Of a stretch of DNA of 32,306 nt, positions 1-32,306 are shown piece by piece (the first letter of the stretch is position 1; each line of letters starts with the position of its first letter). Origin of the DNA: a virus. The stretch lies in the IMG/VR virus record IMGVR_UViG_3300027777_000090, positions 1-32,306 of that record; one strand, given 5' to 3'. Position numbers and translations under genes: made by a program. A model generated the notes under the pieces. The model was not told the DNA's origin and ran no database searches. It was given only the letters and a program-made list of their open reading frames with translations.

Positions 1-873
1 TCGAGCCATTGTTGGCATGTCAACACTACCACCATCTGCTTTTCCTGAAGCCTTGTCAATTGCAAAGTTTAACGCTGGAGCACCTAAAGCTAATCCAGTG
101 CCAATTGCTTTTGTAGCTGGATGTGGAATCATTGTAGCTAGTGACCCTAAACCACCAACCGCACTAATTCCAGCACCGACATAGTCTTCATTTTTATATC
201 TGTTATGCGCGTCTTGAAATTCACCTGCGCCACCGGCGATTGCCAATGGTTTAGCTGCGTATTGCAATACAGGAGCAGCGTACTTCATTACTTTAGCAAT
301 TGGCTTTTCAAAACCTAATTCAGCTAGTTGTTTTTGAACGGGTCCGTAATTTTCTCTAGCTAGTTGTGATAAATCAACCGGCGGTTTTCCTGGAATTTCA
401 GGAGTCCCAGAAATTGTATTGTAATGTGTAATAGTTGGAACACCGTTAATCATTTTAGTATTTGGAACACGTTGAGCTGGACCAGCTGGTGTTCCGGGTG
501 AACCTTTTAATGACTCTAAAGCAGCTTGAACTTCAGACTGTGTACGAACAGGCATCCCAGTTGCTTTAGCAAGTTGGTCTAATTTAACATTAGACATTAC
601 TTCAGGTGCATGAATTTGACTGTTTAAATAACTTTGCATACCACCATGGGGTTTAAAAGCGTTAACGCCCTCTCTATTCCATATTGCTTTTTTAGTATCT
701 AAAACACCCTTACCACCGAGTGCAGTTACTCCAGCGGCAGTGCCAAAGGCTACAGGATCTGCGCCCTGAACGGTAACAGTTCCCTTACGTTCCCCGACAT
801 CTGACCAACCCTCAGAATTAGGAGCATCTGCTTGGCTTTTAGGTTCAGGAACATCAATCCAATCATTAGCCAT
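1..873 (-). CDS. Putative internal virion (ejection) protein, 3' end outside window
   Basis: Open frame of 291 codons from an ATG at 873 to the window edge with no stop, so the C-terminus is missing. The ATG lies inside the last codons of the upstream gene (8-base overlap), which suggests translational coupling. I do not recognise a family. The N-terminus is acidic and polar; about residues 195-265 are Ala/Gly-rich and mildly hydrophobic, like the ejection-type proteins encoded just before it. The last visible residues contain KADGGSVDMP, an xGG motif that also occurs in three other proteins here. Position after the lysozyme-domain protein and the 1912-residue protein supports a role inside the virion, by inference only. 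Confidence 0.72.
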   Translation of the reverse strand, partial: MANDWIDVPEPKSQADAPNSEGWSDVGERKGTVTVQGADPVAFGTAAGVTALGGKGVLDTKKAIWNREGVNAFKPHGGMQSYLNSQIHAPEVMSNVKLDQLAKATGMPVRTQSEVQAALESLKGSPGTPAGPAQRVPNTKMINGVPTITHYNTISGTPEIPGKPPVDLSQLARENYGPVQKQLAELGFEKPIAKVMKYAAPVLQYAAKPLAIAGGAGEFQDAHNRYKNEDYVGAGISAVGGLGSLATMIPHPATKAIGTGLALGAPALNFAIDKASGKADGGSVDMPTMAR

Positions 874-2845
874 TATTTTTCTTTCTCATTTGTTGCTTAC
901 CAGTCACTGGGTCAATTCGGTATTCAAACTTATCATTGTCCTGCTTTGTTGCTTTTTCGTATTCGCTAGGAAATTGTTTTTTCAGTATATCTTCATACTT
1001 TGTCTCAATAGCTCTGTTTTCAGGAGATTGCAAGAAATCAAATCCACTAACACCACCAGCGTCTTTAAATTTCTTCCAAGCAGCAGCTTGTTCGTCAACC
1101 TTATCAACTCCGAGTTTAATAAACGTAGCACGTCTTAGATTGTCTTCTGCGCTAATATCTGTTCCGACACCCTTAGCACTTCTACCGACGTTCATTAATT
1201 GAGCACCAATTCTTGCACCAATACCACCAAACAAATCTTTAGTGTTTTCAACACCTAATAAGTCTGCAGCAGTATTTACTCGTTGCCGTGTCTTTGCATC
1301 TCCTGCACCAGCAGCGTAGACATCACTAATAGCACCACCAACTACAGGAAGTGCCGCCGCCATGGCAAAAGGGCCGCCTTGTTGTTGGTATGCAAACGCC
1401 TTAGGATTCTTTGTTGCCTCTTCTATAATAGTATCTGCAGCGTATCTTATTTGATCACGGTCCTTTGCTTTAGCTTGTATCGCAGTCATTACTTTAATGC
1501 CTTCTAAATCTTCTGCTTTTGTAACCTCAACATTTTTCTTGCGAATGTTTTCTTCAGCTTTTCTATTTTCTTCAACTTGTTTACTGTTGATTGGATTTGG
1601 ATAAGGCTTAACTACGGGTGCAGCAATACTAGGAGCAGCAGCAGCGGAAGGTGCAACACTAGGAGCAACAGCAGCACTAGGAGCTGCAGCAGGGGGACCA
1701 GCTGGCGCGGCAGGATAGTTATTGCCCGCTTCAAATTTAGTAATTGCAGCCTTTGCTTTTGCTAATGATTCTGGTGTGTTAGGGATCTGAGCCGTTGGGT
1801 CAGCCATGCCTAAAGAATCAGCGATTGCTTTACCGTAGTTTTGAGTTGACTCGGGGGAGTTTCCTTTAGCTGTAGACGGTGCCCAAGTTTCGGCTAATAA
1901 AGAAGGACTCATAAAGTTTCCAACCTGTGGCCCAAAACGTTCTTTAACAACTGGGCTTTGACCAGATAACTTTAATCCCAAATCATTAGTTAATGCTGTG
2001 TCACCGGCTTGCGGTGTTGGGAAAGTTCTAATTTGGCCTGTTGCAGGATCAACTAAATTACCTGGGTTGTTTTGTCTTGTACTTTTTGGAAGAGCATCAA
2101 GTCCAGAAGTACGAGCACCAGCCCCCTGTGGTAATAATTTGCTGTATCGCTGTGGCAACTTACCAGTTGCAGCATATTCTTTAGCTTCAAAAGGATTCAT
2201 ATCTAAATCTTCACCAATTTCAGCTACAAACACCGGCTTAGTTGTAAACGATGCGGCGTTATACTCTGCCTTATTTGCTTCGGTAATATCTGTTTTATAG
2301 TAGTTATCTATAATGGCTTGCTTGGCAGCAATGTCTCTTGGGTTAACTGCATTTAACGCTTTAATAACATTAGCTGGTAACCCGCCGGAACCAGCACCAC
2401 CAGCGCCGCCAACTCCACCCCTACCCATCAAAGCGTTAATACGTTTGTTGTCAGCTTCTAGCTGAAGTTGTGCGTTTTGAAATGCGGCTTGTTGTTGTTG
2501 AATGTTATATAAATTTGAACGATCCGTATTGGCCGCTTCTTCACGTAAGGCAAATGCAGGCGCTTTGTTATACATAGTCCAAGCGTTTACGTCCTTCAAA
2601 CCCTCGTTAAGTTTACGCCAAGGGTTTTGAATTTCATCAGCCAGTCTTTGCATATTTTGCAAGACATTAGCCTGACTTTTTTCATCCATTAGCATTGCAG
2701 TTTGGTCTTTTACAGCATTAAGACCGCCCTTTGTTTTAGCGGCTGCTAATTGCACGGGCAGACCCGGGATTAACCCGCTGTTGGTCATCCTTGCGTTTTC
2801 GTCTGGTAATGCTGTCTCTTCTAACGGTGCGTTTGTAATTGCCAT
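866..2845 (-). CDS. Virion-associated protein with lysozyme-like/transglycosylase domain (putative ejection protein)
   Basis: 659 residues. About residues 258-350 carry a pattern I associate with phage murein-degrading SLT/lysozyme-like domains: NNPGNL near the start, an F-x-T-P-x-x-G-x-x-A segment, then a W-A-P-S-x-x-x-G-N-x-x-E-S-x-x-Y stretch. Such domains in virion proteins open the peptidoglycan locally while DNA is ejected. Residues 380-412 form an Ala/Pro/Ser/Val linker. The C-terminal third is charged and helical-looking, with an Ala/Gly-rich segment near 490-520. It starts at an ATG at 2845, ten bases after the upstream stop, and overlaps the next gene by 8 bases. Domain assignment is from motif memory; the catalytic residue is not certain. 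Confidence 0.75.
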   Translation of the reverse strand: MAITNAPLEETALPDENARMTNSGLIPGLPVQLAAAKTKGGLNAVKDQTAMLMDEKSQANVLQNMQRLADEIQNPWRKLNEGLKDVNAWTMYNKAPAFALREEAANTDRSNLYNIQQQQAAFQNAQLQLEADNKRINALMGRGGVGGAGGAGSGGLPANVIKALNAVNPRDIAAKQAIIDNYYKTDITEANKAEYNAASFTTKPVFVAEIGEDLDMNPFEAKEYAATGKLPQRYSKLLPQGAGARTSGLDALPKSTRQNNPGNLVDPATGQIRTFPTPQAGDTALTNDLGLKLSGQSPVVKERFGPQVGNFMSPSLLAETWAPSTAKGNSPESTQNYGKAIADSLGMADPTAQIPNTPESLAKAKAAITKFEAGNNYPAAPAGPPAAAPSAAVAPSVAPSAAAAPSIAAPVVKPYPNPINSKQVEENRKAEENIRKKNVEVTKAEDLEGIKVMTAIQAKAKDRDQIRYAADTIIEEATKNPKAFAYQQQGGPFAMAAALPVVGGAISDVYAAGAGDAKTRQRVNTAADLLGVENTKDLFGGIGARIGAQLMNVGRSAKGVGTDISAEDNLRRATFIKLGVDKVDEQAAAWKKFKDAGGVSGFDFLQSPENRAIETKYEDILKKQFPSEYEKATKQDNDKFEYRIDPVTGKQQMRKKNNG

Positions 2846-2855
2846 AATTTATCTC

Positions 2856-3752
2856 TTAGTTAGGACCGTAAAGATTTTGGTCAGCAGCTGGATTAACAGG
2901 GGTTGTTGATGGATCATACGGCGAAACAGGGTTTGGCATGTCACTGTTATTTGAAGTGTTCAAATTGCTAAACCAAGTTCCTAAGTTTTTACCTACATTG
3001 GTTAGTGCACCACCAAGTCCCAACGTGTTTAATAAAGTGTTACCTGCCGACGATACAGCACCAATTTGACTTAACGGTGACATTTGGTTTTGCTGTGCTA
3101 CAGTACCGGGAACACTAATGTCGTTAATTAAGTTTGCGTAACTTCCAAGGTTTTGGAATGGTGCGTTCATCTGAGTATTACCAGCTGTCAATTCGGTGCC
3201 CAATTGCTGGTTAAGTACATTACCTAAACCAGTTCCTGCCTGCACACCAGTTGTTTGGTTTTGCAATGCGGACTGCATTTGTTGAGCGGCTAAGTTAGCA
3301 AACGCGTCGGCCCTGGCTTTATCAACCGCAGTATCACCACGTAAACTACCAAAGTTTCCAGAGCCGATATTAGCACCCTGAACTGGCGCCATATAATTTG
3401 GCATTAACTGGTTAAGCTGTTGGTTTTGTGCCTGAAACAATCCACCCATTGCCGTGTTGGTATTTGGGGTTACTTGGCCATCAGCCCCGGTAATCCAAGG
3501 ATTAGCAGCACCAGCAGCAATTTGACCTAAAGAACCTTGTGCTTGGTTAAAAGCATTATTAGGGTTTTGCAAAGTGTTTACGGCTTGCTGCCCAACTGTA
3601 TTCTGAAAAGCCGGCGCGGCACCAAGTGCTTGACCTGCTCCAGTTACAATACCCTGTTGAGCCGCGTCGTACCATGACGGTAGTGTGGTCTCTTTTACAT
3701 ATGTATCGGTTAAAAAATTGTTTAAACCGGTTGATCCTGTTGTTCCAGCCAT
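2856..3752 (-). CDS. Putative DNA-ejection/internal virion protein, Gln/Asn/Ala-rich
   Basis: 298 residues, rich in Gln, Asn, Ala and Gly with almost no charged residues except near residues 130-165. The stretch around GSGNFGSLRGDTAVDKARAD followed by Gln-rich helix resembles small internal proteins of environmental short-tailed phages. A Gly/Leu segment near 240-255 is hydrophobic and could insert in a membrane. The ATG overlaps the stop of the 1912-residue gene by one base (TAATG) and the next gene follows after ten bases, so the three are probably co-expressed. Ejection role is inferred from composition and order; no enzyme motif is visible. Confidence 0.68.
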   Translation of the reverse strand: MAGTTGSTGLNNFLTDTYVKETTLPSWYDAAQQGIVTGAGQALGAAPAFQNTVGQQAVNTLQNPNNAFNQAQGSLGQIAAGAANPWITGADGQVTPNTNTAMGGLFQAQNQQLNQLMPNYMAPVQGANIGSGNFGSLRGDTAVDKARADAFANLAAQQMQSALQNQTTGVQAGTGLGNVLNQQLGTELTAGNTQMNAPFQNLGSYANLINDISVPGTVAQQNQMSPLSQIGAVSSAGNTLLNTLGLGGALTNVGKNLGTWFSNLNTSNNSDMPNPVSPYDPSTTPVNPAADQNLYGPN

Positions 3753-6700
3753 TATGCTCTCACTTTACGTTTTGCTTCTAATAAGTAACCTAGCGCACCC
3801 TTACTATCCGGTGGCAATCCATTTTTATTTGCACGGTTTTTGTGTGATCTAATTGTCTTTAAAAATTCATCAAGTATAGATGCACCACTGTCATTACTAC
3901 CATTACCCAAAGATGATACCACATCGGCTGGTATTACAAATTCGCCGTTTGCTAACATAGCCGGAATACTGTCGCTTGTGCCATCTCCGTCACCTTGAAC
4001 GTAACGGTTTTCCATTGCATTCAAACCACCTTCACTAAAAAATTGCGGGTTGTGTCCTTCAACTTCACCTCCAGTGCTTAACATTGGTGAGTTAGCATTT
4101 ACATTTAAACCAACAAAAGGCTTATGAAAAGAAAATTGTTTTCCTTTCATTTTAACTTCAGTGGCACCTGGATCAAACGCAGGATTCGTGTCTTGAGCAC
4201 CCCCGGCGGCCATGTGTACAGCACCACCTTGTGCTGCAGCTAAAATTTGCTTTAATACCGCATCTGGATTATATACAGGTGGTGTGTAGGTATACTGTTG
4301 CAAGTTATATTTATCTGGTAAAAAAGATGCTTGATCTTTACCTTTAACAAAGTTAGAAACAGGAGAGTAAGCAGCATCACCAGGGCCAATACTAATGTTA
4401 GAGCCTGAAGTAGCACCAGTCGAACTACCAGCGGCTAAACGCATTAAACCTCCAGAAGCAGCAGCTTTTAATTGGTCGTCTACATTAAATGGTTTCATAG
4501 GTATCACATTGCTCGGTTGGGTTGAATTAATAATGTTCATCTGATTTTGTAAAGGTAGAGCATGTATCCTACCTTTAGTTCTGTCTTCCTGTAAATCTGG
4601 CGGATTAATACGTTTTTTCTTTTTACTAACTGTCGGCACTGGAACAGGTACAGGCACCTTTGGAGTACTAGGTGGTTTACTTACAGGTGTTACCGGCGTT
4701 ACCGGCGTTACTGTAGGTGTTACCGGTGTTACTGTAGGTGTTACCGGTGTTACTGTAGGTGTTACTGTAGGTGTTACTGTAGGTGTTACTGTAGGTGTTA
4801 CTGTAGGTGTTACTGTAGGTGTTACTGTAGGTGTTACTGTTGTAGTTAATGGCTGCACTAAAGGCTGTGTCAAAGTCTGAGTTGCCGTTTGTGTAGATGG
4901 CAACGTAAGAGTTTTCGTTAACGGTTGTGTTAATGTTTGCGTTAGCGGTTGTGTTAATGTTGATGTGTCAGTCTTTGTCGCTGTATCAGTTGCAGTGTCA
5001 GCTGCTGTGTCAGTTTTTGTTGACGTTTGTGTAGACGGACCAGCGTAAATCAAATTTCCTCTAGTATCAGTTTGCGGCTGAGTCTGATTTTGTGGAACTG
5101 TTAAATCTGTACCAAAAAGCGTGTTGTTGTTAAACAATCTACTAATATCTGGTTTTTCAGCAAAAGGCAATCCTTCAGCTGTTTGTGTCTCTGTACTTCT
5201 TTGTGCTTGCGGTACCAAGGCATTGTTGTCTAAATTAATACCAAGTAAATCATGCAGAGTTACTTTAATATCTTTTATTAAAGTATCATTATGCTGCGTG
5301 TCACTTTCACTATTAGATTGTGTTTTAATAACTGGCTCGTTAGTTGCCAAAGATCCAAACACATCAGAAAACGTAATAGGATTCCCAGCGGAATCTTTTC
5401 CTAATACTTTACTAGCATCTAATTTACCTGTTTCAGTAGTGATGTTGCTATTAATTTGATCAACTAATTCAGATCCAATAGATTTAATTGCCATCGAATT
5501 TGCTTGGTCTGCAGGAACACCTACCTGTTGTAATGTCTGTGAAATCGTGTTTTGTGTATCTTTAACAGCAGCTATTTGTTCAGAAGAAGGTGGTGGTAAT
5601 AGCCGTTGTGGCCCTTCCAATAACTTAGGCGCCTGCCAAGAAGATTGGCTTTCGCTTGCTGGTCCTGCTAATTTTAAAAACTGATTTGTATCTGCACTTG
5701 TTTCAACTTTTGAAGGTTGAAAACTTACGGCGATGGCAGAATTTACTGCTGAAACCATTCCAATTGGGGCATTCGTAGCTGCTGCAATATTTGCTTTATT
5801 TAGGTCAAGTTCGGCATTTGGGTTAACTGCTTTTTGTTCTATTAAATTATTAATATAAGAATAAAGATACGTTGCCGAATACCCACCACTAGCAATCGCA
5901 GTAATGCCTTTTCCTGTTAACTCCATCATGTCTACTGCATAACTTTTTAATAACGAAGCATCCACAATACCGTGGAGCACCATCGTTGTTATGCCTTGTA
6001 ACGTGCCACCAAGAACTGCTGTATTTATTGCGGTGCTTACATCAGTACCTTTAGCTTTTAATTGGTCATAAATTGTTCCCATGCCGCTAAGTCCGGCATC
6101 TAAAAAATTAAGGCCAGCGTCTGCTGTTACCATAGTCTTATAGGCGTCAAATGTGCCAGTGATTTTAGCAGCGACACCAGCCAGTTTTGCTATGCCTAAA
6201 AAGCTAACATCTTCCAGTACTTCAGGACCGCCGCGCCATGCAAAACTTAATGGGTTCTCAATGTAGGCGCGAAGTGCAGTAATTTCTTTCATGCCGGGTT
6301 CGGCATTTTTTATCATTTGGTCAGTAGCAGCAGTTGAGTCTTTTATTTTTTGCTGCACCTCTGGCGATACTGAATTTGTACCAAAGTCAGATATGGCTTT
6401 ACCTGCTAAATACACTGCATTTTCTCTACCGAATGCTGAAATTCCTAATGCAGAGAAATTTTGAAATACTTGGCCAACCATGTTGAATACAATTCCTTGC
6501 GCAACTTGCGGCATTGTCTTAGCCGCTTCTACAAGAGCATCCGTAACTTCTTTTGTGGCAGTTAACATACTTGGAACTCCTGGCACAGCAGGATTTTCCA
6601 CAAAATTCATAAACGATTTTTCAACAGCATCAAACGAAGGTATACTGCTTTTAATATTTTCTAAAGTTGGTAAATTTGTTGCTGAAATAGTTTTTGTTAA

Positions 6701-9490
6701 ATTGTCAGCAGCTGATGTAACTTTATCAGAAAGTCTATCAGTAAATCGTTTTACGCCGCTCTCAAACATAGGAGCTGTATCTTTAGCAAAGTCTATAGCC
6801 TCTTGGAATGTCTTAGGTTTTGGTGTTAGACCTTCACTTAAAATCTGCATAGCTGTTTTAGCTGGCTCTCCTGGTGTAGCAGCAGAAGGCGGCGGTGCAA
6901 GATCAGTTGTGTATTGTTTTCCGTTCCATTCAAACGTTTTAGCTCCCGAAGATCTAGCATCTTTAAATGCAGTACCAAAATTATCTGCAGTAGAAGTAGT
7001 TTCTTTATCTTTTGGTAAAGAACCAGAATAGGCGTCTGCTTTATCTTTAGGAATCTGGTACAAGTCTTGCAAGTTACGTGAAATCTCATCTTTTGACAAG
7101 CCTTGAACTTGCATTTCTTTTGTAACGTATTTTAAATTGTCTTGATTGTCACCCGTTAATAACTTAGCTGCATTTACAAATGCAATTGGATCACTAGAGT
7201 TATTTGATAATTTTTCTACTACATTATTAGCAACAGTATTTTGGTAGTATCCTTCAGCTGTTTTTGGGTCAACATTATATATAGATGCTATATTAGAAAC
7301 AATATCGCTTCTAGGTATATTTTGATCTACCATAGTATTAACAACAAACTGCATGTTTGAAGTCGGATCGCCGGTGTAGTTATTTTGTCTAACAAATGTA
7401 CCAAGCGGATCAGGAGACGCATTAATATACGGGTCGACAAGATTCTTTTGTAATACAGTATCAACTGCGCCAGTGGTAAGTCCAACATTTTCTGTAGTAG
7501 ATGGCGCTGCAACTTTTTCTGGTGTAGTTAATGCACCAAGAATAGTTGGAATGTTGCTAATAAGTGCCTGTTGTACGTTACGACCATTTAACGCGGCAGT
7601 TGTGGTAACTGAGGCTATACTACTTACTGCAGCAATAGCGGCCTGCGTTGCCGTAGGATCAAGTTTTTCTACTAATGTTCCAGCATAGGCCCCAACACCT
7701 GAAGCAGCTAAACTAGTTCCCAGTACTTGAAGGAAATTTTGACTATTAACAGTACCTGTAGCCACACCGGCAAGTGTCATAGCCGCTGTATTCACAACAA
7801 TTTTGGCTAACTTATCTGGATCTAAACCTATAGTGTTTGCAACATTTGCAATTGTTTCTGAGCCAAACAAGCCAGATGCAACACCTAACTGTGATACCGA
7901 ACCACTAACTGCGCCACTAATTGCTCCTTTCAGAGCACCTTGTGCAACATCACCACCATACGCTGCAGAGGTTATTGCACCCATGCCAGCGCCGATAATA
8001 GAAGTACTAGCAATTGTGGCTGCAGCAACCTCACCTGCAGTAGCTGCAGCTGCGGCAGCTGCGCCACCTAGAAGTTCTGTTGCAAGTAATCCAGACGCTG
8101 CTCCGCCTGACATAACTGTTGCTACGGCTATACCGACAAATGCAAGACCCGGTTGAACATCTTTGGCAAAATTAAATCCACTACCACCGTTAGCTGCGTT
8201 ATTAGCAATCATTTTCTGATTTTGAACGTTAGCTTCTACAGCGGCTTTATTAACAATTGAGTTAATATCATCAACACTAATACCAGATTGTTGCGCAGCA
8301 GGAGCTATTGCTTTAATTTGCTCTATGACAGGTGCAGCTCTTTCACTAGTATTTTGTCCAGTCTGCCAACCAACTTGTTTACCTAAAAAATCTAATTCTG
8401 CTTTGTAGTATGCTTGTGGAGCGATGGCCGCAAGAGAATCAAGTGCCTTTAAATCAGTATCATAATTAGCATTTGTAGTGTAATTAGTAAATACTTGGTC
8501 TTTTAATTGTTGGGCAACTGTATCGTAATATTTATTAGGATCTGTTGCTTTTAAATTATATAGACTTTGTTTGTCTGTTGCGTCTAAATTTAATTTTTCA
8601 ATGTATGTATCACGGGCAGCTGTTCCTGCTAATAAAAGTTTGGCATCTGCACTTTGGCTATCGTATACGTTGCCAGTTTTTTGGTCAATGTATTGGTATG
8701 TATTAATTCTTTCACCATTGGCGTCATATGTCTGTGAAACAACTTGTGGTATCCACTGGCTTGGATCTTCTGGAGTATTCTTTGATTGGTACTCTGCACT
8801 AGCTATAAGACCAGCCGCAATTTGATCTGGTGTTTGTCCAGCAAAATTAGCTTTACCCGTTGGGTCAGCATTTCGACCTAAATATTGCTGGTACAAAGCG
8901 TCTATTGTATCTATTGGTGTAGCATTCGGGGCGCCACCGTGAGTACTAGCATATTCTGCACTACCAGTAAGGCCCGCAGTGACTTCTGCTAAACTTTTCC
9001 CAGTCCAAGTATCGGCACCAGAGGGGTCAACGCCACGGTTTAAATATTGATGGTACAGCTGGTCCACCGTGGCTTGATCAACACCACCACCACCACCCTG
9101 TGGCCCGTTCTGAACTGGCGTTGGATTACTGCCACCACCGCCATGAGTACTAGCATATTCACCACTACCTAAAATACCTTGAAGTACTGTGTTGTAGTCT
9201 TGACCGGCCCAAGTAGAGGCACCAGATGGATCAACACCACGGCCTAAATACTGTTGGTACATCTGTTCCAATGCACTTTGGTCAACACCGCCACCACCAC
9301 CTTGATCTGGAGGAGGGTTACCATTGTCCCGATTTAAATCTAAAGGAGCACTTGGTGCGGGGCCCTGATCAGGTGCAGGTGCAGCTGGGGCATTGTTAAA
9401 TTCAGGAGGTGCGGGTTCGACCGTTACAGAGCTTTCTGCAGGCGCGTCATCTACCCAAGTTGCACTGTCTCCGCTGTCTACCCAACCCAT
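3752..9490 (-). CDS. Giant virion protein with three DUF4214-like repeats and GTSDSIPAML motif
   Basis: 1912 residues, the largest gene here. Three N-terminal repeats (about 74-118, 142-186, 196-238) follow the DUF4214 pattern YQQYLGRxxDPxG...EYxS, separated by Gly-rich linkers. Residues about 440-540 are long Ala/Gly-rich hydrophobic segments that could cross a membrane. Residues about 1480-1607 are a Thr/Gln/Leu then Thr-Val-Thr-Pro repeat stalk. Near 1830-1860 is GTSDSIPAMLANGEFVIPA, a motif known from the C-terminal parts of phage tape-measure and other large virion proteins. In a short-tailed phage a large internal or ejection protein is the best inference. The leader between 9490 and 9560 carries a terminator and a candidate promoter, so it may head its own transcript. 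Confidence 0.8.
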   Translation of the reverse strand: MGWVDSGDSATWVDDAPAESSVTVEPAPPEFNNAPAAPAPDQGPAPSAPLDLNRDNGNPPPDQGGGGGVDQSALEQMYQQYLGRGVDPSGASTWAGQDYNTVLQGILGSGEYASTHGGGGSNPTPVQNGPQGGGGGVDQATVDQLYHQYLNRGVDPSGADTWTGKSLAEVTAGLTGSAEYASTHGGAPNATPIDTIDALYQQYLGRNADPTGKANFAGQTPDQIAAGLIASAEYQSKNTPEDPSQWIPQVVSQTYDANGERINTYQYIDQKTGNVYDSQSADAKLLLAGTAARDTYIEKLNLDATDKQSLYNLKATDPNKYYDTVAQQLKDQVFTNYTTNANYDTDLKALDSLAAIAPQAYYKAELDFLGKQVGWQTGQNTSERAAPVIEQIKAIAPAAQQSGISVDDINSIVNKAAVEANVQNQKMIANNAANGGSGFNFAKDVQPGLAFVGIAVATVMSGGAASGLLATELLGGAAAAAAATAGEVAAATIASTSIIGAGMGAITSAAYGGDVAQGALKGAISGAVSGSVSQLGVASGLFGSETIANVANTIGLDPDKLAKIVVNTAAMTLAGVATGTVNSQNFLQVLGTSLAASGVGAYAGTLVEKLDPTATQAAIAAVSSIASVTTTAALNGRNVQQALISNIPTILGALTTPEKVAAPSTTENVGLTTGAVDTVLQKNLVDPYINASPDPLGTFVRQNNYTGDPTSNMQFVVNTMVDQNIPRSDIVSNIASIYNVDPKTAEGYYQNTVANNVVEKLSNNSSDPIAFVNAAKLLTGDNQDNLKYVTKEMQVQGLSKDEISRNLQDLYQIPKDKADAYSGSLPKDKETTSTADNFGTAFKDARSSGAKTFEWNGKQYTTDLAPPPSAATPGEPAKTAMQILSEGLTPKPKTFQEAIDFAKDTAPMFESGVKRFTDRLSDKVTSAADNLTKTISATNLPTLENIKSSIPSFDAVEKSFMNFVENPAVPGVPSMLTATKEVTDALVEAAKTMPQVAQGIVFNMVGQVFQNFSALGISAFGRENAVYLAGKAISDFGTNSVSPEVQQKIKDSTAATDQMIKNAEPGMKEITALRAYIENPLSFAWRGGPEVLEDVSFLGIAKLAGVAAKITGTFDAYKTMVTADAGLNFLDAGLSGMGTIYDQLKAKGTDVSTAINTAVLGGTLQGITTMVLHGIVDASLLKSYAVDMMELTGKGITAIASGGYSATYLYSYINNLIEQKAVNPNAELDLNKANIAAATNAPIGMVSAVNSAIAVSFQPSKVETSADTNQFLKLAGPASESQSSWQAPKLLEGPQRLLPPPSSEQIAAVKDTQNTISQTLQQVGVPADQANSMAIKSIGSELVDQINSNITTETGKLDASKVLGKDSAGNPITFSDVFGSLATNEPVIKTQSNSESDTQHNDTLIKDIKVTLHDLLGINLDNNALVPQAQRSTETQTAEGLPFAEKPDISRLFNNNTLFGTDLTVPQNQTQPQTDTRGNLIYAGPSTQTSTKTDTAADTATDTATKTDTSTLTQPLTQTLTQPLTKTLTLPSTQTATQTLTQPLVQPLTTTVTPTVTPTVTPTVTPTVTPTVTPTVTPTVTPVTPTVTPVTPTVTPVTPVTPVSKPPSTPKVPVPVPVPTVSKKKKRINPPDLQEDRTKGRIHALPLQNQMNIINSTQPSNVIPMKPFNVDDQLKAAASGGLMRLAAGSSTGATSGSNISIGPGDAAYSPVSNFVKGKDQASFLPDKYNLQQYTYTPPVYNPDAVLKQILAAAQGGAVHMAAGGAQDTNPAFDPGATEVKMKGKQFSFHKPFVGLNVNANSPMLSTGGEVEGHNPQFFSEGGLNAMENRYVQGDGDGTSDSIPAMLANGEFVIPADVVSSLGNGSNDSGASILDEFLKTIRSHKNRANKNGLPPDSKGALGYLLEAKRKVRA
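4681..4840 (-). repeat. 12-bp tandem repeat encoding Thr-Val-Thr-Pro
   Basis: A 12-bp unit (GTAGGTGTTACT on the plus strand) is repeated about a dozen times with a few variants. It translates in frame as TVTP inside the 1912-residue protein and is continued by a Thr/Gln/Leu-rich segment. The repeat is likely an extended, flexible stalk; slippage may alter its length. Confidence 0.9.
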
Positions 9491-9559
9491 TTATTAGCCT
9501 TCTTAATGCTTGATTGTTATACCTATATTAATGCAACAAAAGCGCATATTGCGCCCTTT
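9491..9559 (-). promoter_or_regulatory. Candidate phage promoter element A
   Basis: On the minus strand GGGCG (9556-9552), 16 bases, TGCATTAAT (9535-9527), then ATAGG and TATAAC (ending near 9516). The GGGCG-to-TGCATTAAT spacing is identical to copies B and C, but the TATAGG part sits directly against TGCATTAAT instead of three bases away. It lies just upstream of the 1912-residue gene with about 26 bases of leader and an AGAAGG site. Function is inferred from recurrence. Confidence 0.55.
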
Positions 9560-9560
9560 T
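9538..9560 (-). terminator. Hairpin terminator after 82-residue gene
   Basis: On the minus strand AAAA-GG-GCGCA is paired with TGCGC-TTTT around a 3-base loop, with GG bulged, followed by G and TT. It begins in the stop codon of the 82-residue gene and shares its GGGCG block with candidate promoter A, so stop and start signals overlap. Partial termination is likely. Confidence 0.6.
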
Positions 9561-9808
9561 TATGAACTAGGACCGTTTATAATCTGTGTAAAGTCTCTAG
9601 CCCATTCCTGCCATTCGGTGTACAACTCTGGGTTAGGAACTGGATAGTTTGCAAATGTTGCTAATTGGGCTACTTGCGCGGCGGCTATCATCCACTCTTC
9701 TTCTGGGTACTGCCCCAGGGGTTCCTTGCCGTAGTACATTACTAGGTTACCGTTGTAATCTTCCCAACTCATGTACGCCGGTTCAAACGGAAAAAAATCT
9801 TGTATCAC
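9560..9808 (-). CDS. Small conserved phage protein (MSWEDYNGNL type), function unknown
   Basis: 82 residues with a recognisable core: SWEDYNGNLV..YYG near the N-terminus and TEWQEWARDF...NGPS at the end. I recall similar proteins next to gp10-like genes in many environmental phages, with no known function. The start is a GTG at 9808 that shares one base with the TAG stop of the gp10-like gene, so translation is probably coupled. It is aromatic and acidic with no membrane segment or signal peptide. Its stop codon runs into a hairpin terminator. A structural or assembly role in the neck or tail is inferred from position only. Confidence 0.75.
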   Translation of the reverse strand: MIQDFFPFEPAYMSWEDYNGNLVMYYGKEPLGQYPEEEWMIAAAQVAQLATFANYPVPNPELYTEWQEWARDFTQIINGPSS

Positions 9809-11958
9809 TACGGTCTTTCGTCACCAAATTCTGCGGTGATTAAATTACGACCCATCTCAAAGTTGCCATTTAAAGTATTAGATATGAACTGCAGTCTAAC
9901 CAATCTATGCTCAACTCGCAAGTCAATTTTACCCGTATCTTGCGTAAAAAAGTATGGGCCAGAATTTTCTTCATATTGACCACCAGCAAACTTACGACCT
10001 AGTATGGTTAAAGACATAATACCAGTTTGTATAAAGTTTGGCTCAACACGACGCAAGTGCATACGACGATTAATACCTTGCAGTGCATCTTGACTTGGAC
10101 TGCCTGTCAACCAGCTAATGTCGCTTGTTGTTATGCTAGAGTATACGGCAGTTTCACCATTAACGCTTATTTTATTTTGACCAAATTCATGCTGCCAAAT
10201 AGTATATCCACCATCTAGGCTATAAACCAATGTGCCAACAGAGGGAACACTGGTAAATGATGTTGTGGAGGTAATTAACGTAACACCAGGTGTACCAATA
10301 GTCGTGTTAAAGATATGGATACTAGATGCTATGATAAAGACTGGCGCGTTTTTATTATTACTAAATGAAAACGCATCACCGGGGCTAAGTAACGGTGTTT
10401 GATCGCCATCTAAATAAAATTGAGTGTTTTCGTCAATTGGATCTTCTGATGGGGGAGGCGTTATAATAGGCTGTGCGTTATGGAACAAGGGATCATAGTC
10501 CCACCCAGCCCAAATTGGTGTAGGGAAGATCTCTGTGGTGTATCCACATGAGCGTCTTGCGCCTTCTGCCTGACCAGCGTCATACCACAGCTTGTCTTTT
10601 ACGTTGTAAATAATTGCGTCGGTGCACTCGGTGTTAGTGCCACGGGGGTAAAAGAACCAGATCTCGTTGTAGCGTGGTATCTTAGTAGCCCACACCTTTT
10701 GACGCTGTTCGTAGTTTAAATTGTTAAATAAGTAGTTTACGTTCTTGTCATTTGGTAGTACTGCTACAGAGCCATTGTACAAGTAAAAACGGTCAACACC
10801 CATCCAAAAAGATGTGCCATCCATCTCAACGACTGAGCTAGACGACATAATAGATATTTGACTAGAGATAATATCATAGCGCCAATAAAGCGGTGCAGCG
10901 CCAGTAAACGATACACGTATCAAGCTGTCCGTTGCCCAAAATAGCCCCGATGGCGCATTAGTACCGCCACGTACAGTGGTTCCCTTTACAATCTTAGACG
11001 CTGCTACGTTTGTTTGGTTGGCTAGTGGGCCGTTCCAATCATAGAAGTTTCTGAGGCTGTACGCGGTCGATGACAGATCAACGTTGTTATTGGCTATATA
11101 CCCGTTTGATCCATACACAAAGATAAATGGGTATAGCACACAAATACCGCCGTCAACTGATACTGGCGTATACGTTGGGTTTTGCCCCATGCTGTCTGAT
11201 AAACCTGAAAATGTCCACTGATTACCAGAAACAGGTGTAATAGCACCAACTAATACTTGGCTCTTTACACCGTTATCAATGTTTGCTAAGTTTTTACCTG
11301 GGTGCGCAAATACGGATAGATTACCCCCCAATGGACTAAACTGTACGTCAAACTGCCACAGGTTTCGGTATGGACCATCTAACAAGTCTGGTTCAAACAC
11401 AGGCGCGTTATCAATGTATACGTAGTCTGGTGTCTCAGAAAAACTAGCCGTTAACGTTACCGTTGTATTTGGTGTGGTAAATGTGGAAGATTGTACCTCG
11501 TATACTGTAGCCGAATTTGTTTGATCAAATATAACCTTAACACCAGCTGTAAACGCTGACGTAGCATCACCAACAATATCAAAGTCTGGCGATGAATAGG
11601 ATGCTACAGGGACAGTAACTTGACCCGGTAATATGCTAACCGTAAAGGGTCCACTACCTGACCCAATGGTTGTACCGGTAGTGAACGCATCTAACCCGAA
11701 TGCGTTACCAGCAAAAATGTAGTTAACGCCTTGGTATGGTTGTGCAATCATGCCACGGTAGATACCGGTAAAGCTACTGAATAGCGTACGATATCCGCCT
11801 ATTTTCTTGGGATCACCACGCTGAAAACGGCACCATACACCATCAGTAAACTGATCGGCTTGAAATATAGTACCATCTCGTTTAATCCCTGGCGGGATAG
11901 CTAGGGAAAAAATCTGAGTATATTGCGTGGTATCTTGTGCAATATTATCAGCTGCCAT
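9808..11958 (-). CDS. P22 gp10-like packaged-DNA stabilisation / tail hub protein
   Basis: 716 residues. The N-terminal segment FTDGVWCRFQRGDPKKIGGY (about residues 37-56) matches the signature of the P22 gp10-like family, where a short 'R-F-x-x-G-x-P-x-K-x-G-G' block starts a beta-rich hub protein. In P22, gp10 closes the portal channel after packaging and links adaptor to needle and spikes. The rest is beta-rich with many Tyr/Phe/Trp and ends in a short strand-rich tail. It overlaps the fibre-like gene upstream and the 82-residue gene downstream by one base each. Family assignment rests on the N-terminal motif and on neighbouring adaptor genes. Confidence 0.72.
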   Translation of the reverse strand: MAADNIAQDTTQYTQIFSLAIPPGIKRDGTIFQADQFTDGVWCRFQRGDPKKIGGYRTLFSSFTGIYRGMIAQPYQGVNYIFAGNAFGLDAFTTGTTIGSGSGPFTVSILPGQVTVPVASYSSPDFDIVGDATSAFTAGVKVIFDQTNSATVYEVQSSTFTTPNTTVTLTASFSETPDYVYIDNAPVFEPDLLDGPYRNLWQFDVQFSPLGGNLSVFAHPGKNLANIDNGVKSQVLVGAITPVSGNQWTFSGLSDSMGQNPTYTPVSVDGGICVLYPFIFVYGSNGYIANNNVDLSSTAYSLRNFYDWNGPLANQTNVAASKIVKGTTVRGGTNAPSGLFWATDSLIRVSFTGAAPLYWRYDIISSQISIMSSSSVVEMDGTSFWMGVDRFYLYNGSVAVLPNDKNVNYLFNNLNYEQRQKVWATKIPRYNEIWFFYPRGTNTECTDAIIYNVKDKLWYDAGQAEGARRSCGYTTEIFPTPIWAGWDYDPLFHNAQPIITPPPSEDPIDENTQFYLDGDQTPLLSPGDAFSFSNNKNAPVFIIASSIHIFNTTIGTPGVTLITSTTSFTSVPSVGTLVYSLDGGYTIWQHEFGQNKISVNGETAVYSSITTSDISWLTGSPSQDALQGINRRMHLRRVEPNFIQTGIMSLTILGRKFAGGQYEENSGPYFFTQDTGKIDLRVEHRLVRLQFISNTLNGNFEMGRNLITAEFGDERP

Positions 11959-13226
11959 TAGAACTTCCCGCCTGATATTAACTGTGCGTTCAGTGTCGCC
12001 TTAACGTTAACATATGGTTGTAGTGCATTTGACCCATCAATGTCAATTAACTCTGTGCCATTGGCAGACAATCCTAGTACTCCAGTACCAGCTAAATACA
12101 TACCAGTGGAGGTATCACTATTAAACGAAAACGCTGGAGCAGCGGCTGTGCCATCTGCTGCGTAATAAACACCCGTTGTACCTTGGTTTAGCAAGAACAA
12201 GTTTGTTCCGTCACTAAGTACTGTAACAATCGCACCTGTTGGTATAGCTATCGGAGGCTGTGAGCTACCAGTAATCTGAAACGTTATGTCATAGCCCACT
12301 TGGTTTGTGTTATTAGACCAGACATAAATCTGGGTAATCGCAGGAAGGACTACGTTAAGTGTCTGTGTCCTAGTACCAGTTTGTGCAATGTATGTCTGGA
12401 TAATTGGGGCATACGATACTAAGTCTAGTGTGTTACCAGTGATAGCATCAACGTCAAACGTCTCAGCAGTAAACGCAGAACTTGATGGCGCTGTTAATCC
12501 AACGGTAATAAAACCGCCAGTTCCAATATCATAAAAAATAAAGCCAGAATCGCCTGGGTTTACTACAATAGAAGACACACCGTTAATCAACGCCGGTGAT
12601 ACGGGGATAATGCTTAGTGACCCACTACCAGCATTCCTAAAGCCAATGTACCATCCAGGGGATAGTGTGAAAATGTTTGGTAAGTTAAATGTTCCAGCAC
12701 CCGCACTCCACACAAATGTAGCGGCACGGCTTGCGTCGTTAACGACGGGAGTTGCTGTTATATCAACAATGTTCTGTGTCGTAGCTAACTTACCGCTAAC
12801 GGTAGTTAGTCCAGCGCCAGCCAGTGTTGCTGCGTCAGCAACTGATGTACCTGCGCCGAATGTTACATTTTGCCAAATACCAGCTTCAGTAGAGTTGTCG
12901 CTAAGGTATACATACTTAGCTAAACCAACAGCTAAAGTAAAAGACCCACCACCAGTAAAATCAGTAATAACAATATCATAGGCGCCTAAATTACGAAATA
13001 AAATATCAGCACCGACAGTACCTTGATTGCCTGCAGGTAACGCAATAGTTAAACTACCAGCAGTTGGGGTGCAGTCAATAATACGTGCTGCCGGCACTTG
13101 TGGTGGATTGACAGTAGCGGGCCAGTAAAGTTGCTGATCTGTACTAAACTCAAGGGCGAAATAGGATACATCTGTTGGGGTAACAACAGTGCCTGTAAAT
13201 GGGGATACGTAAACTGGAGTTGTCAT
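11958..13226 (-). CDS. Fibre-like structural protein in the neck cluster
   Basis: 422 residues, beta-rich, with few charged residues. Two segments look like internal repeats of a small sandwich domain: GTVGADILFRNLGAYDIVIT near 68-87 and a similar 'P-G-W-Y-I-G-F-R-N-A-G-S-G-S-L-S-I' pattern near 190. The C-terminal part has AFSFNSDTSTGMYLAGTGVL, a motif common near the end of phage tail-fibre proteins, followed by LSANGTELIDIDG. The ATG starts three bases after the adaptor gene's stop and the end overlaps the gp10-like gene by one base. A fibre or tail appendage attached to the neck is the best inference; receptor unknown. Confidence 0.68.
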   Translation of the reverse strand: MTTPVYVSPFTGTVVTPTDVSYFALEFSTDQQLYWPATVNPPQVPAARIIDCTPTAGSLTIALPAGNQGTVGADILFRNLGAYDIVITDFTGGGSFTLAVGLAKYVYLSDNSTEAGIWQNVTFGAGTSVADAATLAGAGLTTVSGKLATTQNIVDITATPVVNDASRAATFVWSAGAGTFNLPNIFTLSPGWYIGFRNAGSGSLSIIPVSPALINGVSSIVVNPGDSGFIFYDIGTGGFITVGLTAPSSSAFTAETFDVDAITGNTLDLVSYAPIIQTYIAQTGTRTQTLNVVLPAITQIYVWSNNTNQVGYDITFQITGSSQPPIAIPTGAIVTVLSDGTNLFLLNQGTTGVYYAADGTAAAPAFSFNSDTSTGMYLAGTGVLGLSANGTELIDIDGSNALQPYVNVKATLNAQLISGGKF

Positions 13227-13229
13227 GTT

Positions 13230-13844
13230 TTAAGGTTCCTGAACCGTAGTATTTCTATCAATGCGGCGAGAGTTATCTTCTTTTTTGAGCGCTGCAATTG
13301 AGTCTGTATAGTATTGTTTCCATACTGGCAACTTATCCAATGCCTTTAAGTAGCCCTGAGCTTGGAGTAATGCTCCGTATAGCATTGCCTGTGGTGCTAT
13401 TGCAGTCCACAGATTTTGTTGATTAGTTTCGTCTAACGGCTGAATCTCAGCATAATAAATAATTTCAACTGGGTATGATGTATCTGGTAACGGTGCAAAG
13501 TTCCAGTTGCTGTAGTCGTAGTCGGCGTAATACTTAGGTACACCAGCGGTAGATTCGGATAAGTACTGAGACACATAGTCTTGGCTACGCAACAGTATAG
13601 GCTGACCGTTTACCTTCATGCTGACCGTCTTGCGCCAGCGAGATGGTTTGTTAAGTACTGTCTGGTTCTCAGCTAAGTTGGTCTCCACCACGATCAACTG
13701 TAAAAACGTTTTAAGTTCTGCGGCGATTGACGACTCTGCAAGCGCAATTAAGTTAGGAATCTGCGCAATAAAGTCAGGGTCATTCCTTTCCATATATTGC
13801 TGGATATTAAGAACCAGCGAATTATAGTTCATTATTACGCTCAT
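13230..13844 (-). CDS. Head-tail adaptor-like protein (SU10-adaptor type)
   Basis: 204 residues. The N-terminal pattern 'YNSLVLNIQQYMERNDPDF...IPNLIALAESSIAAELK' is typical of phage head-tail adaptor proteins of the SU10-like group, which form a ring beneath the portal. The middle, around residues 95-140, has the short beta segments and aromatic residues expected for that fold, and the C-terminus is helical and basic. The first ATG at 13844 overlaps the upstream stop in an ATGA arrangement; a second ATG four codons later is an alternative start. The gene sits between a second adaptor-like gene and the gp10-like block, which agrees with a neck role. Confidence 0.68.
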   Translation of the reverse strand: MSVIMNYNSLVLNIQQYMERNDPDFIAQIPNLIALAESSIAAELKTFLQLIVVETNLAENQTVLNKPSRWRKTVSMKVNGQPILLRSQDYVSQYLSESTAGVPKYYADYDYSNWNFAPLPDTSYPVEIIYYAEIQPLDETNQQNLWTAIAPQAMLYGALLQAQGYLKALDKLPVWKQYYTDSIAALKKEDNSRRIDRNTTVQEP

Positions 13845-14908
13845 CTTGTGTAGTAACTTATATTAGGTTGGAAATAGATTGGTGACTTATCGCGGTCTTC
13901 TTCGCTTGCGTTAAGGAATAGTTTATTAGCCTGCAGCTCAAGGTACTGTATGCGAGGCATGTCAACGCCAGGTAACTGCATTGATAGCTTATGTGATAGT
14001 TGTGCCTGAATGCATGGCAGCCAACGATCTGGTACGTAGATCTGGTTCGTTAATGAACCAACGTCTTCCATCTGCTTTTCAACAACAAGCTGAAACATTT
14101 GGAAGTCGTTGTTTGGTACTGGCCATAGGTACATCGATGGCTCGATGGTCCTATCAAACCAGTACTGTAAAGAACGAACGGACGGGAATTGTTTGTTTGG
14201 TAGATTCCAGTAGTCGTCACGATTAAGTCGTGCCAATGGAATTACCTGTTGGCTGGTTGAGAATACAATTTGCCGAACTGCGAATGTGGGTGCTACTGTC
14301 TCACGTAAACGGTAGTATAAGTGATTTGGAGTAATGGCGATGTTGTAGTACGCCCACTCACGGTCTTTTAGTGTCGTCTCTGGTAACTGCTCTGACAACA
14401 CCCAGTTAATGCCATCATCACTGACTTCATACGCAAAGTTGTACGTGGTGGTAGTTCCAGTATCATTAAAGCCATTAAAGCCAACATAGAAGACTGGCTG
14501 TGCTTGTTGGTACTGTAGGCCTAAGTAATTCTTTTCTATTGTAGACTCGGCCACTAAGTTTAAGTTTTGCTCAAACGCTGCGGGGGCTAATGGGTTATCT
14601 AGTGGCAAGTACTCTGATGCCTGTGAGTTGATGATGTAGACCCAGTTAGACTCACGCACATCAATGACCGTACTTGGGAGGTATAATTGTTGTTGGGCCG
14701 TTAACGCACCGTACAACTGGTTCTCCAAGAGCCACAGGTTGACACCCATATTAGACAGATTTTGCAGGTTATAAAATAGCGCCTGCTTACCAGCGTCAAT
14801 GTACTCGGGCGTTATTTCTTCTGCCGTCTTGCCAGCATCACGAAACGCGTACGATATTAACTGGTCAACATTAATGGTTGTCTTGCCAGTGGTTCCACTA
14901 TAAGCCAT
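13841..14908 (-). CDS. Neck/adaptor-like virion protein
   Basis: 355 residues. The N-terminus (TTGKTTINVDQLISYAFRDAGK..EITPEYIDAGKQALFYNLQNL) has the helical character of phage neck adaptors. The middle (about 140-215) looks like an inserted beta domain: 'F-A-Y-E-V-S-D-D-G-I-N-W' followed by 'Y-Y-R-L-R-E' resembles a small discoidin- or fibre-like sandwich. The C-terminus returns to the adaptor style with 'PDRWLPCIQAQLSHKLSMQLPG'. It overlaps genes on both sides by 1 and 4 bases. I infer a structural neck ring or accessory; I cannot place it exactly, and the inserted beta domain may be surface exposed. Confidence 0.65.
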   Translation of the reverse strand: MAYSGTTGKTTINVDQLISYAFRDAGKTAEEITPEYIDAGKQALFYNLQNLSNMGVNLWLLENQLYGALTAQQQLYLPSTVIDVRESNWVYIINSQASEYLPLDNPLAPAAFEQNLNLVAESTIEKNYLGLQYQQAQPVFYVGFNGFNDTGTTTTYNFAYEVSDDGINWVLSEQLPETTLKDREWAYYNIAITPNHLYYRLRETVAPTFAVRQIVFSTSQQVIPLARLNRDDYWNLPNKQFPSVRSLQYWFDRTIEPSMYLWPVPNNDFQMFQLVVEKQMEDVGSLTNQIYVPDRWLPCIQAQLSHKLSMQLPGVDMPRIQYLELQANKLFLNASEEDRDKSPIYFQPNISYYTR

Positions 14909-15258
14909 TATTTTTTATTTCCGCGTTTTGTTTTTCCGCCTTTTTTAAGCAGTAACAAATTGCCACGTATTTGTGGAGGCGCCATTTTTCTTAATTTACC
15001 ATCGACAGGAGAAGTCATCATGTCAGTTGGTTTTCTATAAGGCATTTCCACTGGTTGCATAACAGTATTATCTGGAGCACCCATAGCCCGATTTAACTTA
15101 ATATCTGGTGTAGCTGGGCGTGGGGCTCTCTCAAACGCTGTAAGTCCAGTAGGATTTTTTTTCGCATAAGTTGCAAGGTCATCCATGGTAACATCGCCAC
15201 CGGCTTGATAGTGTTTACCTTCACAAGCCATCTTGGTGTTTTGTTTAAAATCTTTCAT
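14908..15258 (-). CDS. Small basic phage protein with xGG motifs
   Basis: 116 residues, strongly basic at the C-terminus (GGKTKRGNKK). Near the N-terminus it has HYQAGGDVTMDDLATYAKKN, one copy of an xGG motif that recurs in the 255-residue neighbour and in the 1912-residue protein. The middle is Pro/Met-rich (RPATPDIKLNRAMG...TVMQPVEMPYRKPTDMM). No domain is recognised. The ATG lies one base after the stop of the 55-residue gene and the TAATG end overlaps the adaptor gene. A DNA-associated or scaffold-like role inside the head is possible from its charge, but this is speculation. Confidence 0.7.
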   Translation of the reverse strand: MKDFKQNTKMACEGKHYQAGGDVTMDDLATYAKKNPTGLTAFERAPRPATPDIKLNRAMGAPDNTVMQPVEMPYRKPTDMMTSPVDGKLRKMAPPQIRGNLLLLKKGGKTKRGNKK

Positions 15259-15259
15259 A

Positions 15260-15427
15260 TTATCTACCCCGGCCAGCGGCTCGTTTAATTACTTTTTTAG
15301 GGAGGTTATTACTTGCAAAACCCGACTTAACAAATTCTTTGCCAACTTTTTTAGGAATTCCCAAAGTGCTTTTACCTTCGGCTGCAGCATACATGGCTCC
15401 TTGTTGTGCCTTAGATTTAATTGGCAT
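15260..15427 (-). CDS. 55-residue basic protein, SKAQQ-type small phage protein
   Basis: Read directly from the sequence: ATG at 15427, 55 codons, TAA at 15262-15260. The protein begins [18 protein letters not shown] and ends [12 protein letters not shown]. The SKAQQ start recalls small basic phage proteins such as the DUF3008 group; this is a resemblance only. It fills the gap between its two neighbours exactly, with two bases before and one base after, which supports it being real despite its size. It is rich in Lys and Ala with no membrane segment. Function unknown; its neighbours are also small and basic. Confidence 0.7.
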
Positions 15428-15429
15428 GA

Positions 15430-16197
15430 TTAGCAGCCCTTTTTAACTTTACCACCACGTTTTTGCATTGGCATACCAGTTGTATTACCCATGGTGTCAA
15501 CCGGAGCTGGTGCTGGTGCTGGTGCAGGTGCTGTTGGCTGTGCTGCGGCTATTGCGCCTTGTTGTGCTGCCATTGGAGCTCCTAAGCCACCTAAAAGCGC
15601 GGCTTGTTGTGCTGCTTTTTTCTTTGCAATCATGTCCATACGAGCCTGTGCAATACGGTTCTGTTCTGGTGTGCCCATTACATTGTTACGTAATGAGGTT
15701 CCAGCGTCACGTATTGGATCCAAGAGTGCATTAGCATCTGCCATTGGGCCACTCATACCACCGTCAGCCATTTTTTTAACTGATTTGCCGCCGCAAAATT
15801 TAGCGGGTGTATTTGCTGGTTTAACAGCGGGGGCGCTTGCTGCAGTTGCCTTGGTTGGCGTGATTTGTTTTACTGCTTTAATAGCATCTAAGTCACCAGA
15901 TTTTTTCTTGGCTTCGTATACGTTAGTTACGTTGCCACCGGCTTTGTATTTTTTAACGGTTCCGCAGTCTTTCTTAGCACGGCCGCCCTTACGTAATTTG
16001 GATAGGTCAGTCTTTTCACCAGGATGCTCTTGTTTGTCATGCATGCCGATTGCTTTTTTAACAACGGCTTTGTCTTGGGCCATGTCAGCTTTTTCTTCAG
16101 TCTTGCGCTCGCGTTTTTCGTAGTTAGCGATTTGTTTTTGTACTGAGCCGCCTTCTTTAAAGTGCTGCATCTTAGGTAGTTTAGTAAAGCCTTCCAT
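15430..16197 (-). CDS. Lys-rich protein with five or six xGG motifs
   Basis: 255 residues, very rich in Lys, Ala and Met. It carries repeated short blocks of one aromatic or aliphatic residue, two residues, then Gly-Gly: [40 protein letters not shown] and MQKRGGKV. Residues about 20-60 are a charged helix, and residues about 215-235 are an Ala/Pro linker. It has three Cys, each next to or near Gly/Lys, the last being the final residue. The gene starts at an ATG (16197) after an AGGAAT ribosome site and is the first after candidate promoter B. No enzyme motif is seen; a structural or DNA-binding virion role is possible. Confidence 0.72.
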
Positions 16198-16278
16198 GGT
16201 AATTCCTCGAGGTTAAATTGTTGATTGGATTGATCAGATCCTATATACATTAATGCATAAAATCAGGCATTTACGCCC
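16198..16278 (-). promoter_or_regulatory. Candidate phage promoter element B
   Basis: The gap between the lysozyme and the Lys-rich gene holds one copy of the composite element. On the minus strand it has GGGCG (16278-16274), 16 bases, TGCATTAAT (16257-16249), three bases and TATAGGA (16245-16239). About 40 bases of leader follow, ending with an AGGAAT ribosome site before ATG 16197. The GGGC block can also pair with a following GCCT and is followed by GATTTT, so a weak terminator may overlap. It does not match a consensus sigma-70 promoter. Promoter function is inferred from conservation and position. Confidence 0.6.
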
Positions 16279-16799
16279 TAGATTCCAGTTAAAAACAATG
16301 CTCTTTCGCGTTTGCGGCGGTTTTCTAATACCGCTGGTTTGTTCCACATCAGTATTGCGTCAGCCGCGCCCGTGTAGTCATTTACGTTGAGCCGCTTTAC
16401 TACGGTAGACTTCTTAAACTGAGTCTCTCCTATGTTGAAGCAGAGGCTGTATAGGGCGTCGTATTGAGGTTGTGTTAGGGGTACCCTTACCGAGTTGGCT
16501 ACGGCCTCGTCACACCACTTTAAATCGCTTTCTAGGAGCTTATCTACGTCTTCCTGAGTAAGCGTGGCCTTCATTAGGTGTGGCTCGTTGGATTTGATGA
16601 GATGGCCTACGCCAATCGTCCATAGTCCCTTGCTGTCCTGGTACGCCTTGTATCTGACACCCTCTTCCTTGGTTATAAAGGATAGAGTCGACTTGGCTAT
16701 TGCCATGATGTTCTCTTCTATGTGTGTATATTTATCGGTTAGGTGGATGGCCGCAAATATGCCTACCACCCACAACAACGCCACAATTGATCTGTTCAT
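16278..16799 (-). CDS. Signal-anchored T4-type lysozyme (endolysin, GH24)
   Basis: 173 residues. The catalytic pattern of phage T4 lysozyme is intact: E46-G in KEEGVRYKAY, D55 in YQDSKG and T61 in WTIGVGH, with the same spacing as E11, D20 and T26 in T4. The enzyme cleaves the glycan bond of peptidoglycan. Residues 5-20 are a hydrophobic N-terminal segment with Gly and Ala, like a signal-arrest-release (SAR) anchor, so export may use the host Sec system and release on membrane depolarisation. The ATG at 16799 has a good AAGGAG site. A second in-frame ATG at residue 32 (16706) could make a form without the anchor. It follows the spanin genes. Confidence 0.9.
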   Translation of the reverse strand: MNRSIVALLWVVGIFAAIHLTDKYTHIEENIMAIAKSTLSFITKEEGVRYKAYQDSKGLWTIGVGHLIKSNEPHLMKATLTQEDVDKLLESDLKWCDEAVANSVRVPLTQPQYDALYSLCFNIGETQFKKSTVVKRLNVNDYTGAADAILMWNKPAVLENRRKRERALFLTGI

Positions 16800-16840
16800 A
16801 AATACTCCTTATTCCAAACCACTGGATTGGGGATTATATA

Positions 16841-17257
16841 CTACTTGGCTACTTGGTCGTATTGGTTGTAGCAGGCTTGGAGGGCTGTCCTGATGATGTC
16901 GGCTCTGGCAGCTTCCCGGATAAGAAACTCTGCATCATCGGCGTAAAGGGTTGCCCCAGTGCCACTTTGTCCATTGCTGGTAATCGTTGCTGGCCGGCTG
17001 GGGCGCTTGCGCAACTCGCTAATAGCGTCAAACAGCTTAGAGTTAATAGCAGCGATCTGTTCATCTTTGTTTTTCCTTATTGCGTCTGTGGCAGTCTGGT
17101 TGGCTTGTTCTTGCTTGCGTGTCGTCTCAGCCTGCTCTTGTTTGTATTGGTTGAAGTTTGACTTTTCCCACTTATAGCCAAGTGTAGTACCACTGGCAAA
17201 CGATATAACAATCGCCGCAATAGCTCCGTACAAAATAAATGGGTTTAATCCAAACAT
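16841..17257 (-). CDS. Inner-membrane spanin (Rz-like)
   Basis: 138 residues. One N-terminal membrane segment (about 8-25, rich in Ile and Ala), then a charged, Gln-rich coiled coil (about 30-80) and a C-terminal region ending ALQACYNQYDQV, which resembles the end of Rz proteins. It would sit in the inner membrane with its coiled coil in the periplasm, pairing with the nested lipoprotein. The ATG at 17257 overlaps the upstream gene's stop by one base. The lysozyme gene follows 41 bases after its stop. Confidence 0.85.
   Translation of the reverse strand: MFGLNPFILYGAIAAIVISFASGTTLGYKWEKSNFNQYKQEQAETTRKQEQANQTATDAIRKNKDEQIAAINSKLFDAISELRKRPSRPATITSNGQSGTGATLYADDAEFLIREAARADIIRTALQACYNQYDQVAK
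16849..17064 (-). CDS. Outer-membrane spanin lipoprotein (Rz1-like), nested in i-spanin gene
   Basis: 71 residues, encoded entirely inside the i-spanin gene in another reading frame, as in phage lambda. The N-terminus MNRSLLLTLSCLTLLASC is a lipoprotein signal with lipobox LASC; Cys18 would be lipidated and anchored in the outer membrane. The rest is short, Pro/Ser/Thr-rich and without hydrophobic segments, as in other o-spanins. An AAGGA site lies upstream of ATG 17064. Together with the i-spanin it would fuse inner and outer membranes in the last step of lysis of a Gram-negative host. Confidence 0.85.
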   Translation of the reverse strand: MNRSLLLTLSCLTLLASCASAPAGQQRLPAMDKVALGQPFTPMMQSFLSGKLPEPTSSGQPSKPATTNTTK

Positions 17258-17811
17258 TATATGATCCTTGGCGAAAAGGCAAACGTTGCAGGATAGTCTT
17301 TTATTAGGGCGGTGTTGTCATGCCACTGGTCCGGCGTAATGAAGCCGGGTTCTACGAGGGCCTTGATGTTCCAGCCAAAGTTTAAGTACAGTGTCTTAGA
17401 GCCAATGCTCTTGTAGTAGACCCACTGAAATAAACCATGTCCCTTAACAAGTATGTGGCCCGGGTTAGTTGGGCTGCAGTTTAAGTCGCCAGAGTATGAC
17501 ATGCCAGACGAGCCATCAAAAGTTACTACGGCAAATCCATAGAACGGGTTACGCCACAACCATTGAACCCGTGACCACCAAGAATGGCTGTGTTTCTTTT
17601 CCCAACCAGCATCACCGTCTAGGCTGTTATCAGGAGTCTGGAACCAAGTAAAGAGTTTAATTAGGCGTGGGCCAACGGCTTTAGCGGTTGCGTTATTAAC
17701 CCAGCCCATCTCGTCCTTTTTGAATAATACGATGAACAGGGCTAAAGGAAAGGTTAAGACGGCACCAATCAGGTTAATAATTACTAAAAACGGATAGAGT
17801 AAAAAGCTCAT
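17257..17811 (-). CDS. Conserved phage membrane protein in lysis cassette, function unknown
   Basis: 184 residues. The N-terminus (about 3-31) is a long hydrophobic segment, probably one or two membrane spans, ending in FKKDE. The rest is Trp-rich and soluble-looking: TWFQTPDNSLDGDAGW, WLWRNPFYGF and VKGHGLFQWVYYK are conserved-looking blocks that I recall from phage proteins of one uncharacterised family (possibly the one listed as DUF7338). It overlaps the holin candidate by 4 bases and the i-spanin by one, so it is embedded in the lysis operon. No catalytic motif is clear. A role in lysis is inferred from context only. Confidence 0.78.
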   Translation of the reverse strand: MSFLLYPFLVIINLIGAVLTFPLALFIVLFKKDEMGWVNNATAKAVGPRLIKLFTWFQTPDNSLDGDAGWEKKHSHSWWSRVQWLWRNPFYGFAVVTFDGSSGMSYSGDLNCSPTNPGHILVKGHGLFQWVYYKSIGSKTLYLNFGWNIKALVEPGFITPDQWHDNTALIKDYPATFAFSPRII

Positions 17812-18011
17812 TTTTTATCCAGCGGCAGTGTTGTCATAAAGCGCAAGATGGCGCAGACGATGCCGATTGAGATTAGTATTGTGCCGTAGTATTTAGGGTC
17901 GATGATGTTCTGCACGTACGAGAAGTTTTCATACACAGCGCCGACTATCATCAGAGCCAGCGAGAACCACATGGTTTTTGAGTGCATGGCACCCTTTGCG
18001 GCGCGTCTCAT
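17808..18011 (-). CDS. Holin candidate, two membrane segments
   Basis: 67 residues, with two hydrophobic segments (about 13-28 and 42-60) separated by a short polar loop, a basic N-terminus (MRRAAKGAMHSK) and a charged end (LPLDKK). The block AMHSKTMWFSLALMIVGA resembles small holin-like proteins common in phage lysis cassettes. A holin would collect in the inner membrane and trigger lysis, depolarising the SAR anchor of the lysozyme encoded downstream. It overlaps both neighbours by 4 bases (ATGA type), which fits a tightly coupled lysis operon. No experiment-based family is claimed. Confidence 0.68.
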   Translation of the reverse strand: MRRAAKGAMHSKTMWFSLALMIVGAVYENFSYVQNIIDPKYYGTILISIGIVCAILRFMTTLPLDKK

Positions 18012-18250
18012 TTTCTTTCGAGCTGAACTACGCGGTCCATCTTGTCCTCTAGCCGGTGCAGCGCCTTGAGCACCTCGTTCCAGCGATCGTTGAAGTCTTC
18101 TTTTGACACGTATTTTGATGGTAGGTCCTCGCGCAGTTTAGCTACGTCATTTTTAAGTTCTTGAACGGCAGTCCAAAGTTCTCTGCAAAACCAACCTAGA
18201 ACTCCGCAGACGATAGGGATGAATATGTTAAATATTTGTTGTAGGTCCAT
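18008..18250 (-). CDS. Small membrane-anchored coiled-coil protein
   Basis: 80 residues. A single N-terminal hydrophobic segment (about 6-24, with Ile, Phe, Val) is followed by a charged coiled coil (ELKNDVAKLREDL ... WNEVLKALHRLEDKMDRV). The layout resembles small proteins that accompany holins, such as the XhlA type, but no specific match is claimed. It stands at the head of the membrane-protein part of the lysis operon, four bases after the fibre gene and overlapping the holin candidate by four bases. It may assist or regulate the holin. Confidence 0.68.
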   Translation of the reverse strand: MDLQQIFNIFIPIVCGVLGWFCRELWTAVQELKNDVAKLREDLPSKYVSKEDFNDRWNEVLKALHRLEDKMDRVVQLERK

Positions 18251-18254
18251 AGTA

Positions 18255-18935
18255 TTAGGAGAATTTAGTTGCGGTGGCTAGGATGGTGTAGGTTGCAGAC
18301 GCCGTCTTAATTATTACAAACGTATAGCTGTCTAGCGAGCTTGGGTCACCGCTTGTTGGTGCTGATCCCTGCCACTTCACTGTAACGCCAGAGCTTGTGC
18401 CATCTACCTGAAACGCGCTGGGGTAGTAGGCCGTGGCTGACTGGGTTACGATTAGGGTGCACGATATGGAGTCGTTGGTCGCCATCGCCGCGTTTAGTGT
18501 AGTACCGGCGGAGAAGGCAAAGTTGATTGTCCAGTTGTTTGCTGTGTTAGACGTGTAGTACTGCACCGCGCCAGAGTTAATGTAGAAGTTAGTCGTTGAA
18601 GAAGGGGCCGCGGCTACTACGTTGGCGGGCTCGGCAATGTTAAGTATCTTCGTGGCCTCAGTGGATGACGAGCCATTAAAGGTCTGCGTTGCCGTCCATG
18701 TGTTTGGCGTTGAAGTAGATACGCTTGCGCCAGAGTATCCAGAGATACCAGAGTAGCCAGAGTATCCACTGGTGCCGATTAGTACTTGTACTATGTCGCT
18801 GTCGTCTTTGTAGTACACCTTACCGTCGGCGATGTTGATCGCCAGCTCTCCGGGCACAAGGTCAGTGTCAGCGGGGGTGTTTGTTGGTATGTCGCTGTAA
18901 TATAGGGCGATTGGCGTGTAGCCGGATTGTGCCAT
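18255..18935 (-). CDS. Small fibre protein with short GYSG stretch, paralogue of 26553-27053
   Basis: 226 residues. The N-terminus (PTNTPADTDLVPGELAINIADGKVYYKDD) has the 'GELAxNxxDGKxYYK' pattern of phage head- or tail-fibre starts. Residues about 54-70 are a short GTSGYSGYSGISGYSG block, a miniature of the large collagen-like arrays at 27065-30136. The C-terminal 115 residues match the 166-residue protein at 26553-27053 in many positions, including QVDGTSSGVT-x-KWQG and the end KTASAT...T-K-F. A trimeric or fibre-like surface protein is likely. Its start follows the upstream stop by three bases with an AAGGAA site in the upstream gene's last codons. Confidence 0.72.
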   Translation of the reverse strand: MAQSGYTPIALYYSDIPTNTPADTDLVPGELAINIADGKVYYKDDSDIVQVLIGTSGYSGYSGISGYSGASVSTSTPNTWTATQTFNGSSSTEATKILNIAEPANVVAAAPSSTTNFYINSGAVQYYTSNTANNWTINFAFSAGTTLNAAMATNDSISCTLIVTQSATAYYPSAFQVDGTSSGVTVKWQGSAPTSGDPSSLDSYTFVIIKTASATYTILATATKFS

Positions 18936-18938
18936 TTT

Positions 18939-19376
18939 TTATTCCTTGTTTAAGTGCACTAATATTTCTTTAGGTTCTACAAATAGGTCGCTTTTGTGTT
19001 CTACAAACTCCCACCATAGGAATTGGTTTTTTGCTATCTTCGACCGATCTTTTAATAGGTTGGTGTTCTCTGGGTGTCCAAATATCAGCGGGTCTGATAC
19101 GGACCATAAAACAATCCCCGGCTTATTCTCATCCCAGCCAAGGTGTTGGAAAAAACTATCACAGCTAATCCATGTACGACATTCTTGTAGCAGACCACGC
19201 AGCTCACTGATCGGTAGATTCTTTCTAAAGTCAGGGACTAGCTGCTCTTCACCCTCAATACCGACTTGAATGATTGGCTCTGTGATCTGGCTAATTAGTT
19301 CTTTCCAATACGGATAGTTCTTTGGGTTCTGCTTTTTACTTAACAACGCTTTTGCGTAGGGTGAGATGATGATCAT
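18939..19376 (-). CDS. GT-B (GT9-like) glycosyltransferase C-lobe as separate ORF
   Basis: 145 residues. PYAKALLSKKQNPKNYPYWKEL, ISCDSFFQHLGW, GIVLWSVSDPLIFGHPEN and the end resemble the C-terminal (nucleotide-sugar-binding) half of heptosyltransferase-like GT9 enzymes, in which a D-S-F-F-Q-H block and a following G-K-P-G-I segment form the donor site. On its own this half lacks the N-lobe. The N-lobe-like piece is at the C-terminus of the upstream ORF, and the two genes overlap as ATGA. An AGGAAG site lies eight bases before the ATG. It could work in complex with that ORF, or the two could be one split gene. Confidence 0.65.
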   Translation of the reverse strand: MIIISPYAKALLSKKQNPKNYPYWKELISQITEPIIQVGIEGEEQLVPDFRKNLPISELRGLLQECRTWISCDSFFQHLGWDENKPGIVLWSVSDPLIFGHPENTNLLKDRSKIAKNQFLWWEFVEHKSDLFVEPKEILVHLNKE

Positions 19377-20347
19377 GTATACATCTTCCTAAACGCTGAC
19401 TCTAAGCTATCTTTCCATTTCCATCCGTCCATTCTGGCGTAGATATTGTACTGATATATATCACCAAACAGGTGCTGTGCCTCTGCAATCGAACCACCGG
19501 GTACTATTTCAGGGTAACAGCTAAAAACAACAGGATTCCGAATGCTAGGTAGCACATGGCTAAAGACAATATGATCCCCAAGACCGCAGTTAAGCACCAC
19601 AATAGTGTCGGCTCTGAATCGAAGAACATTTCTAAAAATTTGTTCATCATGCTCAAACATCTCCTGCTTTGTCTCGCTGCGGATACCACCCTCTGGATTC
19701 TTTAGGTGCCACGTAACAGCGTTTGGTACTACTAATATCTTATAACCTTTTTGATGCAGGCCAAATGTAAATAATGTCTCTTCTCGGTGTGCTACCCGTG
19801 AAAGACCAAGATTATAATCGTGCACGCCAGAACGATACAGAAAAGTGCAGTGTAGATGTTCAACTTCTTTCACTCCATCAATTTGCCCCCACTGGATATT
19901 TGGCTCGCTATCAATGCGGTCAATAGTTCCAGTAGCGTTGTTCTTTTCATTCTGTGGTGGTGTTAGTACTGACCCGCCGACTGCACCTACATCATCTTTT
20001 GCGTACTTTAATAAGTTCTCTAGCACATTGGATTCTGGTATTGCGTCATCATCAACGCGCCACACCCAATCAAAACCTCGCATGTTTGCCATCTGGTGTA
20101 TGTGGTGCTGGCCCTTCTTTTGTGCAAAGAGCCACTCCCACGCAACACCCTTGATGTCTAACATCTGAAAAAAGTGCTTATACAAGTACTCTTGTCGCAC
20201 ATCCTTTGGCTCGTCATTATCATCGTATATGATGAGCTTATCCACCTTGCGCGTCTGGTTCATAATTGCGCTTAGTACGAGTGGTAGCGTGGTGTGGTAC
20301 CTACCCCTTGTCGCTACACTACACAGTACACTAGGCATTGTATTCAC
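19373..20347 (-). CDS. GT2 glycosyltransferase with C-terminal GT9 N-lobe-like segment
   Basis: 324 residues from a GTG, or 321 from the ATG at 20338, which overlaps the upstream stop by 8 bases and seems the better start. Residues about 5-240 have the GT-A glycosyltransferase layout: SVATRGR near the start, IYDDND, and WRVDDDAIPE (DDD at 99-101), the usual metal- and sugar-nucleotide-binding motif. Residues about 247-324 are different: VVLNCGLGDHIVFSHVLP resembles the N-lobe motif GxGD of GT9 enzymes, with a following SIAEAQHLFGD block. It is therefore a GT2 enzyme with what looks like half of a GT-B enzyme, whose other half is the next gene. Sugar and acceptor unknown. Confidence 0.78.
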   Translation of the reverse strand: MNTMPSVLCSVATRGRYHTTLPLVLSAIMNQTRKVDKLIIYDDNDEPKDVRQEYLYKHFFQMLDIKGVAWEWLFAQKKGQHHIHQMANMRGFDWVWRVDDDAIPESNVLENLLKYAKDDVGAVGGSVLTPPQNEKNNATGTIDRIDSEPNIQWGQIDGVKEVEHLHCTFLYRSGVHDYNLGLSRVAHREETLFTFGLHQKGYKILVVPNAVTWHLKNPEGGIRSETKQEMFEHDEQIFRNVLRFRADTIVVLNCGLGDHIVFSHVLPSIRNPVVFSCYPEIVPGGSIAEAQHLFGDIYQYNIYARMDGWKWKDSLESAFRKMYT

Positions 20348-21587
20348 ACACCATTAAGTTCATGCCATCGTGCTTGGTATCTGATAGAACACCTTGCTCG
20401 CTTAAAAACTGATACGTAAAGCCAGGTAAATGTGTTTCGTTTAATTCGTGCAACCTATGGTGCTCACCCCAAAATCCAGGCACTTCCATGTACGGAACTG
20501 TAATTAAAAGTCGTTTACAGTGCTGCTTTAATCTTTGTGCTACCTCTAGACCGTTGTCTAGGTGCTCTATTACTTCCATCGCCACGATGGTGTGGTATTG
20601 ATTCAGTCGGTATGTGTTGATGTCAGCGTGTACAAAACGCTTGTTGTCACCCCATCCCTCTTCTCTAGCTACCTCAATAATGTTCTCGTTGTAGTCAAGG
20701 CCCAAGTAGTCAACCGTATCACCAAAGAACTGTGAACCATATCCGTTTGAGCAACCAACCTCTAACACTGAGTTACCTATTAACTTACTCGCCGCCCAGA
20801 GGTATCTTGCCTTTTCCCTTGGTAGGACTTCTTCTCCCTTGATTGCCACGTAGCGCTCAAAGTTGTTCATCAAAGACCACTTATATTGCCTAGGGTTGTA
20901 CTTCCTACCCAGCTTCCTAGCGTTCTTTCTGAAGACACTATTAAAGTCTTGTACTAGGTTGGTATCGTGTACCGTTCCCTCGCCTACGTGGTATATCGGA
21001 AATCCACCAACATAAAAATTTGGTTCTAACGTTTTTGGGTTGGTCTCTGCCATTCCAAAGCCTGCGTTGACTGCCTCGATACAGAACTCGGTATCTTCAC
21101 CAGTTCCTACGCCATACTCTTCGTTTAATAAACCGATTTTGTCAAATACCTTTTTGTCAATCATCACACAGAAAAATATGCAAAAATCACGGCCTGCTTC
21201 TGGGGAGTTTTGGAGTATTGGTCCAGTAATCCCCATGTTTGGGTTTTGCAAGAACGGCGCCTCTAGCATCTCAAGCCACTGGTTCTTTGGCTGGTCTAAG
21301 AGGATCGTGTCGTTGTTTAGCAAGATAATTTTATCTGCTACCGCGTTCCTAATACCACCGTTTGTTGCCTTAGAGTACCCTAGTGGTTCCTCGTCCCACA
21401 CCACCTTTAGGTTTGGAATTGCGGAGTTTAGGTAAAATAAATACGCTCCAGTATTATCCTTGCACCCGTTTGCTGAGATAATTAACTCTACGTTGCCCAT
21501 ATCAGTATACTTGATTATGGAGTCAACGCACGGCTTTAAGTATTTTTCGCAGTGGTTGTATGTCGGTATTACGATGCTGTACTTCAT
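20331..21587 (-). CDS. Bifunctional GT2 glycosyltransferase - SAM methyltransferase
   Basis: 418 residues. The N-terminal half is a GT2-type glycosyltransferase: YSIVIPTYNH start, GYSKATNGGI near 70-79, and LLNNDT (89-94), the nucleotide-sugar site typical of rhamnosyltransferase-like members. The C-terminal half is a class I methyltransferase: VLEVGCSNGYGS near 272 is the SAM-binding loop, LGLDYNENIIEVA follows, and AMEVIEHLDNG near 334 is the usual motif IV region. One polypeptide may therefore add and methylate a sugar. It heads the sugar island, with a hairpin just upstream of its GGAG site. The acceptor could be virion fibres, capsid or a host surface polymer; the sequence does not tell. 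Confidence 0.85.
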   Translation of the reverse strand: MKYSIVIPTYNHCEKYLKPCVDSIIKYTDMGNVELIISANGCKDNTGAYLFYLNSAIPNLKVVWDEEPLGYSKATNGGIRNAVADKIILLNNDTILLDQPKNQWLEMLEAPFLQNPNMGITGPILQNSPEAGRDFCIFFCVMIDKKVFDKIGLLNEEYGVGTGEDTEFCIEAVNAGFGMAETNPKTLEPNFYVGGFPIYHVGEGTVHDTNLVQDFNSVFRKNARKLGRKYNPRQYKWSLMNNFERYVAIKGEEVLPREKARYLWAASKLIGNSVLEVGCSNGYGSQFFGDTVDYLGLDYNENIIEVAREEGWGDNKRFVHADINTYRLNQYHTIVAMEVIEHLDNGLEVAQRLKQHCKRLLITVPYMEVPGFWGEHHRLHELNETHLPGFTYQFLSEQGVLSDTKHDGMNLMVCEYNA

Positions 21588-21630
21588 ACTATCTCCAAGG
21601 GTTTATACAAACCCTACTATTATATAATAC
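21588..21630 (-). promoter_or_regulatory. Leader hairpin with TATAAT-like box before sugar island
   Basis: The 43-base gap contains a perfect 7-bp stem with a 4-base loop (AGGGTTT / AAACCCT, 21598-21615) that ends directly before the GGAG ribosome site of the gene at 21587. Upstream on the minus strand is TATAAT (21624-21619), a -10-like hexamer without a clear -35. No T-run follows the stem, so it is not a standard terminator. It could limit or time translation of the sugar genes, or be chance. Confidence 0.35.
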
Positions 21631-21915
21631 TTAGGCGGTCTGTGGTACTTCCCACAACCATGTCTGCATGTTGAGGATGGCATCATCGGACGGCTTGGGG
21701 GCTACGAATACGTCATTTTCTTTGTCGTATGTGTAGCCGATCCCTGCGTAGTTACCACGCAAAGGTGTGTTGTTAGGGTGCTGGTTACCGATTGTGTTGT
21801 AGCTGGTCTGTACCCATGCAGCAGGGTCACCAAGTGCGCCAGTGGCAATAAAGTCTTGTTCAGCGACTATTACTTGGGTTACTACTCCGTTTTCTATTCT
21901 TGCAAAGTGTGACAT
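21631..21915 (-). CDS. Small conserved phage protein (MSHFARI..GVVTQVIVAEQ type)
   Basis: 94 residues with a widely seen N-terminus, MSHFARIENGVVTQVIVAEQ, and the blocks GNYAGIGYTYD and a Trp-rich end (TWLWEVP). Similar proteins are frequent near fibre genes in cyanophage and marine phage genomes, with function unknown. No membrane segment or catalytic motif is seen. It follows the DUF7483-like gene by eight bases, so it probably belongs to the fibre operon; a small structural or fibre-accessory role is inferred. Confidence 0.78.
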   Translation of the reverse strand: MSHFARIENGVVTQVIVAEQDFIATGALGDPAAWVQTSYNTIGNQHPNNTPLRGNYAGIGYTYDKENDVFVAPKPSDDAILNMQTWLWEVPQTA

Positions 21916-21923
21916 TGTGTTTC

Positions 21924-22997
21924 CTATCGTGCGTTAGCGTATTTAAAAGGGTTTTCGGCAAATGCCATGTAGATGTAAGTATCTGAACCACCCATTGCAG
22001 ATGCAGAGCTTCTAATTTTGAACCCATTAGATAAAAAGTCAATATTGCCATCTCCACCTGCGCCATTTTTTGGCGACAATGAGGCATCATTTTCGGCGGC
22101 AGATGAACTGGGCCAAAGAACATTTGTTGTTACATTGGTTGGGCTTCTAGCTCCGTCATAAGTAACCCAGTTATAAGCACTTGAACCACCCGATGTAGAA
22201 TTTTTAATTAATAAAAATTTTGGTCTAAAACCCGTGTAAACAAATGCGTTGTCTGTTGAATTATTACCAACATAGCTACCAAATGCACTAAAGCCAGCTA
22301 CTGGAGCCCAGCAGTAGGCAATGTAGGCTTTACCACTTTGGTTAGTTAATGCACCAGCATAATTTACACCAAATACTGTTGTAGTTGGTACAGAACCCCA
22401 ATACACAGTGCTATTGTCTTGTGCGCCAGTGGTATTTAAAAATACAGCATAGCCAGAAGACAGGCTTATATGGTAGACGGGCCAGTTATATCCGTTATCT
22501 TGAATCTGTTTAACAATAACCATTTGTGGAGCAACACCCAGCCCATGACCTACAGTTTGAGTTGTTGCACCATTGCCAGTGTAAGAAACAATACTAAATC
22601 CTGCTGTTGTATTAGCACTTACAGAGCTAGTAATAGTTCCTGATGTGTTGCTTACTGCTGTACCGCCAGCTTTCCATTGGTAGCCAACCATTGTTGTGCC
22701 GTTACTAAACTGATTTGTGCCTAACGAATATCCATTGGTATTAAAAGAAGTTATTAGTTGGGCGTCCGTTGCTTGTGCGTTTGTTGAATAAGTTTGAAGG
22801 TATAAAGATGTGCCACGGACTGAGTCTATGGTCGCCCATCCACCAGCAGAGTTTCTATTTTTTAATATTGCTAAATCAGGCTGAAATCCTGTTGTTCCAA
22901 GGTCTGAATTATTAACTGTTTGGACACCACCATTGGCTGTATAGGTAGTAGCATCCATTACTGTCCGACCATTAGGTATTGCGTATGTTGTTGGCAT
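21924..22997 (-). CDS. DUF7483-like tail/fibre protein
   Basis: 357 residues, beta-rich. Characteristic blocks include GFSIVSYTGNGATTQTVGHG, LGVAPQMVIVK, AYIAYCWAPVAGFSAFGSYV, FVYTGFRPKFLLIK, IDFLSNGFKIRS and a C-terminal YIYMAFAENPFKYANAR, which together match what I recall of the DUF7483 family of phage tail or fibre proteins. In other phages this domain is often fused to a SPRY-like domain; here it is a separate gene directly after a SPRY-like protein, four bases apart. A surface-exposed structural role is likely, with binding partner unknown. Confidence 0.8.
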   Translation of the reverse strand: MPTTYAIPNGRTVMDATTYTANGGVQTVNNSDLGTTGFQPDLAILKNRNSAGGWATIDSVRGTSLYLQTYSTNAQATDAQLITSFNTNGYSLGTNQFSNGTTMVGYQWKAGGTAVSNTSGTITSSVSANTTAGFSIVSYTGNGATTQTVGHGLGVAPQMVIVKQIQDNGYNWPVYHISLSSGYAVFLNTTGAQDNSTVYWGSVPTTTVFGVNYAGALTNQSGKAYIAYCWAPVAGFSAFGSYVGNNSTDNAFVYTGFRPKFLLIKNSTSGGSSAYNWVTYDGARSPTNVTTNVLWPSSSAAENDASLSPKNGAGGDGNIDFLSNGFKIRSSASAMGGSDTYIYMAFAENPFKYANAR

Positions 22998-23001
22998 ATT
23001 C

Positions 23002-26000
23002 TTATAGGTTGTAAGTGTTAAGGGCTACGAAGCCTGATGGGGGAGTGTAAGTAAAAGGTTGTTGACCAAAATTCATAGCTGCGGTTGTTCCAGAATTCCA
23101 GCGACCACCAAATGTAGATGTTGTTGCGGTAAGGCTGGCTGCTGACAAATTAGATGAATATACTGAACTATTATTTTTATAGAAAATAACTGCACCTGTA
23201 CTAGTATTAACAGTTACAGCAATAATATCGCCAGCAGAAAAAGAAGCTACAGTAGTAATAAGTGAATTATTAATGTAAATTGCACCATCATTTCTATAAT
23301 ACATAGAACCTGAAGCCAATACACTAGTAATTGGTAATGAAAGACTAATTACACCAAAATGACAAGCCTGTGTAGCATTAGTCCATTGACCTTCACAATA
23401 GAAATTACCTGTTGCTGGGAACGCCATTGTAGCTCCCATATCATTACCACCGTTAGGATTTAAGTTTCCTGCTGTTGGTGGGTTACCAGATGATGATTGG
23501 CTTAAAGGATTCAAGACAGCATAGTTAGCAGCAGTAGCACTTGTTAGTGTTGGGACATCGGTCATGCTGTCGTATGTTGAGCCTGATGTATTACTAATGT
23601 TGTTAGGTGTCCAGTTATTTTGAGCTGGGCTATTATCTATACATAACGACTTTGGATTGGCAAATACGGTTGCATCTGCAGCCATTGTCACGCCACCGTT
23701 GTTTGTAATTGTCCAAGCATTGGAGCTGTTGTCAATAACAGTGCTACTTTGTAATATTAATGAATTTGTATTGGCAATATTTGTTAATGGAGAAGTTGGC
23801 GGTACAAACGCTCCAGTGTAAACAGCAGCGCCATTAACAACACGCAAATTAGAAACATAACCTTGTGTGTAGTTATCACCCTTACCCGTTGCAACACTAG
23901 CCATATTAGGAATACTACTACCGTTACCCGTTTGTGGGGAACTTGTTGCTGTTCCATTAATATAGCCTGTAATAGTATTTCCGCTCTTAACAACAGCAAG
24001 GTGATACCATTGTCCTGTTGTAAGGGTTTCAGTTCCCAAATATGCATCTACGGCAATTGTTGGGCAATAAAATTTAAGCCTATACGCCTCAACAAAAATA
24101 TTTAAAATAGTACCAGCCGCTGGGTCTTGACGGAAAATAGTAGCTCCGTGACCTCCAGCGGCATTTGGGAAGCCTGTAAAGTAAAACCAACCTTCAACAG
24201 TAAAGCTGTTTGTTCCTAATGTCAAATTGGCGGGCCAAGTCAACCATTGGCTAGAACCGTTAAAGCTACCAGCGTAAGTAGACGAGCCTTGGTTAAACGG
24301 CAAATAAAATCCATTAGTACCGTAGCTGCCGCCGTAGTTAATTGGCTGCCATACACCGTAGCTGTTAAATGTGCCGAATGCTGTAGGGGCTAGTGCTTGT
24401 CCGTCAATTACTTGAACATTGGCTAAATAGCCATCAAAATAATTACCGCCACCAGTGGCTCCAATATCGCTTACTGCTCCTGAAACTAAAAATTCAGTAG
24501 TAGTGTTATTTTGATTTGAATTTGTGCTTGCGCTAAAAGCTGTAACTTGAGTGCCATTTACATACAATTTTATGCGATTTGCCGCAGTCGCATTTGTAGT
24601 GTCAAAAACAACAACAATATGATACCAAGCGGCTGGGTCTCTAAATACTTGAGATGTTGTTAATGACCCTTGTTGTGCGGACATATAAGGTCCACCAATA
24701 TAAAGCTGGTCACTAGAATTAAAATAAGCCGATTCATAATTATTGCCAGTACCAAAAATAGTTTTGTTGCCCGAACTTAAAACACCTCTTTTAACCCATG
24801 CACTTATAGTCATAGTTGTACGACTAGTTGGTGCAGTTGTGTATGTTTTGTTTAAATAAGCACTAGCACTACTTCTAAACCGCAATGAGTTATTGAGTAA
24901 TGTTAATGGTGTTAAGTATCCACTTGAGGTGAAGGTGTGGATCACGTTGCCGCCAGTGATTGTCACTGAACCGCCAGCCATCTGTTGAGTAGAGCCTGTG
25001 TAGCTAATGATTACAATGCCTGATCCGCCAGCGCCTCCAGCAGTATTGGACACTCCAGCGCCACCTCCACCGCCACCGCCTCCAGAATTTGCAGTTGCAT
25101 TTGTGCCTGCGCTACCGCCACCACCGCCAGCACCTCCACCTCCATTACCACCAGCGCCACCAGTAGTATTAAATCCTGCGCCACCACCGCCTCCAGAATA
25201 ATACGTGCTTGAGCCAGATATTGATGAAGTTGTTCCAACTCCACCAGCACCGCCAACAAAAAGAACTGGAACATTACCTACTGCACCTGCACCGCCACCA
25301 CCGCCACTTGCGTTATTTGAACCACCATTACCACCGGCATAACCTTGTGGAGAACTGCCTGAGCCTCCAGTTCCAATATTTCCACCACCACCGCCAGATG
25401 CGCCAGATGCACCATTATTATTATAACCACCACCATAGCCACCACCGATTGCTGATGTAGTGACCATGCTAAATGTTGAATTTGTTCCACTAACTCCATT
25501 TTGACCTAATGCACCGCCACTTGGAGCGCCAGCACCGCCAGAGCCTACAGTTACAAGATAAGTAGAATTGGTATCAATAGTTACGCCAGAGCCAGATAAC
25601 AAGCCTCCTGCTCCACCGCCTCCGCCCTGTGAACCACCTCCACCACCTCCAGCTACTATTAAATAGCTTGCAGATAAAGAACTAATAGGACTTAGGACAC
25701 CACTTGTAGTGAATGTGTGGATAGTGTTTGTGCCATCGGTTGTAATTACACCGCCACCAAATTGTTGTGCGCCTGTGTAGCTGATAATTACAATGCCTGA
25801 ACCGCCAGCACCGCCACCAGTATTTCCAGCCATATTACCGCCACCGCCACCGCCAGTATTAGCAGTTCCGTTACCACCAGCAGCGCCACCCGGATTATTT
25901 CCTGTTCCACCATTGCCGCCACCACCTAATCCACCAGTTCCGGGAGTTCCGTCTGGTCCGCCTACATTTGCTGGACCACCACCGCCACCGCCTGCATAAT

Positions 26001-26541
26001 AAGTAGAAGTTCCTGAAATAGATGATGTATTACCAACTCCACCATTACCACCATTAGTGCTACTTGCACTTGCACCTACAGCACCAGCGCCACCTCCACC
26101 ACCACCACCGCTTGAAGCAGCACCGCCAGCATTTCCTTGTCCTGATGTTGCAGCGCCTCCAGTACCAGAATATGAACCACCACCGCCACCACCTGAGCCA
26201 CCACTTAAACCATTTGGATTACCAGACCAAGCTCCACCACCGCCGCCACCAACTGATGCAGTTAATGTACCAAAAGAAGAATTTGAACCATTTACACCTC
26301 TAACACTTACTCCAACTCCACCAGAGCCACCAGCGCCAACTGTGACTGTGTAAGAATTAGCTAAAGCTAAAGTAGTTGTGCCTGTTTGCAAACCACCAGC
26401 ACCGCCACCGCCAGTATAGTATTGACCACCGCCACCTGCGCCACCAGCGACAACTAGATAACTAGCAGTAACACCAGCAGCGCCAGAACTAAAGCCAAAA
26501 GCTGCTAGGGCTGCTGCACCAATTTTAGATAAGCGTGGCAT
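23002..26541 (-). CDS. Large modular adhesin: Gly-rich, LamG and SPRY-like domains
   Basis: 1179 residues. Two Gly-rich domains (about 27-256 and 289-525) have the 'YLVVAGGxGGG...YTVTVGxGG...GGSGIVIISYTG' pattern of Gly-rich phage fibre domains. Two concanavalin-like LamG domains follow (about 550-724 and 757-917): each shows 'W-Y-H-x-x-V' and 'x-Y-x-N-G-T' motifs. About residues 994-1179 look like a SPRY domain with GDIIAVTVNTSTGAVIFYKN and a FGQQPFTYTPPSGF end. LamG and SPRY folds commonly bind carbohydrate or protein, so host attachment is likely. It sits between a small fibre protein and the DUF7483-like protein. The N-terminus MPRLSKIGAAALAAFGFS is hydrophobic but I do not call it a signal peptide. 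Confidence 0.85.
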   Translation of the reverse strand: MPRLSKIGAAALAAFGFSSGAAGVTASYLVVAGGAGGGGQYYTGGGGAGGLQTGTTTLALANSYTVTVGAGGSGGVGVSVRGVNGSNSSFGTLTASVGGGGGGAWSGNPNGLSGGSGGGGGGSYSGTGGAATSGQGNAGGAASSGGGGGGGAGAVGASASSTNGGNGGVGNTSSISGTSTYYAGGGGGGPANVGGPDGTPGTGGLGGGGNGGTGNNPGGAAGGNGTANTGGGGGGNMAGNTGGGAGGSGIVIISYTGAQQFGGGVITTDGTNTIHTFTTSGVLSPISSLSASYLIVAGGGGGGSQGGGGGAGGLLSGSGVTIDTNSTYLVTVGSGGAGAPSGGALGQNGVSGTNSTFSMVTTSAIGGGYGGGYNNNGASGASGGGGGNIGTGGSGSSPQGYAGGNGGSNNASGGGGGAGAVGNVPVLFVGGAGGVGTTSSISGSSTYYSGGGGGAGFNTTGGAGGNGGGGAGGGGGSAGTNATANSGGGGGGGGAGVSNTAGGAGGSGIVIISYTGSTQQMAGGSVTITGGNVIHTFTSSGYLTPLTLLNNSLRFRSSASAYLNKTYTTAPTSRTTMTISAWVKRGVLSSGNKTIFGTGNNYESAYFNSSDQLYIGGPYMSAQQGSLTTSQVFRDPAAWYHIVVVFDTTNATAANRIKLYVNGTQVTAFSASTNSNQNNTTTEFLVSGAVSDIGATGGGNYFDGYLANVQVIDGQALAPTAFGTFNSYGVWQPINYGGSYGTNGFYLPFNQGSSTYAGSFNGSSQWLTWPANLTLGTNSFTVEGWFYFTGFPNAAGGHGATIFRQDPAAGTILNIFVEAYRLKFYCPTIAVDAYLGTETLTTGQWYHLAVVKSGNTITGYINGTATSSPQTGNGSSIPNMASVATGKGDNYTQGYVSNLRVVNGAAVYTGAFVPPTSPLTNIANTNSLILQSSTVIDNSSNAWTITNNGGVTMAADATVFANPKSLCIDNSPAQNNWTPNNISNTSGSTYDSMTDVPTLTSATAANYAVLNPLSQSSSGNPPTAGNLNPNGGNDMGATMAFPATGNFYCEGQWTNATQACHFGVISLSLPITSVLASGSMYYRNDGAIYINNSLITTVASFSAGDIIAVTVNTSTGAVIFYKNNSSVYSSNLSAASLTATTSTFGGRWNSGTTAAMNFGQQPFTYTPPSGFVALNTYNL

Positions 26542-26552
26542 CTATAAGACCT

Positions 26553-27053
26553 TTAAGCGAATTTGGTTACAGAGGCAAAGACGGAAAATGTTGCGCTCGC
26601 AGTCTTTACTATAACATAGTTATAAATATCTACGGCAGAGGCGTCGCCGCTAGTAGGGGCTGTTCCGCCCTGCCACTTAGTTGTCACGCCTGAGCTTGTT
26701 CCGTCAACCTGTACCGCAGAGTTGTAGTATGCCGTAGCGCCGTTTGTTACTAAGAACGATACCGTTACCACGTCGTTGGTTGACATCACAGTATTAAGCG
26801 ACGTACCAGACGAGGCGCGAAAGTTAACTGTGAAGTTGCCCGACGCGTTGCTGGTGTAGAACAAGACAGACTGTGTCGTGATGTCGTAGTTGATCGTGCC
26901 CGTCGCTGCCGTAGCTGATACAGTGCCAGGCTCGTCGATGTTGGCCGTCTTAAACGCCAAGGCTGCAGCTGAGGTTGGCATAGTTATCGTATCGCCGTTT
27001 TGAATTTCTTCAATCTGCGTCGATACGATAACTAAAGGGTAACGGGAAGTCAT
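26553..27053 (-). CDS. Small fibre-domain protein, paralogue of 18255-18935
   Basis: 166 residues. Its C-terminal 115 residues align with the C-terminus of the 226-residue protein at 18255-18935, sharing TATQ-like and F-Y-x-S blocks, QVDGTSSGVTTKWQG, APTSGD and KTASAT. Its own N-terminus is different (RYPLVIVSTQIEEIQNGDTI), so the shared part is a module that appears with two different anchors. It follows the collagen-like gene by 11 bases and precedes the Gly-rich adhesin by 11 bases, so it probably belongs to one fibre assembly. A beta-rich trimeric tip or connector is inferred. Confidence 0.72.
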   Translation of the reverse strand: MTSRYPLVIVSTQIEEIQNGDTITMPTSAAALAFKTANIDEPGTVSATAATGTINYDITTQSVLFYTSNASGNFTVNFRASSGTSLNTVMSTNDVVTVSFLVTNGATAYYNSAVQVDGTSSGVTTKWQGGTAPTSGDASAVDIYNYVIVKTASATFSVFASVTKFA

Positions 27054-27064
27054 ATATTTGGTCC

Positions 27065-30000
27065 TTAATTCACAGGAACGTTAGTTGTTGAGCCATTGTT
27101 TAGCAGTACGGCAATGTATCCATTGACGACAGGAACGCTGGTAGTAGAACCAGAGTTTAATAAAACTTGTAGGTATCTTTGTACTATACCAGAGTATCCG
27201 CTGATACCGCTGTATCCTGACGTACCAGAATAACCAGATGTGCCAGAGTATCCTGATGTGCCAGAGTATCCACTGATACCAGATGCACCAGAGTAGCCAC
27301 TGATGCCAGAGTACCCACTGATACCAGATGCACCAGAGATTCCAGAGTATCCACTGATGCCAGATGCACCAGAGTATCCACTGATGCCAGAAAACCCGGA
27401 GTAACCGCTGATACCGCTATAGCCTGATGTACCAGAGTAACCTGAGATACCAGAGAAACCAGAGTAACCACTTATACCACTGTAGCCAGAGATACCAGAG
27501 TAGCCAGAGATACCAGATGCGCCAGAGTATCCACTTATACCACTGTAGCCTGATGTGCCAGAGTATCCACTGATGCCACTACCAGAGTATCCACTTATAC
27601 CACTGTAGCCTGATGCGCCAGAGTATCCACTTATACCACTGTAGCCTGATGTGCCAGAGTATCCACTGATGCCACTACCAGAGTATCCACTAATGCCACT
27701 GTAGCCTGATGCGCCAGAGTATCCACTTATACCACTGTAGCCTGATGTGCCAGAGTATCCACTGATGCCACTACCAGAGTATCCACTAATGCCACTACCA
27801 GAGTAACCAGAGATACCAGAAAAACCACTGTATCCTGAAATTCCTGTAGCACCTTGTAAATTTATAACCCAAGGATATGTTCCCATACCAACATAGTTAT
27901 TAACATTAAAAGAAAATAAACCAGTTATGGGGTCATATGCTGTAACTGTAACATTGGCATAATTTGAAGTATCATAAGCAATTACTGCTGTTTGGCCAAC
28001 AGTCCAACTTAATCCTGTGCCAACAATAATAGCGCCGGATATATCACCTAAAGCAAAATCTGGATCAGTACTTGTTGTTGCATATTTATTGCTAAAACCT
28101 GATATGCCTGAGTAGCCAGAGATACCAGAATCACCAGAGTAGCCAGAAATCCCAGAGTCACCAGAGTATCCAGAAATACCAGAACCACTGTAACCAGAGA
28201 TGCCAGAGTCACCAGAATAGCCAGAAATGCCGGAATCTCCACTAAAGCCAGAGATACCAGAATCACCAGAGTAACCAGAGATACCAGAGTCGCCGCTGTA
28301 GCCTGATATGCCAGAGTCGCCACTGAAGCCAGAAATGCCAGAGTCACCAGAGTAGCCAGAGATACCAGAGTCACCTGAATATCCAGAAATACCAGAATCA
28401 CCAGAATAGCCAGAGTATCCTGAAATTCCTTGCGGAACAAATAAAGACCAACTAAAAGGATTGTAAGGTGGGTCTACTTCACCGACATTATTTCTAATTG
28501 CAATATAAGTATTGTTATCAGAATAAGTAACAATGTCATTTATATTATACCCAGCAAAAGGATTCCATGCGCCTTTAAAATATAATCCAATACCTGAATA
28601 CCCTGAAATACCAGAGTCACCAGACCAACCAGAGATACCAGAGTCACCAGACCAACCAGATATGCCAGAGTCACCAGACCAACCAGAAATACCAGAGTCA
28701 CCACTATAGCCAGAGATACCAGAGTCACCTGAGTAGCCAGAGATACCAGAGTCACCTGAGTAGCCAGAGATACCAGAGTAACCTGAGAAACCACTAGTGC
28801 CAGAGAAACCACTAACACCATTAACCAGTGCAAGAATAATATCCTGGTCGTTAATAAAACCGGGTACTGTGCCTGTTCCGCCAGAATCAACTAATGCTAC
28901 TGGAATAGTAAAATAAGTACCTTGGTTTACTGGTGTTGCAGTGATTATCCAATTTTGATAATTAGCGCTGTTTGTTTGATCTTGAATAACAAACGTTTCA
29001 GTCGTTGAAAGTAAAGATAAAAATACACTGATATCAACACCGTTTGCTGCAATATTGCTAACGTTAATTTGTGTTGCACTGGTTTGTAATACGTTATCCC
29101 AAAGCAAATAATCTGAACCTGGATCACCGCTATTTACTAACGTATTGGCTTTGTAAAAATAATAACTGTTTGATATGCCACTAGTTCCAGAGAAACCACT
29201 GATACCAGAAAAACCACTATAGCCTGATATACCAGAATCACCAGAGTAGCCAGAGATACCAGAGTCACCAGAGTAGCCAGAGATACCAGAGTCACCACTA
29301 TAGCCAGAGATACCGGAATCGCCGGACCAACCAGAGATACCAGAATAACCACTATGGCCAGAAAATCCACTAACGCCGCTGTACCCAGAGATGCCAGAAT
29401 ACCCAGATTTGCCGCTGTATCCAGAGATGCCAGAATACCCAGATTTGCCGCTGTAGCCTGATGTACCACTATATCCTGATTTACCACTGTAGCCAGAGAT
29501 ACCAGAGTACCCAGAGTAGCCAGAAATACCAGAGTACCCGGAGTATCCAGAAATACCAGAATAGCCAGAAATACCAGAGTATCCAGAAAATCCACTAACG
29601 CCGCTGTACCCAGAGATGCCAGAATACCCAGATTTGCCGCTGTATCCAGAGATGCCAGAATCACCACTGTAGCCAGAGATACCAGAGTACCCAGAGTAGC
29701 CAGAAATACCAGAGTACCCGGAGTATCCAGAAATACCAGAATAGCCAGAAATACCAGAGTATCCAGAAAATCCACTAACGCCACTGTATCCTGATGCGCC
29801 GCTGTAGCCTGACGCGCCAGTGGCACCGACGACGTGGCCTGCATTTAGCAGTGTGCCATCTGTTTCAACTAAAATTAAGTCACCGTTGCCATCAACATAG
29901 GCATTGGTAAATCCAGGAACAGGTCCAATTTCTTGTGATGTACCGTCGCTGTAATAAAATATGATGTAGTAGTCTGTCGTCCAACCTACGCTGACGATTA

Positions 30001-30136
30001 ACTTACCTGGCGACGCAGCGTTAGCAATCTGTGATACAGACGCCTGCTTTGTAATGCCATGTTGTACTATCGGTACCTGCTCTTCACCCGTTAAGGATAG
30101 CGCAACCGGTAGCTGTGTAATTGGTAGATTGGCCAT
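27065..30136 (-). CDS. Collagen-like (Gly-X-Ser)n fibre protein with three inserted domains
   Basis: 1023 residues. The N-terminus (1-103, MANLPITQLPVALSLTGEEQ) is the anchoring head seen in phage fibre proteins, with VDGNGDLILVETDGTLLNAG before the repeats. Four collagen-like blocks follow (about 104-325, 445-513, 567-685, 768-985), in which Gly is at every third position and the third is almost always Ser: GYS, GIS, GDS, GTS. Proline is absent. Between blocks are small beta-type inserts, the second (about 515-567) resembling a carbohydrate-binding module (W, Y-N-I-N-D-I-V-T-Y, Y-I-A, W). The C-terminus repeats LLN-x-G-S-T-T-x-V-P-V twice, likely a cap. Block 4 contains Gly-register breaks (YSGSGIS). 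It is followed by the small fibre paralogue. Confidence 0.85.
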   Translation of the reverse strand: MANLPITQLPVALSLTGEEQVPIVQHGITKQASVSQIANAASPGKLIVSVGWTTDYYIIFYYSDGTSQEIGPVPGFTNAYVDGNGDLILVETDGTLLNAGHVVGATGASGYSGASGYSGVSGFSGYSGISGYSGISGYSGYSGISGYSGYSGISGYSGDSGISGYSGKSGYSGISGYSGVSGFSGYSGISGYSGISGYSGYSGISGYSGYSGISGYSGKSGYSGTSGYSGKSGYSGISGYSGKSGYSGISGYSGVSGFSGHSGYSGISGWSGDSGISGYSGDSGISGYSGDSGISGYSGDSGISGYSGFSGISGFSGTSGISNSYYFYKANTLVNSGDPGSDYLLWDNVLQTSATQINVSNIAANGVDISVFLSLLSTTETFVIQDQTNSANYQNWIITATPVNQGTYFTIPVALVDSGGTGTVPGFINDQDIILALVNGVSGFSGTSGFSGYSGISGYSGDSGISGYSGDSGISGYSGDSGISGWSGDSGISGWSGDSGISGWSGDSGISGYSGIGLYFKGAWNPFAGYNINDIVTYSDNNTYIAIRNNVGEVDPPYNPFSWSLFVPQGISGYSGYSGDSGISGYSGDSGISGYSGDSGISGFSGDSGISGYSGDSGISGYSGDSGISGFSGDSGISGYSGDSGISGYSGSGISGYSGDSGISGYSGDSGISGYSGISGFSNKYATTSTDPDFALGDISGAIIVGTGLSWTVGQTAVIAYDTSNYANVTVTAYDPITGLFSFNVNNYVGMGTYPWVINLQGATGISGYSGFSGISGYSGSGISGYSGSGISGYSGTSGYSGISGYSGASGYSGISGYSGSGISGYSGTSGYSGISGYSGASGYSGISGYSGSGISGYSGTSGYSGISGYSGASGISGYSGISGYSGISGYSGFSGISGYSGTSGYSGISGYSGFSGISGYSGASGISGYSGISGASGISGYSGISGYSGASGISGYSGTSGYSGTSGYSGTSGYSGISGYSGIVQRYLQVLLNSGSTTSVPVVNGYIAVLLNNGSTTNVPVN
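27186..29826 (-). repeat. Degenerate 9/18-bp tandem repeats encoding Gly-X-Ser arrays
   Basis: Four arrays (about 27186-27835, 28090-28435, 28590-28815, 29170-29826) built from 9-bp units, mostly paired into 18-bp GYSGIS units. Higher-order copying is visible: 29483-29602 is repeated exactly as 29663-29782 (120 bp, 180 bp apart), 29358-29436 recurs as 29583-29661, and a 96-bp unit recurs near 27518, 27614 and 27710. The copies suggest recombination or slippage, so the length may vary between related genomes. Each array translates in frame, so this is coding repeat, not CRISPR. Confidence 0.9.
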
Positions 30137-30141
30137 TTATT

Positions 30142-30768
30142 CTATGTGTAGGTAAAGGCACCGTGCCACGTCGCAATTCCAAATGTGGAATATATTGCAA
30201 CGTCCACGCTACCAGTGATGTCGTATGGTGGTGTGACTACGGTTAATTGATTTGCGTTTATGATGCTAAGGCTTGTACCATTGGCACCACCAAATTTTAC
30301 GTTAGTAACGTTTACAAAATTTGCACCATCAATCGTCACAAGTGTACCACCAGCTTGTGGTCCACTGGTTGGTGAGATGTTGTAAATAAACGGATTGAGT
30401 GGGGGAGGTGATGATATGTACTGGCTTGCTAGATCTAAGTTGCCAGGCGCTCCTGCCTGCCCGTATGGTGTGCCCTCAATGTACAAGTTGTTGTACTGTA
30501 CGTAGGTATTTGGTGCACCCTCTGTATCCATTAAATTACGTGGCATCGAGACAGACACATCTGGGCGCGGGAACCGCAACGAAATGTTTTCTGTCTGTAG
30601 CGCAGGTAAGCGCCACGGATCAAAGTTATCCAAGTCTTCTTTGCAGACTCTCATGCCGGGAAAATTAGGGTCCGGCATGAGGTCGACATAGGCGAACTTT
30701 CTGTTACAGCGATCACAGACCGCTACAGAAAGTACGCTATTACCTCGAGTATCGAGGTAAACCGGCAT
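30142..30768 (-). CDS. Structural protein with Cys-rich start and IPT/TIG-like domain
   Basis: 208 residues. Near the N-terminus CDRCNRKF and a Cys about 20 residues on (RVCKEDLDNFDPWRLPA) look like a small zinc-binding knuckle with three visible Cys and a possible Asp or His as fourth ligand. The C-terminal part (about 128-208) begins INPTSGPQ-like (NISPTSGPQAGGTLVTIDGANF) and ends with AIYSTFGIATWHGAFTYT, the typical layout of an IPT/TIG beta sandwich found in many phage surface proteins. The gene overlaps the upstream stop by one base (TAATG) and precedes the collagen-like gene by five bases. It may connect capsid and fibre, by inference. Confidence 0.75.
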   Translation of the reverse strand: MPVYLDTRGNSVLSVAVCDRCNRKFAYVDLMPDPNFPGMRVCKEDLDNFDPWRLPALQTENISLRFPRPDVSVSMPRNLMDTEGAPNTYVQYNNLYIEGTPYGQAGAPGNLDLASQYISSPPPLNPFIYNISPTSGPQAGGTLVTIDGANFVNVTNVKFGGANGTSLSIINANQLTVVTPPYDITGSVDVAIYSTFGIATWHGAFTYT

Positions 30769-31082
30769 TACTGGTCTCCGGCTTGTATTACAGTAAGTGT
30801 CGTATTTATAGACGCGCCAGATAGTCTAACTGCGCGAACTGGCTGTCCTATAAAGTTTGCGGCGTTTGGATAAGTAGTAGCAACATTCATCCAGTCAAAA
30901 TCAGCCTCAACAAAGTCTTGGTCAACCACTGGATATGGGTCGGTAAATGTTACTTCAACTTGACCATCACCACTGGAAATATACGAAACTTGAAACGGTG
31001 TTAAATATTGGTCGAGAATTACTGGAACGGTGTTGTACGTCTCACCGTCCAGTATATCGGCCGTCACTGTTACTTGACGCAT
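30768..31082 (-). CDS. Small structural head protein, function unknown
   Basis: 104 residues, acidic and beta-rich with an Asp/Glu/Trp cluster near 57-66 (DFVEADFDWM). No family is recognised, though small proteins of this type follow capsid genes in many environmental phages. It starts 13 bases after the previous stop, with an AAAGG site, and its TAA stop overlaps the next ATG. A head-decoration or minor structural role is inferred from location between capsid and fibre genes. Confidence 0.68.
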   Translation of the reverse strand: MRQVTVTADILDGETYNTVPVILDQYLTPFQVSYISSGDGQVEVTFTDPYPVVDQDFVEADFDWMNVATTYPNAANFIGQPVRAVRLSGASINTTLTVIQAGDQ

Positions 31083-31095
31083 GATAGGCCTTTAA

Positions 31096-31554
31096 TTAGT
31101 TGTTTGTGTAGCCAGAACCGTATGGAGTAATTGTGCCATCTTGGTTGCGACCTGTGTACATTACAGATAGTACACCAGCAGAACTAGCTTCAGCTCCTAA
31201 AGTTACTGTACAGTCATAAGCACCAACATTAGCTAACAAATTAGCCGTAGCTGCGTCTGCTGTAAATGCTGCAGCAGCAACACCTAAAGCGGTAGTGCTA
31301 ATTGCGCCGATAGAAGAAGTTACACCATTAACTGTTAAGCTTAATGTACGGCTAGTAGCAGTATCATTAACATAAGCTTGAATAAAATGGATGATTGAAC
31401 CAGCGGGGATTACAATGGTTGAATTGGCTGCTGCTGTAAAAGTAGCTTGCTGGGTAATTACTGAAGCGCCAGTTGTGTCGGCAGAAATGGTGCCATCGTT
31501 GCTGGTTGTTTGACGCGTATTTAAACGCATTGGTACTGTAAATGTGCTAGACAT
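31096..31554 (-). CDS. Capsid-decoration-like structural protein
   Basis: 152 residues, Thr/Ala/Val-rich with almost no charged residues, likely all-beta. Segments such as TIVIPAGSIIHFIQAYVND, TLSLTVNGVTSSIG and CTVTLGAEASSAGVLSVMYTG suggest a small sandwich. It is the first gene after the capsid terminator and candidate promoter C, with an AAGGAA site before ATG 31554 and a structured leader. Head decoration or fibre-base protein is inferred; no specific family is claimed. Confidence 0.7.
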   Translation of the reverse strand: MSSTFTVPMRLNTRQTTSNDGTISADTTGASVITQQATFTAAANSTIVIPAGSIIHFIQAYVNDTATSRTLSLTVNGVTSSIGAISTTALGVAAAAFTADAATANLLANVGAYDCTVTLGAEASSAGVLSVMYTGRNQDGTITPYGSGYTNN

Positions 31555-31739
31555 TGATTTGATTCCTTAATCTCAGTGGGTATCCCAAGCTGTCTCTGAG
31601 TCGTCTGTCCGGGAAGTGTCGGCAGTCAGAATGGGATAATTCTTCCTATACATATTAATGCAAATAAGTCCGTGATTCCGCCCCAAAATGCAAAAAAGCC
31701 ACCTTGTGGGTGGCTTTTTTGTTATTGCGAAGGTTTGTA
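31555..31739 (-). promoter_or_regulatory. Intergenic region with candidate promoter C and structured leader
   Basis: The 185-base gap after the capsid gene holds, in transcription order, the terminator (31720-31692), the composite element C with GGGCG (31683-31679), 16 bases, TGCATTAAT (31662-31654), three bases and TATAGGA (31650-31644), and about 90 bases of leader. The leader has an inverted repeat TATCCCA / TGGGATA (31581-31587 with 31632-31638) enclosing a smaller CTG(T)CCG / CGGCAG stem, so the mRNA start may fold. The last 12 bases contain the AAGGAA ribosome site for ATG 31554. Confidence 0.6.
31692..31720 (-). terminator. Rho-independent terminator after major capsid gene
   Basis: Perfect 12-bp stem (AAAAAAGCCACC / GGTGGCTTTTTT) with a 5-base loop, the GC core followed on the minus strand by a six-T run. 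It starts 20 bases after the capsid stop. It is symmetric, so it could also stop transcripts on the plus strand, but no plus-strand gene is seen here. Confidence 0.88.
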
Positions 31740-32306
31740 TTACAAACCAGCTGTACCAAAGATGTTACGTGCATCATGCCAGCCGGTCGCATAGCGCTCG
31801 GTAGCTTTATAACGCATGCTGTCTGTCTCGAAGTCACCTTCCATGGATTTCTCCATTGGACGACGCATTACGAGCATTAGACCATTCTCAGCATCAGTCT
31901 GAACCCACCAAGCCTTGCTGGAACTCAAACGAGTTACAACATGGGTACCCTTAGGCAACATGCCCGTGGATTTGATTGGGTTAAGATCATTGTCAGCTGT
32001 ACCAGAACGGAGAACCGACTTCAGAATTACTTCTGCTTGGAACTCGAGTGCTGGAGGAACAACTAACTGCTCAGCTTTTAGACGGATACGCTTACCATTG
32101 TTGTCAATGGCTGAACGGATCTGAATAAGCATCTGCTCTACTGAGGTTTGTGATAATGAAGCAGCAGTGCTTAATTGATTGCTGTAGGTTAAACCGTTAG
32201 CTACAGGGTGAGCTGTGTTAATCAATGTCACGCCGTCGCCACCAACATAGCCAGCTGTGAACGCGAAGTTCAACAGGTTAGCACAGAGGGTTTCCTTGGT
32301 TTCAAT
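31740..32306 (-). CDS. Major capsid protein, 5' end outside window
   Basis: 189 codons are visible, open to the window edge, so the true start is outside; the TTG at 32273 is an internal codon. The sequence follows the pattern of an HK97-fold capsid protein common in environmental phages: HPVANGLTYSNQL, IQIRSAIDNNGKRIRLKAEQLVVPP, GTADNDLNPIKSTG, KAWWVQTDAENGL and the C-terminus EGDFETDSMRYKATERYATG followed by WHDARNIFG. It would form the icosahedral shell. A strong hairpin terminator follows 20 bases after the stop. Portal, protease and scaffold genes would be expected upstream, beyond this window. Confidence 0.85.
   Translation of the reverse strand: METKETLCANLLNFAFTAGYVGGDGVTLINTAHPVANGLTYSNQLSTAASLSQTSVEQMLIQIRSAIDNNGKRIRLKAEQLVVPPALEFQAEVILKSVLRSGTADNDLNPIKSTGMLPKGTHVVTRLSSSKAWWVQTDAENGLMLVMRRPMEKSMEGDFETDSMRYKATERYATGWHDARNIFGTAGL

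Follow-up and report, generated by a model that had tools for sequence, protein, structure and literature searches.

The window, by which we mean the whole 32,306-base virus record analysed here, carries all of its main genes on the minus strand. The genes and Gly-Gly (GG) strings considered below are as follows.

31740-32306: C-terminus of the capsid protein
15430-16197, minus strand: 255-aa Lys-rich multi-GG protein, whose family position is conserved in relatives
16126-16197, minus strand: N-terminal block of the 255-aa protein, about 24 residues, common to the 116-aa protein by profile
16141-16161, minus strand: tag FKEGGSV of the 255-aa protein
15976-15996, minus strand: tag LRKGGRA of the 255-aa protein
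15928-15948, minus strand: tag YKAGGNV of the 255-aa protein
15751-15771, minus strand: tag MADGGMS of the 255-aa protein
15445-15465, minus strand: C-terminal tag QKRGGKV of the 255-aa protein, followed by KKGC
14908-15258, minus strand: 116-aa protein with tags at the N- and C-terminus
15187-15258, minus strand: N-terminal block of the 116-aa protein, MKDFKQNTKMACEGKHYQAGGDVT, related to the 255-aa block (19.3 bits; best decoy 3.8)
15190-15210, minus strand: tag YQAGGDV of the 116-aa protein
14929-14949, minus strand: C-terminal tag LKKGGKT of the 116-aa protein, followed by KRGNKK
13230-13844: SU10-type adaptor (PF24175)
9808-11958: phrog_3287 virion protein
3752-9490, minus strand: 1912-aa giant protein belonging to the ejection-type gene module, with DUF4214 at aa 174-236
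4442-4462, minus strand: AASGGLM of the 1912-aa protein
4217-4237, minus strand: AAQGGAV of the 1912-aa protein
4061-4081, minus strand: LSTGGEV, first GG ahead of the C-terminal module, with spacing that varies in relatives
4019-4039, minus strand: FSEGGLN, second GG ahead of the C-terminal module
3905-3994, minus strand: tape-measure-type module GDGDGTSDSIPAMLANGEFVIPADVVSSLG
2856-3752, minus strand: 298-aa ejection-type protein (weak DNA-ejection match, E 0.007)
866-2845, minus strand: 659-aa ejection-type protein; the window copy has no N-terminal tag
1-873, minus strand: N-terminal part of a polyvalent-type last-gene protein, with no stop, running off the contig
22-42, minus strand: KADGGSV, first linker tag of the 1-873 frame

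Gene order would place the tagged proteins in the virion, and the neighbouring SU10-type adaptor and phrog_3287 protein suggest a short tail.

Each of the GG strings quoted in the first-pass annotation, which had proposed a motif recurring in unrelated virion-type proteins, was found in the window sequence; of the five or six copies counted in the 255-aa protein, five fit the shape and KFCGGKS is a GG without it. A shuffle test in which GG runs were left intact and the rest of the protein was randomised revealed 12 occurrences of the broad motif across all window proteins against 11.5 expected (p = 0.48). The narrow form [FYM]xxGGx[VMT], picked after the window had been inspected, was enriched within the window only in the 255-aa (p = 0.005) and 116-aa (p = 0.05) proteins, with p values uncorrected for the number of proteins.

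The tagged proteins had also been held to share no other similarity, which fails for the 255-aa and 116-aa pair, where a profile identified a common N-terminal block. The profile of residues 1-26 of the 255-aa family scored 19.3 bits against the window 116-aa protein, aligning from residue 1, and up to 34.7 bits against relatives of that protein; the best reversed decoy reached 3.8 bits. With the C-terminal profile of the same family, just 3 non-family matches exceeded the best decoy; that profile alone therefore does not suffice to recognise C-terminal tags. In the family logo, hydrophobic residues occupy positions -6 and -3 relative to the first G, as well as the second position past GG. The RTX calcium-binding nonapeptide GGxGxDxUx was rejected on inspection of the logos, as the second residue after GG is V/A rather than G and there is no conserved Asp. 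The AlphaFold model of the 255-aa protein (mean pLDDT 60, pTM 0.23) consisted of helices split by GG segments that were mostly of low confidence, which suggests disorder or flexibility of the tag segments. Comparison of the 255-aa protein, one relative, and the 449-aa protein of MW202545 with known phages returned self-matches only.

In the 1912-aa protein, the C-terminus is conserved among relatives and the N-terminal ends vary. The GTSDSIPAMLANGEFV module that follows LSTGGEV and FSEGGLN is the end of tape measure proteins in many siphophages, with matches in 397 phage records at E up to 1 and, in the PDB, to tape measure proteins 8zdo/8zdq (E 1.8e-10) and 8rk3 (E 7.6e-5). Like these proteins, the 1912-aa protein contains the GxGTSDSIPAxLxxGEFV sequence of the tape measure C-terminal module and ends in a GTSDSIPAxLxxGEFV module preceded by GGxV; unlike them, it is encoded in a podovirus-like ejection block, and GG tags also occur on proteins without the module. 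A tape measure protein proper occupies the lumen of a long tail tube, and here the neighbouring genes suggest a short tail. Because LSTGGEV and FSEGGLN lead into this conserved module, they do not represent a free-standing motif. AlphaFold modelling of the C-terminal 125 residues gave pLDDT below 50 at residues 1-52, which include both GG sites, followed by a modest model; the best E value of a fold search with it was 2.2, and the search was uninformative because the model is poor. Neither the C-terminal module sequence nor the GG motif was found in open papers.

One account of the window would be ordinary homology plus chance, with the 255-aa and 116-aa proteins having paralogous ends, the 1912-aa sites belonging to a tape-measure-type module, and the rest being Gly-Gly background. 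The lack of an overall excess in the window, the shared N-terminal block and the matches of the module all fit this account, but homology among tagged proteins does not explain the family and boundary enrichment in relatives described below, and we consider it improbable.

To extend the statistics, we used about 240 related loci, comprising 125 families in four locus sets; anchoring on the 716-aa gene gave 80 loci, and the longer of these retain the gene order. Four of the 125 families were individually enriched, all of them virion-type and adjoining virion genes, with members grouped as homologues that are nevertheless not independent. The 255-aa family showed the strongest enrichment, with 4.00 narrow motifs per protein against 0.25 expected, and a Lys-rich protein was found again upstream of the 355-aa gene in the 716-aa-anchored loci. 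The pelagiphage gp79 family, encoded beside the portal gene in an unrelated lineage, had 1.96 motifs per protein against 0.19; farther downstream in that lineage is a Lys-rich multi-GG protein of 46-65 aa. Single proteins pointed the same way, with 7 motifs against 0.55 in the MW202545 449-aa protein and 2 against 0.11 in MinM2; a multi-GG protein thus lies near the capsid gene in three unrelated lineages. An excess in the capsid family (0.91 vs 0.18) was not counted, as it apparently reflects a single conserved site shared among homologues. As a sequence pattern across the related loci, the tag is real and specific and belongs to few families only. An excess over Gly-Gly chance, absent for the broad motif in the window, is strong in a few families of relatives.

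Summed over all families, N-terminal enrichment was not significant (4.6 vs 4.1), whereas C-terminal enrichment was moderate (8.7 vs 3.6, sd 1.8). The last genes of the block encode unlike sequences that often end in FKKGGKAKKK, LKKGGKVK or FMKAQGGLAKIKKK; in many cases, 2-10 residues separate the tag from the C-terminus. In capsid-anchored loci, KFADGG-type tags occur on a protein between terminase and portal, one member of which has an inserted ART-PolyVal domain. Most virion proteins carry no motif, and among the head and ejection genes of T7 and P22, the narrow motif was present in no ejection protein.

Within single families of the ejection block, the tag comes and goes. A tag near the N-terminus is present in 7 of the 32 members of the 659-aa family, and most of these seven start MAGLDxIKxF[DE][DE]GG. 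An ejection family of the MW202545 lineage occupies the position of the 298-aa gene; of its 28 complete members, 13 carry a GG tag at the C-terminus and 15 do not, and the N-terminal parts of one tagged and one untagged member are identical at 97 of 182 aligned residues. From its position and similar start, this family is probably homologous to the window 298-aa gene. Since some homologues are without tags, the tag is not strictly required. In a 95%-identical relative (L012), the counterpart of the 1-873 frame goes on past the window end to a second tag, HLNYKKGGNV. No Pfam match to a known effector domain was obtained for the 1-873 protein, a frame cut by the contig end, and Pfam, PHROGs and NCBIfam searches of the giant and last-gene proteins returned almost nothing besides DUF4214 and ART-PolyVal.

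The fused polyvalent-type proteins of relatives show where tags stand relative to modules. A 1010-aa protein encoded in the ejection gene block of locus L339 contains two ART-PolyVal (PF18760) stretches; YAPGGKV-type tags precede the stretches and separate them, and the protein ends in KKRGGKIKKKKK. Eleven loci were gathered for this protein and twelve for a related 983-aa protein, the two sets overlapping. The proteins of L341-L362 are mosaic, and none of their other modules could be matched to a named family. Among 39 non-redundant proteins, counting boundaries backed by at least two alignments, a tag lay no more than 8 residues from 42 of 110 module boundaries, where random placement gave 13.9 ± 3.4 (at most 29 in 1000 randomisations). 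This test is partly circular, because flexible linkers are often rich in Gly and often end alignments, and because the definition of the tag had been sharpened with these same data. A first test on a mixed protein set had given weaker enrichment (168 vs 104), and the cleaner set replaced it after that result was seen. The full tag shape was present at 35 of 115 boundary or C-terminal GG sites and at 15 of 245 GG sites elsewhere (p = 3e-9), a comparison that likewise draws on the data in which the motif was recognised. The tag is best written [F/Y/M]-A/K-x-G-G-(K/S/A)-[V/I/A].

These proteins resemble the polyvalent proteins of Iyer et al. 2017 (PMC5512222), which are predicted to be injected, are built of effector modules that include ART-PolyVal domains, and have their genes next to virion genes. 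They differ in the GG tag, which has no counterpart in the text of that paper; a search of the text found no linker, glycine or packaging-signal motif described. In ART-PolyVal proteins of the window lineage, tags flank or follow the domain, and the ART homologues of crAss-like cr130_1 and jumbo phage Tunturi_5 carry no tags. The ART protein of phage F116 has 3 motifs against 1.07 expected, so this untagged control is not clean.

The strongest rival to a specific signal is a plain flexible linker or hinge that has no partner, in which GG would separate folding modules for unfolding and threading through the portal and tail channel, and terminal tags would be leftovers of module shuffling. Tags between modules and in low-confidence modelled segments are consistent with this, as is the proposal that crAss-like phages eject partly unfolded cargo (PMC10172136). 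However, the aromatic residue or Met before GG and the V/I after it are kept, which is unexpected for a generic linker, and the shape is much commoner at boundary GG sites than at GG sites elsewhere. Single-module proteins, too, can end in a tag, and the Lys-rich protein contains several; we regard a partnerless linker as rather unlikely.

The placement at boundaries is also reminiscent of polyprotein junctions, and GG might serve as a cleavage site that frees single modules, either as the head matures or once the protein has been injected; in JBD30, a cut has been proposed at residue 1066, just downstream of the tape measure module (PMC11445458). We searched 11 relatives (records of 31-80 kb, which may be fragments) for peptidases of the three families S78, S49 and C39, and found none. 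The protease gene that the first-pass annotation had suggested looking for upstream of the capsid gene was not recognised as a separate gene between terminase and capsid. Furthermore, a cut at the C-terminal tags would free merely 2-10 residues. The absence of the three protease families from these relatives and the many tags at the last residues make cleavage, one of the roles first suggested for the motif, less likely, and we now give it little credence.

The Lys residues around many tags allow another reading, in which basic tails would neutralise packaged DNA. The KKGGKVKK context in the 255-aa family and at C-terminal tags is Lys-rich, and in T4 only the Lys residues of internal proteins have been seen touching DNA phosphates (PMC3012670). 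Against this, the pelagiphage gp79 motifs lie in largely acidic sequence, most of them without flanking Lys runs, and the hydrophobic positions around GG are conserved in the 255-aa family. DNA-binding tails appear decidedly improbable.

We tentatively favour, at somewhat less than even confidence, the view that the motif is a short docking or loading tag on proteins destined for the virion interior. What the sequences establish is its restriction to a few virion-type families, its placement at boundaries and C-termini, its gain and loss within families, and the low confidence of its predicted structure, which is probably flexible. One or more tags stand at a terminus where a protein has a single module and between modules where polyvalent-type effectors are fused, and the Lys-rich protein of the virion gene block carries several. 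During procapsid assembly, a common partner (the scaffold, the portal, the capsid lining or the Lys-rich multi-tag protein) would bind the tags and gather otherwise unrelated cargo, which would then be ejected with the DNA. The docking or packaging role first proposed is consistent with the confinement of the tag to internal or ejection-type and polyvalent-type proteins, its position at termini and boundaries, its gain and loss within one family, and its absence from the homologous effector domains in two phages that use other delivery systems; what we infer is binding to a partner, who that partner is, loading and ejection.

The T4 capsid targeting sequence (CTS) is N-terminal and is removed by the T4 prohead protease (gp21, of S77 type). 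The CTS of IPI-III and Alt resembles the GG tag in being a short element common to otherwise unrelated, putatively internal proteins; here, the element is shared by last-gene, polyvalent-type and Lys-rich proteins, of which the 255-aa and 116-aa pair are related. In T4, diverse injected proteins share only a short targeting sequence that directs entry into the prohead core (PMC3012670). The GG tags differ in that they can be N-terminal, C-terminal or between modules and can recur within one protein, in loci where no protease of three families was found. The extreme N-terminal placement of the CTS is not seen, as tags are N-terminal in three or four families and otherwise C-terminal or internal. 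We therefore regard the CTS as the closest working analogue and, given the difference in placement, claim no membership. Encapsulin cargo-loading peptides, which are short, often C-terminal and attach to the inner face of an HK97-fold shell, bring unrelated cargo into that shell (PMC10960027). The GG tag resembles them in being short, often C-terminal and present on unrelated putative cargo.

A broader, rather doubtful possibility is that several aquatic podovirus-like lineages use a transferable code, marking every injected module with the same GG tag. If so, a common virion partner would read the tag, and modules could be swapped, fused and split while packaging is kept. The way in which phages select proteins for packaging and injection is understood in detail in few systems. 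Should the tag prove to be a loading signal, sequence alone could be enough to recognise injected effectors in genomes of uncultured viruses, and short peptides and reporters could be used to test how counter-defence proteins are packaged.

The window encodes an extremely Gly-rich protein of 1179 aa (23002–26541, minus strand) with 115 GG, which was excluded from the shuffle statistics for the Gly-Gly (GG) motif in the window, and a fibre-like protein of 1023 aa (27065–30136, minus strand) whose chain is made up of long GYSGISGYSG repeats. The virion gene block also encloses two genes (19373–21587, minus strand):

20331–21587, minus strand, gene with glycosyltransferase and methyltransferase matches
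19373–20347, minus strand, neighbouring gene, glycosyltransferase-like by inspection

Among the related loci, a protein encoded between terminase and portal (L260, 2503–3684, and similar loci) carried repeated LKTPQQMLxEEAG segments plus KFADGG-type tags, with an ART-PolyVal effector domain inserted in one member. The polyvalent-type protein of locus L342 (5872–7746) was fused at its C-terminus to DUF6321 (PF19846, 1.1e-19), immediately preceded by a GG tag. In an ejection-type family of the MW202545 lineage (L095–L174; for example L103, from 11554), many members had CCCSCCC-like Cys runs immediately ahead of a GG...GCAST tag at the C-terminus, an arrangement that other members lacked. Pelagiphage loci (L188, 9052–9195, and similar loci) encoded a Lys-rich, multi-GG protein of 46–65 aa; its gene lies downstream of portal, approximately 5.5 kb from the start of the portal gene.
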